Part shown: piece after piece, positions 1 through 64,000 of the stretch
How the letters are laid out: every line of letters begins with the position of its first letter
Position numbering within the stretch: the stretch's first letter is position 1
NCBI GenBank assembly: GCA_005798905.1
Contig: SYIK01000006.1
Location: 1-64,000, forward strand
From: Bacteroidota bacterium
Lineage (GTDB): Bacteria > Bacteroidota > Bacteroidia > Chitinophagales > Chitinophagaceae
Direction of reading: 5' to 3'
Length of the DNA: 64,000 nt
The notes under the pieces: model-generated
What the model saw: the letters and a program-made list of their open reading frames with translations, nothing else
Told to the model about the DNA's origin: nothing
Databases searched by the model: none
Made by a program: the position numbers and the translations under genes

Positions 1-257
1 CTATAGAAAATTGTATTTAGTAGCGATGGTTAAGCAGTTTTATAAAGAATTAATTTAATGACTTAAAAGAGTTAACATAAATAAAAGTGTCCTACCTTGT
101 ACCTCTGAAACAAAAATCCCTTACAAAATCATTGTAAGGGATTTTTGTTTCAGAGGTACAAGGTAGGACACTTTTATTTAGGTTAACTCTTTTAAGTCAT
201 TAAATTAATTCTTTATAAAACTGCTTAACCATCGCTACTAAATATAATTTTCTATAG
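1..257. repeat. Long near-perfect inverted repeat with a terminator-like core
   Basis: Bases 1-126 are the reverse complement of 132-257, with a 5-base spacer (127-131). I count two mismatches, at 13/245 and at the pair near 77/181. The repeat starts exactly at base 1, so the arms may continue outside the window. The core (about 109-149) looks like a bidirectional intrinsic terminator: a 9-bp stem of cccttacaa/ttgtaaggg flanked by A-rich and T-rich runs. No ORF lies inside. Such a long hairpin with a tiny loop is unstable in most bacteria, so a fold-back assembly artefact at a contig end is a real alternative. The two mismatches argue mildly against a pure artefact. Confidence 0.9.
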
Positions 258-374
258 ATTAAATAAAAGAAAATCTGGACGTAGTTATAGTTCGTCCAGC
301 CAGACTTTGGCAGTCGAAATCCCCAAAAAAGCATTAACTTGTTAATAAACATATATTAAAAAATTATAAATTTT
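258..374. other. Intergenic stretch with one short hairpin
   Basis: No gene is seen between the inverted repeat and the susC promoter. The only structure I see is a 7-bp hairpin (275-281 with 293-299, ctggacg/cgtccag, 11-base loop). I could not fold the stretch after it into a tRNA or a known RNA. From about 345 it becomes almost pure A+T, as is usual just upstream of a promoter. Confidence 0.4.
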
Positions 375-405
375 TTTGGTAGTAATATACATTATTATAT
401 ATTTG
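375..405 (+). promoter_or_regulatory. Bacteroidota-type promoter of the susC operon
   Basis: TTTG at 375-378 is followed after exactly 19 bases by TATATTTG at 398-405. This matches the Bacteroidota primary sigma consensus TTTG-N19-TAnnTTTG at every fixed position. Transcription should start near 410, giving an untranslated leader of about 125 bases before the ATG at 537. It would drive susC, susD and the LamG lipoprotein gene up to the terminator at 6110-6142. Confidence 0.7.
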
Positions 406-536
406 AAAATAGTTTATATTCGAAAGTTCGGATATAGTTGGGTTTTTTATGTGATGAAACCTTTCGAAATTTTGAATATCGATATAAACAATATTTATCT
501 GGAAATGCTTATTATTCAACCAAAACAATACAAATT

Positions 537-3500
537 ATGTATTTAGCTTTTCTTTCTAAATCCTTCTTCAAACAAGGCGGGTTTTTATCAAAACCGATTC
601 GGATTATGAAACTTGCTACATTTTTATTAATCGCTGGTTCTATCCAGGTTAGTGCAAATGTTATGGAAGTTAACGCATCGCCACTGTTTGAAAAAACAGC
701 CATTGAGATAACTGGTAGAGTTACTTCAAGTTCTGGCGAACCTTTAGTTAGCGCATCAATTACTGTTAAAGGCAGTAAGACTGGGGTGGTAACTGATGCA
801 GGTGGTTATTTTTCAATTACTGTTCCAGACGATGCAGTATTGATAATAAGCTCTGTTGGTTATGAACCTCAGGAAGTTTCTGTAAAAGGGAAAAAAGTGA
901 TTAATGTATCACTTCAGTTATCTGAAAATGTTCAAGATGCTGTAGTAGTAATTGGTTATGGTACAGCAAGTAAAAGAGATTTGACGGGTTCAATTGTAAA
1001 ATTGAGCGGAAAAGAAGTGTCAGATAAACCCAATATTAATCCTGTGGCTTCTTTACAAGGAAAAGTTACCGGATTAACTGTTGTGAATTCTGGTACACCT
1101 GGGCAAGAGCCAGATATTCGGATAAGAGGAACAAATAGTCTTGGTGGTGTAAGACCTCTTTATCTTGTTGATGGCATTTTTAATGATAATGTTGGATTTT
1201 TAAATCCTAATGATATTGAATCTATAGAAGTATTAAAAGATCCTTCTTCTCTCGCTATTTTTGGTGTTCGTGGTGCGAATGGAGTTATTGCCATTACTAC
1301 AAAAAAAGCAAAACAAGGTCAAGTAAATATAAATTTCAATACAACATATAGTTCAAAAAAATTAGTTGATAAAATAGCAATGGTGAATGCAGCTGAGTTT
1401 AAGACACTTTTTGAGGAAGAACAAACAAATCTTGGTATTACTGGTGCTGAACGGTTTAATTTTACTCCATGGACAGGTAATACTGATTGGGTTGATGAAA
1501 TGACAAGGACTGGGCTTATGGTTTCAAACAATCTTAGCGTATCTACAGCTACTGAAAGAAATAAATTCTATTTTGGCTTTGGACATACAAATGAAGAAGG
1601 CGTTATCAAACATCAACAGCTTCGTAAATGGACACTAAGCCTGAATGATGAAGTAAAAGTTGGTAAAAATGTAAAAATAGGATTTACATTAAATGGATCA
1701 AGTCAAAAAAATCCTTTCAGTTGGGCAAATGGTTTATTGTTTACTGCTCGCCGAGTTTTGCCAATTACTCCAGTATATGATGAGGCACATGGCGCATACA
1801 ACAATCTTGCAAAACAATCAAGTGAAATGGTAAATCCTGTTTGGGAACTTGAACACAATTGGGATAAGCAATTGTCTTATGAAAATAGAATGGTTGGAAG
1901 TATTTTTACCGAAATCAACTTTCTTAATTATTTCAATTTCAGGTCTACACTTTATGCCGATATGTCAAATATAGAAAGTCGTTCTTATACGCCTATCGAC
2001 AGCCTTTATGATTTAGCTGATAATAAAACATTTTATCATGCAAGCTATAACAAGACTAGTGTATCTCAAAGTAATATGAGATATAATAAATTTCAGCAAG
2101 ATCATATTTTAACATTTAAGAAAAACTTTAATGATCATGGCCTATCAGCAATAGGAGGATTTACTACTTACTATAATGATTATCATGGATTATTCGCATC
2201 TGTAAAGCAATCGCAAACAGGTTTGCCAATCCCAAACAATAAGCGATTTTGGTATATTGATAATGGTTTTGGAGATAAGTCGACCAAAATTTCTTCTTCA
2301 GGCCAATGGGAAAAGGCAACAGTTTCTAGCTTATTCCGGTTATTATATAATTACAAAGGAAAATATATGCTGAATGCATCTTACCGCCGTGATTTATCTT
2401 CAGCATGGAGGCAAGATTATGGTAACCAAGGGCAAAATTTTTATGCAGTTGGTGCAGCTTGGGATATCAGCAAGGAAGACTTTTTTAAAGATCAAGATGT
2501 GTTTGATTACGTGAAACTTAAGGGAAGTGTAGGTCTTTTGGGAGTTCAAAATACTTATGGATTTGATTATCCCGCATATCCTGCTTTATCTACCAATTCA
2601 AGTGCTGTTTTTGGAAATTTAATTGTTCCTGTATACAACGAAACTTATTTAGCAGATAAGAACTTGCATTGGGAAACAGTTAACGGAAAAGAAATTGGTG
2701 TTGAATTTGATATGTTTAAGAGAAGTCTACATGGTGAAATTAGTTATTATCATAAAACAACAAATGACCTAATAGCATTAATTAATGCAGGAGGTGGTCG
2801 TTCTACGCTAACAAATATTGGCAAAATGAGGAACGAAGGTGTTGAAATTCTTGTAGGCTACAATAAGCAGGTTTCAAAAGATTTCAACCTAAGCGTTACT
2901 GGAAACATCACTACTTTCAAGAATTTGTTTGATGAATCAACTTTTCAATCAGGGTTTGATGAGCAGCGTGCAAACAGAACTGTAGCTGGGTATCCTATTG
3001 GTTCTTTCTGGGGGTATATAGTAGAAGGAGTATATCAGAGTTATGCAGATAAACTAGCTTCTCCAGTAATGAATTTGGGAAACAGTTATGGTCCTGGAGA
3101 TTTGAAATATAAAGATGTAAATGGAGATGGGGTTATTACTACAGATGACAGAACTGTAATTGGAAATCCAACACCTGATTATACGTACGGAGGTAACATT
3201 TCATTTAAATATAAAAGACTTGATTTTGGCGTTGATTTGCAAGGCGTATATGGTAATGAAGTTTACAGATATTGGGGTAGTTCTGAATTGCCTTACACAA
3301 AGTTCAACTATGGAAAATTTAAGATGGATCGCTGGCATGGTGAAGGAACATCTAACTGGGAGCCAATCTTAGGAGATAATCATACAACCAACAGACTTCC
3401 TTCAACTTATGGAATTGAAGATGGTAGTTATTTCCGTATCAGAAATCTACAGATTGGGTATAGTTTCAATTCTGGAGTTTTGAATAAAGCTCATATAAAA

Positions 3501-3659
3501 AGTATGAGGGCGTTTTTGAATATTCAAAATTTAAAAACATGGAAAAATAATTCAGGATACTCACCTGATTTTGGAGGTTCTCCAACAAGCTTTGGAATTG
3601 ATGATGGAACAAACCCTGTACCTAAAGTAATTTCTGCTGGTATTAATATTAATTTCTAA
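537..3659 (+). CDS. susC: SusC/RagA-type TonB-dependent outer-membrane receptor
   Basis: Outer-membrane transporter that imports oligosaccharides with TonB energy and forms a lidded pair with SusD. About 1040 residues, normal for the family. In order: a basic N-terminal extension and hydrophobic signal segment (about 24-42), a carboxypeptidase-D regulatory-like beta domain (about 58-135, beginning ITGRV), a plug domain (about 140-255, with VVVIGYGT and RIRGTNSLGG), then the barrel ending in a C-terminal INF. Frame is open from a TTG at 438, but I prefer the ATG at 537: the basic stretch plus MKLATFLLIAG is typical for Chitinophagaceae SusC proteins. ATG 606 is the alternative. susD follows after 20 bases. 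The substrate, a beta-glucan fragment, is inferred from the neighbouring hydrolases only. Confidence 0.93.
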   Translation: MYLAFLSKSFFKQGGFLSKPIRIMKLATFLLIAGSIQVSANVMEVNASPLFEKTAIEITGRVTSSSGEPLVSASITVKGSKTGVVTDAGGYFSITVPDDAVLIISSVGYEPQEVSVKGKKVINVSLQLSENVQDAVVVIGYGTASKRDLTGSIVKLSGKEVSDKPNINPVASLQGKVTGLTVVNSGTPGQEPDIRIRGTNSLGGVRPLYLVDGIFNDNVGFLNPNDIESIEVLKDPSSLAIFGVRGANGVIAITTKKAKQGQVNINFNTTYSSKKLVDKIAMVNAAEFKTLFEEEQTNLGITGAERFNFTPWTGNTDWVDEMTRTGLMVSNNLSVSTATERNKFYFGFGHTNEEGVIKHQQLRKWTLSLNDEVKVGKNVKIGFTLNGSSQKNPFSWANGLLFTARRVLPITPVYDEAHGAYNNLAKQSSEMVNPVWELEHNWDKQLSYENRMVGSIFTEINFLNYFNFRSTLYADMSNIESRSYTPIDSLYDLADNKTFYHASYNKTSVSQSNMRYNKFQQDHILTFKKNFNDHGLSAIGGFTTYYNDYHGLFASVKQSQTGLPIPNNKRFWYIDNGFGDKSTKISSSGQWEKATVSSLFRLLYNYKGKYMLNASYRRDLSSAWRQDYGNQGQNFYAVGAAWDISKEDFFKDQDVFDYVKLKGSVGLLGVQNTYGFDYPAYPALSTNSSAVFGNLIVPVYNETYLADKNLHWETVNGKEIGVEFDMFKRSLHGEISYYHKTTNDLIALINAGGGRSTLTNIGKMRNEGVEILVGYNKQVSKDFNLSVTGNITTFKNLFDESTFQSGFDEQRANRTVAGYPIGSFWGYIVEGVYQSYADKLASPVMNLGNSYGPGDLKYKDVNGDGVITTDDRTVIGNPTPDYTYGGNISFKYKRLDFGVDLQGVYGNEVYRYWGSSELPYTKFNYGKFKMDRWHGEGTSNWEPILGDNHTTNRLPSTYGIEDGSYFRIRNLQIGYSFNSGVLNKAHIKSMRAFLNIQNLKTWKNNSGYSPDFGGSPTSFGIDDGTNPVPKVISAGININF

Positions 3660-3679
3660 AACCATAAAAAAAAATAAAA

Positions 3680-5179
3680 ATGAACAAATATTTTAAAAGT
3701 TGGATTATCCTGATTATAGCCGTACCGTTGTTGGCAACTATGTCAGGTGGCTGTAAGAAGTTTCTTGATAGGAAACCTTTACAGGCTTCTTTAGAAGATT
3801 TGAATCAAGGTGGTGTTGAAGGCCTTGTATTTGGATTGTATGGCGCATTTCTTGATCGAAATGGCTCTTACCATGCATTCAGTAGTATCCCTTGGTTTGC
3901 CTTAAATTCTTTTCGTGGCGATGATGCAATGAAAGGAAGTAGTGCTGCAGACGGAGCCGATTGGGGGGTAGTATATGATGAATTTCAATATCAGAAATCT
4001 CACTGGTCTTCTTCTATCTATTGGGATCAGCATTATAATTTAATCAACAAAGCTAATACAGCTATACAAACTGCCGATTCGCTTGGACTTAACGATCCAG
4101 CTTCAGTAATAAATGTTGCAGAAGCTAAATTTTTCAGAGCATTGGCCTATTTTGACTTAGTAAGAGTGTTTGGTGAAGTTCCTAAAATTGATTTTAGAGT
4201 TTATACTCCAAATGATTCCAAAAAACCAAAAGCAACAGTACCTCAAATATGGGCATTGATTGATGCGGATTTAACTGCAGGTATAACAAATCTTCCAGCA
4301 AACTGGAACAATCCATTAGGGAACAGTCGTTTCCCAGGCCGATTAACTAAATATACAGCAATGGCGCTTCAAGCAAAAGCCATGTTATATAGGAAAAATT
4401 GGGGAGGAGCACTAAGTCTTTGTCAGCAAATAATAAGCTCAGGTAATTATCAACTTTTATCAAGTTATAGTACAAATTTTAAAGTTGCTGGTGAAAACGG
4501 AAAAGAATCATTGTTTGAAATACAAGCTGATTTAGGAGCTAATGGAGTTCCGTATAATGGTCATGAATTTGGAGTAGAACAAGGTGTAAGAGGTTCTGGT
4601 GATTGGGATTTGGGCTGGGGTTGGAATGTACCAGAAATTGGACAGGAAGCTTCATATGAAACAGGTGATGCAAGAAGAGCTGCTACTATTCTTTATTCAG
4701 GGCAGGATGACGGATATGGTAAAACCGTTCCGGCATTTCCAACGGTGCCGAGATATTTCTGGAACAAAAAAGTTTATCCAGAACCAAGTATGCAGACATT
4801 TACTGGGAAAAAGAAAAATGAATGGCTCAACCATGTCTTGATTCGCTATGCAGATGTATTGCTTATGGCAGCAGAAGCAGCAAATGAGCTTTCAAATCAA
4901 GCAAGTGCAATAACATGGACAAATTTAGTTCGTAGTAGAGCTGGTCTTCCAAATCTAACATTCTCTACACAGGCACAACTAAGAGATGATATTAAAAAAG
5001 AAAGAAGGTCAGAGTTTGCTATGGAAGGTGAAAGGTTCTTTGATTTAGTAAGATGGGACGATGCTATTTCAGTATTAGGTGGTAGAGGTTATACTCCTTG
5101 TCATAAATACTATCCGCTTCCACAGTCAGCAATTGACTTTGCTGGAAGTAGTGTTTTAATACAAAATCCTTGTTGGTAA
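3680..5179 (+). CDS. susD: SusD/RagB-type starch-binding-like lipoprotein
   Basis: Surface glycan-binding lipoprotein that acts as the lid on the SusC partner. 499 residues, normal length. A lipobox-type signal peptide ends at Cys25 (SGGC). The N-terminal helical TPR-like half is followed by the C-terminal RagB/SusD domain, which has the family-typical stretch RYADVLLMAAEAANE and, near the end, GERFFDLVRWDD. It lies 20 bases after susC in the same operon, so the two surely work together. Nothing in the sequence fixes which sugar is bound. Confidence 0.93.
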   Translation: MNKYFKSWIILIIAVPLLATMSGGCKKFLDRKPLQASLEDLNQGGVEGLVFGLYGAFLDRNGSYHAFSSIPWFALNSFRGDDAMKGSSAADGADWGVVYDEFQYQKSHWSSSIYWDQHYNLINKANTAIQTADSLGLNDPASVINVAEAKFFRALAYFDLVRVFGEVPKIDFRVYTPNDSKKPKATVPQIWALIDADLTAGITNLPANWNNPLGNSRFPGRLTKYTAMALQAKAMLYRKNWGGALSLCQQIISSGNYQLLSSYSTNFKVAGENGKESLFEIQADLGANGVPYNGHEFGVEQGVRGSGDWDLGWGWNVPEIGQEASYETGDARRAATILYSGQDDGYGKTVPAFPTVPRYFWNKKVYPEPSMQTFTGKKKNEWLNHVLIRYADVLLMAAEAANELSNQASAITWTNLVRSRAGLPNLTFSTQAQLRDDIKKERRSEFAMEGERFFDLVRWDDAISVLGGRGYTPCHKYYPLPQSAIDFAGSSVLIQNPCW

Positions 5180-5200
5180 AAACAAATAAAATAAACTTAC

Positions 5201-6064
5201 ATGAAAAATAATTTAATTAAAAAAATAAGTTTTGCAGCTTTCATCTTAATATTCGCAGTGTCTTGTCAAAAAATGAATAGGCCTGCATTGGGTGATTACC
5301 CAAAAGATAGTAACCCTCCAGGAGGACCATTAAAGTTTTACGCAGCATTTAATGGTACATCTTCTGATCCATTAAGAAATGCTGTTGATAGTGTAAAGGC
5401 AAATTTTGCTGCTAGCAATCCACTAGCAATTATAAATGGTATTTCCGGAAAAGGAGTTCAGGGAAAGCTTGATAAAGCAATAAAATATTCATCAGCAAAC
5501 GATTGGGCAAATTCTACCAGCATGACAATTGCTTTCTGGCTAAAAAATACTCCTTGGTCTGGAGGTCCTGGATTTGTATTTAATCTTACAATGAAGGATC
5601 ATTGGGCAAACGGTGTTGCTTGGATGCTTATTGAAGACCAAGGACAGAGCAGTACATCATCTGCCGCAGTAAAATTTGTACTGCAGGATCAGTGGTTCGA
5701 ATTTGTAGGCCCCAATATTTTTAATAAGCCATTGCTTGATGGTAATTGGCATCATTTAGCTATTGCTTATGATGAAGCAACATCAAAGCTTACTTATTAT
5801 TTCGATGGACAAGCACTTACAGGTCTTGCTGCAAATCTGACTAATGTTAAAAACAACGGTAATCCAAGAGGTAAATTAAACTTAAAAGCAAGCGATGGAA
5901 GCGCAGGTCAATTTGTTTTTGGAGGATGGAACAAACATGCCGGTATTAGTGGTCCTGGGGATGGCTGGATTCAAGGTTTTAATGGAGGTTTAGATCAGTT
6001 GAGACTTTATGGAAAAGCCTTGAGTTCATCAGAGGTACTAGCTTTATATAATAGTAAATTATAG
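5201..6064 (+). CDS. LamG-like (concanavalin A fold) lipoprotein, probable surface glycan-binding protein
   Basis: 287-residue predicted lipoprotein with the acylated Cys at 22 (FAVSC). After a short linker the mature part is one LamG/concanavalin A-like jelly roll (about 50-285), with typical elements such as SMTIAFWLKN, DGNWHHLAIAYD and LDQLRLYGKALSSSEV. It has no recognisable catalytic residues. The gene follows susD by 21 bases and is the last of that operon before an intrinsic terminator. This is the usual position of the third, cell-surface glycan-binding protein (SusE/SusF or SGBP role). The fold is well supported; the binding role is inference from position. Confidence 0.8.
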   Translation: MKNNLIKKISFAAFILIFAVSCQKMNRPALGDYPKDSNPPGGPLKFYAAFNGTSSDPLRNAVDSVKANFAASNPLAIINGISGKGVQGKLDKAIKYSSANDWANSTSMTIAFWLKNTPWSGGPGFVFNLTMKDHWANGVAWMLIEDQGQSSTSSAAVKFVLQDQWFEFVGPNIFNKPLLDGNWHHLAIAYDEATSKLTYYFDGQALTGLAANLTNVKNNGNPRGKLNLKASDGSAGQFVFGGWNKHAGISGPGDGWIQGFNGGLDQLRLYGKALSSSEVLALYNSKL

Positions 6065-6109
6065 ATGAATGATCATCGATTATTAACAATAATAACAAAT
6101 CGTTAAAAG

Positions 6110-6142
6110 AAAAGGGCTGAACAAATTTGTTTCAGCCCTTTT
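6110..6142 (+). terminator. Intrinsic terminator after the susCD operon
   Basis: A 12-bp perfect stem, aaaagggctgaa (6110-6121) with ttcagccctttt (6131-6142), runs into a T tract. It sits 46 bases after the LamG gene and 22 bases before the next gene, so it should separate the susCD transcript, at least partly, from the downstream genes. Confidence 0.85.
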
Positions 6143-6163
6143 TTTAATTATAAATAATTTTTT

Positions 6164-9100
6164 ATGCGGTTTAAATCTCAGGTGATTGTTATACTTATTC
6201 TCGTTCTTAGTATTTCTTGTAATATAGGTAAGGAAAGTAAGTTCAAGAGTTTATCTTCTTCCAGTACCAATATTAATTTTGTAAATAAGCCAGAGTCTCA
6301 TAAACTATTTAACATTCTATACTACCTCTATTACTACAATGGTGGTGGAGTAGCTACTGGTGATATAAACAATGATGGACTTACAGACTTATTTTTCACA
6401 GCTAATAACAAAGGTGGAAATAAATTGTATCTAAATAAAGGAGATTTCAAATTTGAAGATATTACAGAAAAAGCAGGTGTGTCAGGTAACTCGGACTGGT
6501 GCAGTGGAGTAACAATGACTGATATTAATGGCGATGGCTTTCTTGATATTTATGTTTCCGTTGTTGCTGGTTCATGGGAATTAAAGGGACACAATGAATT
6601 ATACATTAATAATGGCAACAATACATTTGTAGAAAAATCAGTCGAATATGGGTTAGATATTTCAGGACTATCTACACAAGCAGCCTTTTTTGATTATGAT
6701 CATGATGGTGATCTTGATTGTTATATTCTCCGGCACTCCAAAAAACCGCATGCCAATATTGTGGACACATCAAACAGAAGAAATATAGACTCTCTGGCAG
6801 GCGATAAACTATTTCGAAACGAACTTAATAATGGTAGAAAAAAATTTACAGATGTTTCAACCTCGGCGGGAATTTATCAAAGCAGTCTCGGGTATGGGCT
6901 TGGCATCGCCATTGCAGACCTTAACAACGATGGATGGGAAGATATTTATATTGGTAATGATTTTCATGAAAATGATTACTACTATGTAAATAAAGGAGAT
7001 GGAATTTTTAAAGAAAGTAGTGCTGACCACTTTAGGCATTACAGCCGCTTTAGCATGGGAAATGACATTGCCGATTATAACAACGACGGGCAATTAGATT
7101 TGGTAACAGTTGACATGCTTCCTCCAGATGAAAAGGTTTTGAAAACCTATGGGAGCGATGAAAATCCTGATATTTATAAAGTAAAACTTGAAATTCAGGG
7201 GTATCAGAAGCAATATTCAAAAAATAGTCTTCAGCGAAACAATGGAAGCGGAATTAGTTTTAGCGAAACATCACTGATGAGTGGTGTTTCAGCTACTGAC
7301 TGGAGTTGGGCACCCTTGTTTGCCGATTTTGACAATGACTCTAAAAAAGATTTGTTTATTAGCAGCGGAATAGTGAAAAGGCCCGTTGATTTGGATTATA
7401 TTCGGTTTGTTTCTGATCTTGAAATGAAAAAAGAATTCAATAGCTCCGATGAATATGACCAGGAAACTATTGATGCAATGCCTGATGGTGCTTCTAACCC
7501 CTTTCTTTTTAAAGGAGACGGAAAATTTTCTTTTACAGATGTGAGTAAAGAATGGGGAACTGAAAAATTGAAAGGATATTTTAATGGAGCGGCTTATGCC
7601 GACTTAGATAATGATGGCGACCTTGATATTGTAATGAATTCCTTGAATGCAGAGGCTGTTGTTTTAAAAAACACTTCCCCTGTATCAAATTATCTTCAGA
7701 TTTCTTTTCTTGGGGATAGTTTCAACAGGTTTGGTATTGGTGCAAAAATGTACTTATTTACAGAAGGGAAACTGCAATACCAACAGTTGATGTTAACAAG
7801 AGGGTTTGAATCTTCTGTTGAGCCACGCCTTCATTTTGGATTAGCCGAGCAGAAAATTGTTGACAGTATTTTAATAGTTTGGCCTGATCAGCAGTATCAG
7901 TTGATTAAAAACATAGCAGCTGGCAAGCAATTAAATGTTAAAAAAAGTCAGTCAGCGGGAAAATTTATTTATTCAGAATGGTTTAAATCAAAGCAAGAAA
8001 TATTTCAGCAAATAAATTTATCTGACTGGAAGCATATTGAAAATGATTTTCTTGATTATAATGTGCAATATCTGATACCACATATGCAATCTACACGTGG
8101 TCCAAAAATAGCTGTGGCGGATATTAATGGCGATGGATTGGATGATATGTATGTTTGTGGTGCTAAAGACCAACCAGGAGCATTATTGATACAACAGCGT
8201 AGTGGCAATTTTTTACAAACTAATAAAGCATTATTAAAGGAGTTTGCAGAGAGTGAAGATGTGGATGCTATTTTCTTTGATGCGAACAATGATAAATATC
8301 CTGACCTATTGGTGGTTAGCGGAGGAAATGAAGTGCTTGAAAGTAGTAAACAAGGCCTTGATAGATTGTATTTGAATGATGGGAAAGGAAATTTTACAAA
8401 AGCAGAAGCTCCATTTTCCAACCAGTTTGAAAGCAAATCATGCGTAGCGGTAAGTGACTTTGATAAAGATGGAGATAACGATTTTTTCATTGGCAATCTT
8501 AGTAATCAAACTTCTTATGGCACTCCAGTTCACTCTTATTTTTATATAAATAGAGGCAATGGAAAATTTGATATGGCAGAAAGAAAAACCATTTTTCTGC
8601 AATCGATAGGAATGGTAACGTCCGCTGCTTTTGCCGACGTTGACAATAACACTTGGCCCGATCTTATTATTACTGGAGAATTTATGCCAGTGAAGATATT
8701 TTTGAATAAGCAAGGAGTTTTTAATGAGACTTCAATAGCCAATTCTACAGGCCTCTGGCAAAGTATTCATACCGCCGATGTAAATGGCGATGGACATACA
8801 GATATACTTGCCGGAAACTGGGGGCATAATAATAAACTGTGGAGTGGCAAAAATGGTCCTGTAAAACTTTATGTAAAAGATTTTGATAATAATGGTTCAA
8901 TTGAGCAAGTTCTTTGTTATACAATGAACGGAAAGGAATATACATTTCTTGCAAAGGATGAACTGGAAAGGTCGTTGCCAGTATTAAAAAAAGCGTATTT
9001 AAAATACAGCGATGTGGCAGGAAAAACCGTGCAGTACATGTTTTATGATCTGTTCAAAAATTATGCTGAACTGAAAGCCGAAACACTAAGTTCATCATGC

Positions 9101-9445
9101 TTCTTTAATGACGGCAAAGGAAATTTTTTAAGAATTGATCTTCCACAGGAATTACAACTTGCGCCGGTAATGACCTTTGCTTCGGCTGATAATGTGAAAA
9201 AAGGTTCATTTATTGCTGCAGGGAATTTTTATGGAGTAATACCATATGAAGGTAGGTATGACGCACTGCAGCCAACTATTTTTTCTTATAACTCAACAAC
9301 AAATAAATTTGATTCAGAATTTAATATTACATCCTTTGATGGCGAAGCAAGGGATATTAAATGGTTAAATAAGGCTGGAGGAAATAAAATAATGGCAATA
9401 GCAAGGAATAACAATACGTTACAGTTTTATAAGATTAATGAATAA
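6164..9445 (+). CDS. FG-GAP/VCBS repeat lipoprotein with UnbV/ASPIC domain
   Basis: 1093-residue predicted lipoprotein (Cys19, LSISC). Repeated FG-GAP/VCBS blades with DxNxDGxxD calcium-binding loops occur in two groups (about 55-440 and 640-930), for example DINNDGLTD, DINGDGFLD and DVNGDGHTD. Between them lies an UnbV/ASPIC domain (about 520-595, with GFESSVEPRLHFGL and IVWPDQ). Such proteins fold as beta-propellers and resemble the CRTAC1 family; they are probably surface-exposed binding proteins. No enzyme function is known to me. The next gene is a vanadium-haloperoxidase-like lipoprotein, a pairing that suggests a shared task. There is only a weak start context, but the lipoprotein signal fixes the ATG at 6164. 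Confidence 0.85.
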   Translation: MRFKSQVIVILILVLSISCNIGKESKFKSLSSSSTNINFVNKPESHKLFNILYYLYYYNGGGVATGDINNDGLTDLFFTANNKGGNKLYLNKGDFKFEDITEKAGVSGNSDWCSGVTMTDINGDGFLDIYVSVVAGSWELKGHNELYINNGNNTFVEKSVEYGLDISGLSTQAAFFDYDHDGDLDCYILRHSKKPHANIVDTSNRRNIDSLAGDKLFRNELNNGRKKFTDVSTSAGIYQSSLGYGLGIAIADLNNDGWEDIYIGNDFHENDYYYVNKGDGIFKESSADHFRHYSRFSMGNDIADYNNDGQLDLVTVDMLPPDEKVLKTYGSDENPDIYKVKLEIQGYQKQYSKNSLQRNNGSGISFSETSLMSGVSATDWSWAPLFADFDNDSKKDLFISSGIVKRPVDLDYIRFVSDLEMKKEFNSSDEYDQETIDAMPDGASNPFLFKGDGKFSFTDVSKEWGTEKLKGYFNGAAYADLDNDGDLDIVMNSLNAEAVVLKNTSPVSNYLQISFLGDSFNRFGIGAKMYLFTEGKLQYQQLMLTRGFESSVEPRLHFGLAEQKIVDSILIVWPDQQYQLIKNIAAGKQLNVKKSQSAGKFIYSEWFKSKQEIFQQINLSDWKHIENDFLDYNVQYLIPHMQSTRGPKIAVADINGDGLDDMYVCGAKDQPGALLIQQRSGNFLQTNKALLKEFAESEDVDAIFFDANNDKYPDLLVVSGGNEVLESSKQGLDRLYLNDGKGNFTKAEAPFSNQFESKSCVAVSDFDKDGDNDFFIGNLSNQTSYGTPVHSYFYINRGNGKFDMAERKTIFLQSIGMVTSAAFADVDNNTWPDLIITGEFMPVKIFLNKQGVFNETSIANSTGLWQSIHTADVNGDGHTDILAGNWGHNNKLWSGKNGPVKLYVKDFDNNGSIEQVLCYTMNGKEYTFLAKDELERSLPVLKKAYLKYSDVAGKTVQYMFYDLFKNYAELKAETLSSSCFFNDGKGNFLRIDLPQELQLAPVMTFASADNVKKGSFIAAGNFYGVIPYEGRYDALQPTIFSYNSTTNKFDSEFNITSFDGEARDIKWLNKAGGNKIMAIARNNNTLQFYKINE

Positions 9446-9473
9446 AATCATGCGTTGCTACTGATATGGAGAA

Positions 9474-9481
9474 TATCTTTG
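9474..9481 (+). promoter_or_regulatory. Candidate -7 promoter element before the haloperoxidase-like gene
   Basis: TATCTTTG matches the TAnnTTTG consensus exactly, 46 bases before the ATG at 9527. The -33 side is weak: a TTG at 9455-9457 is only 16 bases away. The gene may therefore have its own promoter besides readthrough from 6164. Confidence 0.35.
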
Positions 9482-9526
9482 CGCAAGAAGTAATTAAAAT
9501 TGTTTTATCATAGTCAAATTATATTT

Positions 9527-10849
9527 ATGAAAAAAATTTATACGATATTCCTGTTGTTTCTAACTATAGCAGGTTGTAATGAAAAGAAGGATTCATATTC
9601 AAATATATTTAACGATTCAAGTTTGTTTTCCAAAACTGTGAAAGAACTAAACTATGTGGTAATGCAGAACAACTTTCCTCCAATCATAGCTAGTCGAAAT
9701 TATACTTATGCCTGCATTGCTGCTTACGAAGTAGTAGCTATTGGCGATAGTAGGTTTCAATCATTGGCGGGGCAAATAAAACATTTATCAGCCATTCCTC
9801 AACAGGATACTTCAAATGTGAATTTTCAATTAGCGGCAATATTAGCTTTCTGTAAAACTGGCGAAGCTGTAACGTTCCCAGAAGGGAGTATGAAAGATTA
9901 CAGGACAGAAATTGACTCACTTGTTGAATTATCTGGCATGTCTTCTGATATAAAAAAAGCAACTAGGCAATTGGCCGATTCAGTAGCCAATCATATTCTT
10001 CGCTGGAGTAAAAAAGATAATTATGCCCAAACTCGCACAGCAGAAAAATTTCATATTAGACAAGAAGAAGGAAGATGGATTCCCACACCACCGGCTTATG
10101 CACAGGCATTGGAACCGCACTGGAATGAGATAAGACCCATGGTAATGGATAGTGGTAGCCAGTTTATACCTCCAAGACCTCCGAAGTTTGATATGAAAAA
10201 TAAAAATAGTGAATTTTATAAATGGGTAATGGAGGTTAAAAATGCAGGTGATAATCTCACTGATGAACAAAAACATATTGCTGAATTTTGGGATGACCTT
10301 GGAAACCGGACTATTGTGGAAGGCCATGTGATGTTTACATTCAAAAAATTTTCACCGCCAGGTCATTGGATGAACATTGTAGGTATTGCATGCAAAAAAG
10401 CTAATGCTGATTTTTCAAACACTGTGTACGCTTATGCAAAAACTGCCATTGCATCTTTTGATGCATTTATTCAGTGTTGGGATGAAAAGTTCCGGAGCAA
10501 TCTGCTTCGACCAGAAACGGCCATTAATAAATATATTGACCCCAATTGGAGGCCCTATCTTCAGACTCCGCCTTTCCCAGAATATACATGTGGACATAGT
10601 ACTGTTTCTTCGTCAGCGGCAGAGGCCCTTACCAATGTTTTTGGCGATAATTTTGCTTATATAGATAATTCTGAACTTGAGTTTGGTATAGCAAACCGAT
10701 CTTTCAGTTCGTTTCGCCAAGCAGCCCTTGAAAATAATTGGGCTAGATTTTATGGAGGTATTCATTATCATGGATCCTGTATTGTTAGCACTGAATATGG
10801 GAAGAAAGTTGGAGATCTTGTAAACGAACGATTAAAAATGAAAAAATAA
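9527..10849 (+). CDS. Vanadium-dependent haloperoxidase-like (PAP2 superfamily) lipoprotein
   Basis: 440-residue predicted lipoprotein (Cys17, TIAGC) of the PAP2/vanadium-haloperoxidase superfamily. The vanadate/phosphate-binding residues are in place: Lys321 and Arg328 in KFRSNLLRP, His357 in YTCGHST, Arg407 and the histidine His413 in RFYGGIHYH. Haloperoxidases of this type oxidise halide with peroxide; relatives are acid phosphatases, and sequence alone does not decide between the two. The frame is open from a TTG at 9500, but ATG 9527 begins the signal peptide exactly. It follows the FG-GAP/ASPIC gene. A weak 6-bp hairpin (10850-10855/10864-10869) before a T run follows the stop codon. 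Confidence 0.82.
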   Translation: MKKIYTIFLLFLTIAGCNEKKDSYSNIFNDSSLFSKTVKELNYVVMQNNFPPIIASRNYTYACIAAYEVVAIGDSRFQSLAGQIKHLSAIPQQDTSNVNFQLAAILAFCKTGEAVTFPEGSMKDYRTEIDSLVELSGMSSDIKKATRQLADSVANHILRWSKKDNYAQTRTAEKFHIRQEEGRWIPTPPAYAQALEPHWNEIRPMVMDSGSQFIPPRPPKFDMKNKNSEFYKWVMEVKNAGDNLTDEQKHIAEFWDDLGNRTIVEGHVMFTFKKFSPPGHWMNIVGIACKKANADFSNTVYAYAKTAIASFDAFIQCWDEKFRSNLLRPETAINKYIDPNWRPYLQTPPFPEYTCGHSTVSSSAAEALTNVFGDNFAYIDNSELEFGIANRSFSSFRQAALENNWARFYGGIHYHGSCIVSTEYGKKVGDLVNERLKMKK

Positions 10850-10976
10850 ACTGCTTTAAAATTAGCAGTATACTGGTTTTGATTTTTTTTATGCAACGAT
10901 TGTTCAAAAAAGAATAAAATTGGCAGTCAAACAAAATCAGTCATCTCTGTTACAAAAGCAAACTGATTATTGAATA

Positions 10977-12677
10977 ATGAAAAACAGAGACATGAGAATA
11001 AAATTTCAGAAAAAATGTCTATTAATGGGAATGACTTTTTTTGCTGTCTTTATTTTCATTAGTGCAAATTGCAATAAAGAGAAATATCCAACACCTCCTC
11101 CGCCACCGTCTGCAAGTTTCTCAATATCCGATTGGTCGGTTGATGGGATTTCAGGGAAAACAGAATATAAAGGGACAGAACTTTTACCTCTGATAAGATT
11201 ATCATTTCCCCTCCCTATAAATAGGAGCTCAGCTGTTTCTAAAATAAGTTTTTTTGGGAATGCCAATGTAAACTTTACATACCAGAATGGGGATAGTGTG
11301 ATAATACTGCAGCCTACATCTCCACTGATGAACCTTGCTAGGTATAGTGTGTTTGTTGATACTGGTTTATTGTCTGTTAATGGAGGAAAATTACACAGCC
11401 AGGTAACTATAAAGCTGCTGACTCAATTAGATACTTCAGATAAATTCCCCATAATAAGCGATAACCAACTACTTGATAAAGTGCAGCAGCAAACATTCAA
11501 ATATTTTTGGGATTATGGTCATCCTGTTAGTGGTCTTGCTAGAGAAAGAAGCAATGCTACATCCGAAACGATTACATCGGGAGGCTCAGGTTTTGGTATT
11601 ATGGCAATACCAGTTGCAATTAGCCGAAATTTTATTACTAGAGCTAGTGGCTTACAAAGAATGCAAACCATTGTTTCATTTTTAAAAAACACAGCACAAA
11701 AATTTCACGGAGCTTTTCCGCACTGGCTAAATGGTACCACAGGTGCGGTTATTCCTTTTAGTACTTATGATAATGGAGCGGATTTAGTTGAAACTTCTTA
11801 CTTGATGGCGGGCCTGCTAACTGCAAGGCAATATTTCAATGGTGCCGATGCTATAGAAACTGCTTTAAGAGCTGATATAAATTCAATTTGGAATGCTGTA
11901 GAGTGGAGCTGGTTTCGACAAAATAATCAAAATGTTTTATATTGGCACTGGAGCTCCAACTATGGATGGCAAATGAATCATAAAATACAAGGATGGAATG
12001 AATGTCTTATTACTTACATCATGGCTGCGTCGTCCACCACATATGGTATTCCGCAGGTTGTATATAAAGAGGGGTTTGCTAGAAATGGGAGTATGCAAAA
12101 TGGAAGCACTTATTATGGCTACTCGTTGCCGCTTGGTCCTTCATACGGAGGTCCCCTATTTTGGGCACACTATTCATTTCTTGGGATTAATCCAAACGGC
12201 CTTAATGATACTTATGCCAATTATCAAATACAGGTAACCAATCATACTAAAATAAATTACCAATACTGCAAAGTGAATTCTGCCAATTGGTATGGATATA
12301 GCAGTAAATGTTGGGGGCTAACTGCAAGCGATGTGCCTGGCGGTTATAATGCCAATGAACCTAATAATGATATTGGTGTTATTTCGCCCACTGCAGCATT
12401 ATCATCATTCCCGTATACCCCTGCAGAAAGTATGGACGCATTGAAATTTTTCTATTATAAATTAGGGAATAAAATCTGGGGACCTTATGGTTTTTATGAT
12501 GCATTCAAATTAAATGATCCTTGGGTGGCCGATTCTTATTTAGCTATTGACCAAGGGCCAATTATAATTATGATAGAAAACTATCGGAGCGGATTAGTAT
12601 GGAATTTACTGACTAGTTGCCCGGAGGTGAAGAATGGTATGAAAAATGTTTTAGGGTTTACAGCACCTTATTTATGA
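10977..12677 (+). CDS. GH144-type endo-beta-1,2-glucanase-like lipoprotein
   Basis: 566 residues. A lipoprotein signal ends at Cys32 (ISANC) and is followed by a proline-rich linker (TPPPPPS), a bacterial Ig-like domain (about 45-148) and the large (alpha/alpha)6 catalytic domain (about 155-566). It matches the glucoamylase-like family that includes the GH144 endo-beta-1,2-glucanase of Chitinophaga pinensis. Acidic residues expected for that family are present: Asp269 and Glu272 in ADLVETSYLM and Glu342 in GWNECL. It should cut beta-1,2-glucan outside the cell; exact specificity is inferred from family resemblance. It lies 127 bases after the haloperoxidase-like gene and 13 bases before the GH43 gene, so it probably heads the operon 10977-18141. 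A second in-frame ATG at 10992 is possible. Confidence 0.8.
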   Translation: MKNRDMRIKFQKKCLLMGMTFFAVFIFISANCNKEKYPTPPPPPSASFSISDWSVDGISGKTEYKGTELLPLIRLSFPLPINRSSAVSKISFFGNANVNFTYQNGDSVIILQPTSPLMNLARYSVFVDTGLLSVNGGKLHSQVTIKLLTQLDTSDKFPIISDNQLLDKVQQQTFKYFWDYGHPVSGLARERSNATSETITSGGSGFGIMAIPVAISRNFITRASGLQRMQTIVSFLKNTAQKFHGAFPHWLNGTTGAVIPFSTYDNGADLVETSYLMAGLLTARQYFNGADAIETALRADINSIWNAVEWSWFRQNNQNVLYWHWSSNYGWQMNHKIQGWNECLITYIMAASSTTYGIPQVVYKEGFARNGSMQNGSTYYGYSLPLGPSYGGPLFWAHYSFLGINPNGLNDTYANYQIQVTNHTKINYQYCKVNSANWYGYSSKCWGLTASDVPGGYNANEPNNDIGVISPTAALSSFPYTPAESMDALKFFYYKLGNKIWGPYGFYDAFKLNDPWVADSYLAIDQGPIIIMIENYRSGLVWNLLTSCPEVKNGMKNVLGFTAPYL

Positions 12678-12690
12678 TAAAAAAATTAAA

Positions 12691-14484
12691 ATGATCTTGA
12701 CCAGAAAAACAATCGTTCTATTTTTTATATTGACAACATTTTCAGTTCATCAACTATTAGCGCAGGAAAGAACCTATTGTAATCCAATTAATATTGATTA
12801 TGGGTTTACCCCAATCCCTAATTTCACTCAGTGGGGAAAGCATCGAGCTACAGCCGATCCTGTAATTGTAAATTATAAAGGAGAGTATTATTTATTTAGC
12901 ACCAATCAATGGGGATATTGGTGGAGTAGTGATATGAGTAAATGGAATTTTGTTTCTAGGAAATTTTTGCGACAATGGAATGGATATATATATGATGAAC
13001 TCTGTGCACCTGCTGTTGGAATTGTTGGAGATACCATGCTTGTATTTGGCTCTACTTACACAAGAAAATTTACTTTATGGATGAGCACCAATCCAAAAGC
13101 GAATGATTGGAAACCGCTTATTGACAGTTTTGATATTGGTGGCTGGGACCCAGCATTTTTCACAGACGATGATGGCCGCTTTTATATGTATAATGGAAGC
13201 AGCAATGTATTTCCAGTGTATGGTGTGGAACTTAACAGAAAAACATTTCAACCTATTGGTACAAGGATGCCTATGCACTACCTGCAAAGTTGGCGCTATG
13301 GCTGGCAGCGTTTTGGTGAACACATGGATAACACATTTCTTGACCCCTTTATGGAGGGAGCATGGATGACCAAGCATAATGGTAAATATTATTTTCAATA
13401 TGGGGCGCCTGGTACAGAATTCAGCGGTTATGCAGATGGTGTAGTAGTGGGAAGTAAACCTTTGTTTGACGGGATAGAAACATTCTCTCAATCAGATCCA
13501 TTGAGTATGAAAGCGGGTGGTTTTGCAAAAGGGGCAGGGCATGGTGCAACATTTAAAGATAATTATGGTAACTATTGGCATACGAGTACAATTATACTTT
13601 CTGTAAAAAATAATTTCGAACGGCGTATCGGTATTTGGCCAGCAGGATTTGATAATGATGCTGTGATGTGGTGTAATACTTCTTTTGGTGATTATCCGCA
13701 TTGGTTGCCAGCACAAAATTATTATCAACTTCCTTATAAAAGCAACTTGATAAATGAAGGAGAAAAGACTTTTACGGGCTGGATGCTTTTGAACTATAAA
13801 AAACCAATCTCTGTTTCATCCACATTGGGAAGTTATTATGCCAATAATGCAAATGATGAAAGCATGAAAACATATTGGAGTGCTTCTACTGGAGATAAAG
13901 GCGAGTGGATTCAATCTGATTTGGGAAATTTATCTGTCGTGAATGCTTTACAAATAAATTATGCTGATCAAGATGTTGAATTTTTGGGTAAGCAAACCAA
14001 TATTTATCATCAGTATAAATTATATTATTCCTTAGATGGGAAAAAATGGGATTTGTTAATTGATAAAAGTAATAACAAAACAGATATTCCACATGATTAT
14101 GTTGAATTAGAAAAACCAGTTCAGGCGAGATTTATCAAACTGGAAAACATTCATATGCCAACTGGTAAATTTGCTATTAGTGGCTTGAGAGTTTTTGGGA
14201 ATGGAAATGGATTTAAGCCCGAGGCTGTAAAATCATTTATGGTACTACGTTCCGAAAAAGATAAACGTAGTGCTTGGATACGCTGGGGCCAAGTGGATAA
14301 TGCGTATGCGTATAATATTTACTATGGCATTGCACCAGATAAACTATATAACTGTGTAATGGTGTATGATTTGAACGAATACTGGTTTAAAGCGATGGAT
14401 AGTCAAAAGATATATTATTTCACAATTGAAGCTATTAATGAAAACGGTGTTTCAGAAAAAACTAAAACAATAAAAGTTGAATAA
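12691..14484 (+). CDS. GH43-type glycoside hydrolase with discoidin (F5/8C) and FnIII-like domains
   Basis: 597-residue secreted protein with a cleavable signal (ends near LLAQE). The N-terminal five-bladed propeller (about 25-360) carries the three acids of the GH43 clan: Asp56 (ADPVIV), Asp153 (GGWDPAFF) and Glu222 (DPFMEGAW). An F5/8 type C (CBM32-like) domain follows (about 375-505, with YWSASTGDKGEWIQSDLG), then a fibronectin-III-like module to the end. GH43 members cleave arabinosides, xylosides or galactans; in this beta-glucan setting the substrate is unclear. It ends inside the start of the SGNH gene, so the two are translationally coupled. Confidence 0.82.
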   Translation: MILTRKTIVLFFILTTFSVHQLLAQERTYCNPINIDYGFTPIPNFTQWGKHRATADPVIVNYKGEYYLFSTNQWGYWWSSDMSKWNFVSRKFLRQWNGYIYDELCAPAVGIVGDTMLVFGSTYTRKFTLWMSTNPKANDWKPLIDSFDIGGWDPAFFTDDDGRFYMYNGSSNVFPVYGVELNRKTFQPIGTRMPMHYLQSWRYGWQRFGEHMDNTFLDPFMEGAWMTKHNGKYYFQYGAPGTEFSGYADGVVVGSKPLFDGIETFSQSDPLSMKAGGFAKGAGHGATFKDNYGNYWHTSTIILSVKNNFERRIGIWPAGFDNDAVMWCNTSFGDYPHWLPAQNYYQLPYKSNLINEGEKTFTGWMLLNYKKPISVSSTLGSYYANNANDESMKTYWSASTGDKGEWIQSDLGNLSVVNALQINYADQDVEFLGKQTNIYHQYKLYYSLDGKKWDLLIDKSNNKTDIPHDYVELEKPVQARFIKLENIHMPTGKFAISGLRVFGNGNGFKPEAVKSFMVLRSEKDKRSAWIRWGQVDNAYAYNIYYGIAPDKLYNCVMVYDLNEYWFKAMDSQKIYYFTIEAINENGVSEKTKTIKVE

Positions 14485-15139
14485 GTATTGCTTTAGAACT
14501 GTAATCTTTTTATTGTTTGTAGTTTCATTTGCAACTGTGCAAGCCCAGCCCTTTGTTAATGAAATTGCTGCATTTAAAAGGCAGGATTCTATTTCGGTTC
14601 CTCCAAAAAATGCAATTCTTTTTGTAGGAAGTTCATCATTTACTAAGTGGACTGATGTTCAAGACTATTTCCCCAATCATAAGATCATCAATCGTGGTTT
14701 TGGAGGCTCATCCTTGCTAGATGTAATTTGCTATGCTAACATTATTATTTTTCCCTATCAGCCGAAACAAATAATCATTTACTGTGGCGAAAATGATTTT
14801 GCTGAAAACAATAATTTATATCCGTCGCAGGTGCTTGAACGGTTTAAGCAGTTGTTTTCATTAATCCGGCACCGGTATGAAAAAGTGCCTATCGCTTATA
14901 TATCTATGAAACCAAGCCCAAACCGGAGAAACTTGATGCCTAAATTTAATGTGGCCAATGTGATGATAAAAGAATTTTTAAAAAATGAAAAGCGGACAAT
15001 TTTTATAGATGTGTATCATGCCATGCTGAAAGAAGACGGGACACCTGCAGAAGATCTTTTTATAGAAGATAAATTACACATGAATGAAAAAGGGTATGTT
15101 GTTTGGCAAAAACTAATAAAACCAGTATTAAAAAAATAG
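14477..15139 (+). CDS. Secreted SGNH/GDSL hydrolase (carbohydrate esterase-like)
   Basis: 220 residues with a signal peptide cleaved near VQAQP. The SGNH blocks are present: nucleophile region FVGSSSF (Ser53 expected), GFGGSS (block II Gly), CGENDF (block III Asn) and DKLH (Asp198, His201). It probably removes acyl groups from a polysaccharide or oligosaccharide. The only start that keeps the signal peptide is TTG at 14477, which overlaps the last 8 bases of the GH43 gene. The DJ-1-like gene begins 3 bases after its stop. The substrate cannot be read from sequence. Confidence 0.82.
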   Translation: MNKYCFRTVIFLLFVVSFATVQAQPFVNEIAAFKRQDSISVPPKNAILFVGSSSFTKWTDVQDYFPNHKIINRGFGGSSLLDVICYANIIIFPYQPKQIIIYCGENDFAENNNLYPSQVLERFKQLFSLIRHRYEKVPIAYISMKPSPNRRNLMPKFNVANVMIKEFLKNEKRTIFIDVYHAMLKEDGTPAEDLFIEDKLHMNEKGYVVWQKLIKPVLKK

Positions 15140-15142
15140 GAG

Positions 15143-15865
15143 ATGAAGAGAATATTAATTCCATTGCCAGATAAAGATTTTGACATCACCGAGGTTGCTG
15201 TACCGTGGAAATTGTTTTCACAGGAAAACTATGCTATCACATTTGCAACAGAAAATGGGAATAGAGCCTTTTGCGACCCGAAGTTGATTACGGGTATTAT
15301 TTTTGGGAAGTTAGGTGCAGAAAAAAAAGTAATTGGGTTTTACAGGGAGATGGAACAAGCAAAAGAATTTTTATATCCAATTAAATACAGTGATATACAA
15401 CCTGAAAATTTTGATGCATTGGTATTACCCGGTGGCCATGCACAGGGAATGAAACAATATCTTGAAAGTAAAATATTACAAGAACAAGTATTAAAGTTTT
15501 TCAAGTTAAACAAAATTATTGGAAGCATTTGTCATGGAAGTATTGTATTGGCAAGAACCATTGACCCAGTTACTGGGAAAAGTGTTGTGTACAATAGAAA
15601 ACTCACAGGGTTAACAAAATTTCTCGAAAGCATTGCTTATTATCTTACATTTTGGAAATTAGGAAAGTATTACCGTACATACTCAGAATATGTCCAGGAT
15701 GAAGTAAAGAGTTTTTTGTACGATAAAAGAAATTTTAAAACTGGTGGCAATCAGTTTAAACCCTACACATGTGTAGATGAAAACTTAGTTACAGCCCGTT
15801 GGCCAAAAGATGCATACTTGTTTGCAGAAACAATTATTAAAAAACTAAAATTTAAAACTCAATAG
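15143..15865 (+). CDS. DJ-1/PfpI family protein (type 1 glutamine amidotransferase-like)
   Basis: 240 residues, no signal peptide, so cytoplasmic. The nucleophile elbow is visible as GSICHGS with Cys130 followed by His131, preceded by the DALVLPGGHAQGM loop. The family contains proteases, glyoxalases, chaperones and stress proteins; the CHG motif does not choose among them. The C-terminal part (about 150-240) has the EVKSFLYDKRNF and VTARWPKDAY segments of the PfpI-like group. It sits in a tight operon, 3 bases after the SGNH gene and 2 bases before GH3. An intracellular role, for example on reactive carbonyls made during sugar breakdown, is a guess from context. Confidence 0.75.
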   Translation: MKRILIPLPDKDFDITEVAVPWKLFSQENYAITFATENGNRAFCDPKLITGIIFGKLGAEKKVIGFYREMEQAKEFLYPIKYSDIQPENFDALVLPGGHAQGMKQYLESKILQEQVLKFFKLNKIIGSICHGSIVLARTIDPVTGKSVVYNRKLTGLTKFLESIAYYLTFWKLGKYYRTYSEYVQDEVKSFLYDKRNFKTGGNQFKPYTCVDENLVTARWPKDAYLFAETIIKKLKFKTQ

Positions 15866-15867
15866 TC

Positions 15868-18141
15868 ATGGTAAGAAAAATTCTATTTTGTATATTTTCT
15901 TTTGTAGTACTGAATGTAAATGCACAGAATGCAAAAATGAAAACATTCATTGATGTACTGATGAAAAAAATGACCTTGGAGGAAAAGATAGGTCAATTGA
16001 ATTTACTTACACCAGGTGGCGGTATTGTCACTGGAGCAGTAGTAAGTAAGGATGTGGAGACTAAGATTTCAAATGGTCAGGTAGGAGGTTTGTTTGGTGT
16101 AATAGGTGAATCAAAAATACGACAAGCACAGGAATTAGCAGTAACTACCAGCCGTTTGAAAATTCCACTTATGTTTGGTTCTGATGTGATACATGGATAT
16201 AAAACTACTTTTCCAATTCCGCTTGGCCTTTCCTGCAGCTGGGATATGCAAATGATAGAACGCAGTGCAAGAATAGCTGCTACTGAGGCTACAGCAGATG
16301 GGTTGAACTGGGCTTTTTCTCCAATGGTGGATATAGCACGTGATCCTCGTTGGGGTCGAATTGCTGAAGGTGGTGGTGAGGACCCCTATCTTGGTTCACA
16401 GATAGCTAAAGCAATGATAACTGGGTACCAAAATGGGGATCTAAGCAAGGACAATACGTTGATGGCATGTGTTAAACATTTTGCACTATATGGAGCTGCT
16501 GAGGGTGGGCGTGATTATAATACAGTTGATATGAGTAGGGTGAGAATGTATAATGAGTATCTACCTCCTTACAAAGCAGCTGTGGATGCTGGTACAGGAA
16601 GTGTGATGAGTTCATTTAATGTTATTGATGGCATTCCTGCTACTGGAAATAAATGGTTATTAACAGATCTACTTAGGAAAGAATGGGGTTTTAAAGGGAT
16701 GGTCGTTTCAGACTATACATCTGTAAATGAAATGATTGATCATGGTATGGGTGATTTACAGCAAGTTTCTGCACTGGCATTAAATGCAGGCCTAGACATG
16801 GATATGGTAGGGGAAGGATTTTTGACTACATTAAAAAAATCTCTTCAAGAAGGGAAGGTAAAATTGAAACAAATTGATGATGCTTGTAAAAGAATATTGG
16901 AAGCAAAATATAAATTGGGACTTTTTGATGACCCTTATAGGTACTGCAATGCAGAAAGGGCATTAAAGGAAATATTATCTTCTGACAAAAAAGTCGCAGC
17001 AAAGGAATTTGCTACAAACTCTTTTGTATTATTAAAGAATAGTAAAAATGTATTGCCTTTAAAAAAGTCAACAAACATTGCACTTATCGGGCCGCTGGCC
17101 AACGATAAAAGTAATATGCTTGGTACATGGGCTGTATCTGGTAATTCGGATTTTGCAATTCCTGTTTTGGAAGGGTTAAAAAATGCGACAGGTGGTGGCA
17201 TTAATATTCTTTATGCTAAAGGAGCAAATATTTCAGATGATACAAGCATTGCCAAAAAAGTAAATGTATTTGGTACAAGGATAGACATTGACAAACGTAA
17301 CCCACAGGAAATGATTGATGAAGCGACTAGCATTGCTGAACGTTCTGATGTTGTGGTTGTTGTGGTTGGTGAAGCATCCGAGATGAGCGGAGAATCTGCC
17401 AGTCGATCTTTGCTGCAAATTCCGTTGAGTCAGCAAAATCTTATTAAGGAATTAAAGAAAATCGGAAAACCATTAGTACTTGTCATTATGACGGGAAGGC
17501 CATTAACCCTTGGTATGGAAAATGAAATAGCGGATGCAATATTACTTACTTGGCATGCAGGACACGAGGCGGGCAATGCTATAGCAGATGTATTATTTGG
17601 TGATTTTAATCCTTCTGGTAAACTAACAACAAGTTTTCCAAAAAATGCAGGACAGGTGCCAATATATTACAATCATCTAAACACTGGGAGGCCTAATGCT
17701 GGAGATGAGTTTCAAAAATTTCGCAGTAATTATCTTGATGTGGAAAATAGCCCACTATTCCCTTTTGGTTATGGATTGAGTTATACTACATTTAATTATA
17801 GTGATTTAAAGTTGAGCGCAAATAAATTAAAACCTAATGAAACTTTAATGGCCAGTGTTACAGTTACTAATACCGGACATGTGTCGGGGAAAGAAACTGT
17901 ACAATTATATATTAGAGATTTAGTGGGTAGCATTGCAAGGCCTGTAAAAGAATTAAAGGGATTTCAAAAAATAGATTTACAAGCTGGTGAAAGTAAAACA
18001 GTGTCTTTTGCTATTACAACGAATGATTTAAAATTTTATAACAATAATTTGAAATATGATTGGGAAGCCGGTGAATTTGAAATTATGATTGGCACTGATT
18101 CTAAAAATATAAATAAAGGAAAGGTGCAATGGATAAAATAA
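15868..18141 (+). CDS. bglX: GH3 beta-glucosidase, BglX type
   Basis: 757-residue exported enzyme with signal peptide (ending near LNVNAQ). Domain order is GH3 N-terminal barrel (about 25-345), GH3 C-terminal alpha/beta sandwich (about 385-620) and fibronectin-III-like domain (about 660-740). The nucleophile is Asp282 in GMVVSDYTS. A likely acid/base is Glu509 in EMSGESASRS, as in BglX. It should release glucose from the short beta-glucans made by the endo-acting neighbours, in the periplasm. The gene closes the tight operon that starts at 10977, with GH16 100 bases further on. Linkage preference cannot be told from sequence. Confidence 0.92.
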   Translation: MVRKILFCIFSFVVLNVNAQNAKMKTFIDVLMKKMTLEEKIGQLNLLTPGGGIVTGAVVSKDVETKISNGQVGGLFGVIGESKIRQAQELAVTTSRLKIPLMFGSDVIHGYKTTFPIPLGLSCSWDMQMIERSARIAATEATADGLNWAFSPMVDIARDPRWGRIAEGGGEDPYLGSQIAKAMITGYQNGDLSKDNTLMACVKHFALYGAAEGGRDYNTVDMSRVRMYNEYLPPYKAAVDAGTGSVMSSFNVIDGIPATGNKWLLTDLLRKEWGFKGMVVSDYTSVNEMIDHGMGDLQQVSALALNAGLDMDMVGEGFLTTLKKSLQEGKVKLKQIDDACKRILEAKYKLGLFDDPYRYCNAERALKEILSSDKKVAAKEFATNSFVLLKNSKNVLPLKKSTNIALIGPLANDKSNMLGTWAVSGNSDFAIPVLEGLKNATGGGINILYAKGANISDDTSIAKKVNVFGTRIDIDKRNPQEMIDEATSIAERSDVVVVVVGEASEMSGESASRSLLQIPLSQQNLIKELKKIGKPLVLVIMTGRPLTLGMENEIADAILLTWHAGHEAGNAIADVLFGDFNPSGKLTTSFPKNAGQVPIYYNHLNTGRPNAGDEFQKFRSNYLDVENSPLFPFGYGLSYTTFNYSDLKLSANKLKPNETLMASVTVTNTGHVSGKETVQLYIRDLVGSIARPVKELKGFQKIDLQAGESKTVSFAITTNDLKFYNNNLKYDWEAGEFEIMIGTDSKNINKGKVQWIK

Positions 18142-18241
18142 CAAATTACATACTTTAACTATTATTTAGTATTCTATTTTTAAAATGAACAATCCTTTTA
18201 TAAAAAAATAGCGTTACAGTATAATTAACTAGTATAAGAAT

Positions 18242-19078
18242 ATGAAAAGTTTTATTTTTTATTTTTTAAAGTCGCATTTATTTTACTTGTTATTAATACC
18301 TATTATCTCATGTAATAATTCCAAAGAACTAGTTTCTGCCAATGGCTGGAAATTAATTTGGAACGATGAATTTAGTAATAACGGGCTACCTGACAGTTTA
18401 AAGTGGGATTATGATGTTGGTGGGCATGGCTGGGGTAATAATGAAAAACAGTTTTATCTAAAAAAATCTTTAGATAACTCTTATGTTGCAGATGGGAGAT
18501 TGCACATTGTTGCATTAAAAAGAGATTTTGAAAATTTACATTATACTTCTGCAAAGCTAATCACCTATAAAAAACTTGCACTTCAGTATGGAAAAATTGA
18601 AGTGATGGCTAAGTTGCCGCGTGGCAAAGGCAACTGGCCTGCCATTTGGATGCTCCCAGAAAGTTTGAAAAAAAATGAAGAACAATGGCCGCTTTGTGGT
18701 GAGATAGATATTATGGAACATGTGGGAAAGGATTCAAATGTTGTTCATACCTCTTTGCATACCGCTTTATATAACCATATCAATGGAACTCAGATTACCC
18801 ATTTTGATACCCTGCAAAATGTGTTTGATACTTTTCATAAATACGGCGTAGAATGGACTGAAAAAGCAATTACATTTTTTATTGATGATAAATTATATTT
18901 TACTTCAGCAAAAGGTCAAGATGGCCGACTAACTAATAATGAGGGATGGCCTTTTGATAAGCCATATTACTTGATTCTGAATCTTGCAATTGGCGGTAAT
19001 TGGGGAGGTGAAATAGATGACACAATTTTCCCCAATGAAATGCAGATAGACTTCGTAAGGGTTTATCAGAAAAACTAA
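18242..19078 (+). CDS. GH16 endo-beta-glucanase (laminarinase-like) lipoprotein
   Basis: 278-residue predicted lipoprotein (Cys24, IISC). One GH16 jelly roll with the active-site strand GEIDIMEHVG: nucleophile Glu154, Asp156 and acid/base Glu159. The spacing ExDxxE, with the beta-bulge Met, is that of beta-1,3-glucanases (laminarinases) and beta-1,3(4)-glucanases. The N-terminal WNDEFSNNGLPD and the later LILNLAIGGNWGG are also family hallmarks. It should cut beta-1,3-glucan at the cell surface. It lies 100 bases after GH3 and is the last hydrolase before the locus is interrupted. Confidence 0.92.
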   Translation: MKSFIFYFLKSHLFYLLLIPIISCNNSKELVSANGWKLIWNDEFSNNGLPDSLKWDYDVGGHGWGNNEKQFYLKKSLDNSYVADGRLHIVALKRDFENLHYTSAKLITYKKLALQYGKIEVMAKLPRGKGNWPAIWMLPESLKKNEEQWPLCGEIDIMEHVGKDSNVVHTSLHTALYNHINGTQITHFDTLQNVFDTFHKYGVEWTEKAITFFIDDKLYFTSAKGQDGRLTNNEGWPFDKPYYLILNLAIGGNWGGEIDDTIFPNEMQIDFVRVYQKN

Positions 19079-19127
19079 ATAATTAAATTTTTCAAAATAT
19101 ATTTATTCCTTAATATTGCAAAAATGA

Positions 19128-19265
19128 ATTCAAGGACTTCTATAAATAGTTGGCGTTGCTGGTGGTTTTTGCCGGTGGGCCATTCCTATGGAAGTTTTTG
19201 GCGTTAATCGCCAATATAAATCTTTAGAGGGGTCTGCCGGTGTGATTGGCAGACCCCTCGTCATT
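19128..19265 (+). ncRNA. Candidate structured RNA ending in a terminator (small RNA or leader element)
   Basis: No gene is seen between the GH16 stop and 19330. The stretch is richer in G+C than its surroundings and can fold: 19146-19155 (ATAgTTGGCG) pairs with 19209-19217 (CGCCAATAT) and closes a domain of about 53 bases with an inner ccat/atgg hairpin. A 12-bp terminator hairpin follows. A near-consensus -7 element (TAATATTG) lies around 19112. It could be an independent small RNA, or an aptamer plus terminator acting on the trpB2 gene 70 bases downstream. I do not recognise it as a known riboswitch class. A Bacteroidota 6S-like RNA is another option. Confidence 0.35.
19227..19259 (+). terminator. 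Strong intrinsic terminator or attenuator hairpin before trpB2
   Basis: A 12-bp perfect G+C-rich stem, gaggggtctgcc (19227-19238) with ggcagacccctc (19248-19259), has a 9-base loop and a short T-rich tail. It ends transcription from the GH16 side or from the candidate RNA. The ATG of trpB2 is 70 bases further on. Confidence 0.8.
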
Positions 19266-19329
19266 TTATGACCTGCCCGAACCACACACCAGTCAATTTA
19301 TTTATCTAATTTATTTAATTATTCTTAAT

Positions 19330-20691
19330 ATGAAAATTTATCTCGATAGTCGTGAAATGCCTTCACATTTTTATAATATAGTTGCTGATCTTACTAATCG
19401 TCCCCTTCCTCCATTACATCCTCAAACAAAAAAACCAGTTGGTCCGGCGGATTTAACACCACTTTTTCCGATGGAGCTGATTTTACAAGAAGTAAGTACG
19501 GCGCGAAAAATACCTATTCCTGAAACTGTTCGCGAAATATACTCACTCTTTCGTCCTAGTCCATTGGTAAGAGCTCTGCGATTTGAAAAAGCATTGGGCA
19601 CTCGTTCCAAAATATTTTTCAAATATGAAGGAGGCAGTCCAAGTGGTTCACACAAAGCCAATACAGCCGTTGCACAAGCTTATTACAATAAGCAAGAGGG
19701 GGTAAAAAAAATTGTTACCGAAACTGGTGCTGGTCAATGGGGTACTGCATTGAGTTTTGCTTGTGCACAATTTGGACTTGAATGTGAGGTTTTCATGGTC
19801 AAAGGAAGTTATGACCAGAAACCTTATCGTCGTTCCATTATGCAAACCTTTGGGGCAACTGTGCATTCTTCACCAAGTAACCTAACACAAGCGGGACTAG
19901 AAGTTTTAAGGGAAGACCCTGATTCACTTGGCTCACTCGGAATTGCTATCAGTGAGGCTGTGGAAGTTGCAGTACAAGATCCTTCAACGCATTATGCTTT
20001 AGGAAGTGTTCTGAACCATGTCCTGCTACATCAAACAGTAATTGGACAAGAGGCAATGCTACAGTTTGAAAAAGTAAATGAATATCCCGATATAATAATT
20101 GCTCCGTTAGGGGGAGGGTCCAACTTTGCAGGTGTTTCATTTCCGTTCATAGGAGAAATGCTTCGTGGCGGGAAATCGGTGAGATCAATAGCAGTGGAAC
20201 CTGCGTCTTGTCCAAAACTAACCCGAGGTGTATTTGGATATGACTTTGGAGACAAATCAGGGTATACTCCAATGCTTCCGATGTACAGTTTGGGGCATGA
20301 TTTTATTCCACCAGGTATCCATGCAGGAGGATTACGATATCATGGGGCCAGTGCACTTTGTAGCCAATTGTTGAAAGACGGATTAATTGAAGCAAGTGCT
20401 ATTCAGCAGATCGAATGTTTTGAAGCAGGATTGCTTTTTGCAAAAACGGAAGGAATAATTCCTGCACCCGAAGCTAATCATGCATTGGCACAAGTAGTGA
20501 GAGAAGCTAAGCAAGCAGATGAGGAGGGTAAGGAGAAAACTATTTTATTTAATCTTTGTGGTCACGGTCATTTTGATATGTCAGCCTATACAGATTTTAT
20601 TCAAGGAAAACTTGTTGATCATGAGCTTGAGCAAGAGTTGCTTAGTAAATATGCTGCTAGTGTCTCAACTGATTTACTGAATCAAGGCTGA
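19330..20691 (+). CDS. trpB2: TrpB2-type tryptophan synthase beta chain-like PLP enzyme
   Basis: 453 residues. Makes tryptophan from indole and serine with PLP; the TrpB2 group often lacks a dedicated TrpA partner. PLP lysine is Lys109 in GSHKANTA, and the phosphate-binding loop GGGSNFAG is visible. The long N-terminal extension (RPLPPLHPQT) and the internal SDYxPxLPMYSLG-like stretch (TPMLPMYSLGHDF) distinguish TrpB2 from the usual TrpB1. The frame is open to a TTG at 19246, but that lies inside the terminator stem, so ATG 19330 is chosen. It has no tryptophan-operon neighbours and stands alone between two terminators. Confidence 0.88.
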   Translation: MKIYLDSREMPSHFYNIVADLTNRPLPPLHPQTKKPVGPADLTPLFPMELILQEVSTARKIPIPETVREIYSLFRPSPLVRALRFEKALGTRSKIFFKYEGGSPSGSHKANTAVAQAYYNKQEGVKKIVTETGAGQWGTALSFACAQFGLECEVFMVKGSYDQKPYRRSIMQTFGATVHSSPSNLTQAGLEVLREDPDSLGSLGIAISEAVEVAVQDPSTHYALGSVLNHVLLHQTVIGQEAMLQFEKVNEYPDIIIAPLGGGSNFAGVSFPFIGEMLRGGKSVRSIAVEPASCPKLTRGVFGYDFGDKSGYTPMLPMYSLGHDFIPPGIHAGGLRYHGASALCSQLLKDGLIEASAIQQIECFEAGLLFAKTEGIIPAPEANHALAQVVREAKQADEEGKEKTILFNLCGHGHFDMSAYTDFIQGKLVDHELEQELLSKYAASVSTDLLNQG

Positions 20692-20697
20692 AAATTA

Positions 20698-20729
20698 AAC
20701 TGCGTAAGGGGTAAAGACCTTACGCAGTT
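20698..20729. terminator. Intrinsic terminator between convergent genes
   Basis: A 12-bp perfect stem, aactgcgtaagg (20698-20709) with ccttacgcagtt (20718-20729), is followed by a T-rich run on the + strand. It ends trpB2 and may also serve the converging minus-strand operon that stops at 20797. Confidence 0.85.
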
Positions 20730-20796
20730 ATTTTTCTTCTTCTACAATTTTACTTTAGAAGAGGAAATGTTTAGTTACATATAAAAATTTAATGAA

Positions 20797-21480
20797 CTAC
20801 TTTAATTTTTTTTTAGGCTTCACTTTAAAGTCAATATTTAATCCAAGCACATGAAATGTACGATTGTAGCTGGCTTTTGAGTAATCAGGGCGGTACATAT
20901 AATAGATATCCAGCTTTACACCAGGTGCTATTTTCCGTTTGAAACCAATTGTATTTCGCCAATTGTCTATAATATTAGTTGCTCCAAACTCCATAACTGG
21001 TTCGGTGGATAAATATCCATCCCAGTTTTTAGTTAACTTATACGCAGTTTTCACGCGAGCTCGCCAGAAAGCTGATTTTTTATTGGCTCTAGTTGGGTCA
21101 AAAAAATCTTGGATGTTATTGAGTACTAGTATTCGAAATCCCAAATCAATTCGTTTTACTTTAGGAGAATATTCAGCTCCTCCCGAGAAACGATGGTAGG
21201 TGGTGTTTTCAACTTTAGCGAATCTATATTCTGCAACCAATTCTACTTGTTTAGAAACCAATTTAGCACCTGAAAAACTGATGTAAGATCCTTTATATGA
21301 AGCAAGATTGTTTTGAAATCTTGCTTGGTAACCTACTACGGTTGTCCATTTTTTGGGGAAATCAATTCCTAGCCCAACTCCGTACCATCCCTGTACATCT
21401 ACTGGGTCTAAAGAGCTAGTTTGGGCGATTGAGAAAAAGGAGACGAAAAAAAATAAAGTAGATAAAAGTGTCGATTTCAT
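20797..21480 (-). CDS. DUF2490 family outer-membrane beta-barrel-like protein
   Basis: 227 residues with a signal peptide (ends near FSIAQ). Alternating hydrophobic strands with aromatic girdles (KLDIYYMYRPDY, FHVLGLNIDF) suggest a small outer-membrane beta barrel; the pattern fits DUF2490. The function is unknown to me. It is the last gene of a minus-strand trio, 22 bases after the DUF4956 gene, which itself overlaps the VTC-domain gene. A role tied to that pair, for instance at the cell surface, is inference from the operon. Confidence 0.75.
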   Translation of the reverse strand: MKSTLLSTLFFFVSFFSIAQTSSLDPVDVQGWYGVGLGIDFPKKWTTVVGYQARFQNNLASYKGSYISFSGAKLVSKQVELVAEYRFAKVENTTYHRFSGGAEYSPKVKRIDLGFRILVLNNIQDFFDPTRANKKSAFWRARVKTAYKLTKNWDGYLSTEPVMEFGATNIIDNWRNTIGFKRKIAPGVKLDIYYMYRPDYSKASYNRTFHVLGLNIDFKVKPKKKLK

Positions 21481-21502
21481 ATTGTATATATTGGTTTATT
21501 AA

Positions 21503-22120
21503 TTAATGGTAGAATATCGTGATTCGTGCTGAGTCTTTTAACATATCTATTTTCCCAATTTCAATTCGGATTATTTCCAAACCAGTTCTTTCTTTAAGAT
21601 CAGCAATTAATTCAGTTCGACGAGATGGTTGAATCAATTCTATTCGGTCATAAGATACTTCCTGCGACTGTAGTCGTTGTATTAACCAGTTACTTTCGAG
21701 TAGAGCCATTAAGATTACAACTATTGCACCTATCAGGCTTAATTCATCCCAGCCACCTTTGCTAATTGCCATGACTAGTCCTATGGCGATAACAATAAAA
21801 ATGTAAGTCATGTCTTTTGCTGAAATATTTTCTGTTCGATATCGTAACATAGAAAAAACAGCAAAAAGACCAAAAGCTGCGCCCATGGTCATTTCTACTT
21901 TATTTAGCAGAAAAGTGATTAGAAAAATTACTACATTGAATGCAAAAAAAGTTAAAAATAGGTCGGTTTTTTTGTAATGCTTGTAATAGATTCCTCGAAT
22001 TACCAATAAAGTGGTCAGAAGGTCAATCCCAAGTCGAATGGCAAATTTCAGATTCAGTTTTTCAAATAATTCTATTCCTTCTTTTGCAGTTGTTTCAGCA
22101 ACTATTTGTAGTAGTATCAT
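21503..22120 (-). CDS. DUF4956 membrane protein
   Basis: 205 residues with about four transmembrane helices (roughly 30-45, 53-72, 78-93, 105-140) and a soluble C-terminal tail (about 150-205) that reads like a small regulatory or ACT-like domain (ELIADLKERTGLEIIRIEIGKIDML). The conserved GLFAVFSMLRYRTENI stretch is the DUF4956 signature. Its start overlaps the end of the VTC gene by 26 bases, so the two are translationally coupled. DUF4956 proteins are commonly found beside VTC-domain proteins, so this one probably anchors or regulates the polymerase. Biochemical function is not known to me. Confidence 0.82.
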   Translation of the reverse strand: MILLQIVAETTAKEGIELFEKLNLKFAIRLGIDLLTTLLVIRGIYYKHYKKTDLFLTFFAFNVVIFLITFLLNKVEMTMGAAFGLFAVFSMLRYRTENISAKDMTYIFIVIAIGLVMAISKGGWDELSLIGAIVVILMALLESNWLIQRLQSQEVSYDRIELIQPSRRTELIADLKERTGLEIIRIEIGKIDMLKDSARITIFYH

Positions 22121-22862
22121 ATTGTTTTAGTTGTTTTTCAATTATACGCAATGAGTTTTTAAATCGATTTTTTTTTACTTCAGGATAAAGTTTAATGATT
22201 CCCAGACAATACTTGCTTATAGAACCAGATCGGATACCATTCTTTTTTAACTGATGGTGCGTTTGCGAGTGAGTACCTTTCTCGGTTTTTACTTCAATAA
22301 TGATTCTATCATATAGTTTAATGTTTTGGTCATTGATGCTAAACTGTAAATTGCAGTCAATAGTGATTCGTTCCGCATGATGATTTCCGACAAGCGTAAT
22401 TCTGTCATAATTTACTTGAAGTGATTTTTTCAATTCATTTCCATTTAGATGGCGAGGGTACATTTTTTTTCCCTCTTCCAAATAAAAGTCTGTATTCTTA
22501 TGATTTTTAATGCGAGAACGAATTTTATCTGTGATTCCTTTGTTTGTTCTTACCTTGATTTCGAAAAAATTAATGCCTGAATTTTCATAAAATCTTTCGC
22601 GAAACTTAACTCTGTTTGCAGTTCCTGAATGATGTGCGTGGTAAAGGGAAAAGTTAGCGGTGTCGTAATAAATTGTTTTGTAGTGAGCGAGACGATTGTC
22701 TTCAATTTCAAGTACACGATGGCTTTGACTCCAAAGAGGTAACAAAGCAGGTAATTGTTCGGGACGAAGTACATATTTCGTATCAACTCTTTTGAGTAAG
22801 GCTGCTTTTTGATTTACCTCTTCTAATCCAATAGGTTCAAAAAATGTAAGTTGGTTATTCAT
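22095..22862 (-). CDS. VTC domain protein, probable polyphosphate polymerase
   Basis: 255 residues, soluble, one VTC domain of the triphosphate-tunnel fold. Basic and acidic tunnel residues are visible in order: KRVDTKYVL, YKTIYYDT, RVKFRERFY, FFEIKVRT, and late IIIEVKTEKG. In yeast the VTC catalytic subunit makes polyphosphate from ATP; bacterial homologues are thought to do a similar job, not proved here. It is the first gene of the minus-strand trio with DUF4956 and DUF2490. The trio interrupts the polysaccharide locus and has no obvious link to it. Confidence 0.83.
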   Translation of the reverse strand: MNNQLTFFEPIGLEEVNQKAALLKRVDTKYVLRPEQLPALLPLWSQSHRVLEIEDNRLAHYKTIYYDTANFSLYHAHHSGTANRVKFRERFYENSGINFFEIKVRTNKGITDKIRSRIKNHKNTDFYLEEGKKMYPRHLNGNELKKSLQVNYDRITLVGNHHAERITIDCNLQFSINDQNIKLYDRIIIEVKTEKGTHSQTHHQLKKNGIRSGSISKYCLGIIKLYPEVKKNRFKNSLRIIEKQLKQYDTTTNSC

Positions 22863-22927
22863 TAATTCTTTTTGGTATTTTCATCTGAAGAAAAAAACAA
22901 ATATGTAAATTTATGCTACAACGTAAA

Positions 22928-22956
22928 CTATAACTTTAATATTGCTTTAGTTATAG
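22928..22956. other. Short inverted repeat in a divergent intergenic region
   Basis: ctataac (22928-22934) and gttatag (22950-22956) form a 7-base inverted repeat with a 15-base spacer. It lies between the divergent VTC operon and the first GH30 gene. This could be an operator or just chance in AT-rich DNA. Confidence 0.25.
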
Positions 22957-23023
22957 GGATAATTATATATGCAGCTGTTGTATATTGCAGGATTAACAGT
23001 GGTAATAATTTATATAAAGGATT

Positions 23024-24469
23024 ATGTTTAATAATAAAAAAAAAGTATTACTGCTTTTAGTATCTTCATTTACACTTTTTTTTTGTGGAGTTTGTTCCAA
23101 AAAAAAAGAAAATACTCCTATTCCCAATCCTGTAATTCCTACAAATGATGTTGAATTTTGGTTGACAAAAGCGGATCAATCAGAATTGCTCCAAAAACAG
23201 CAAACAGTTCTTTCTTTTGTAAATACTGTTAATAGTTATCCCAATATTGAAGTTGATTCAACAACAACTTATCAAACCATAGATGGATTTGGTTTCACAT
23301 TGACTGGAGGTAGTGCTTTTTTAATTAATAGGATGGGGGCTTCAGAAAAAGCAACACTATTGAATGAATTATTTGGAAGTGGAAATAATTCAATTGGCAT
23401 CAGTTACCTCCGTGTAAGTATTGGGGCGTCAGATTTGGATCCTTCAGTATTCAGTTATGATGATATGCCTTCTGGGCAGGTTGATCCTTCTTTGGTTAAT
23501 TTTAGTCTTTCAAAGGATACAGTAGATTTAATTCCGGTATTAAAACAAATTCTGGCAATTGCCACTAATATAAAAATTATGGGGACACCGTGGAGCCCTC
23601 CAGTGTGGATGAAAGATAATAGCAGCTCAATTGGTGGTAGCTTGCAGCCTCAGTACTATAGTGTGTATGCACAATACTTAGTAAAATATATTCAGGCCAT
23701 GGCTGCAAAAGGGATTAAGATTGATGCTATGACTGTGCAGAACGAGCCGCAGCATGGAGGGAATAATCCCAGTATGTTAATGTCGGCAACTCAGCAAGTT
23801 GATTTTGTAAAAAATCATTTGGGGCCTGCTTATCAGTTATCGGGTATTAATACTAAAATTGTTATATGGGATCACAATTGCGATAGACCTGATTATCCTA
23901 TTGCAGTATTAAATGATGCAGTTGCAAAAACATATATAAATGGATCAGCATTTCATTTGTATGCTGGAGATATAAGTGCATTATCAACCGTTCGCAATGC
24001 GCATCCTGATAAAAATATTTATTTTACAGAACAATATACTTCTTCAACAGGAAATTTTGGCGGTGATTTAAAATGGCATCTTAAAAATGTAATAATAGGA
24101 TCAATGCGTAACTGGAGTAAAAATACGTTGGAGTGGAACTTAGCTAATGACCCATCTTTTGGACCATATACACCTGGTGGGTGTACTACTTGTAAAGGGG
24201 CTTTAACAATTAGTGGCTCATCATTCAGTAGAAATGTAAGTTATTATATTGTAGCACATGCATCCAAATTTGTACCGCCTGGTTCTGTACGAATTGCCAG
24301 TACATCAGTTGGGAATCTATACAATGTATCATTTAAAACACCTGCTGGGAAAAAAATTTTGATTGTTGAAAATGATGGAAACACAAATGAGATATTCAAT
24401 ATTAAATTCAAAGACAAATGGGTTGCTACCTCGTTAGAATCTGGTTCAGTAGCAACTTATATTTGGTAA
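23024..24469 (+). CDS. GH30 glycoside hydrolase (beta-1,6-glucanase/glucosylceramidase-like), copy 1
   Basis: 481 residues, predicted lipoprotein (FCGVC). A (beta/alpha)8 barrel with side beta domain of family GH30. Acid/base is Glu241 in VQNEPQHGG, nucleophile is Glu336 in YFTEQYTS. The conserved GFGFTLTGGSA and GTPWSPPVWMK stretches are also present. In Bacteroidota glucan loci, GH30 enzymes commonly cut beta-1,6-glucan (subfamily GH30_3) or beta-1,3-glucan; the subfamily is not decided here. The second GH30 gene follows after 25 bases. The GCTTCKGA stretch near 375 adds a CxxC not seen in copy 2. Confidence 0.9.
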   Translation: MFNNKKKVLLLLVSSFTLFFCGVCSKKKENTPIPNPVIPTNDVEFWLTKADQSELLQKQQTVLSFVNTVNSYPNIEVDSTTTYQTIDGFGFTLTGGSAFLINRMGASEKATLLNELFGSGNNSIGISYLRVSIGASDLDPSVFSYDDMPSGQVDPSLVNFSLSKDTVDLIPVLKQILAIATNIKIMGTPWSPPVWMKDNSSSIGGSLQPQYYSVYAQYLVKYIQAMAAKGIKIDAMTVQNEPQHGGNNPSMLMSATQQVDFVKNHLGPAYQLSGINTKIVIWDHNCDRPDYPIAVLNDAVAKTYINGSAFHLYAGDISALSTVRNAHPDKNIYFTEQYTSSTGNFGGDLKWHLKNVIIGSMRNWSKNTLEWNLANDPSFGPYTPGGCTTCKGALTISGSSFSRNVSYYIVAHASKFVPPGSVRIASTSVGNLYNVSFKTPAGKKILIVENDGNTNEIFNIKFKDKWVATSLESGSVATYIW

Positions 24470-24494
24470 TAGTAAAATGTAATAAATTTAGAAA

Positions 24495-25958
24495 ATGAAA
24501 AAAAAAACAATTTTAATTGTAGTGTTTTTAATAACATCTAATTATATTTTTTCACAGCAAAAAAGTGTGGCTAAACCCATACCCTTTTCAACAAAGGGTA
24601 AAACGATTACAGTTTATACTTCGGCGGACAGTACCAATCTTCGCTTATCAGAAACAGATAAAATTGGGTTTAAAAAATTATCCCAACCCACCGAAGGTGA
24701 AATAAGTGTTTTTGTTGATCCTGCTAAAACTGCTCAAACCTTTTTAGGTATTGGAGCTGCATTAACCGATGCAAGTGCTGAAACTTTTGCAAAATTATCG
24801 TTGAAAAAGCAGCAGGAATTTTTGAAAGCTTACTTTGACAAGGAAAGTGGTATTGGATATACACTAGTGAGAACAAATATTCATAGCTGTGATTTCAGCA
24901 GTGGCAGTTATACGTATGTTGCGGAAGGGGATACTGCATTAAAAACGTTTTCTATTAGTCATGATAAAGAGTTTCGTATTCCTTTAATAAAGCAAGCAAT
25001 AGCCGCAGCTGGCGGAAATCTTACTTTATACGCAAGTCCCTGGAGTCCACCATCATTTATGAAAACGAATAATGAAATGCTGCGTGGAGGAAAATTGAAT
25101 CCAGCATTTAATCAAACCTGGGCAAACTATTTTACTAAGTTTATAAAGGCGTATGAAAAAGAAGGAATTCCTGTTTGGGGAATATCTATACAAAATGAAC
25201 CGATGGCAACACAGCGATGGGAATCTTGTATTTATACTGCGGAAGAAGAAAGAGATTTTTTAAAAAATTATTTAGGGCCAACGATGAAAAAAAACGGGTT
25301 AGCAAATAAAAAAATTATTGTTTGGGATCATAATCGCGACTTAATGGTTCACAGAGCGAATGTAATTTTTGATGATCCTGAAGCGGCTAAATATGCGTGG
25401 GGTATGGGGTTTCACTGGTACGAAAATTGGAGTGGAGGGCAACCTATGTTTGAAAATGTTGGGATAGTAAATAAAACTTATCCAACAAAAAATTTATTGT
25501 TTACCGAAGGTTGTGCCGAAAGTTTTAAACAGGAAGGCTATCAACGTTGGACAAATGGCGAACGATATGGACGTTCGATGATTAATGATTTTAATAATGG
25601 TACAGTTGGTTGGACGGATTGGAATATACTATTGGACGAAACCGGCGGTCCCAATCATGTCGGTAATTTTTGTTTTGCACCAGTGCATGCAGATACTAAA
25701 TCGGGAGAAATTATTTATACTCCTTCCTATTATTACATAGGTCATTTTTCAAAATTCATACGTCCCGGTGCAAAGAAAATTAATAGTGCTGCAAGTAGGA
25801 GTCAATTACTCACTACATCCTTTATTAATCCTGATGGGAAGATTGCAGTGGTTGTAATGAATCAAAGTGATAAAAGAATTACTTATAATTTATGTATAGG
25901 AACTGATGCAGCCATAATAACTATTTTACCACATGCTATTCAAACACTAGTATTATAA
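24495..25958 (+). CDS. GH30 glycoside hydrolase, copy 2
   Basis: 487 residues with a cleavable signal peptide (ends near IFSQQ). Same GH30 architecture as the preceding gene: acid/base Glu235 in IQNEPMATQ, nucleophile Glu338 in LFTEGCAE, plus SPWSPPSFMK. Here the second glutamate is followed by GCAES, as in the glucosylceramidase-like and beta-1,6-glucanase branch, so the two copies are probably not recent duplicates. Signal type differs too (secreted or periplasmic against lipoprotein), suggesting one acts at the surface and the other in the periplasm. Same operon, spacing 25 bases. Confidence 0.9.
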   Translation: MKKKTILIVVFLITSNYIFSQQKSVAKPIPFSTKGKTITVYTSADSTNLRLSETDKIGFKKLSQPTEGEISVFVDPAKTAQTFLGIGAALTDASAETFAKLSLKKQQEFLKAYFDKESGIGYTLVRTNIHSCDFSSGSYTYVAEGDTALKTFSISHDKEFRIPLIKQAIAAAGGNLTLYASPWSPPSFMKTNNEMLRGGKLNPAFNQTWANYFTKFIKAYEKEGIPVWGISIQNEPMATQRWESCIYTAEEERDFLKNYLGPTMKKNGLANKKIIVWDHNRDLMVHRANVIFDDPEAAKYAWGMGFHWYENWSGGQPMFENVGIVNKTYPTKNLLFTEGCAESFKQEGYQRWTNGERYGRSMINDFNNGTVGWTDWNILLDETGGPNHVGNFCFAPVHADTKSGEIIYTPSYYYIGHFSKFIRPGAKKINSAASRSQLLTTSFINPDGKIAVVVMNQSDKRITYNLCIGTDAAIITILPHAIQTLVL

Positions 25959-26035
25959 TTTTTTTTATAAAGAAATTAGTGGACTTATTAAATAATTATA
26001 GAGACTAATTCAATTATTGACACTAAATTTTTTTT

Positions 26036-27997
26036 ATGAAAGGGTATTATTTTTTAATTCTTCTCTTAAGTATTTCACTTTCGCTTCAAGCAAATATTAC
26101 ATTGCCTGCAATTTTTTCCGATAACATGGTATTGCAACGCAATGTGTTGATCCCTGTTTGGGGTATAGCAGATGCTTATGAAAAAGTAGAAGTAAAATTT
26201 AACAGACAAAACAAAACAGTTACAGCCGATATAAACGGGAAATGGGTGGTGAAACTTAATGCAGAAAATGCAGGTGGTCCCTATGAATTAACGATAAAAG
26301 GAACTAATACAATTCTCATAAAAAATATTTTGATTGGTGAGGTATGGCTTTGCAGTGGTCAATCGAATATGGAATGGACGGTTAGCCAGTCAAATAACGC
26401 AAAGCAAGAAATTGTCAATGCAAATAAGCCTTTTATCAGACATATTAAAATTTCACATACCATAAGTTCATTACCTCAATCAGAATTTACAACTGATGGT
26501 TGGAAAGAATGTAATTCAACAACAGTTGGAGAGTTTACAGGTGTTGGTTATTTTTTTGCCAAACAAATTTATGACAGCATTAAAGTACCCATTGGTTTAA
26601 TAAATGATTGCTGGGGAGGAACCAATATAGAAACATGGATTAGTCGTGAAGCTTTTGAGAGTAGCAATGAGTTTAAAGAAATGATTGCAGGAATGCCGAG
26701 GATAAATTTAGATTCTCTTTCTATATTAAAAGTGAAAAGTAGTGAATTAAGAATAGAGGCATTGCAAGGAGCAAAGCCCGAAGGATTAAATACAAATTTT
26801 TTTAAAGAAATTTCTTTTGATGATTCTAAGTGGCCAATATTAAACCAACCACAATTGTGGGAGCCGCAAAGCATTGGGGAACTAGATGGTGTGGTTTGGT
26901 TGCGAAAAACAATTACACTTGCAGAAGCTGATAGTAAACAAAGAGCAATACTTGAGTTGTCAAAAATTGACGATGATGATATAGCCTATGTCAATGGGGT
27001 TAAAGTGGGAAGTACTAATCAATGGGATGCTATGAGAAAGTACTTAATTCCTATTGGTGTTCTAAAAGAAGGGAAAAATGTAATTGCTGTTCGGGTAGTT
27101 GATAATGGTGGTGGCGGTGGAATATATGGCGATGCTGCTGATTTGAGATTAAGGTTTGATAATGCTTCTGTTTCGCTGGCAGGGGATTGGAAATTTCAAG
27201 TTGAGTCTATCATAAAAACAACCAATCAAAATTCACTTCCATCTCTTTGTTATAATGCGATGATAAATCCGTTAATTCCTTTTGCTTTTCAGGGAGTATT
27301 ATGGTATCAGGGCGAATCAAACGAAGAAAGGGCATATCAATACAGAAAAGCATTTCCGTTATTGATAAATGACTGGAGGGGAAAATGGGATAATCAAAAT
27401 ATGCCTTTTTATTTTGTTCAATTGGCTACTTTTTTTGCAACTGGTAATAGTAATGATGGGTGTGGGTGGGCTGAACTGAGAGAAGCACAAGCATTGACAT
27501 TAAATTTACCAAATACTGGTATGGTTGTTACTACTGATCTTGTTGATGATCCAAAAGATATTCATCCAACTAATAAGCAGGATGTTGGGAAAAGGTTGGC
27601 TGCAATTGCGTTAAATAATTTATATAAGAAAGAAATGATTTGTAGTGGACCAACATACAAATCAATGGAAGTAAAAGGAAATGAAATCATTCTATTATTT
27701 AATAATATTGGTAGCGGATTAGCAACTCCCGATAAAAACGGGTTTATAAATGGGTTTGAAATTGCAGGAACAGATAGTGTGTTTTATTTTGCCAACGCTT
27801 TTATTAAAGGCGATAATATTATTCTTTCTTCCGAAAAAGTTGCAACTCCAATGGCAGTACACTTTGGATGGATGGGGGACGCTACTCAATGTAATTTGTT
27901 TAACAAGGAAGGATTTCCTGTAGTGCCTTTCAGAACAGATGATTGGAAAAATATAACGAAGCAAGAGAAATATAAAATTGAAAAATTTTACGAATAA
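26036..27997 (+). CDS. Sialate O-acetylesterase family protein (SGNH type)
   Basis: 653 residues with a signal peptide (ends near SLQAN). The SGNH-type esterase domain is split: the nucleophile is Ser110 in LCSGQSNMEW, and Asp508/His510 are in KDIHPTN. In between (about 255-385) lies a jelly-roll insert of the GH2 sugar-binding kind (GVVWLRKTI, AYVNGVKVG). After it comes the conserved GVLWYQGESN block. Homologues remove acetyl groups from sugars; sialic acid is unlikely in this setting, so deacetylation of a glucan or hemicellulose is more plausible. Last gene of the locus, 78 bases after GH30 copy 2. Confidence 0.85.
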   Translation: MKGYYFLILLLSISLSLQANITLPAIFSDNMVLQRNVLIPVWGIADAYEKVEVKFNRQNKTVTADINGKWVVKLNAENAGGPYELTIKGTNTILIKNILIGEVWLCSGQSNMEWTVSQSNNAKQEIVNANKPFIRHIKISHTISSLPQSEFTTDGWKECNSTTVGEFTGVGYFFAKQIYDSIKVPIGLINDCWGGTNIETWISREAFESSNEFKEMIAGMPRINLDSLSILKVKSSELRIEALQGAKPEGLNTNFFKEISFDDSKWPILNQPQLWEPQSIGELDGVVWLRKTITLAEADSKQRAILELSKIDDDDIAYVNGVKVGSTNQWDAMRKYLIPIGVLKEGKNVIAVRVVDNGGGGGIYGDAADLRLRFDNASVSLAGDWKFQVESIIKTTNQNSLPSLCYNAMINPLIPFAFQGVLWYQGESNEERAYQYRKAFPLLINDWRGKWDNQNMPFYFVQLATFFATGNSNDGCGWAELREAQALTLNLPNTGMVVTTDLVDDPKDIHPTNKQDVGKRLAAIALNNLYKKEMICSGPTYKSMEVKGNEIILLFNNIGSGLATPDKNGFINGFEIAGTDSVFYFANAFIKGDNIILSSEKVATPMAVHFGWMGDATQCNLFNKEGFPVVPFRTDDWKNITKQEKYKIEKFYE

Positions 27998-28153
27998 ATT
28001 TTGTTAGATAATGAAAGATGTTTTTCAGATTTAAGCAAGATCTGTTTTGTTATCTAAAGCATCCTTTATTGAATAAAATAAATATATTCTTTAAGTTGTA
28101 TTTTTATACTTCTTATATTCGTTATAGAACCTAACTATAATAAATCCAACCTG

Positions 28154-29740
28154 TTGAGAAAGAAAATTGGCATACTGTGTTTATTTGTGCTTTTCGGTCA
28201 TTTTGCATCTAATGCACAATCATTACCTGTTGGAACACCGGGGTTGGAAGAGCTGATTCGAAACATGCAATTGCAAGGGAAGTTGGATGCAAACCTTTCT
28301 TTTTCAATCCGCCCTTTGCATAAATCTGTATCTTTTAATGAAGACAGTTTATTGAAATTGACAGATTCCGATTTAAAACTTAAACCAATTCGTTTTACTT
28401 TTTTGAAAAAATTTGGCAGGTTTCAAGTATTGCCAATAACTGTTTCTCAAAAATTCAATTCACATCACCCTTACGGATGGAATGATGCTGGAATGATTCC
28501 TGCAAAAGGTTTTCAAAGTCAGTTGAGCGCTGGTTTTTATGCCGGACTTGGTCCAATTTCTGTTCAAATAAAACCGGAAATAATTACGGCATCAAATTCC
28601 AATTATGAAAACAATAGTCTTTGGGGAAGCCCAACTGAGAAGGGTTATAAAAAAATATTAATGGGGCAATCTTCTCTCCGCTTAAATAGTAAATCAGTTT
28701 CATTTGGAATTTCAACTGAAAATTTATGGTGGGGACCCGGGCAATATAGTTCGCTATTGATGAGTAATAATGCGCCGGGGTTTGAACACTTTACTTTCAA
28801 TACGGTTCGTCCGTTAAAAACACCAATTGGTAAATTTGAATGGCAACTAATTACTGCAAAATTAAAAGACGATACCTCGCAAGCTGTTTTTGAAAACTAT
28901 AATTTAAAACCTGCTGCTTATTTAAAAGATTGGGTTTTTATGAATTCGCTGGTATTGATTTATCAACCTCGTTTCATGCCCAATTGTTTCTTGGGATTTA
29001 CAAGAACATTTTTAAAAAACAGTGAAAAAATGGGTACGGGAACCATTGGGTTTATCGATAATTATTTACCTGTATTTACATCGCCATTTAAAAAAGGAAA
29101 TCCAAGCGAAGACATAAAAGGTCGCGATCAACTGGTTAGTCTTTTTATGCGCTATTTGTTTCCAAAAAGTCATGCTGAATTTTATTGGGAATATGGATGG
29201 AATGATCACAAATACAATTTAAGAGACCTTACGTTGGATGTGCAACATGCAGCAGCTTATATTGTTGGGTTTAAAAAATTACATCCTTTAGTAAAAGATA
29301 CTTGGGTTGATTTTGGGATGGAGTTTACACACATGTCTCAAAGTACTGATTATATTGTAAGAAACGCAGGCAATTGGTATGTGCATGGTCAAGAATTGCA
29401 AGGTTATACAAATAGAAATCAGATAATGGGAGCAGGAAGTGGCTATGGAAATAATGTGCAAACTATTTCAACTAATTGGTGTAAAAAGATGACGAAAGTT
29501 GGACTCAAATTTCAACGAATTCAACACGACCCGAAAGGCCATACGGGACAATTAAATGTTTTGGGAATGCGTGCAGTGCAATGGAATGATATTGCAATTG
29601 GTTTAAATGGACAGTATTATTACAAACGTTTTTTGTTGAATGCAGAATTGCAATCTGTTCATTCAAAAAATTATATCTGGGAACAGGATAATAATAAAAA
29701 GAATTTTTATATGCTTCTCAATCTTTCTTATTTATTGTAA
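28154..29740 (+). CDS. Wzi-family capsule assembly protein, copy 1
   Basis: 528 residues with a signal peptide (ends near SNAQS) and outer-membrane beta-barrel character throughout. Features such as NLWWGPGQYSSLLMSNNAPGFEHF and the C-terminal barrel strands are typical for the Wzi family, whose E. coli member is a capsule-binding lectin barrel. Start is TTG at 28154, which gives a clean signal peptide. This is the first gene of the capsule operon; the next gene starts within its stop codon (TAATG). The 156 bases upstream show no consensus promoter that I can defend. Confidence 0.85.
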   Translation: MRKKIGILCLFVLFGHFASNAQSLPVGTPGLEELIRNMQLQGKLDANLSFSIRPLHKSVSFNEDSLLKLTDSDLKLKPIRFTFLKKFGRFQVLPITVSQKFNSHHPYGWNDAGMIPAKGFQSQLSAGFYAGLGPISVQIKPEIITASNSNYENNSLWGSPTEKGYKKILMGQSSLRLNSKSVSFGISTENLWWGPGQYSSLLMSNNAPGFEHFTFNTVRPLKTPIGKFEWQLITAKLKDDTSQAVFENYNLKPAAYLKDWVFMNSLVLIYQPRFMPNCFLGFTRTFLKNSEKMGTGTIGFIDNYLPVFTSPFKKGNPSEDIKGRDQLVSLFMRYLFPKSHAEFYWEYGWNDHKYNLRDLTLDVQHAAAYIVGFKKLHPLVKDTWVDFGMEFTHMSQSTDYIVRNAGNWYVHGQELQGYTNRNQIMGAGSGYGNNVQTISTNWCKKMTKVGLKFQRIQHDPKGHTGQLNVLGMRAVQWNDIAIGLNGQYYYKRFLLNAELQSVHSKNYIWEQDNNKKNFYMLLNLSYLL

Positions 29741-31407
29741 TGAAGAAAATAGCTTTATATATTATTTGTTTTTTTAGTTTCAGTTTTTCTGGGTTTTCTC
29801 AATCGGGATTAATCAATGAAATTGAATTGACCGATGTGAAAAGAATTGCTCAATTAACAGATACTGCTGTTGCTGAAAATGTATCTTTTCTTATTCGTTC
29901 ATTTAATCAATACCAAACATTACTTGCCACTAATCAAAAAAAAAGTAAGTGGCCGCAAGCAAGTTTATTGCATGTTACAATTTCTAATCAACAAAATAGT
30001 AAACTGTCATTTGGGTTTAATGATGGGAGCATGTATCCCAATGTGGGCTCGCAACAGCGAGCAAGCATTGGCGTTGGAATAAAATGGGGAAAATTAGCCA
30101 TTCAACTTTCTCCGGAATGGGTGAGTGCTGCAAATAAAACTCCCGAACCTTTTACAACAGATCCGATATATGGAAATTATTGGCCTAAATATTATACCTA
30201 TGTTGTAAATAAAATTGATATACTTAACAGGTTTGGAAAAGAACCGCTTAAGAAATTTTTTTATGGTCAATCAAGTGTACGATTGAATATGAAAGATTTA
30301 TCATTGGGCGTAAGCAATGAAAACTTGTGGTGGGGGCCAGGTTTGCGCAATTCATTAGTGATGACCAACAATGCACAGGGATTTTTACATGTTAGTTTAA
30401 ATACAATCAAACCAATAAAAACGATAATTGGCAGCTTTGAGTCGCAAATAATAGTAGGGAATTTAGATAGCACTGGTTTCGAAAATCCTGATAATGAAAT
30501 CATGAATACCATTTGGCCGGGAGGTATTGCCAAAAAACATACTTATGATAGAATGATTAATGGAGTTGTATTTACTTGGCAACCCATTTGGTTAAAAAAT
30601 TTCTATGTTGGATTTGCAAATACTACACAATGGTATGTCAACGATTCACTTCCGTTAGGGAAATATATTCCAGTCATTTTTCCTTTTTCTTTAAGTAAAG
30701 GAAAACCGCGAATGAAGATTGGATCCATTTTTCTCAGATATAGTTTACCAAAAGATAATGCTGAATTTTATTTTGAATTTGGCAGAGCAGATAAAGCTGC
30801 TAATCCCGTAAATATATTTTCCGACACCATTCCAATTGGATATGTAGCAGGTGTTCGAAAATTATTTTCCTTGCCAAAACGAAATCAATTTATACAGGTT
30901 TTAGCGGAAGTAACGCAGTTGCAATTATCCGATAGTAGATTAATATTTGACGATAACAATGTGTGGGGGCAAGGAAGAACCAAAAGTTGGTATTTGGATT
31001 CATACATTCAACAAGGGCATACAAATGCAGGACAATTGATGGGAGCTGCGATTGGACCCGGAAGTAATAGCCAAACAATAAATGTGAGCTGGATTGATAA
31101 GTTGAAAAAAATTGGAATTCAATTTGAAAGAATTATTTACAACAAAGATTTTTATTATTATAATTATTTCAATGGACAGTTATTTGATACTTATTCGCAA
31201 GGGGCAAATAATAAACATTGGGTAGATGTTAATTTAAGTGGGCATGTTCAATGGGATTATAAACGATTTTTAATTTCTGCATCTTATAATTCTGTAAAAT
31301 CTTTAAACTATCGTTGGATAAAATTAGATGGAGGTTGGCAAGATCCTTCGCTATTATCGGATAAAAAAAACAAATCCATTGCGGTTTCCATTCGTTATGG
31401 ATTGTAG
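29740..31407 (+). CDS. Wzi-family capsule assembly protein, copy 2
   Basis: 555 residues, signal peptide (ends near GFSQS). It shares the landmarks of copy 1 in the same order: NLWWGPGLRNSLVMTNNAQGFLH, then a C-terminal barrel half with AGQLMGAAIGPGSNSQT. Copies 1 and 2 are clearly paralogous. Start and stop overlap by one base with copy 1, so translation is coupled. Two tandem outer-membrane lectin barrels may bind different parts of the polymer or form a pair; that is inference. Confidence 0.85.
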   Translation: MKKIALYIICFFSFSFSGFSQSGLINEIELTDVKRIAQLTDTAVAENVSFLIRSFNQYQTLLATNQKKSKWPQASLLHVTISNQQNSKLSFGFNDGSMYPNVGSQQRASIGVGIKWGKLAIQLSPEWVSAANKTPEPFTTDPIYGNYWPKYYTYVVNKIDILNRFGKEPLKKFFYGQSSVRLNMKDLSLGVSNENLWWGPGLRNSLVMTNNAQGFLHVSLNTIKPIKTIIGSFESQIIVGNLDSTGFENPDNEIMNTIWPGGIAKKHTYDRMINGVVFTWQPIWLKNFYVGFANTTQWYVNDSLPLGKYIPVIFPFSLSKGKPRMKIGSIFLRYSLPKDNAEFYFEFGRADKAANPVNIFSDTIPIGYVAGVRKLFSLPKRNQFIQVLAEVTQLQLSDSRLIFDDNNVWGQGRTKSWYLDSYIQQGHTNAGQLMGAAIGPGSNSQTINVSWIDKLKKIGIQFERIIYNKDFYYYNYFNGQLFDTYSQGANNKHWVDVNLSGHVQWDYKRFLISASYNSVKSLNYRWIKLDGGWQDPSLLSDKKNKSIAVSIRYGL

Positions 31408-31489
31408 TTGTTTTTTTAAGCATTTATAATTTGCAATATTCAAAAAGCAACAATTTTTTTACTACATTTAACCTTTAAATGAAAATTAC

Positions 31490-33925
31490 ATGAAGTTGCT
31501 GAAACATATTATTCTACTTTGCTTAATTTGTTCTGTAAATATTCTACAAGCTCAGCAAATTCCGACTAATCTTGAAAACCTTTCAAATCAGCAACTAATC
31601 CAATTAATTTCCGCTTTTCAATTAAGTGGCTTATCGGAAGAAGATCTTGAATTAAAAGGAAGAGAAAAAGGGTTTTCACAAGAACAGATTTCGATTTTGA
31701 AAAAACGAATTGCAGCACTTAATATAAATTCAGGAAATAATAAATCAAATTCTTATTCCGATTCTTATACCGAAAGGTCTAAAATTTATACGAAAAAACC
31801 CTCCCAGAAATTCAAAGATTCTTTAGGTGGTTTGCGTGTTTTTGGTGAAGAAATTTTTGAAAATGTTGATTTAAGTTTTGAACCAAATCTTTCCATTCCT
31901 GCTCCAAGAAATTATGTAATTGGCGTAAACGATCAATTGGTAATTGATGTATTTGGCTTGTCGGAAACAACAAAAAAAATAAAAGTAAATACGGAAGGAT
32001 TTGTTCGCTATCCCAACTTAGGACCAATAAAAGTTGCTGGACTTACATTGGAAGAAGCGCAAATAAATATAAAGAAATCATTAACAAAATTATATCCGGC
32101 AATTAGTAGTGGCGCTACTTCTGTACAAGTTTCAGTTGGTCAAATTCGCAGTATTCGAGTTACATTAATTGGAGAAATAAAACAGCCCGGAAGTTTTACG
32201 CTTTCTTCTTTTTCTACTTTGATGAATGCATTGTATGCATCAGGTGGACCAAACGAAATTGGTTCTTTTAGAAAAATAGATTTAGTGCGAAACGGCAAAA
32301 CAATTGTTTCTTTCGATTTGTATGATTTTTTATTAAATGGCGATTTGTCGAAAAATATTTTGTTGCAAGATGAAGATGTAATTCGTGTAAGTCCTTACGA
32401 AACCAGAGTCGCAGTTATTGGTGCTGTAAAAAAAGCTGCAATTTTTGATGTTAATCCTGAAGATTTTGCTGCTGATGTGCTTCGATATGCAGGAGGAATT
32501 TCGCCCGTTGGCAATAAAAGTTTAGTAAGAATAAAAAGATTTGGAGTAACAAATAAAGAGTTAATTACTGTAAAAGCTGATCAACTACAATCATTCAAAC
32601 CATTTTCTGGCGACACATTAATTATAGATTCTCTTGCAAATTATTTTGCAAATCGTGTACAAATAAAAGGATCGGTTTATTATCCTGGCGAGTACAGCAA
32701 TTCCAGTACGCCAACATTGTATGATTTATTATCAACTGCAAAACCAAAAGAAGGTGCTTATTTTGAACGCGGATTATTGAGAAGATTAAAATCGGATTAC
32801 ACAGCAGAAATTATCAATTTTAATTTAACAGATGTTTTAAATAAAAAATTTGATATTAATTTAGAACGCGAAGATTCCATTCATATTTATCAATTCAACG
32901 AACTACGAGAAAGATTTACGGTTTCAATTAGTGGAGAAGTAAACAATCCGTATACGTACAATTATGCAGAAAATATGCGTGTACAAGATTTGGTTTTAAT
33001 TGCCGGCGGATATAAAGATGGAGCTGCACTTCAAAAAATTGAGATTTCGAGAAGATTGCCAAAATCAGCAAACGATACAACTGTTTATAACATAATCAAG
33101 GAAATTGATTTAGCGAAAATTGGCGATGACAATTTGGAAATGATCTTAATGCCATTTGATAAAGTTGCCGTTCGAAAATCACCAAACTACAATGAACAAA
33201 TAACTGTAAGAGTTGAAGGTGAAGTAATGTATGCTGGCTCCTATAGTTTAGCAAGTAAACAAGAAAGGATTTCTGATATTATAAAAAGAGCTGGTGGTTT
33301 AAAAGAATTTTCACATAAAGAAGCAGCAGTATTGATTCGCAAATCATTTGTTGGCAAATCAGATTTTGATTCTGTTTTATTTAATGTAAAAGCAAACTTG
33401 ATGTCCATTCAAATTGATCAAGGAATTTCATCAAATAATTCTGATACATCTTTATCGAAAAAACGATTTTCTAATTTTTATACCGAACAAAAATTGGTTG
33501 GAATCAATTTGGTAAAAGCATTGGAAATGCCCGGCTCTATTTATGATTTGATTTTAGAAGAAGGGGATATTCTTAAAGTGCCAAAAAAATTGGAAACAGT
33601 CCAAGCATTTGGCGCAGTAAATGCAGGGCAAGTTGTTATTTATCAAAAAGGAATGAATTTTATTTCACTTGTTCGACAGTCGGGAGGTTTTGCAACAAAT
33701 GCTTCTCGAAAACATGCGTATGCAGTTTATGCAAATGGAGAAGTGAAAAGTACGAATGGCTTTTTATTTTTTAAGAGTTACCCAAAAATAAAACCCGGAG
33801 TAGAAATATTCGTTCCTGTGAAAAGAGATAACAGACGATTGTCTTCGGGTGAAGTTATTGGAATCGGAACCGGAATTGCTTCAATGGCGGGAATAATTAT
33901 TTCGTTGCTAAATGCACTTAAATAA
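31490..33925 (+). CDS. Wza-like polysaccharide export protein with multiple SLBB domains
   Basis: 811 residues, about twice the length of E. coli Wza. Signal peptide (ends near LQAQQ), a charged helical linker (about 20-110), a Poly_export domain (about 140-220, YVIGVNDQLVIDVFG) and then a series of SLBB repeats. Each repeat begins with a pattern like VTLIGEIKQPGSFTL, VAVIGAVKKAAIFDV, VQIKGSVYYPGEYS, VSISGEVNNPYTY or VRVEGEVMYAGSYSL. Near the C-terminus is a hydrophobic helix (about 785-810), which may cross the outer membrane as in Wza. It probably forms the export channel. The extra SLBB repeats would lengthen its periplasmic part. Confidence 0.88.
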   Translation: MKLLKHIILLCLICSVNILQAQQIPTNLENLSNQQLIQLISAFQLSGLSEEDLELKGREKGFSQEQISILKKRIAALNINSGNNKSNSYSDSYTERSKIYTKKPSQKFKDSLGGLRVFGEEIFENVDLSFEPNLSIPAPRNYVIGVNDQLVIDVFGLSETTKKIKVNTEGFVRYPNLGPIKVAGLTLEEAQINIKKSLTKLYPAISSGATSVQVSVGQIRSIRVTLIGEIKQPGSFTLSSFSTLMNALYASGGPNEIGSFRKIDLVRNGKTIVSFDLYDFLLNGDLSKNILLQDEDVIRVSPYETRVAVIGAVKKAAIFDVNPEDFAADVLRYAGGISPVGNKSLVRIKRFGVTNKELITVKADQLQSFKPFSGDTLIIDSLANYFANRVQIKGSVYYPGEYSNSSTPTLYDLLSTAKPKEGAYFERGLLRRLKSDYTAEIINFNLTDVLNKKFDINLEREDSIHIYQFNELRERFTVSISGEVNNPYTYNYAENMRVQDLVLIAGGYKDGAALQKIEISRRLPKSANDTTVYNIIKEIDLAKIGDDNLEMILMPFDKVAVRKSPNYNEQITVRVEGEVMYAGSYSLASKQERISDIIKRAGGLKEFSHKEAAVLIRKSFVGKSDFDSVLFNVKANLMSIQIDQGISSNNSDTSLSKKRFSNFYTEQKLVGINLVKALEMPGSIYDLILEEGDILKVPKKLETVQAFGAVNAGQVVIYQKGMNFISLVRQSGGFATNASRKHAYAVYANGEVKSTNGFLFFKSYPKIKPGVEIFVPVKRDNRRLSSGEVIGIGTGIASMAGIIISLLNALK

Positions 33926-33939
33926 GAGTAAAAATTAGT

Positions 33940-34992
33940 ATGTCTTCTTCAAAACCAAATACAATTAAATTAAATGACTTGCTGAATGGTTTCGGTATTT
34001 TTTTCAACTATGCGTTTAAAAATATCAAGCTGTTTTTTGTTTTAGTAATTATCGGAGTTGTTTTAAGTATTGGCTATTATTTTTTTCAAAAACCGAAATA
34101 TGAAGCAGTTTCTACTTTTATTTTGGAGGCGAAAGATCAGTCTGGTAATGGACTTGCGGGATTAGCTTCTCAATTTGGGTTTGATATTGCTTCAATGACA
34201 GGAAGTTCAAATTTATTTGGAGGCGATAATATTTTAGATATTCTAAAATCAAAAATGGTTATTGAAAAAGTGCTGTTGTCAAAAACGGAAAATGGTATTG
34301 ATGAAGAAAAAATAACTTTGGCAAATCTTTTTATTAATAGTTATGAATTAAATAAAAAGTGGAATTCAAAAAATATAGAATTTGCACAAAATGAAGGAAT
34401 GAAACCAGCGCATTCAATACTTCAAGACAGTGTTTTGGAATTGATTTATTTGCAACTCATTAAAAAACATTTGAAAGTTGAATCTCTCAGTAAAAAAGGT
34501 TCTATAATAAAAGTTGCAACTGTTTCTAACAATCCAGTTTTTTCAAAATGTTTTACGGAACGATTAATTGCAGAAACGAAGAATTTTTATATTGCTGTAA
34601 AAACCAGAAATGCAACTTCGAATATCAGTGCACTCGAAAGAAGGTCAGATTCTCTTTTTAAAATCATAAATGAAAAATCGGGACAATCAGCTTCATTACA
34701 AATTGCTGATTTGAATCCTGCAATAAAAATTGCAGAAGTTCCTGTAGAAATTTCTCAACGCGGAAAATTAGTTGCACAAACATTGTACACAGAAGTAATG
34801 AAAAATTTAGAAGCAAGTAGAATGGCTTTGTCAAATCAAACTCCTGTAATTCAATTATTGGATACGCCGAAATATCCATTGGTAAATCAAAACAAATCAT
34901 TTTTTATTTTATTGATTTCTGGAATTACAGCGGCTTTGTTTTTAGGATTTATTTATTGCTTTTTTACTTTTCCTTCATCAGATTCTAATTAA
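33940..34992 (+). CDS. Wzz-type chain length determinant protein
   Basis: 350 residues with two transmembrane helices (about 27-47 and 323-344) around a periplasmic domain with coiled-coil tendency. The proline-containing segment before the second helix (LDTPKYPLVNQNKS) is a family hallmark. It controls polymer length and links the polymerase to the export channel. There is no C-terminal Walker kinase, unlike Wzc or the Wzz-kinase fusions, and no separate kinase gene in the operon. 14 bases separate it from the SLBB gene, and 17 from the next. Confidence 0.85.
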   Translation: MSSSKPNTIKLNDLLNGFGIFFNYAFKNIKLFFVLVIIGVVLSIGYYFFQKPKYEAVSTFILEAKDQSGNGLAGLASQFGFDIASMTGSSNLFGGDNILDILKSKMVIEKVLLSKTENGIDEEKITLANLFINSYELNKKWNSKNIEFAQNEGMKPAHSILQDSVLELIYLQLIKKHLKVESLSKKGSIIKVATVSNNPVFSKCFTERLIAETKNFYIAVKTRNATSNISALERRSDSLFKIINEKSGQSASLQIADLNPAIKIAEVPVEISQRGKLVAQTLYTEVMKNLEASRMALSNQTPVIQLLDTPKYPLVNQNKSFFILLISGITAALFLGFIYCFFTFPSSDSN

Positions 34993-35009
34993 AAATTAGC
35001 ACGTTAATT

Positions 35010-35843
35010 ATGCGAACTATCCTTTTGCTTCGTGCTTTCGGAGATTTTGTCATTCCTTTATTTGTTTTTCGTCATGTAAAAAATAATGAATCTGTAAAAT
35101 TTATTGCTTCAAAGCATCACCGTGTTTTATACGAAGCACTTCCAAAGAATTTACTTCCTCAAAACATATCCATTTCCTTCGCCGATTTCGGTATTAGCAA
35201 AACACTTTTTCGAGTTTTCACTAATAAATATTTTTTTAATTATAAAACACTTCAAGAAATTTTACTATTAAAAAAAACTACTAAATCTTTATGTGAAAAA
35301 ACTCTTTATTTAGAACAAAATAAAAAATCGAGTTTACTTGGTTTTTTAGTCGGAAGCAAGTTTAAAAGTGTTGTTCAAAATCAAAATATTTATTCAGCTT
35401 ATGCCGCATTTTTTAATGTAAGTTTATCGCAAAATATTTTTTCAATAAACCAAGCTATTGCGAATAAAAAAATTTTAATTCTTCCTTCAACACGACAAAA
35501 ACGAAAAAATTTTCCGCAAGAGCTACTACAGAAAATTGTAGCATTGCTTGCAAACAAAACGTCGGAAATACAAATTATTTTTTATAAAAACATTCCTGAA
35601 AAATTCGTTGGGAATGCTAAAGTTTACAATAGTTTCGGCGAATTAATTGAGCAATTGCAATCGGCAGATTTTGCCATTTGTGGTGATAGTCTTCCCGTGC
35701 ATTTAGCTCAGTTTTTAAATAAACCCCATTTTGTTTTTTATAATTCTGAAGGTCCAACTCAGTTTATAACTCCATTCGCATTGGAAAATAATTGTTATGC
35801 TAATTTTAATGAAGTAAATAAATTCAAAACAATTTGCAGCTAA
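35010..35843 (+). CDS. GT9-like (heptosyltransferase-type) glycosyltransferase
   Basis: 277 residues, rather short for GT9 (often near 340). The N-terminal Rossmann start ILLLRAFGDFVIP and the C-terminal ADFAICGDSLPVHLAQFLNKP segment, which corresponds to the DSGPMHLA region, support GT-B fold of family GT9. It may transfer a heptose or other sugar to the repeat unit. Its stop overlaps the ATG of the GT25 gene by one base (TAATG). Confidence 0.65.
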   Translation: MRTILLLRAFGDFVIPLFVFRHVKNNESVKFIASKHHRVLYEALPKNLLPQNISISFADFGISKTLFRVFTNKYFFNYKTLQEILLLKKTTKSLCEKTLYLEQNKKSSLLGFLVGSKFKSVVQNQNIYSAYAAFFNVSLSQNIFSINQAIANKKILILPSTRQKRKNFPQELLQKIVALLANKTSEIQIIFYKNIPEKFVGNAKVYNSFGELIEQLQSADFAICGDSLPVHLAQFLNKPHFVFYNSEGPTQFITPFALENNCYANFNEVNKFKTICS

Positions 35844-36559
35844 TGAGTAATATTAAAGGGTATATTATTTCTTCCAAATACGAAAATGATCGAAGAGCTA
35901 ATGTGGAGTTGTTATTAAATTTATTCCCTGAGTTGATACACCAAGAAGCTATTTATCCGCAATACCAAAAAATTCCGTTTCTCAATAAGTTGCTAAGTTT
36001 ATCTAAAAAAAGAACCGGGCATCAACTGCGATTGGGCGAATTGGGTTGTTTGCTAAGCCATCGAAAAATTTGGAGAGAAATTATTAATAGTAAATTTCAT
36101 AAGAACAAAAATTTTTTAATTTTTGAATCAGATAGCGAAATAAAAGATTTTGATTTTATCAAAAACCAGTTTGAAAATATTGAAAACAAATATGATTTGT
36201 TTTTTTGGGGAGCTTGGGAAGGTTATCTAAAAATTTATCGAAGTTCAAAAGTAAAAGTTGAAAACAGGTCGATTGGCGTTCCGTTTATTAAATCGGTTTA
36301 TTGTACTTATGGATATTCGTTAAATAAAAAAGCAGCTGCTTATTTGCTGAATAAAACAAAAAAAATAAATTATCCCGTTGATCAGTTCAAAAGATTTATT
36401 TCCGAAAATGAATTGAAAATAGGAGCGGTTATTCCAGAAGTAATCTCTTCGAATTCTAAAAAAAGTTATATTAAAGAAAAATCTTTAAATGAAATATCAT
36501 TGAAATTATTTCATTTTGTTTTAGATGTAAAAAACACAATTATCTGTTATTTCAAATGA
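35843..36559 (+). CDS. GT25 family glycosyltransferase (LPS biosynthesis type)
   Basis: 238 residues, cytoplasmic. The family landmarks are GELGCLLSHRKIWREI and the acidic FLIFESDSEI. GT25 enzymes transfer galactose or other sugars in lipooligosaccharide and capsule synthesis. The frame opens at TTG 35834, but ATG 35843 overlaps the previous stop and is the better start. The next gene overlaps its end by 4 bases (ATGA). The donor sugar is not deducible. Confidence 0.78.
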   Translation: MSNIKGYIISSKYENDRRANVELLLNLFPELIHQEAIYPQYQKIPFLNKLLSLSKKRTGHQLRLGELGCLLSHRKIWREIINSKFHKNKNFLIFESDSEIKDFDFIKNQFENIENKYDLFFWGAWEGYLKIYRSSKVKVENRSIGVPFIKSVYCTYGYSLNKKAAAYLLNKTKKINYPVDQFKRFISENELKIGAVIPEVISSNSKKSYIKEKSLNEISLKLFHFVLDVKNTIICYFK

Positions 36560-37827
36560 GTCGAATTAAAAAAACATATCTCAATTTGTACGTTTTTGTT
36601 CTTGCTTTATATGTGTATTTTAATAAAGGAGTTGCGTATAGTTTTTTAGCGGAAACTGTGCTTGTATTGGGTGTTTTACTGATTTTGTTTGATCGAAAAC
36701 GATTCGAAATTCTGTGGGAGAAAAGAACTTATTTGCTAGTTTTATTTCTAATAATTACTACAGCTTTTTTGCTGAAAGGGTTAATGAATTACAGTTGGTT
36801 CAATGTGGTAAGAGATGCTTTTATGTTTTATTATTTAATATTTGTTTTTATCATTTTTTTATTCAAAGAAGAATTGCCTTATTTAATTAATAGAATTGTA
36901 CTGATTTATAAATGGTTCCCTGTTGTAGCTTGTATTTCTTTTTTGACATTATCCTATTTCCCTTTTAGCGATGAAATAAAATTTTTTGGGAACAATCCGT
37001 TACTGTTGTACAAGTTTGGAGACATGGCCGTTCATCTTTTTATTTCAACTATACTTTTATTATCCGGGTACATTCGGTTCTCGAAACGTTTTTTATTACT
37101 CAATTCGATACTTATTGTTTATTTATTTTTCATAATTTCCACATACAGTAGAGGAGGTATGTTGGCATTTGTTTGTGCCATTTTGATTTTTCTATTTTTT
37201 GTAAAAGATCAAAACATTAAAAAAATGTTTTCCTATTATGGAAAGTTTTTGTTGCTGATCATTTTGTTTACGTTCCCAATTTTTCTCGCAACAAAAGTGA
37301 AAGAAAATTTTCAAGGAAGAATACTTGGCGTTGAACAATTAAAAGAAAATATTGTCAGCATTGTCAATCCAAATGCTGAAGGAACTTTGAGTGATAATAA
37401 AATTTGGCGATTAATTTGGTGGACAAAAATTATTCAATACACTTTTGGTGGCGAATATTTTTTTCAAGGGAAAGGTTTGGGAATGAGTTTGGTTTCAGCC
37501 GATGAAATTGTTACAGATGACTTGGAACTTCGATCACCGCATAATTTTCATTTAAATGTGTTGGCACGTTTTGGTGTACCAATTTTTTTATTATGGTTGG
37601 GGTGGTTGTATTTTAATTTTAAAAATTTATGGACTAAAAATGAAAATAAATTTCTTTTGATAATACTTTCTATCATGAGTGCATTTGTTATTAATGCAGC
37701 TTTTGATGTATTTTTTGAAGGGCCGATGGGCGCATTTCCTTTTTGGACTTTTGTTGGTATTTATTATGTTGCAGAAACTTTTGAAATTCCGATTAATCCG
37801 GAAATAATAAGCAAAGCGAATAACTAA
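36556..37827 (+). CDS. wzy: Wzy-type O-antigen polymerase/ligase family membrane protein
   Basis: 423 residues with about ten to twelve predicted transmembrane helices and a large periplasmic loop (about 245-330) before the last helices, the Wzy_C arrangement. It is predicted to join lipid-linked repeat units in the periplasm. The conserved TYSRGGMLAF stretch in the middle of the protein supports the family. It overlaps the GT25 gene by 4 bases and is followed after 7 bases by the flippase gene. Confidence 0.8.
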   Translation: MSRIKKTYLNLYVFVLALYVYFNKGVAYSFLAETVLVLGVLLILFDRKRFEILWEKRTYLLVLFLIITTAFLLKGLMNYSWFNVVRDAFMFYYLIFVFIIFLFKEELPYLINRIVLIYKWFPVVACISFLTLSYFPFSDEIKFFGNNPLLLYKFGDMAVHLFISTILLLSGYIRFSKRFLLLNSILIVYLFFIISTYSRGGMLAFVCAILIFLFFVKDQNIKKMFSYYGKFLLLIILFTFPIFLATKVKENFQGRILGVEQLKENIVSIVNPNAEGTLSDNKIWRLIWWTKIIQYTFGGEYFFQGKGLGMSLVSADEIVTDDLELRSPHNFHLNVLARFGVPIFLLWLGWLYFNFKNLWTKNENKFLLIILSIMSAFVINAAFDVFFEGPMGAFPFWTFVGIYYVAETFEIPINPEIISKANN

Positions 37828-37834
37828 TATTATT

Positions 37835-39118
37835 ATGAATTTAATTATTCAAAAAATTCAACAACAGTTTCGTTATTTGGTAAATCTGGCTTCTACATTT
37901 TTATCACAAATTGTCAGTGCTGTTTCACTTTTAATACTCACTCCGATTTTGGTTAAAGAATTGGGACCCGAAAAATTCGGATTATATGGTGTGTTGTTAA
38001 ATGTTGTGGTGCTTTCTTCTGTATTAGATTTTGGATTGAATTTAGGGCTGCTTCGAAAATTAGTTGCAAAAAGAGACGACTCAATTTATCTCATCAACTC
38101 CCTTTTCTTTTTTTTCTGTTTTCTTTTTTTGTTAAGTATTCCAATATTCTTTTTTTTATTTTCATCACAAGTAATTTGTACAGGGGGGTCTTATATTTAT
38201 TATGCAGTTTTTACAAGTGTATTGGTTTTACAAACCGTGTTAACATTGCTTTTTGATGTTATCATTCAAGCCGCAAATAAAATTTACATCGGGAAAATAA
38301 TTCGTATTAGTAAAATCATCATCGAATTTTGTTGTTTATTTTTTTTGAGTAAATCAGGATCTGTCAAGTTGCTGTTGTTGGCAAGTGTGCTGGTTAATTT
38401 TTTATATATTTTCTCACTTTTTTTATTTTCTAAAAAAGAAGTCAACTATATTTTATCAATTAAGAATTTTAAAATTTCAATATTGTTTGAACACATTCAA
38501 TATAGTTTTTGGTATTTTTTAAATGCGTTAGCAGGTGTTCTCGTTTTTAATGGACAAGTAGTAATGATTAATGCATTGGCAGGCCCAGCCATGGCAACAA
38601 AATATTTAGTTGTAACGCGTTTTTTTGATGTAGTTCGAATTGCATTAACCAATTTTACAACAGTATTGTTTCCATTTTTAGCTGCAAAACAATTGCAAAA
38701 TAATTTCAACGAATTAAAATCAATTTTTTTGAAAGTATTTACAAGAGTCTTTTTCATAGCTGCGATTGTCATTGCATTGTTGATGACAATTGGAGAACAG
38801 TTTTTCATTATTTGGAGCAATCATACAGACGATGTGACATTGAAATTATATCAGTTAATGGCTATTTTTATTTTTCTTGTTGTGATTGATAATGTGCCAA
38901 CAGTTTTTTTAAACGCTTTTAAATTAAACACTTTTCAAACGATTGTCGGAATTGTACAAGGCGTTTTGGGTATTGTAATTGGTTGTTTTTTAATAATCCC
39001 TTACGGGATTGTTGGTGTTGGAATTGCTTCAATTATTTCGTTATTCTGTACGAATTTATTCTTTAATCCGGTCTATTTAATAATGGTATTAAATAAAAAG
39101 ATAGCACCACATAAATAA
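37835..39118 (+). CDS. wzx: Wzx-type polysaccharide flippase (MATE/MOP superfamily)
   Basis: 427 residues with about twelve transmembrane helices; the N-terminal STFLSQIVSAVSLLILTPILVKELGPEKFGLYG is the family signature region (shown here by residues about 14-48). It moves lipid-linked repeat units across the inner membrane for the Wzy polymerase. Position beside wzy and wzz supports a Wzx/Wzy-dependent system. Confidence 0.83.
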   Translation: MNLIIQKIQQQFRYLVNLASTFLSQIVSAVSLLILTPILVKELGPEKFGLYGVLLNVVVLSSVLDFGLNLGLLRKLVAKRDDSIYLINSLFFFFCFLFLLSIPIFFFLFSSQVICTGGSYIYYAVFTSVLVLQTVLTLLFDVIIQAANKIYIGKIIRISKIIIEFCCLFFLSKSGSVKLLLLASVLVNFLYIFSLFLFSKKEVNYILSIKNFKISILFEHIQYSFWYFLNALAGVLVFNGQVVMINALAGPAMATKYLVVTRFFDVVRIALTNFTTVLFPFLAAKQLQNNFNELKSIFLKVFTRVFFIAAIVIALLMTIGEQFFIIWSNHTDDVTLKLYQLMAIFIFLVVIDNVPTVFLNAFKLNTFQTIVGIVQGVLGIVIGCFLIIPYGIVGVGIASIISLFCTNLFFNPVYLIMVLNKKIAPHK

Positions 39119-39136
39119 TTATGTGTAAAATTGTAC

Positions 39137-39901
39137 ATGCTTTTGAATTCAATTAAAAAAGTTGATATAACCGGTGTTGGAATTTCAGATATTTCTTTTA
39201 ATGAGTTAATTGATATTTTCAATTTTTCTGTCATAAACAAGCAAAAATTAAGAGTTTGCGTAACCCCAATAAACTGTTTGGTGGCTGCACACAAGGATTC
39301 TGATTTAAAAACAATTTATAATTCAGCTGACTTGGTTTTGTGTGATGGAGTTCCTATTTTATGGGCTTCCATATTTTTAAAAAATAGCTTGAAGCAACGA
39401 ATAACTGGACTAGATTTGTTGCCAAAGTTTAGTAAAGTTTCTGCTTTAAATAATTATTCGATGTATTTTTTAGGAGCTGGTGAAGGAGTTGGTGAAAAGC
39501 TAAGTCAAAAATTAATTAATGAAAATCCGAAAATAAATATTGTTGGAGTTTATTCACCACCATTTGCGAAAGAATTTTCTGATGAAGAAAATAATAAAAT
39601 TGTAGAAAAAATAAATTTAGTAAAACCCAATATTTTGTGGGTTAGTTTAACAGCTCCCAAACAAGATTTTTGGATTTATAAACATTTTGATAAAATTGAT
39701 GCGAATATTATTATTGGCATTGGTGGAGCATTTGAAGTGACAGCGGGATTAACGAAACGAGCTCCTTTATGGATGCAAAAAAATGGATTGGAATGGTTTT
39801 TTCGTTTTTTACAAGAGCCACAACGGTTATTTTTTCGTTATTTTGTAGAAGCTCCATTGTTTTTCCCTCTTGTAATAAAACAAAGGTTTAAAATTAAATA
39901 A
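39137..39901 (+). CDS. WecG/TagA/CpsF family (GT26) glycosyltransferase
   Basis: 254 residues, soluble. The GT26 core is complete: VCVTPINCLVAAHKD, LCDGVPILWAS, VSLTAPKQDFWI and GIGGAFEVTAG. The family adds the second sugar to an undecaprenyl-diphosphate-linked first sugar. Start uncertain: TTG 39131 gives two more residues; I take ATG 39137. It lies 18 bases after wzx and is followed by the initiating transferase gene, so the two probably act in sequence. Confidence 0.85.
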   Translation: MLLNSIKKVDITGVGISDISFNELIDIFNFSVINKQKLRVCVTPINCLVAAHKDSDLKTIYNSADLVLCDGVPILWASIFLKNSLKQRITGLDLLPKFSKVSALNNYSMYFLGAGEGVGEKLSQKLINENPKINIVGVYSPPFAKEFSDEENNKIVEKINLVKPNILWVSLTAPKQDFWIYKHFDKIDANIIIGIGGAFEVTAGLTKRAPLWMQKNGLEWFFRFLQEPQRLFFRYFVEAPLFFPLVIKQRFKIK

Positions 39902-39905
39902 GTAT

Positions 39906-41309
39906 ATGGTTTATGTTAATCGAGTAAATTATTTTGTTCGATTGTATTTGGATCTTATTACCCTTTCCATAATTTACATTATTTCAAAAATAATATTTAA
40001 TGGGCAAGCCAATTCAATTATTGCATTACCCTTACAATTTGTCATACTTACGAGTTTTTTATGTTGGTATATATCTGCACGTATATTTAATTTATATACA
40101 GAAATAATATTTATTCCTTTCTCTCAAGAGTTAATAAACCTATTTAGAGTTGTTATAGCTCATTTATTGGTACTTGTATTTATCCTTTTTCTTTTTTCAA
40201 ATGAACTTTCCCGTTTTCGATCTATTATTATTTTTTACAATTTAGGGATAACTATTATTCTTCCTTTTCAAAAATATTTTTACCGAGTTATTACCGCCTA
40301 TATTCGAAAACAATATAAAGCCGAGAAAAAAATTATTATAGTTGGGAATAATTTCTCTAACGACCTATCGCTGCATTCTGCTTTATCGAATAATAATTTA
40401 AAATATAAATTAATTGGAGTTGTTGATGACGAAAAAGACCTGCAATCTTCTGTATCCTATTTAGGAAATTTAAATCAATTAGAACAATTGCTTTATGAAA
40501 CTGAAGCAGATGAAGTTCTTGTTTCATTACCTTTTACGGAAACAGAAAAAGTAAATCGAATAATTTCTATTTGTGAACAAACACAAACAAGAATTAATAT
40601 GTTGTCTCATATGAATAGTTATGGAGCTGCTGCTTTGAAAGTAGCTAATTACGCAGGGTTTTCAATTGTTAATATTCGATACTATCCACTTGACGATCCA
40701 GAAAATAAATTTTTCAAACGAATTTTTGATATACTTTTTTCACTTTGTTTTTTGGTGTTTATTTTTAGTTGGTTATTCCCAATTATTGCAATACTGATAA
40801 AAATAACATCCAAAGGACCAATTTTTTTTAAACAAGAAAGATGGGGGTTGAATAATGAAAAAATTAATTGTTTAAAATTTAGGACTATGTTTTTCGGCAG
40901 CTCTCAAGTTGATGAAAATGGAATTTATATTCATACTAATACAAATGATAAGCGGATAACTCCCATTGGTAAATTTTTACGAAAAACGAGTATTGATGAA
41001 TTACCACAGTTCTTAAATGTATTGAATGGAGGAATGTCACTCATTGGTCCAAGACCTCATCCCATTCCATTATCAATAGAAGCACAAGCGAAAACACAGC
41101 ATTATATGCTAAGACATTTGGTTAAGCCAGGAATCACTGGATGGGCACAGGTGAATGGAAGCAGAGGAAATGTTCAATTGCAGGAAGATATGCAGAAAAG
41201 AATTAATTTGGACATTTGGTATATTGAGAATTGGAGTTTTGGCTTGGACTTACAAATTGTATTCCAAACAATTATTAATATGATAAAAGGTGATGAAAAT
41301 GCACATTAA
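39906..41309 (+). CDS. WcaJ-type undecaprenyl-phosphate sugar phosphotransferase (initiating)
   Basis: 467 residues. Four N-terminal transmembrane helices, a CoA-binding-like Rossmann segment (about 140-250) and the C-terminal bacterial sugar transferase domain (about 268-467). Conserved motifs are KRIFDILFSL, LKFRTMF, RKTSIDELPQFLNVL, MSLIGPRPHP and PGITGWAQVNGSRG. It loads the first sugar phosphate onto undecaprenyl phosphate. Family members use glucose-1-phosphate or galactose-1-phosphate; which one is unknown here. Confidence 0.9.
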   Translation: MVYVNRVNYFVRLYLDLITLSIIYIISKIIFNGQANSIIALPLQFVILTSFLCWYISARIFNLYTEIIFIPFSQELINLFRVVIAHLLVLVFILFLFSNELSRFRSIIIFYNLGITIILPFQKYFYRVITAYIRKQYKAEKKIIIVGNNFSNDLSLHSALSNNNLKYKLIGVVDDEKDLQSSVSYLGNLNQLEQLLYETEADEVLVSLPFTETEKVNRIISICEQTQTRINMLSHMNSYGAAALKVANYAGFSIVNIRYYPLDDPENKFFKRIFDILFSLCFLVFIFSWLFPIIAILIKITSKGPIFFKQERWGLNNEKINCLKFRTMFFGSSQVDENGIYIHTNTNDKRITPIGKFLRKTSIDELPQFLNVLNGGMSLIGPRPHPIPLSIEAQAKTQHYMLRHLVKPGITGWAQVNGSRGNVQLQEDMQKRINLDIWYIENWSFGLDLQIVFQTIINMIKGDENAH

Positions 41310-42891
41310 ATTAATAATAAAACATTGTCGATTTTTTGGGTTTGTTCTTATAGCAATTCTGTTAATGGTTTCACTTCAAACTTCTGCACAAATAGTTTTT
41401 GAAAGACAAACGAACGAAGTATATCCTTTTTTAAATAGAATGGCACAAAAAGGAATTCTCACTTTTGATGATTTAATTCTTCCATTGACAAAAGATAAAA
41501 TTAAAATTGGGTTAGATAGTATTCAATTTAAAATTAGTGTTCTGTCGCAAGTTGAAAAATCGGAATTAGCATTTTACTTAAATAAATTTTCAACTAATCA
41601 ACGTAATCAAAAATTAGCTTTTCGAAAAAATGATTTTTCGTTTGATGTAACCCCTTTGGTAACAGTAAATTTTCGAAAAAACAGTAATGAAACTTATTTG
41701 CAAACGGGCGGTGGTGTTCAATTTTATGGGAATGCTACAAAAAATATTGGCTTTCAATTTGCATTTCAAGATTTCACTGAAAAAGGAGATGGGATTCATT
41801 TTACACGAAATCGATTGGAGGATGGAACAGCAGTTGGAATTATTCCTTATGATACTTTTTCTCGAAAAAAAATTAATTATGCTGAAGTAAGAGCACATAT
41901 TAATTTAAAATTTAAAAATGGTCAATTAAGTGTTGGGCAAGATTATCTCACATTTGGATATGGAGAAAATGGAAAAATTGTATTGAGTGATAAAGCACCG
42001 ACTTATCCTTATGTGCGTTTGGATTATCAGTTGTTGCCAAAAGTTAAATTTAATTACACACATGCATGGTTGCATTCCAATTTAGTTGATTCAGCTCGTT
42101 CATACACCATACCTGGCGGTGGTTTCGGAGGAATTCGTGAAGTAGATATTTCTAAATTTATGGCTACACATAGTTTAGATTTTACTCTTCGAAAAGGATT
42201 AAACTTTACCATCGGCGAGTCGATGATTTATAATGATCGAATAAATATTGGCTATTGTATTCCCATTCTTTTTTTTAAAGCCTTTGATAATTACTTTAAC
42301 AGAGGCGCAATTCAAAAAGGTTCAAATGGGCAATTTTTTATAAGTTTAAGTGCTCGAAATCAATTACCAAACACTCATTTTTATTCTACACTTTTAATTG
42401 ACGAAATAAAAATTTCTAAAATATTTGATAAACGCGCAGCTCGAAATCAATTGGGATACAATGTTGGCGCTTCGGTTACAGATTTGGGATTGCCTTATTT
42501 GACAATGGGAATTGAATACACAAGATTAAGGCCGTTTGTATATCGAAATTTTTTACCGGCACAAAATTATTCTCATGCCGGTTATTTTTTGGGAGATTGG
42601 ATGGGAAATAATTCGGATCGATTGTTGTTGTTTTTGAAATATACACCTCTTCCAAAATTAAAAATATTGGCTCGATATCAAAAAATCAGAAAAGGTGGAG
42701 AAGGGACAATTGATCAACAGTATAATCAACAACCACAACCCAGTTTTTTATTTGATTTTAAAGAATCGCAAAAAGATATTTTTTTACAAGTAAAATATGA
42801 ATGGATAAATCGACTCTGTTTTACTTCAAACTACACACATATTTTTGGAGGTTCTACTTTTTCAACTTTCGGAGTTACCTATGGCCTTTAA
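41290..42891 (+). CDS. Wzi-family capsule assembly protein, copy 3
   Basis: 533 residues with a signal peptide (ends near QTSAQ). Wzi-like barrel: an N-terminal helical part, then strands such as LSVGQDYLTFGYGENGKIVLS and LDFTLRKGLNFTIGESMIYND. It is more distant from copies 1 and 2 than they are from each other. The start (GTG 41290 or ATG 41293) overlaps the end of the initiating transferase gene by about 20 bases. Its separate position suggests a different role, such as another outer-membrane lectin. Confidence 0.75.
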   Translation: MMKMHIKLIIKHCRFFGFVLIAILLMVSLQTSAQIVFERQTNEVYPFLNRMAQKGILTFDDLILPLTKDKIKIGLDSIQFKISVLSQVEKSELAFYLNKFSTNQRNQKLAFRKNDFSFDVTPLVTVNFRKNSNETYLQTGGGVQFYGNATKNIGFQFAFQDFTEKGDGIHFTRNRLEDGTAVGIIPYDTFSRKKINYAEVRAHINLKFKNGQLSVGQDYLTFGYGENGKIVLSDKAPTYPYVRLDYQLLPKVKFNYTHAWLHSNLVDSARSYTIPGGGFGGIREVDISKFMATHSLDFTLRKGLNFTIGESMIYNDRINIGYCIPILFFKAFDNYFNRGAIQKGSNGQFFISLSARNQLPNTHFYSTLLIDEIKISKIFDKRAARNQLGYNVGASVTDLGLPYLTMGIEYTRLRPFVYRNFLPAQNYSHAGYFLGDWMGNNSDRLLLFLKYTPLPKLKILARYQKIRKGGEGTIDQQYNQQPQPSFLFDFKESQKDIFLQVKYEWINRLCFTSNYTHIFGGSTFSTFGVTYGL

Positions 42892-42948
42892 TTATTTTTA
42901 TTTTTTCTTGACATAACATTCAGATATTTACAACTGAAAATTTTCTAA

Positions 42949-43779
42949 ATGAGTCGATCACTTTTGGTTGTTACTTGGGATGGTGTTTCAATTCCTTTTG
43001 CATGTGTGCATGCGGATGCAAATCCGGATTTTGATATTTTATTATTTAATTATTCCGGCAATAACGTTGATTCAACTATTGCCAATATTGTTCCCAATTA
43101 TTGTATTTCAAAATTGACTGAAAATAAAGGACAAATATTTGAAAATGTTTGTTATTTTATTCAACAAGAAAATCAACCGAATTACGAATACATCGGTGTT
43201 TACGATGATGACCTTATTTTCAAAATTTCAGATATCAATTTCATGTTGCATCTTGCTCGTGTCAACCAATTGGATGTTTTTCATTCCTCTGTTTCGCACG
43301 ATAGTTTTTTCAGCCATCGGCAATTTCTTCAAAAGCCTTCGATGATTTTGGAGAAAGTTGATTGGGTTGAAATCATGGCTCCATTTTATCGCAAAGAAAT
43401 ATTTGAAACATGTTTGCCTTATTTTCAAAAATATATTTCGGCTCATGGAATTGATTGTTTTATCGTTCCGGTCATTCAACGAGTTTTAAAAATGAATGAA
43501 ACAGCATTAATACATGCTGTAGTTTTAAAGCATAATCGACCAATCAGAAGCAATCTTAGAATTTATTCAAACAAATTGACAAGCGATGAAGAAACAGAAT
43601 TGGCAAGGCAAGAAGCTATTTCATTAATGAACCAAAAACTTCCTCTTTTTGATTCTAATTTTAATAAAAAAGTATTAAAAATGGGGAATCCTTATTTGTT
43701 GAAATTAGAAGAAAGAGTAAACAAAGTACAAACACTAATAGAACAACTTTGGCTATTTGCGAGAAATAAAGCCAATTAA
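42949..43779 (+). CDS. DUF707-like probable glycosyltransferase
   Basis: 276 residues, soluble. It resembles the DUF707 type: an N-terminal SLLVVTWDG strand, a central [11 protein letters not shown] with a DDD acidic motif as in GT-A glycosyltransferases, and a later HGIDCFIVP acidic region. The end (about 245-275) is helical. I cannot name the sugar. It follows the third Wzi gene by 57 bases and ends the capsule region, so it may belong to the same pathway. Confidence 0.55.
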
Positions 43780-43829
43780 CAAGTTTTCATCATTTTTTAA
43801 TTCTTAATTTCGCTTTTCATAGTACAAAT

Positions 43830-44825
43830 ATGCCAGTCAATTCTAAAAGACAATTTCTCGAATTTGAAAAACCGATCAAGGATTTGATTGATACAATCGA
43901 AAAATATAAATATGATTCGGAGAAGGCCAAAATAGACATGTCCGAATCTATTCAACGATTGGAAGAAGAGTTAGTTGAAAAACGAAAGGAAATCACACAA
44001 CAACTTTCGAGTTGGCAAACGGTGCAATTAAGCCGTCATCCAGATCGGCCCTACACACTAAAGTATATCGAAAAAATGACTACTGATTTTGTAGAATTGT
44101 TTGGTGATAGAAATGTAAAAGATGACAAAGCAATGGTGGGCGGATTTGCAAGTATTGACGGTGAAACGGTAATGATTATTGGACAACAAAAAGGGATCAA
44201 TACAAAAACGCGTCAATTGCGAAATTTTGGAATGGCAAATCCCGAAGGTTATCGCAAAGCTCTTCGATTGATGAAACTTGCCGAAAAATTTAATAAACCA
44301 ATTATTACATTAATAGACACACCGGGTGCTTATCCAGGATTAGAAGCTGAAGAACGTGGTCAAGGAGAAGCAATTGCAAGAAATATTTATGAGATGATTC
44401 GTTTAAAAGTTCCTGTAATTTGCGTTGTAATTGGTGAGGGGGCAAGTGGAGGTGCATTGGGAATTGGTGTTGGCGATCGTATATTCATGATGGAAAATAC
44501 TTGGTACACGGTAATTAGTCCAGAAAGTTGCTCGTCAATTTTATGGCGTAGTTGGGATAAAAAAGAAATTGCAGCAGATCAACTTCAGTTGACTGCAAAT
44601 AAAATGCTCGGTTTTGGTTTGATTGATGGGGTGATTCCTGAGCCAAGCGGTGGTGCACATTGGAATTATGATGAAGCCGCATTGAATTTGAAAAATTATC
44701 TAAAACCAATCATCAGCGAGTTAAAAACAATTGCTTCGGAAGAAAGAATTAGCCAGCGAATTGAAAAATTTGGGAAAATGGGATTTTGGAGTGAAGAAAT
44801 GTCGGCTAATGAAAAAAATAAATAA
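43830..44825 (+). CDS. accA: Acetyl-CoA carboxylase carboxyltransferase subunit alpha
   Basis: 331 residues, near the usual 319. Catalyses transfer of carboxyl from biotin to acetyl-CoA, the first step of fatty acid synthesis, with AccD. The coiled N-terminal region (residues 5-65) and the crotonase-fold core with [20 protein letters not shown]-like and [16 protein letters not shown] stretches are clear. The dapA start lies 4 bases after its stop. Confidence 0.96.
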
Positions 44826-44829
44826 TTCA

Positions 44830-45723
44830 ATGTTAGACAGAAGTTTATTCAAAGGGACAGGAGTTGCAATCGTTACACCATTTCAAAAAGATGGAAAAAT
44901 TGATTGGTTAAGTTTTGAAAAAATAATCAATCATATTATTGACGGAGGATGCAACTATATAGTAGTTTTAGGAACAACCGGCGAAAGTGCTACCATTCAT
45001 GGCAAAGAAAAACAAGAAGTTTTTTCATTTGTCAATAAAATAAACAATAAACGCATTGCTTTAGTAGCAGGTATTGGCGGAAACGATACACATGAAATAT
45101 TAGCTGCGTTTAAAAGTTTTGATTTAACAGGTTACGATGCGATACTGTCTGTTTCTCCTTATTATAACAAACCAAATCAAGAAGGAATTTTTCAACATTA
45201 TAAATTATTGGACGAAGCCACTCCACTTCCAATTATCATGTACAATGTTCCCGGACGAACAGGACAAAATGTAACTGCCGAAACACAATTGCGCATTGCA
45301 GAAAATTGTAAAAATATTTTTGCAACAAAAGAAGCCAGTGGAAATTTTGATCAAATAATGCAAATCATAAAATACAAACCAACAAATTTTATGGTAATTA
45401 GTGGAGATGATGGGATTACATTACCGATGATAGCTTGTGGTGCAGATGGTGTTATTTCTGTAGTTGCAAATGCTTATCCAAACAACTTTTCAAGTATGGT
45501 AAAATTATGTTTGGAAGGTGATTTTGCTGCAGCAAAAATTTTACATTATAAGTATATTGATATAATCAACTCCATGTTTGCCGAAGGAAGTCCAAGCGGT
45601 GTAAAAGCATTTTTAACCGAAATGGGACTTTGCGAAAATTATTTTCGTATGCCTGTTTGGCCAGTAAGTGAGAACCATTTAGAAAAAATAAAAGAGTTGA
45701 TGAATCGTCACGATTCTAATTAG
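44830..45723 (+). CDS. dapA: 4-hydroxy-tetrahydrodipicolinate synthase
   Basis: 297 residues, standard size. Condenses pyruvate with aspartate semialdehyde for lysine and diaminopimelate synthesis. Pyruvate-site motif GTTGES, the tyrosine in YNVPGRTG and the Schiff-base lysine in ATKEASGN are all present. The frame extends upstream to 44731 inside accA, but ATG 44830 just after the accA stop gives the normal N-terminus (GTGVAIVTPF). Confidence 0.95.
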   Translation: MLDRSLFKGTGVAIVTPFQKDGKIDWLSFEKIINHIIDGGCNYIVVLGTTGESATIHGKEKQEVFSFVNKINNKRIALVAGIGGNDTHEILAAFKSFDLTGYDAILSVSPYYNKPNQEGIFQHYKLLDEATPLPIIMYNVPGRTGQNVTAETQLRIAENCKNIFATKEASGNFDQIMQIIKYKPTNFMVISGDDGITLPMIACGADGVISVVANAYPNNFSSMVKLCLEGDFAAAKILHYKYIDIINSMFAEGSPSGVKAFLTEMGLCENYFRMPVWPVSENHLEKIKELMNRHDSN

Positions 45724-46626
45724 TTAAATTAAATAGCTAATACCTTCTGTTGCAATTTCAGTATTAATGAAAATTTTTTTGGCTTCACTTTCAAAATCAT
45801 CTAATTCGATGTATTTGCTGCTGAAATGACCAATCAATAATTTTTTAACTTCAGCCTTTTTTGCAATCAAAGCTGCTTGTTTGCTAGTGGAATGAAACCT
45901 TAACTCAGCTTTTTCTTTTTGGTTATCAAGGTAAGTTGTTTCGTGGTAAATCAAATCAGCATTTCGGATATGCGGAATAATTGATTCATCGTATTTTGTA
46001 TCGGCACAAAAAGCATAAATTTTTCCTTTTGGCGCAGCATCAGTAAGTTCTGTGTTGTTAATTTTTAGATTATCTTTTGTTATGTAATCCAGTCCTTCTT
46101 CCAGTTTTTTATAAAAACATATGGGGATATCGAATTGCTTTATTTTTTCAATATTAAGTTTTCTGTTTTTTATCTTTTCAATAAATACGAAACCAAAACA
46201 AGCTATTCTATGATTTGTTTTAAAACAGCGAACTTCAAATTTATCATTCTCCAACAACAAACCTTCTTTGGTAATTGTATGAAAAAAAAGCTGGTAGGGT
46301 AATTGCGTATTCGAAATTTTTAATTGAAGTTCAATAATCTCTTTTAATGGGGAAGGGCCGTAAACATGTAAATCTTGCAAATGGTTGAGGATTCCAAAAC
46401 TGGAAATTAATCCAATCAAACCTAAATAATGATCGCCATGTAAATGCGAAATAAAAATATGCGAAATTTTTGAACGACGAATTTTGTATTTCAACATTTG
46501 AAATTGCGTTCCTTCGCCACAATCCATCAAAAAAATCGAATCATTAATTGTAACGATTTGACTCGTGGGATGCCGATCAATTGTTGGCATTGCAGAATTA
46601 TTTCCAAGAATTGTGACTGCAATCAT
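45724..46626 (-). CDS. rnz: Ribonuclease Z
   Basis: 300 residues, normal length. Metallo-beta-lactamase fold endonuclease that trims tRNA 3' ends. Zinc motif SHLHGDHYLGL, plus CADTKYDE, HETTY and GHFSSKYI further on. It converges with dapA (stop codons back to back). Its start overlaps the end of the STAS gene by 4 bases, so the two minus-strand genes form an operon. Confidence 0.93.
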   Translation of the reverse strand: MIAVTILGNNSAMPTIDRHPTSQIVTINDSIFLMDCGEGTQFQMLKYKIRRSKISHIFISHLHGDHYLGLIGLISSFGILNHLQDLHVYGPSPLKEIIELQLKISNTQLPYQLFFHTITKEGLLLENDKFEVRCFKTNHRIACFGFVFIEKIKNRKLNIEKIKQFDIPICFYKKLEEGLDYITKDNLKINNTELTDAAPKGKIYAFCADTKYDESIIPHIRNADLIYHETTYLDNQKEKAELRFHSTSKQAALIAKKAEVKKLLIGHFSSKYIELDDFESEAKKIFINTEIATEGISYLI

Positions 46627-47009
46627 AAATTATTCACTTCATCATCCAAAAATTCTCGTTCCATTTCTTCCATTTGTACAATATCCCAAGCTTCCGTTTC
46701 AGTAAAAGTGTAATTCAATTTTTCTAATAGTTGCAACGATTCAAGATAATCTTTTACGGGTTGTTGCATTTCGCAAATAACAAAAGATGCTTTTGCAACA
46801 TTAAAAATTTGCTGAAGACTAACTAATGAATTTGAAGCAGCTTGGTCAATTTGGAACATCTCTTTTAAACTTAACACAATATTTTTTACGTCATTTTGAA
46901 GATAAGGAAGCAGCGAATTGCTTAGTTTAGCTGCCATATCAGCAGTGAAATTTGATTCGAGAAGCGTGATGACATGAAATTTATCTTTGGTATCTAATTT
47001 GAAATTCAT
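46623..47009 (-). CDS. STAS domain protein (anti-sigma factor antagonist-like)
   Basis: 128 residues, one STAS domain (about 5-105) with the pattern NIVLSLKEMFQIDQAASNSLVSL; the usual D-S phosphorylation pair appears as IDQAASNS, so the phosphorylatable serine may be shifted or lost. An acidic tail (EEMEREFLDDEVNN) follows. Partner kinase or anti-sigma is not in the window. It is transcribed together with rnz and divergently from clpC. Confidence 0.75.
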   Translation of the reverse strand: MNFKLDTKDKFHVITLLESNFTADMAAKLSNSLLPYLQNDVKNIVLSLKEMFQIDQAASNSLVSLQQIFNVAKASFVICEMQQPVKDYLESLQLLEKLNYTFTETEAWDIVQMEEMEREFLDDEVNNL

Positions 47010-47013
47010 AAAT

Positions 47014-47021
47014 CAAAGTTA
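47014..47021 (-). promoter_or_regulatory. Candidate -7 element just upstream of the STAS gene
   Basis: On the minus strand TAACTTTG matches TAnnTTTG exactly and ends only 5 bases before the ATG at 47009. If used, the transcript would be leaderless or nearly so. The -33 element is weak. Confidence 0.3.
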
Positions 47022-47100
47022 TAAACGTTCTTTTTAATAATAGAACTATGCGACAAACAAAAATATTTGTTATTATTGTACCACAAGCAATTATCTAAAT

Positions 47101-49638
47101 ATGGATAATAATTTTTCGACACAGGTAAAAGAGATTATTTCGTTCAGCAGAGAAGAAGCTTTACGAATGGGAAATGATTTTATTGGGACAGAACATCTTT
47201 TGTTAGGGATAATCCGCGAAGGAGAAAATTCTGCTGTTCGGATTTTAAAAACTTTTAATATTGATTTATACGAGCTTCGAAAAGAAGTGGAGGCTGCCGT
47301 AAAAGATAAAAATGGAAAAAATATTGCAAACATCAATAGTCTTCCTTTAACGAAGCAAGCAGAAAAAGTTATTCGAGTTACGGTACTCGAAGCAAAAGCA
47401 CTAAAAAGCATTTCGGTGGAAACGGAACATTTAATGCTTTCCATTTTAAAAAATAAAGAAAATATTGCTACACAAATCTTAAATCAATTTGATATTGATT
47501 ACGATCTTTTTAGAAACGAATTAGGAATGCAAAAAGGGACTGATCCGCGTGCAGAAACTTCGGATGAAGGCGATGATTTTAATTTTGAAGAAGAAAAAAA
47601 ATATTCTCAACCAAAATCTCGTACAACTGGATCTTCTGGAACTAATAAAAGTAAAACTCCAGTGTTGGATAATTTTGGAAGAGATATTACCAAACTTGCT
47701 GAGACGTTTGCATTAGATCCAATCGTTGGACGCGAAAAAGAAATAGAACGCGTTTCTCAAATTCTTTCGCGTAGAAAAAAGAATAATCCAATATTAATTG
47801 GTGAACCCGGAGTTGGTAAAACTGCAATTGTAGAAGGGCTTGCGTTAAGAATTGTTCAAAGAAAAGTATCACGAGTATTATACAATAAACGAGTTATTTC
47901 GCTCGATCTTGCAGCGTTAGTGGCAGGTACAAAATATCGTGGACAATTTGAAGAACGTATGAAAGCAATTATGTCGGAATTAGAAAAAAACCGAGATGTA
48001 ATTCTTTTCATTGATGAAATACATACAATTGTTGGTGCTGGTGGTGCAAGTGGTTCATTAGATGCATCAAATATTTTTAAACCTGCATTAGCAAGAGGAG
48101 AACTGCAATGCATTGGTGCATCAACACTTGATGAATACAGAATGCATATTGAAAAAGATGGAGCTCTCGATCGACGATTTCAAAAAATAATTGTTGAACC
48201 ACCTTCTGTGGCTGATACGATTTTGATTCTTACAAATATTCAATCCAAATACGAAGATTATCACAATGTGTTTTATTCTACGGAAGCTATTGATGCTTGT
48301 GTAAAATTGAGCGATCGTTACATGACGGATCGTTTGTTGCCAGACAAAGCAATTGATGTGATGGATGAAGTGGGCGCAAGAGTACATTTAAAAAATATTA
48401 ATGTTCCAGCAGAAATTTTAGATTTAGAGAAAAAAATAGAAGCGGTAAAACTTGAAAAAAATAAAGTAGTTAAGAGTCAAAAATTCGAAGAAGCAGTTGC
48501 TTTACGCGATACTGAAAAAAAATTGGAAACAGAATTGGAAAATACAAAAGCTGCATGGGAAGATGAAAGTAAACATAAAAAATTCCCAATAACTGAAGAT
48601 GATATAGCTGAAGTAGTAAGTATGATGACGGGTATTCCCGTAAAAAGAATGGTGCAAGCAGAAACTGAAAAGTTGCGTAAAATGGCTACCGATATGCAAG
48701 GGGTAGTGGTGGGGCAAGAAGAAGCTATTTTAAAAGTTGTAAAAGCAATTCAGAGAAACAGGGTTGGATTAAAAGATCCTAAAAAACCTGTTGGTTCCTT
48801 TATTTTCCTTGGTCCAACTGGTGTTGGTAAAACTGAATTGGCGAGAGCGTTGGCAAGGTATATGTTCGACAGCGAAGAAGCTTTGATCAGAATTGATATG
48901 AGCGAGTACATGGAAAAATTTACGGTTAGTAGATTAGTGGGTGCTCCTCCAGGATATGTTGGGTATGAAGAAGGTGGGCAATTGACTGAAAAAGTTCGAC
49001 GTAAACCTTATTGTGTGATTTTATTAGATGAAATTGAAAAAGCACACCCCGACATTTACAATTTGTTATTACAAGTATTAGAAGATGGGAGGCTTACAGA
49101 TGGTTTGGGAAGAATTGTGGATTTTAAAAATTCTTTAATTATTATGACTTCAAATATTGGGTCGCGGCAATTAAAAGATTTTGGTGAAGGAGTTGGATTT
49201 GCAACCACTTCCAAAACACAAAATAAAAATGAAGCCAATAAAGCGGTAATTGAAAAAGCGTTAAAGCGTACATTTTCACCTGAATTTTTAAATAGAATTG
49301 ACGATGTAGTTATTTTCAACACACTTGCTAAAGAAAGTATCTTTAAAATTATTGATCTATTAATGAAAGGCGTTTTGGTACGACTTGCAAGTCTTGGGTA
49401 TACAATTGAGCTTTCGGATGATGCTAAAAAATTTATTGCAGACAAAGGTTACGATGAACAATTTGGCGCACGACCTTTACATCGAGCCATTCAGCGATAT
49501 TTAGAAGATCCGCTTGCTGAAGAAATACTTTCAATGCAAATAAAGCAAAACGACATAATGATAGTGGACGTAGATAGTGAAAATGATAAATTGAAATTTA
49601 CATTAAAACAAAAAAAAGAAGAAAAATCTAAAGTTTAA
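47101..49638 (+). CDS. clpC: ATP-dependent Clp protease ATP-binding subunit ClpC
   Basis: 845 residues, standard for ClpC. In order: Clp N-terminal repeats (about 5-145), first AAA+ module with Walker [10 protein letters not shown], a middle region with UVR motif ([16 protein letters not shown]), second AAA+ module with GPTGVGKTE, then the ClpB D2-small domain. It unfolds substrates for ClpP; there is no clpP nearby. An insertion of charged and Ser/Thr-rich sequence (about 155-190) follows the N-domain. It is transcribed divergently from the STAS gene. Confidence 0.95.
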
Positions 49639-49652
49639 TTATAGATAGTAAT

Positions 49653-49685
49653 AAAAAAAGGAGTGCACCATGTGCTCCTTTTTTT
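49653..49685 (+). terminator. Intrinsic terminator after clpC
   Basis: A short stem ggagtgca/tgtgctcc (two G-T pairs, 3-base loop), preceded by an A run and followed by a run of seven T. It lies between clpC and ispD. Confidence 0.7.
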
Positions 49686-49710
49686 ATTACTGATAAATAG
49701 AGTTGATACA

Positions 49711-50382
49711 ATGAAAAAATATGCTGTCATTGTTGCGGGTGGAGCTGGAGTGAGGATGGGCGGAGATTTGCCAAAGCAATTTTTATTGATTGATGAAAAG
49801 CCGGTTTTATATTATACTTTAAAAACTTTTATACAAGCGTATGATTCAATTAAAATTATTTTGGTGTTGCCGATAGATTTTACCGAGATGGGAAAAGAAA
49901 TCATTGACGCTTATTTTGACAAAGAAAAAATTAAAATCACAGCAGGTGGTGAAACGAGATTTCAATCTGTTAAAAATGGATTGCAATTAATTGATGAAGA
50001 AGCAATCGTTTTTGTACACGATGGTGTTCGTTGTTTGGCTTCGGTCGATTTAATTCATCGTTGTTATGAACAAGCGGTAACTACAGGTTCGGCAATTCCT
50101 GTTATTCGTTGTAAAGACAGCATTCGTATAGTTTCTGAAAATGAAAATGAAGCAGTGGACAGAAACAAAATTATGTTGGTTCAAACGCCGCAAACTTTTC
50201 ACAGCAAAATTTTATTACCTGCTTTTCAGATTGATTATAAAGATCGGTTTACCGATGAAGCTACGGTAGTAGAGGCTTTTGGAATAAAATTGATCTTAGT
50301 GGAAGGCGAAGAAAATAATATCAAAATAACGCACCCAATGGATTTGTGGTATGCCGAACAAATTTTGAAAAAAAGAAATTAA
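49711..50382 (+). CDS. ispD: 2-C-methyl-D-erythritol 4-phosphate cytidylyltransferase
   Basis: 223 residues. Makes CDP-methylerythritol in the MEP isoprenoid pathway. The N-terminal nucleotide loop VIVAGGAGVRMGGDLPKQF, FVHDGVRCL, and the C-terminal TDEATVVEAFG are characteristic. The open frame reaches back to 49663 inside the clpC terminator, so ATG 49711 is chosen. The end overlaps fmt (opposite strand) by 4 bases. Confidence 0.94.
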   Translation: MKKYAVIVAGGAGVRMGGDLPKQFLLIDEKPVLYYTLKTFIQAYDSIKIILVLPIDFTEMGKEIIDAYFDKEKIKITAGGETRFQSVKNGLQLIDEEAIVFVHDGVRCLASVDLIHRCYEQAVTTGSAIPVIRCKDSIRIVSENENEAVDRNKIMLVQTPQTFHSKILLPAFQIDYKDRFTDEATVVEAFGIKLILVEGEENNIKITHPMDLWYAEQILKKRN

Positions 50383-51314
50383 AAAGATCGAAACCCACGA
50401 AGAAAATCTTCAATCTTCATTTTATTTTTTCCTTCCAATTGCAATTCTTTGATGAAGAGGTAGCCATCTGCACATGCAATTTTTAAAAAAGTTTTGTTGT
50501 CGGTTTCCCAAGTTCCAATTGTTGCAGAATGATTTTCTTTTTCCGGAAAACTTCGAAATATTTTCACAGTTTTTTCTCCAAGTTTTGTGAATGCGCCGGG
50601 AAAAGGAGAGAGCCCTCTAATTAAATTGTGAATTGCTGTTACCGATTTTGAAAAATCTATTTTGCAAGTTTCGGCAAATAGTTTTGGTGCAGAATTTAAC
50701 GGTTCATTTTTTTCAGAAATATTTTGTTGTTTTTCAATCAATGTTCCAGCTGCTAATTTTTTAATTGTAGCAAGTAAAATTTCTGCACCAATTAATTTCA
50801 TTTTGTCGTGAACTTCGCCAGCAGTTTCATTTTCGTGAATCAAAAAAGATTGTTGCAATAAAATATTACCCGTGTCAATTTCGTGTTTTAGTTTGAAAGT
50901 AGTAACACCGGTTTCTTTTTCGCCATTGATGATTGCCCAATTAATTGGTGCAGCGCCGCGATATTGCGGAAGTAGCGAACCATGAAGATTGATAGTTCCC
51001 ATCGGGGGCATGTTCCAAACTATTTCGGGCAACATGCGAAAAGCAACTACAATTTGTAAATCTGCATTGAGTGATTTTAATTCATCTAAAAATTCAGTGT
51101 TTTTTAATTTTTCTGGTTGAAGAATTTTAAGTCCCGCCGACAATGCATATTTTTTTACAGCTGTTTCCGATAATTTCATTCCTCTTCCCGCAGGTTTATC
51201 CGCAGCTGTAATAACTGCTACAATATTACAACCTGCTTTCACTAAAGCATCAAGCGACGCAACAGCAAATTCAGGCGTGCCCATGAATATGATTCTAAGA
51301 TTTTTTAGTTCCAT
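50379..51314 (-). CDS. fmt: Methionyl-tRNA formyltransferase
   Basis: 311 residues, standard. Formylates initiator Met-tRNA. N-terminal formyl-transferase domain with RIIFMGTPEFAVASLDAL and the active-site region HGSLLPQYRGAAPINWAI; C-terminal OB-like domain (about 205-311, RGLSPFPGAFT). Converges with ispD. The NamZ gene lies 16 bases upstream on the same strand and may share the transcript. Confidence 0.95.
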   Translation of the reverse strand: MELKNLRIIFMGTPEFAVASLDALVKAGCNIVAVITAADKPAGRGMKLSETAVKKYALSAGLKILQPEKLKNTEFLDELKSLNADLQIVVAFRMLPEIVWNMPPMGTINLHGSLLPQYRGAAPINWAIINGEKETGVTTFKLKHEIDTGNILLQQSFLIHENETAGEVHDKMKLIGAEILLATIKKLAAGTLIEKQQNISEKNEPLNSAPKLFAETCKIDFSKSVTAIHNLIRGLSPFPGAFTKLGEKTVKIFRSFPEKENHSATIGTWETDNKTFLKIACADGYLFIKELQLEGKNKMKIEDFLRGFRSF

Positions 51315-51330
51315 TATTTTTCTGTTCCGA

Positions 51331-52599
51331 TTAGGATGGATAAAAAAGATATTTTGTTCTTATCTGTTTAAAATTTTCTAAATCATTAATCCAAGTTTTT
51401 CGAATTTGTTTTTCGGTTTTGCCTTCTTTAATTTGTTGCCAAAGCAAATTGTTGCCAGCTAATTTTGTAAAAAAAGATTCTTCCATTTTTCCTGATTTTG
51501 GAAGAATGAAGAATTTATCTTTTTCAGGAAAAAGGCGATATGCTTCAAGCAACCATTTCAATTGAATTTTACTATTTACTTTTTTAAAAACAGTTTCAGA
51601 ACTTCCGCTCAAATCCCAACCATAGCAGGTTTGTCCAAATAACTTTGAGTTTTTTGCTCCTTCGTTTGGCATGGGAATAAATGAAATTAAATTTTGTGGT
51701 AAACTTGTATGGCCAAAAATTTGAAATTGTTTATTTGTGCCCCTTCCTTCGCTAAGTACGGTTCCTTCAAATAAACAAGTGGAAGGATAAAGATAGATGG
51801 ATTGAATATTGGGTAAATTGGGTGAAGGTTTTACCGGTAAAACATATTTGCTTTTGTGTGTATAGTTTTCGCAAGGTGCAATGAAAAGTACAAACTGATT
51901 GTTTAATGATTCATTCGCTATTGAATTAATTTTATTATTAAGTAATATAGTTTTCGCAGAAATATTATTTACAGAAAGCCAACCTTCTTTTAAAATCATC
52001 GTTGCATATTCAGCAATCGTCATACCATACACAATCGGTATCGGCTGCATTCCTACAAAGGATTTATATTTTTTATCTAAAATAGGACCGTCAACATAAT
52101 GTCCGTTTGGATTTGGCCGATCGAGAATAAGCAATGGTTTTTTAAATTCAATTGCAGCTTCCATAAATTCTTGCAACGATGAAATAAAAGTATAAAACCG
52201 AACGCCGACATCTTGAATATCAAAAACTAAAATATCAATGTCTTTCAAATCTTCTGCACTTGGTTTTCTTTTGCTGCCGTAAAGCGAGATAACGGGAATG
52301 CCGGTATTTTCATCCACATAATTTCCAACTTTTTCTCCGGCATCTGCTGTGCCACGAAACCCATGCTCCGGACCAAATATTATTTTAATATCAACGCCTA
52401 AATTTTTTAAAGTATCAATCAAATGGGTTTTTCCAACTAATGAAGTTTGATTGGCAAATACACCAACTCTTTTATTTTTTAAAAGAGTAATATAATTTTC
52501 TACTTTTTCTGCACCAGGAAAAATTGGTTGGGCAAAACAAGAAAAAGAAAATAAGAAGAAAACGACTGCGATTTGATTTACTTTAAAAAACAAGTTCAT
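51331..52599 (-). CDS. namZ: DUF1343 family exo-beta-N-acetylmuramidase (NamZ-type)
   Basis: 422 residues with a signal peptide (ends near SCFAQ). DUF1343 is now known from NamZ, which removes terminal N-acetylmuramic acid from peptidoglycan fragments. Family landmarks include GVFANQTSLVG, FGPEHGFRG, DIQDVGVRFYTF and LLILDRPNPNG. It probably acts in cell-wall recycling. Transcribed away from the FKBP gene, with 68 bases before that gene's putative -7 element. Confidence 0.85.
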   Translation of the reverse strand: MNLFFKVNQIAVVFFLFSFSCFAQPIFPGAEKVENYITLLKNKRVGVFANQTSLVGKTHLIDTLKNLGVDIKIIFGPEHGFRGTADAGEKVGNYVDENTGIPVISLYGSKRKPSAEDLKDIDILVFDIQDVGVRFYTFISSLQEFMEAAIEFKKPLLILDRPNPNGHYVDGPILDKKYKSFVGMQPIPIVYGMTIAEYATMILKEGWLSVNNISAKTILLNNKINSIANESLNNQFVLFIAPCENYTHKSKYVLPVKPSPNLPNIQSIYLYPSTCLFEGTVLSEGRGTNKQFQIFGHTSLPQNLISFIPMPNEGAKNSKLFGQTCYGWDLSGSSETVFKKVNSKIQLKWLLEAYRLFPEKDKFFILPKSGKMEESFFTKLAGNNLLWQQIKEGKTEKQIRKTWINDLENFKQIRTKYLFYPS

Positions 52600-52662
52600 T
52601 TTTCAAATTTCAACAAAATATTCTTTGTTACAATAAAATTTATAAAATTCGAGTAGAATAGA

Positions 52663-52670
52663 TAAATTTG
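52663..52670 (+). promoter_or_regulatory. -7 promoter element of the FKBP gene
   Basis: TAAATTTG matches TAnnTTTG exactly, 31 bases before the GTG at 52701. The -33 side is only TTTA-like. The TTG of an apparent upstream start (52668-52670) lies inside this element, so it cannot be the translation start if the promoter is used. Confidence 0.5.
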
Positions 52671-52700
52671 CGCCCTATTTTAAAATTAAAAAAAAGCAAA

Positions 52701-53159
52701 GTGGAACAAGTAAAAAACGGCGATACAATTAAAGTTCATTATCACGGAAAGTTAACCAATGGTGAAACTTTTGATTCATCCAACGGAAGACAACCATTGG
52801 AATTTAAAGTTGGTTCTGGAATGGTGATTAAAGGATTTGATACCGGTGTTACGGGTATGCAAGTAGGAGAAAAAAAGACAATTCATATTCCTGCAAACGA
52901 AGCTTATGGAGCTAAGAATGAAGAAATGATTATGGATTTTCCAAAAGAAAAATTCCCTGCTGATATGACAATAGAATTGGGAATGCAATTGATGATGAAC
53001 AATGGTTCGGGCCAACAGATTCCTGTTAAAATAATTGAAATAAAAGAAGATGTTGTCATTCTTGATGCAAACCATCATCTTGCAGGCGAAGATTTAATTT
53101 TTGATTTGGAGCTAGTATCAATTGATGCACCAAAATCTAAAATAATTACTTCTTTTTAA
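52701..53159 (+). CDS. FKBP-type peptidyl-prolyl isomerase, SlyD-like
   Basis: 152 residues. FKBP domain with VKNGDTIKVHYHGKL, NGETFDSSNGRQPLEF and IKGFDTGVTGMQVGEKK, plus the SlyD-type insert-in-flap region (about 65-115). It catalyses proline isomerisation and can act as a chaperone; there is no His-rich tail as in E. coli SlyD. Start: GTG 52701 gives the usual N-terminus; TTG 52668 adds a basic stretch but lies in the promoter. Confidence 0.85.
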   Translation: MEQVKNGDTIKVHYHGKLTNGETFDSSNGRQPLEFKVGSGMVIKGFDTGVTGMQVGEKKTIHIPANEAYGAKNEEMIMDFPKEKFPADMTIELGMQLMMNNGSGQQIPVKIIEIKEDVVILDANHHLAGEDLIFDLELVSIDAPKSKIITSF

Positions 53160-53188
53160 TTGCAGTCAGTTCAACCGACTGCAATTAA
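53156..53188. terminator. Terminator hairpin after the FKBP gene
   Basis: A 12-bp perfect stem, ttaattgcagtc (53156-53167) with gactgcaattaa (53177-53188), starts at the stop codon and is followed by T-rich sequence. It can also act for the minus-strand gene that ends at 53300. Confidence 0.75.
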
Positions 53189-53299
53189 TTAAAATTTTCT
53201 TTTTCAATTTTATATTTTATCAGTCAGTTTTAGCAAACAGATAAAATAATATTTCTTTAATAGGTTTGCTTTAGCATCATTTTTCAACACTCCCCAAAC

Positions 53300-54040
53300 C
53301 TAAAAAGCCCGAACTGCACGGACACCGTAAGTGTTTAGCTTGCTGCCGTTGAACTGGAAGGCATTGACGAAGTACTGGATCCATGCGTTGTTGTTATCGT
53401 ACTCCGAAGAACTCCAGTAGTAGATGCTGGCAAAACCACCAACTGCTACCCGATTTACATACAATTTATTCAACTCGTCTTTGCTTGGTAAATACCAATC
53501 GGTATATCCACCACCTGTATAAGCCCTTGCTAAACCTGCTGCATAACTTGTAGCAGTTGCACCTTGTACTGTAATAATTGTATTGGTATTTGCCAATCCT
53601 GTTCCTATTGCAGTACCGGTTGCACCGGTTGTGGTATATGCTCCATTGTACCACCGTATTGCTGTACTTTGGTCTGAGGTGGCTGCTATTAAACCGTGTG
53701 GGGTGTTTGCATCATAGCCGGGATCGCCGCTTTGTAAAATATAGGCTACTTTTCCTCCTTGATATGTATCTCCAATTGCTAATGTGGGCACAGCGCTTAT
53801 TGCTGTTCCATCAAATTTTGTCCAAGCACCACCATTAAAAACCTGCAATTCTCCAGTGCTTCCACAGTTATTACACCAAACCATCAATCCCGCAACAGGC
53901 GTTGCTATTTGTGTTCTTTGGTAATTAGACATTCTTGGTAGTAATAATCCTTTTGTAGTGCTTGTTACATCCAACTGTGCCGATGCAGCGGGGGTTGCCG
54001 TGCCAATGCCTACTTGGGCATTTGTAGTTGCAAAGAACAA
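53300..54040 (-). CDS. DUF1566/Lcl-type surface protein (5' end frameshifted)
   Basis: The called frame starts at a TTG (MFFATTNAQ), but codons upstream in the same frame read on as a signal peptide, RKRFLTILCSILFF. The ATG that would begin it, at 54080, is out of frame by one because of a run of five C (plus-strand G 54073-54077). With four C the product would be MPRKRFLTILCS and so on, a clean secreted protein. The mature part has the Bacteroidota motif VGIGTATP, a GLLLPRMS module, and a C-terminal DUF1566-like domain (about 85-246, DWYLPSKDELNKLY and YYWSSSEY). Function unknown. The gene is visibly richer in G+C than its neighbours. Confidence 0.72.
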   Translation of the reverse strand: MFFATTNAQVGIGTATPAASAQLDVTSTTKGLLLPRMSNYQRTQIATPVAGLMVWCNNCGSTGELQVFNGGAWTKFDGTAISAVPTLAIGDTYQGGKVAYILQSGDPGYDANTPHGLIAATSDQSTAIRWYNGAYTTTGATGTAIGTGLANTNTIITVQGATATSYAAGLARAYTGGGYTDWYLPSKDELNKLYVNRVAVGGFASIYYWSSSEYDNNNAWIQYFVNAFQFNGSKLNTYGVRAVRAF

Positions 54041-54117
54041 AATGCTACATAAAATCGTCAGAAATCTTTTTCGGGGGCATAAAAAATTTAGTTTGGATTT
54101 TTAAAGTTAAATATAAT

Positions 54118-54660
54118 TTATCTGTTTAGCCACCAGCCAAGCCAAGTGCCACAAAGGCTCCAAGCTACAAGTGTATCAATGAAATTGGAAGTAGCCCCAG
54201 GTGTTTCAAACCATATTTGATTGGAATAAGGAATGAATAGGTAACCTGCAATACCAATCAACAGTGTACTTAAAAAAGTTGTTTTAAAATTGGATGGCGA
54301 TTGTTTTTTTACAACCCAGCAAACAAATAATGCTGCAATAATTGAAGTGATCAAACCACGCAAAATATTGTTGGTCATATTTGTTGTATATGCGCTATGA
54401 TAACTAATAACTGCCCATGGTTTTCCTTGCATATTTTTTTGAGTCAATTCCATTTCTTCTGCCGTAGCATTTTTATCAGCCGTTGGCACCATAAATTGTC
54501 CATCAGTTGAAAACTGACTGCTTAGTATTTGAATTAAGCTATCTTGATTTGGTGCTTTTTGGTATTCGGTAGCGTGCATGGGTAAAGCCGTCCACGAAAT
54601 AGTTTGCCAAATAAAAACAAGAAGTCCGCCAACGAATCCGCCAATTAATAATTTTTTCAT
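54118..54660 (-). CDS. Conserved hypothetical membrane protein
   Basis: 180 residues that I do not recognise. One helix at the N-terminus (5-27), a polar segment (28-90) probably on the outer side of the inner membrane, then helices at about 100-117, 128-145 and 160-178 (last part rich in Trp: GTWLGWWLNR). It resembles uncharacterised small membrane proteins of Bacteroidota. Divergent from pepT, 101 bases apart. Confidence 0.65.
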   Translation of the reverse strand: MKKLLIGGFVGGLLVFIWQTISWTALPMHATEYQKAPNQDSLIQILSSQFSTDGQFMVPTADKNATAEEMELTQKNMQGKPWAVISYHSAYTTNMTNNILRGLITSIIAALFVCWVVKKQSPSNFKTTFLSTLLIGIAGYLFIPYSNQIWFETPGATSNFIDTLVAWSLCGTWLGWWLNR

Positions 54661-54761
54661 AACTGTAAGTTTGATTTAGGACTAAAAGGTAAAATCTTTT
54701 TTTTGAATTTAGAAAAAAACAATAAAAGTTTAATTGTATTTTCGGAAACTAATTTTTAAAA

Positions 54762-56009
54762 ATGCTTGAAAAATACACACACACAGCAGCGGAACGATTT
54801 TTACGCTATGTGCAAATAGACACGCAAAGCGATCCACTTTCAAAGAAATTTCCATCAACTGAAAAACAAAAAGACCTTGGCCGTTTGTTGGTTAAAGAAT
54901 TACAGCAAATGGGAATTTCAAATGCCGAAATGGATGAATGGGGTTATGTGTATGCTACAATTTCTTCTAACACAGAAAAAAAAGTTCCAACTATTTGTTT
55001 CTGTTCGCATGTGGATACAGCGCCGGATTGTAGCGGCACAGCTGTTCGGCCCTTGGTTCATTCCAATTATCAAGGACAAGATATTGTTTTACCCGATGAT
55101 GTTTCTCAAGTTTTAAAACTGAGCGAACATCCTTATTTAGAAACTCAATTTGGAAACGATATTATTACTGCAAGTGGAAATACGTTGTTGGGAGCCGATG
55201 ATAAAGCCGGCGTTGCAGAAATAATGGACCTTGCCAATTTTTTACAAACGAATCCATCCATAAAACATGGAGTCGTTAAAATTCTTTTTACACCCGATGA
55301 AGAAGTAGGAAGAGGAACAGAAAAAGTAGATTTAAAAAAATTAGCCGCCGACTTTGCTTATACTTTAGATGGCGGCGATGCTGGAAGTTTTGAGGATGAA
55401 ACTTTTAGTGCAGATGGTGTTCAAGTAATTATTCACGGTGTAATTACACATCCCGGAACTGCGAAAGGGAAAATGGTAAATGCTTTAAAAATTGCCGGAG
55501 AAATTTTAGCAGCACTTCCCAAAAACAGACTTTCTCCCGAAAGTACAAGTGGAAGAAGCGGATTCATTCATCCAACGCGAGTGGAAGGAATTGCAGAAAA
55601 ATGTACGATTGATTTTCTTATTCGCGATTTTGAAACCGCTGGGTTGAAAAAGAAAGAAGATTATTTGCGAACACAAATTGAAGAGCTGCTTCGAATTTAT
55701 CCAAAAGCATCTTTTGAATTTATCGTGACCGAACAATACCGAAATATGAAAGTGGTGTTGGATGAAAATCCTAAAATTGTTGACTATGCAAAAGAGGCAA
55801 TTAAAAGAAGCGGCTTGAAATTAAAATCGGAAAGTATTCGTGGTGGCACCGATGGAAGCCGATTATCATTTATGGGGTTGCCTTGCCCAAATTTATTTGC
55901 TGGCGAACAAGCCATTCATTCAAAACTTGAATTTGTAAGTATTCAAGACATGAACAAAGCAGTAGAAACAATGGTTCATTTATTACAAATTTGGGAAGAA
56001 AGGAATTGA
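54762..56009 (+). CDS. pepT: Peptidase T (aminotripeptidase)
   Basis: 415 residues, standard. Zinc-dependent M20 peptidase that removes the N-terminal residue of tripeptides. Metal-site stretches FCSHVDTAPD, LGADDKAGVAEI, TPDEEVGRGTE, and TLDGGDAGSFEDE are all present, as is the late RGGTDGSRLSFMGLPCPNLF-like block. A near-consensus -7 element TATTTTCG lies at about 54736. The SPFH gene starts about 40 bases after its stop. Confidence 0.95.
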   Translation: MLEKYTHTAAERFLRYVQIDTQSDPLSKKFPSTEKQKDLGRLLVKELQQMGISNAEMDEWGYVYATISSNTEKKVPTICFCSHVDTAPDCSGTAVRPLVHSNYQGQDIVLPDDVSQVLKLSEHPYLETQFGNDIITASGNTLLGADDKAGVAEIMDLANFLQTNPSIKHGVVKILFTPDEEVGRGTEKVDLKKLAADFAYTLDGGDAGSFEDETFSADGVQVIIHGVITHPGTAKGKMVNALKIAGEILAALPKNRLSPESTSGRSGFIHPTRVEGIAEKCTIDFLIRDFETAGLKKKEDYLRTQIEELLRIYPKASFEFIVTEQYRNMKVVLDENPKIVDYAKEAIKRSGLKLKSESIRGGTDGSRLSFMGLPCPNLFAGEQAIHSKLEFVSIQDMNKAVETMVHLLQIWEERN

Positions 56010-56151
56010 TCAATTAAAGTGTAATTTCGTTTTTCAAAAACAAAATATATGTTAGAAATTATTTCAAATTATTTGTGGTTAATTATTTTAATTACTGTTT
56101 TATTTAGTTCGTTTTTTTTCCATCAATCAAGGTTTCGTAGGTGTAATCACG

Positions 56152-56982
56152 ATGTTTGGAAAATACCGTCGCATTGTAAGTCCTGGGTTAAATATGAAAA
56201 TTCCTTTTCTCGAAGTACTTTCCAGAAAAGTATCCATTCAAAACCGTTCGGTGGAATTGGAATTTCAGGCAGTAACAATGGATCAGGCAAATGTTTATTT
56301 TAAAAGTATGTTGCTTTATTCGGTACAAAATGCGGAAGAAGAAACAATCAAAAAAGTTGCGTTTAAATTTATTGCAGATAAAGATTTGATGCAAGGAATG
56401 ATTCGAACAATTGAAGGAAATATTCGTTCGTTTGTTGCAACAAAAAAACAAGCAGAAATTTTGGGTTTGCGAAAAGAAATTGTTGAATATGTAAAAGGAG
56501 AAGTTGACCACACCTTGGAAACATGGGGGTATCATTTACAAGATTTACAAATAAATGATATCACATTCGACAAATTAATTTTGGAATCCATGAGCAGAGT
56601 GGTGGCGAGTTTCAACTTAAAAGCTGCAGCAGAAAATGAAGGGCAAGCGCTATTAATTACGAAAACAAAAGCTGCAGAAGCTGATGGAAATGCAACCAAA
56701 ATTGCAGCAGAAGCTGAAAAAGAAGCAGCAAGATTGCGCGGACAAGGAGTAGCATTATTCAGAATGGAAGTTGCACAAGGTATGTCGGAAGCAGCTGAAC
56801 AAATGAAGCAGGCAAACTTAGATACGAATGTAATTTTATTCAGTATGTGGACGGAAGCGATTAAAAATTTTGCTGAATACGGAAAAGGAAATGTCATTTT
56901 CCTAGATGGAAGTGCAATGGGAATGGAACAAACCATGAAACAAATTCAAGGGATGATGATGAAACCAAGCGGTACAAATTAA
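56152..56982 (+). CDS. SPFH (stomatin/HflK-like) domain protein, 5' part frameshifted
   Basis: 276 residues from the in-frame ATG. SPFH/band-7 domain (about 5-190) with KYRRIVSPGLNMKIPFLE and an Ala-rich heptad region AEADGNATKIAAEAEKEAARL. The normal N-terminal membrane helix lies upstream in another frame (56049-56119, MLEIISNYLWLIILITVLFSS). The two parts join into FFSINQGFVGVITMFG if the T8 run at 56112-56119 had seven T. So the gene is probably 56049-56982 with a frameshift in a homopolymer. Function: membrane microdomain scaffold or protease regulator. Confidence 0.75.
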   Translation: MFGKYRRIVSPGLNMKIPFLEVLSRKVSIQNRSVELEFQAVTMDQANVYFKSMLLYSVQNAEEETIKKVAFKFIADKDLMQGMIRTIEGNIRSFVATKKQAEILGLRKEIVEYVKGEVDHTLETWGYHLQDLQINDITFDKLILESMSRVVASFNLKAAAENEGQALLITKTKAAEADGNATKIAAEAEKEAARLRGQGVALFRMEVAQGMSEAAEQMKQANLDTNVILFSMWTEAIKNFAEYGKGNVIFLDGSAMGMEQTMKQIQGMMMKPSGTN

Positions 56983-57006
56983 AAAGATTGTTAACTAAAT
57001 TTTATA

Positions 57007-57040
57007 AAAATAATGCCGTAGAATTGCGACATTATTTTTT
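57007..57040 (+). terminator. Terminator hairpin after the SPFH gene
   Basis: A-rich left arm (57007-57016) and T-rich right arm (57031-57040) form a stem over aaaaataatg/cattattttt, followed by more T. Weak in G+C but well placed 25 bases after the stop. Confidence 0.55.
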
Positions 57041-57088
57041 TTCAACAAACGAATTTCGAATCCTACATTTACCTCAAATAAGTATATT

Positions 57089-57799
57089 ATGATTTATTTC
57101 CTTCAAATAAGTGATTCTGTAATCAATGCTGCTGCAACTGTGAATAGTGCCGTAACACAGGCAGATAGAAATGGGGACGGCAGTATTAGCTTGGGCGAAC
57201 TTTTAGGAATGGGCGGATGGTTGATGTATCCACTTTTGGGGCTTTTACTTTTAGCTATTTTCTTTTTTGTGGAAAGATGGCTTTCTATTCGTAAAGCCGG
57301 AAGAATAGATGAAAATTTCATGAACATAATTCGCGATCACATTGTTAGTGGAAATGTAACGGCTGCAAAATCTTTTTCAAAAAATACGAATAACCCTGTT
57401 GCACGAATTATTAATAAAGGCATTCAACGAATTGGAAAACCAATTGATATTATTGAAGACAGCATGGAGAATGTTGGACGTTTGGAAATGTACAATCTCG
57501 AAAAAAACCTTTCCGTTCTTTCTTTGGTTTATGGTATTGCGCCAATGATGGGATTTTTGGGAACAATTATCGGCATGTTGCAATTGTTTTATCAAATCAA
57601 TGCCACGGGAGAATTTACACCAGCCGCAATTGCAGGAGGTATTTATACAAAAATGATTACTTCTGCTGCAGGACTTATCATTGGACTATTGGCTTATGTG
57701 GGCTATAATTTTTTAACTGCACAAATAAATAAAGTAACCAATAAAATGGAAGCTTCCGCAGCAGAATTTATGGATGTTCTACAAGAGCCAACTCGTTAA
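57089..57799 (+). CDS. MotA/TolQ/ExbB-type proton channel protein
   Basis: 236 residues. Three transmembrane helices (about 46-66, 146-170, 187-210) and the ExbB/TolQ block GIAPMMGFLGTIIGML. Unusual N-terminus: residues 28-39 read DRNGDGSISLGE, a complete EF-hand loop (D, N, D, G, I, E at positions 1, 3, 5, 6, 8 and 12). It lies before the first helix, on the periplasmic side. No ExbD/TolR or TonB gene follows; a terminator does. It probably works with partners encoded elsewhere. Confidence 0.82.
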   Translation: MIYFLQISDSVINAAATVNSAVTQADRNGDGSISLGELLGMGGWLMYPLLGLLLLAIFFFVERWLSIRKAGRIDENFMNIIRDHIVSGNVTAAKSFSKNTNNPVARIINKGIQRIGKPIDIIEDSMENVGRLEMYNLEKNLSVLSLVYGIAPMMGFLGTIIGMLQLFYQINATGEFTPAAIAGGIYTKMITSAAGLIIGLLAYVGYNFLTAQINKVTNKMEASAAEFMDVLQEPTR

Positions 57800-57820
57800 A
57801 ATTGTTTTAAGTTATTAACA

Positions 57821-57849
57821 AAAAACCGTCTGTTAAAAAGACGGTTTTT
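57821..57849. terminator. Intrinsic terminator between convergent genes
   Basis: An 11-bp stem, aaaaaccgtct (57821-57831) with agacggttttt (57839-57849), has a 7-base loop and T runs. Symmetric enough to end both the channel gene and the minus-strand protease gene. Confidence 0.85.
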
Positions 57850-57874
57850 TTATTATAATTATACTTGGGAATTA

Positions 57875-59410
57875 TTAGTCGTTCAGATTTAGCGGATAAG
57901 CATAAGTTCCTTCGTAGCCCGGGTAAATTCCTTCCAAACGAATTGTACCGAAAGCAGTTGATAAAATTTTACTCAACTCTTCTATGGTTGTAATTCTTCG
58001 TCCGTTGATTGCAGTTATTACAAATCCATCTTCCATTCTTGTTTTTCCCAAACGGCCATTTTGTTGAATATCTTTTACAATAATTCCACCCTGAATATTG
58101 TTTTGCTCAGCTTTTGCTTTTGAAAGATTTTCTAAAGTAGCGCCTAATTTTTCACTAATATTTGCTTCAGCAATTACACTTGGTTTACCGGGAGAATCTT
58201 TTAAAGTAACCGAAGTTGTCATTTCTTCTCCATTTCTAAAAAAGCTCACAGGTACTTTATCGCCGGGTTTAAATTGCGCAATCTGACCACTCATCTCTAA
58301 TCCATTCGACACAGCATTGTTATTTATTTTTAATATTACATCTCCTTTTTTCAAACCGGATTGTGCCGCGGCACCATCGGAAGGGAGTTCTTGTACAAAC
58401 ACGCCTTGTCCGTCAACAACCCCTGCTTTCTTAATTGCTTTTTCATTTTCTTCTACATTCGGGATATAACTAATTCCAAGATAACCGCGTTTTACATCGC
58501 CGTATTCTATCAAATCGTTTACAATTTTTTTGGCAATGTTTACTGGAATCGCAAAAGAATATCCGGCATAAGTTCCGTTTGGCGCAAGAATTGCAGAGTT
58601 AATTCCAATCAATTCTCCCGTAACATTTATTAATGCACCGCCACTATTTCCTTGGTTTACTGCAGCATCTGTTTGAATGAACGATTCAACCGCAGAAACA
58701 TTAGCAGTGCCGGAAATTGACGGCGACATTTGTCGTTCATTAATTCCAATCGTTCTTCCTTTTGCGCTTACAATTCCTGCTGTAACAGTTGTTTCCAATG
58801 TTAATGGATAGCCGATTGCAAGCACCCATTGACCCAATTTTACATTATCGGAATTTCCATAAATAAGGTACGGAAATTCTTCACCGTCAATTTTTAATAC
58901 AGCTAAATCGCTACTTGCGTCTTTGCCAATTAATCTTGCTTTGTATGTTTTTTTGTTGTGAAGTGTTACTGTTATTTCTTCGGCAACTCCACCTTTTTGA
59001 TCGCTAACAACGTGGTTGTTGGTTACAATATATCCATCGCCACTAATTAAAACGCCGCTTCCGGATGCACGCTGTTCGGGCATTACTTGTGGGCCAAAGT
59101 CAAAATAAGGGTCAAAGAAATCTTCAAAAAATCCGCGTTGTTGTTTTGGTAATCCGTTGTTTATTTTTTGTGCAGGAATTTTTGTTTTAATATGAACAAC
59201 AGCCTGCACCGAAGTTTGAGAAGCTTGTGTAAAATCGATAGAAGTATTTTCATTTTTCCCGTCGAAAAAGCCGGCATAATTCGCAGGGATTTTTCCATCA
59301 GATTGAATAGCTGTTTTTTTAACAGGAAAATAATTTAGAAAAAGCCAAACACTTGCAATTGCAGAAATACTGCTGATTGCTGCTATTGATAAAATTTGTT
59401 TCAGTTTCAT
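57875..59410 (-). CDS. degP: Do/HtrA family periplasmic serine protease
   Basis: 511 residues with an N-terminal membrane-anchor or signal helix (about 5-27). Trypsin-like domain with the triad His133 (NNHVV), Asp168 (SDLAVLK) and Ser256 (GNSGGAL), followed by two PDZ domains (about 300-385 and 415-505). It degrades or refolds misfolded envelope proteins. It stands alone: no sigma-E-like regulator is near. Confidence 0.93.
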   Translation of the reverse strand: MKLKQILSIAAISSISAIASVWLFLNYFPVKKTAIQSDGKIPANYAGFFDGKNENTSIDFTQASQTSVQAVVHIKTKIPAQKINNGLPKQQRGFFEDFFDPYFDFGPQVMPEQRASGSGVLISGDGYIVTNNHVVSDQKGGVAEEITVTLHNKKTYKARLIGKDASSDLAVLKIDGEEFPYLIYGNSDNVKLGQWVLAIGYPLTLETTVTAGIVSAKGRTIGINERQMSPSISGTANVSAVESFIQTDAAVNQGNSGGALINVTGELIGINSAILAPNGTYAGYSFAIPVNIAKKIVNDLIEYGDVKRGYLGISYIPNVEENEKAIKKAGVVDGQGVFVQELPSDGAAAQSGLKKGDVILKINNNAVSNGLEMSGQIAQFKPGDKVPVSFFRNGEEMTTSVTLKDSPGKPSVIAEANISEKLGATLENLSKAKAEQNNIQGGIIVKDIQQNGRLGKTRMEDGFVITAINGRRITTIEELSKILSTAFGTIRLEGIYPGYEGTYAYPLNLND

Positions 59411-59502
59411 TAGTTTAAATATTTAATAAATGACTCACAAAATAAGGAACGATTTTTAAATGGCGATAGTGTGTAATTAGTTTAACATTTTTTTTTTAAA
59501 AA

Positions 59503-60495
59503 TTAAAGATTTTCTAAAAAGTCAAGTGTGTTTACACCGTCTGCGTAATCTGTCAATGATGGGCATTGAGCTTTTCCAAAAGGAAGATGTTTTTTTGCTA
59601 CGATGCATTGTAAATCTTCCGATGAATTTAGTTTTTTAATTACAGCTTCTTTGTCGGAATAATATTCGTAATGCAGTTGACTTACTGCTGAAAAGTTGCT
59701 TTCGTTTTCCACTAAAAGAATCGTTCCGTTTGACATGTAAAATTTATTATTTAAAATATGCAAAGCCAAATTATAATCGTAATTGTTTTTGAATTTGTGA
59801 TGCTCACTAAAGTATTTATATTTATTAAATGCTGCAAGCAATGGAATGAAATCGTAGTTTTCGGGCACATAAATTTTAGTTACATTTCTGCAACCCAATC
59901 CAAAATAAAGATGAACATCATCGGCAAGATTTTCTAAATCCTGCGCTTGTTCGTTTCCTTCTAAAATTGCAACGGAAGTTTTGTTTTTGCGAATGATATT
60001 TGGGTATTTGCCAAAATAATATTCAAAATATCTGGATGAATTATTGCTGCCAGTTGCAATAAATGCATCGCAGTTTTTCAGTATTTCGAAATATTGAATC
60101 AATTCATTTGCTTCGGGATGTTTGGTTTGAATCCAATTGGTAATGTGTTTAATTAATAATTCATCTTTTGTAGATGCTTTTATTTTTATTTTATTTCCCG
60201 AAATAAAAACAGAAAGAAAATCATGAAGTCCAACTAATGGAATATTCCCTGCCATCACTACTCCAATTGTTTTTGGGTTTAAATTTTCATTTTGTAATTT
60301 GTTTGTCCAGTTTTCAAGTAAAGATTTTTGCAAAAAATTAGTTGCAATGTTTTGTACAGAGAGTTCAATAAAATCTTTTGTAAACCAGCTGTTTTGAATT
60401 TGTGCATTTTGTTTGCACTTTTCCCAAACTTCATCCTTTGATAAAAGGTGTTTGCCCAACTCAACTAATAATTCAATTCGTTCTTGTAATTTCAT
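59503..60495 (-). CDS. LuxC-type acyl-CoA reductase
   Basis: 330 residues, much shorter than luminescence LuxC (near 480) but usual in Bacteroidota. Aldehyde dehydrogenase-like fold; catalytic Cys lies in LGCRNVTKIY. Other landmarks are GVVMAGNIPLVGLHD and KTSVAILEGNE. It should reduce acyl-CoA to aldehyde; the natural substrate is unknown. No LuxD/E or luciferase genes are near. Divergent from the ferredoxin gene, with interlocking promoters. Confidence 0.83.
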   Translation of the reverse strand: MKLQERIELLVELGKHLLSKDEVWEKCKQNAQIQNSWFTKDFIELSVQNIATNFLQKSLLENWTNKLQNENLNPKTIGVVMAGNIPLVGLHDFLSVFISGNKIKIKASTKDELLIKHITNWIQTKHPEANELIQYFEILKNCDAFIATGSNNSSRYFEYYFGKYPNIIRKNKTSVAILEGNEQAQDLENLADDVHLYFGLGCRNVTKIYVPENYDFIPLLAAFNKYKYFSEHHKFKNNYDYNLALHILNNKFYMSNGTILLVENESNFSAVSQLHYEYYSDKEAVIKKLNSSEDLQCIVAKKHLPFGKAQCPSLTDYADGVNTLDFLENL

Positions 60496-60526
60496 TTGCG
60501 AGAGTTATATTTGTAGGGCAAAAGTA
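60484..60526. promoter_or_regulatory. Back-to-back promoters for luxC-like and ferredoxin genes
   Basis: On the + strand TTG (60484-60486), 19 bases, TATATTTG (60506-60513) fits the consensus and drives the ferredoxin gene. On the minus strand TACTTTTG (60519-60526) is an exact TAnnTTTG for the luxC-like gene. The two -7 elements are only 5 bases apart, so RNA polymerase can probably use just one at a time. Confidence 0.55.
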
Positions 60527-60552
60527 ATTCTCAACTCATTAATAAAATAATT

Positions 60553-60900
60553 ATGGCTATTAAGATAACAGACGAATGTATCAACTGCGGTGCTTGCGAA
60601 CCGGAATGTCCCAATAACGCTATTTACGAAGGTGGTGTAGAATGGGCAATTGTAGATGGAACAAGTGTAAAAGGTCAGGTCGTATTGATGGATGGAAGTT
60701 TAATGGATGTAGGTCAAAAAAATGCACCGGTTGCTGCAGATGTTTATTATATCGTCCCCAATAAATGTACAGAGTGCCAAGGTTTTCATGAAGAACCTCA
60801 ATGTGCTGCTGTTTGTCCGGTTGATTGTTGCATTCCCGATGAACTATATCGCGAAACAGTAGATGAGTTGTTGGCGAAGAAAGCTAAGTTGCACATCTAA
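60553..60900 (+). CDS. 4Fe-4S dicluster ferredoxin
   Basis: 115 residues. Cluster 1 motif [12 protein letters not shown] with Cys9, 12, 15 and 19; cluster 2 with Cys72, Cys75, Cys84 and Cys88, i.e. CxxC-x8-CxxxC, the insertion seen in Chlorobium/Allochromatium-type ferredoxins. Between them is a hydrophobic beta insert (about 30-60). It carries electrons at low potential. Partner unknown; the divergent luxC-like reductase is the neighbour. A strong terminator follows. Confidence 0.92.
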
Positions 60901-60919
60901 GTTGTATTTAATTTATTCG

Positions 60920-60958
60920 AATAATAAAGGTGAAGATTTTTTCTTCACCTTTATTATT
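60920..60958. terminator. Strong intrinsic terminator after the ferredoxin gene
   Basis: A 17-bp perfect stem, 60920-60936 with 60942-60958 (core ggtgaaga/tcttcacc), has a 5-base T loop and begins 20 bases after the stop. Confidence 0.9.
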
Positions 60959-61021
60959 TAACAGTTTCTTATTTTTAGTTAATTATTTTTTTAGAATATT
61001 TGCGTACAGAATTTATCAAGA

Positions 61022-61999
61022 ATGAAAAAAAATATTGCATTAGTTACAGGTGGTTTTTCGGGAGAAGCAGTTATTTCCTACAAATCTGCAGCAACGATTG
61101 ATAAAAATTTAGATCGCTTAAAATTTAATGTTTATCTGATTGACATCAATAAAGAAGGATGGTTTTATCAAGTGTCCAACGAGGGAAAAATAGAAATTGA
61201 TAAAAACGATTTTTCATTGAACTTGAAAAATGAAAAAATAAAATTTGATGCGGTGTTTATCGGGATGCATGGTACACCGGGAGAAGATGGAAAACTGCAG
61301 GGTTATTTTGATCTTTTAAAAATTCCTTACACCGGTTGTAATGCAACTACTTCTGCTATTACATTTAATAAAAGATATACGGTTGCAGTTGCGGCAATGG
61401 GCGGAATTCATGTTGCAAAATCAATGCACTTGTTTAAGCACACCACTGTATTAATTTCTCAAATTTGCGATCAATTAAAATTCCCAGTTTTTGTGAAGCC
61501 AAGCAATGGAGGAAGTAGTATTGGGATGAGTAAAATTTCTAAAACAGAAGATTTGGAAAGTGCGATTGCAAAAGCATTTTTAGAAGATGATCAAGTGTTG
61601 ATTGAAGAAATGATTGTTGGTAGAGAATTTACGGTGGGCGTTTTTAAATCAAACGAAACAATAATTGTATTGCCAATAACGGAAGTGAAAAGCAAAAAAG
61701 ATTTTTTCGATTTCGAAGCAAAATACCTGGGCGCATCGGAAGAAATAACCCCGGCAGATATTGAAGTTGTCGTTGCAGAAAAAATTAGAACAGCGGCAAA
61801 AAATATTTATGCAATTTTCAATTGCAATGGAATTGTCCGAATCGATTTTATTTACCACGAAGCTTCCGGAAATCCTTTTATGTTGGAGATAAATTCAATT
61901 CCCGGACAAAGCGATGCAAGCCTTGTTCCAATGCAGGTAAAAGAAATGGGTTGGAGTTTGAAAGAATTTTATTCAAAACTTTTAGAGGCATGTTTTTAA
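61022..61999 (+). CDS. ddl: D-alanine--D-alanine ligase
   Basis: 325 residues. ATP-grasp ligase that makes D-Ala-D-Ala for peptidoglycan. N-terminal VTGGFSGEAVIS, then HGTPGEDGKLQG, the glycine-rich KPSNGGSSIGMSK, and the metal site LEINSIPGQSDASL are all present. It heads a likely operon with the PASTA and rhodanese genes (spacing 38 and 17 bases). Confidence 0.94.
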   Translation: MKKNIALVTGGFSGEAVISYKSAATIDKNLDRLKFNVYLIDINKEGWFYQVSNEGKIEIDKNDFSLNLKNEKIKFDAVFIGMHGTPGEDGKLQGYFDLLKIPYTGCNATTSAITFNKRYTVAVAAMGGIHVAKSMHLFKHTTVLISQICDQLKFPVFVKPSNGGSSIGMSKISKTEDLESAIAKAFLEDDQVLIEEMIVGREFTVGVFKSNETIIVLPITEVKSKKDFFDFEAKYLGASEEITPADIEVVVAEKIRTAAKNIYAIFNCNGIVRIDFIYHEASGNPFMLEINSIPGQSDASLVPMQVKEMGWSLKEFYSKLLEACF

Positions 62000-62037
62000 T
62001 TTAAAGAATTTTTATTTTTAATAAATAACAAAAACTG

Positions 62038-62832
62038 ATGTTTGAATTTATAACCAAGCGATCGATTTTTTTTAATATTCTTTCCGGCTTTTTTCTTATG
62101 ATTGCTTGTTTGTTTTTGCTGTACACTTTATTGGGGCCAATTACGCGACACGGCAAAATAATTACTGTGCCAAATGTTGTCGGAAAAAATTTTGAGGAAG
62201 CGAAAACGATTTTAAGCGGTCAAGGATTTGATGTAGAAATTCAAGATTCAATTTATACAGATACCATAACGAGCAGTGCAGTTTTGAAACAAATGCCCGA
62301 AGGTGATGCCATTGTAAAAATTCATCGAAAAGTGTATCTAACAATTAATCGAAATGTGCCCCCACTTATTGAAATGCCGAATTTAATTGGTTTTAGTTTT
62401 CGCAATGCAGAAATGCAATTGAAAAATTTGGGATTGCGAGTTGGTGATACTTTGTTTCGGCCGGACTTTGCGAAGAATGCAGTATTGGAACAATTGCAGA
62501 ATGGTGTAAAAATTAAACCCGGCGATAAAATTCAACAAGGAAGTATTGTTGTTCTTGTTGTTGGAGATGGATTGGGTGGCGAAGTTTTTAATGTGCCCAA
62601 TTTATTAGGTAGAACTTTTAGCGATGCAAAAGTATTTTTAGAGTCGAACGGGTTAAGTTTTTTAGTTGTGTTACCCGATGCTGATGTGAAGGATACTGCT
62701 GCTGCATTTATTTACAAACAAAACCCTGTACAAGTTGATGAGGAAGGGAATGCTCGCAAAATTCGTCAGGGGCAAACAATAGACGTTTGGTTAAGTGTAC
62801 AGCGACCTCGTATAGATACATTACACTTTTAA
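62038..62832 (+). CDS. PASTA domain membrane protein
   Basis: 264 residues. One N-terminal transmembrane helix (about 13-33) and three PASTA domains (about 38-107, 109-178, 182-258), each opening with VPNVVGKNFEEA, MPNLIGFSFRNA or VPNLLGRTFSDA. PASTA domains bind peptidoglycan fragments, though no kinase domain is attached here. The position after ddl fits a cell-wall role. In Bacteroidota this pair is common; precise function unknown. Confidence 0.88.
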   Translation: MFEFITKRSIFFNILSGFFLMIACLFLLYTLLGPITRHGKIITVPNVVGKNFEEAKTILSGQGFDVEIQDSIYTDTITSSAVLKQMPEGDAIVKIHRKVYLTINRNVPPLIEMPNLIGFSFRNAEMQLKNLGLRVGDTLFRPDFAKNAVLEQLQNGVKIKPGDKIQQGSIVVLVVGDGLGGEVFNVPNLLGRTFSDAKVFLESNGLSFLVVLPDADVKDTAAAFIYKQNPVQVDEEGNARKIRQGQTIDVWLSVQRPRIDTLHF

Positions 62833-62849
62833 TAATTGAGATTTTTTTT

Positions 62850-63167
62850 ATGAAACACATTACGGTTGAAGAATTGAAAATTAAAATGGAAGATGGAATT
62901 AAAATGCATTTGCTTGATGTGCGCGAATTGAGCGAATATGAGGAGTTTAATATTGGCGGGATACATATTCCACTTGGAAAAATTCAAAGTTTTCAAATTG
63001 AAGACATCGATGAGTTTAAAGATGATGAAATAATTATACATTGTCGTAGTGGAATTCGAAGTGTTACCGCTGCACTTTTTTTAGAAATGCAAGGGTTTAA
63101 AAATGTAAGTAACCTTTTAGGTGGGTTAGTTGCATGGCAGGAAAAATTTGGAAATACTTTCTCTTAG
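62850..63167 (+). CDS. Single-domain rhodanese-like protein
   Basis: 105 residues, one rhodanese domain. The active-site loop is IIHCRSGIRS with the catalytic Cys at about 71, and MHLLDVRELSEYEEFNIGG leads the fold. It should carry sulfur as a persulfide. The frame opens inside the PASTA gene, but ATG 62850, 17 bases after that gene, is the natural start. Confidence 0.9.
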   Translation: MKHITVEELKIKMEDGIKMHLLDVRELSEYEEFNIGGIHIPLGKIQSFQIEDIDEFKDDEIIIHCRSGIRSVTAALFLEMQGFKNVSNLLGGLVAWQEKFGNTFS

Positions 63168-63173
63168 TTTCTA

Positions 63174-64000
63174 TTAAAATTTCAAGTTGACTCCAATCGA
63201 AAAATTAATTCCTGCCATCGGGTAATAATAATTTTCAGTTGTTAATTTTTGGTTGTATAAATAGCTAAATGTGTAACCATTTGGTTCGTACAATTTGTTG
63301 AAAATATTTGCAGCTAATAAAATTATTTTCGCTTCTTTTAATTTTCCTTTACTTATTGAATAAGTCATTCTCGCATCTTGTGTGTAAAATGCGTTCAACT
63401 TTCTGTTTTCGTTTTGGGTATTATCCAAAAATTGGTTGCTTACATATTTACTTATCAAACTAAATTCTACATCTTTCATCGGAATTAAATTAATCGTAGC
63501 ACCTCCTACAATGTTTGGAGAAAAAGCAATATCAGTTAATGCATAGTTTTTAGTTTGTTGTCCACCGTTATCATAATCATCAATGTATTCCGTAAAATTT
63601 TCTATTTTATTTTTACTGAAAGAAATGTTGGAAGTTGCATTTATCCAAGGTTTGATAACACTTGTTGCCTCCAATTCAATTCCAGTTCTATAACTTATTG
63701 GAATGTTTGTTCTTGTGTAAGCGCCTACATCATTTATTTTTCCGGTTAACACTAATTGATCTTTATAGTTCATAAAATAAGCGGTGGCTTTCCAATAATA
63801 GTTCGATTTTTTATTGGAAATACCGAATTCAAAATCAGTTAATTTTTCTGCTTTTGGTGATTGATTTGAAGTTGCTTCAAAATCTTCGCGGTTGGGTTCT
63901 TTTTGTCCACGACTAATAGAGAAATAGCTAAGCCAATTATTTTTTGAAAATGTTAATCCTGCTTTTGGGTTGAAAAAATTGTATTTGTTTTTTACAATTA
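63174..64000 (-). CDS. TonB-dependent receptor, C-terminal part (cut by window edge)
   Basis: At least 275 residues; the frame runs open from the stop at 63174 to the end of the window, so the ATG at 63773 is internal. The sequence consists of outer-membrane beta strands: LSYFSISRGQKEPNREDF, KLTDFEFGISNKKSNYYWKATAYFMNY, then YRTGIELEATS and a final FSIGVNLKF with C-terminal aromatic residue. This is the end of a classical TonB-dependent receptor rather than SusC type. Substrate unknown. It converges with the rhodanese gene (6-base gap). Confidence 0.85.
   Translation of the reverse strand, partial: IVKNKYNFFNPKAGLTFSKNNWLSYFSISRGQKEPNREDFEATSNQSPKAEKLTDFEFGISNKKSNYYWKATAYFMNYKDQLVLTGKINDVGAYTRTNIPISYRTGIELEATSVIKPWINATSNISFSKNKIENFTEYIDDYDNGGQQTKNYALTDIAFSPNIVGGATINLIPMKDVEFSLISKYVSNQFLDNTQNENRKLNAFYTQDARMTYSISKGKLKEAKIILLAANIFNKLYEPNGYTFSYLYNQKLTTENYYYPMAGINFSIGVNLKF

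Follow-up and report, generated by a model that had tools for sequence, protein, structure and literature searches.

The region analysed here, hereafter the window, spans 64,000 nucleotides of a genome of the Chitinophagaceae (Bacteroidota). It raises the question of why a homologue of the vanadium-dependent haloperoxidases (VHPO) is encoded directly behind a large FG-GAP/ASPIC protein in a locus for glycan use. The window contains a tandem susC-susD pair with co-oriented glycoside hydrolases, as in a SusCD polysaccharide utilization locus (PUL), and its relevant genes are the following:

438..3659, + strand: SusC-like TonB-dependent transporter (sequence and domain matches)
3680..5179, + strand: SusD-like lipoprotein (domain match)
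5201..6064, + strand: Laminin_G_3 (ConA-like, LamG) putative glycan-binding protein (domain match; kept in the PUL in 19 of the 20 loci L079-L098 described below)
6164..9445, + strand: FG-GAP/ASPIC (UnbV) lipoprotein, 1093 aa (Pfam, model, lipobox rule)
9527..10849, + strand: VHPO homologue of the Cys355 type, predicted lipoprotein, 440 aa (phmmer, model, residues)
10977..12677, + strand: PF10091 Glycoamylase-like hydrolase (Pfam), which we take to be of the GH144 type
12691..14484, + strand: GH43 with F5/8 type C domain (domain match)
14477..15139, + strand: GDSL esterase-like protein
15143..15865, + strand: DJ-1/PfpI-like protein
15868..18141, + strand: GH3, BglX-like beta-glucosidase (Pfam, NCBIfam)
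18242..19078, + strand: GH16
23024..24469, + strand: GH30, set apart from the main block by 19246-22862
24495..25958, + strand: GH30

The FG-GAP/ASPIC protein and the VHPO homologue

An earlier note on this DNA had described an FG-GAP/ASPIC lipoprotein and a VHPO-like lipoprotein within a glycan locus, with which the domains, the homology and a lipobox rule agree. It was also right in placing the pair between susCD and the hydrolases, although three genes rather than two occupy that interval once the LamG-like gene at 5201 is counted. A scan for promoter and terminator consensus sequences gave counts not clearly above those of shuffled sequences and is therefore uninformative on the operon structure. 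The FG-GAP gene and the VHPO gene are each present in one copy in their 1.86 Mb genome, and both are absent from the sole genome of the same genus in our family survey.

The VHPO reading frame can be read from a TTG (9500-10849, 449 aa) or from the ATG at 9527 (440 aa), the latter being preferred because the homologue in the PDB aligns from that methionine. The protein matched neither Pfam nor NCBIfam at E 0.001, so that family labels are of no use here. Its residues 1-438 match the Zobellia iodoperoxidase ZgVIPO1 (4cit/4usz; phmmer E 1.5e-118), with 43% identity over the full length, and its AlphaFold model (pLDDT 89) superimposes on 4usz and 4cit with TM scores of 0.85-0.91. These values bear out the vanadium-haloperoxidase homology proposed earlier and place the protein, by full-length homology and fold, in the bacterial vanadium iodoperoxidase (VIPO) branch. 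The next fold matches are other vanadium chloroperoxidases, acid phosphatases being much weaker (E 2.8e-3 vs 2.3e-33 for the VHPOs). The NapH1 (3w35/3w36) and Curvularia (1vnc series) chloroperoxidases share the fold, with TM about 0.6-0.7 to the model, and a comparable vanadate site, but are only 14-18% identical to the window VHPO.

The upstream frame (6164-9445) matches the Pfam families FG-GAP_3, FG-GAP and UnbV_ASPIC. Its model (mean pLDDT 78) predicts a CRTAC1-like propeller with the ASPIC domain (residues 25-606), followed by a second propeller (610-1093). The first part aligns with murine CRTAC1 (9etn) with Z 40.1 and 2.6 A over 461 residues, and the protein has the FG-GAP repeats, the subsequent UnbV_ASPIC domain and the fold that characterize the CRTAC1/ASPIC-UnbV family. 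Unlike CRTAC1, it carries the second propeller and a lipoprotein-like signal. A loose pattern recovers 12 DxDxDG-like calcium-loop motifs, which suggest that the protein binds calcium. Fungal aldos-2-ulose dehydratase was considered as a relative of the second propeller (Z 29.9) and rejected: unrelated WD propellers reach Z 25-27 in the same fold list, and the sequence profile gives no support. A permissive lipobox rule of our own accepts the N-termini of both proteins, for which a surface location is thus predicted. Among the sequences tested, it accepts 74 of 114 FG-GAPs and 85 of 122 VHPOs, counts that are probably lowered by start-codon errors.

Conserved pairing of the two genes in Bacteroidota

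Among 147 genomes of the family, VHPO matches were found in 78 and FG-GAP matches in 92; for strong matches only, the numbers are 75 and 80, with both present in 74 genomes (kinship uncorrected). Of the 23 VHPO genes in six genomes of the family, 13 have an ASPIC gene less than 10 kb away, against 0.62 expected from genome coverage (two genome sizes being rounded). SusD, the natural PUL control family, lies this close in 17 of the 146 genes listed out of 239 matches (Fisher p 5e-6, kinship uncorrected). The remaining 10 VHPO genes are beyond 10 kb; they include near relatives of the window VHPO located more than 60 kb from any ASPIC gene.

Three arrangements recur in the family. The first is the glucan PUL, with the order SusC-SusD-LamG-[heptahaem cytochrome c]-FGGAP-GH30-GH30-GH144. 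Among 20 loci selected by their FG-GAP gene (L079-L098), LamG is present in 19, the PF10091/GH144-type gene in 17, the cytochrome in 13 and GH30 in 12, and none has a VHPO in the PUL position; the only VHPO within these loci is encoded on the opposite strand, at a distance of some 12 kb from FG-GAP. A VHPO directly behind the FG-GAP gene of a glucan PUL was found in the window and in L039. The FG-GAP gene is therefore a regular member of the GH144/GH30 glucan PUL, and the VHPO is optional there. The second arrangement combines a type A VHPO (54-76% identical to that of the window, mostly with Cys) with two FG-GAPs, GH65 and the small proteins C6, C9 and C13, sometimes adding a second long VHPO and a trehalase. 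In the third, a Ser-type VHPO immediately follows SusC-SusD-FGGAP. These clusters, SusC-SusD-FGGAP-FGGAP-(GH65)-VHPO and SusC-SusD-FGGAP-VHPO, are commoner homes of the VHPO than the glucan PUL. In one set of 20 loci the ORF caller picked up the VHPO in 19, that of L077 being missed. In the genome of the window itself, neither the search for GH65 nor that for the heptahaem cytochrome, the latter run without a positive control, found a match.

Beyond the family, a profile search of 296 genomes of the phylum retrieved VHPO relatives in 78, of which 72 are outside the family. Adjacency was mapped for the best VHPO match in 38 of these 72, mostly the best-scoring ones. An FG-GAP gene is present in the 20 kb VHPO locus of 30 of the 38 genomes; it lies upstream on the same strand within 5 kb in 29 and within 500 bp in 19, and several pairs overlap or stand less than 15 bp apart. 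In the other eight loci, no FG-GAP is in view. The count includes L190 (70% G+C), which entered via tblastn, and leaves out L197 and L198. In the 80 named loci, partly selected for site residues since the search patterns included [SA]R[FLM]YGGIH, the room upstream of the VHPO amounts to 9 kb or more in 53; an FG-GAP gene occurs in 36 of these (within 5 kb upstream in 29, within 500 bp in 11) and is missing from 17. The VHPOs of Muriicola (L167), Arenibacter palladensis (L169), Allomuricauda (L170) and Ulvibacterium (L175) share 71-79% identity with ZgVIPO1. Two FG-GAP genes precede the VHPO (71-74% identical) in the first three, and the locus of L175, whose VHPO is the closest (79%), has none.

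No natural FG-GAP/VHPO fusion was found among the fetched sequences. One long VHPO frame (L131, 732 aa) joins a membrane N-terminus, DoxX-like as judged by reading the sequence, to the VHPO, and genome G188 has remote VHPO-like matches in frames of 1157 and 1065 aa (L197 and L198).

The five VHPOs of glucan PULs (window, L039, L099, L100 and L102) form one clade (SH-aLRT 98), and the FG-GAPs of the same PULs are intermixed with those of PULs lacking a VHPO, forcing at least four changes. Together, these topologies suggest either an early gain of the VHPO followed by frequent losses, or its transfer from PUL to PUL as an optional component. The clade of PUL FG-GAPs is sister to the FG-GAPs of Mucilaginibacter-type loci with GH65 and VHPO, which in turn group with flavobacterial FG-GAPs located directly before a VHPO (fasttree local support 100 in both cases). 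From this placement, the PUL FG-GAP may descend from a VHPO-associated line.

The intermixing of the FG-GAPs, together with the absence of the VHPO from its PUL position in all 20 FG-GAP-selected loci, would also fit two families that are simply common in PUL-rich genomes and become neighbours without any functional tie. Against this, the VHPO-ASPIC proximity exceeds that of the listed SusD genes in the six genomes, the adjacency recurs across the phylum in genes that overlap or stand only a few bases apart, and the pairing persists over several FG-GAP subfamilies, which makes mere coincidence the least probable of the explanations weighed here. The FG-GAP/VHPO pairing is real and widespread in Bacteroidota, so that one of the two refuting conditions named in the earlier note, a lack of conservation in other genomes, does not apply: the neighbourhood survey recovers it within 5 kb in 29 of 38 non-family genomes, together with the excess over SusD in the family.

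A cysteine variant of the vanadate site

The vanadate-site residues K321, R328, G356, H357, R407 and H413 are all present in the window VHPO, the five that had been named before (Lys321, Arg328, His357, Arg407 and His413) being correct in the 440-aa numbering according to the alignment. In 123 aligned rows, excluding L045_2_1237 (a fragment without the motif), K321, R328, H357 and H413 occur without exception, whereas 122 rows have R407 and 120 have G356. The window VHPO has in common with ZgVIPO1 (4CIT, 4USZ) the fold and the set of Lys, Arg, Gly-His, Arg and His. It differs in having Cys355 and Ala406 in place of two serines and Thr359 in place of valine, as well as in its location in a glucan PUL.

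Position 355, absent from the earlier note, is the Ser of the SGH motif in ZgVIPO1. The window protein has Cys there, like every one of the 53 rows that make up its clade; the other 70 rows have Ser (68) or Ala (2). The Cys355 rows form a single clade, 53 of the 124 rows of the tree (SH-aLRT 99, by a quick method without bootstrap), and VHPOs of non-family loci have Ser355 in 36 of 37 cases, the exception being the Cys of L187. Given Cys355 in place of the SGH serine, we class the window protein as a variant rather than a plain member of the VIPOs. Because Cys355, Thr359 and Ala406 occur together in 53/53 rows, the change looks selected rather than the product of decay, and because of Cys355 and Ala406, the chemistry of this clade may differ from that of ZgVIPO1.

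One alternative is a surface acid phosphatase that strips phosphate from glycans or sugar phosphates, since the fold core is common to acid phosphatases and an apo-VHPO is able to catalyse dephosphorylation, according to the title of 3bb0. The PAP2 acid phosphatases have the signature KX6RP ... PSGH ... SRX5HX3D. In the window VHPO, KX6RP is intact, but SGH is CGH and SRX5HX3D has become ARX5HX3S (A406, S417); moreover, Pfam PAP2 is unmatched and the acid phosphatases are distant in the fold search. The phosphatase step suggested earlier is therefore unlikely, and we consider it improbable as the function of the protein.

Another alternative, which deserves serious consideration although we judge it less likely than not, is that the VHPO fold supports a non-halogenating reaction in the Cys355/Ala406 pocket, for instance on oxidised or modified sugars of the PUL, in which the second propeller would take part. 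The fixation of the three residues fits this idea, as do the links of the clusters to GH65, to trehalase or to hydrolases of glucans and the fold match to NapH3 (8cxl), a VHPO homologue that its PDB title describes as an alpha-hydroxyketone rearrangement enzyme. The likeness of the second propeller to the dehydratase would also fit, but it is close to the scores of unrelated WD propellers and has no counterpart in the sequence profile. Furthermore, the remaining vanadate residues are all kept, and the assayed iodoperoxidase falls in the wider Ser-type tree.

A possible halide oxidation step during sugar feeding

Our preferred interpretation, about as likely as not, is that the VHPO is a surface H2O2-dependent halide (perhaps iodide) oxidase of the ZgVIPO1 branch, with the FG-GAP/ASPIC protein as its calcium-binding, CRTAC1-like propeller partner. 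The VHPO would be surface-anchored, would bind vanadate, and would oxidise a halide, most likely iodide, with H2O2 at the cell surface during sugar feeding, while the FG-GAP/ASPIC propeller would hold it at the SusCD platform or bind its substrate. In the window, the VHPO is an optional one of the Cys355 type and follows the FG-GAP gene in a PUL for beta-glucan. Candidate benefits are the exclusion of competitors, the removal of peroxide or the capture of iodine.

The halogen given for ZgVIPO1 is iodide (PMC8407142). In Arenibacter C-21, whose genome encodes at least five homologues of 4USZ, iodine uptake requires glucose, oxygen and Ca2+, and a glucose oxidase and a haloperoxidase were proposed to be involved (PMC5064120). 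In Zobellia, the iodoperoxidase vIPO3 was up-regulated with Ascophyllum nodosum (PMC9296495). These observations fit the idea of halide oxidation, though they are no test of it. The congener A. palladensis (L169) has the order FGGAP-FGGAP-VHPO, with a VHPO 74% identical to ZgVIPO1; however, Arenibacter C-21 is marine, and the VHPO of L169 is of the Ser type, whereas that of the window is of the Cys type.

The main reason to doubt the halide-oxidase interpretation is the Cys355 change. The VHPO loci in which no FG-GAP gene was seen, that of L175 included, and the relatives of the window VHPO that are distant from ASPIC genes also weigh against it. Some relatives are recorded from groundwater, pond or lichen, settings in which iodide is scarce, and this counts against iodide oxidation. 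As for a source of peroxide, a search of the window's own genome identified none; it gave a single GMC oxidoreductase match, located on another contig and without a neighbourhood link.

A broader and rather unlikely extension is that SusC-SusD-FGGAP/ASPIC-VHPO constitutes a phylum-wide surface machine coupling sugar feeding to halogen chemistry. Peroxide from sugar oxidation would drive halide oxidation, calcium-binding CRTAC1-like propellers would hold the enzyme or capture the product, and SusCD may import it. Such a machine, if real, would explain why iodine uptake in Arenibacter depends on glucose and Ca2+. The Cys355 clade would then stand for a new kind of active site among vanadium peroxidases, suited to habitats poor in halide.

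Our literature search, which covered few subscription papers, did not find haloperoxidase and FG-GAP treated together, nor these two combined with polysaccharide utilization, nor vanadium-dependent haloperoxidase combined with SusD and Bacteroidetes; the pairing may be published elsewhere. FG-GAP goes unmentioned in the accessible parts of the literature joining haloperoxidase and polysaccharide utilization. The conserved pairing offers a concrete, testable partner to the ASPIC/FG-GAP lipoproteins, abundant in Bacteroidota and for which we found no assigned role, and likewise to the bacterial vanadium iodoperoxidases, for which we found no settled role in vivo. The Cys355 clade, in turn, is a natural variant for probing the role of the vanadate-site serine. 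If halide oxidation proves true, sugar use would be linked to iodine or bromine cycling in non-marine bacteria too.

Other genes in the window

Beyond the FG-GAP/ASPIC lipoprotein and the vanadium haloperoxidase (VHPO) homologue, the window carries:
19246-20691, a PALP-family pyridoxal-phosphate enzyme, amid the glucan block, with a GH16 gene on one side and the GH30 pair on the other
28154-42891, an exopolysaccharide or capsule locus with three Wzi-like proteins, SLBB/Poly_export, Wzz, glycosyltransferases, Wzy_C, a flippase and WecG

VHPO arrangements and companions in relatives

In relatives' loci (L040-L060 and L101-L172), a second, long VHPO (~516 aa), which matches PAP2 and in most cases carries an ISGHST motif, often lies one to three genes downstream of the type A VHPO (54-76% identical to that of the window). 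The type A protein is also accompanied, in L040-L060 and other loci, by uncharacterised proteins of three clusters, C6 (~186 aa), C9 (~319 aa) and C13 (~364 aa). Those submitted to Pfam gave zero matches; judged by eye, the C9 and C13 proteins resemble outer-membrane barrels. In two genomes from a single genus (G141:C1:1036198-1041130 and G058:C2:1517450-1522391), a more remote VHPO relative has an ASPIC gene on either side, and this ASPIC-VHPO-ASPIC order is a further arrangement of the FG-GAP/VHPO pairing. At L131:9107-11305, a membrane N-terminus (~300 aa) is joined to a VHPO in one frame, and a lipobox-like Cys is internal to the fusion.

Second propeller and heptahaem cytochrome c

Residues 610-1093 of the window FG-GAP protein, its second propeller, aligned structurally with fungal aldos-2-ulose dehydratase at Z 29.9, unrelated WD propellers scoring somewhat lower (Z 25-27); by sequence profile, the dehydratase did not match this propeller. 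Upstream of the FG-GAP gene, the glucan utilization locus of many relatives encodes a cytochrome c (13 of the 20 FG-GAP-selected loci L079-L098, plus L039 and L063), with seven CXXCH motifs in all 15 copies. A search of the window's own genome, run without a positive control, retrieved no match to it. This cytochrome is possibly a second redox partner of the FG-GAP protein.
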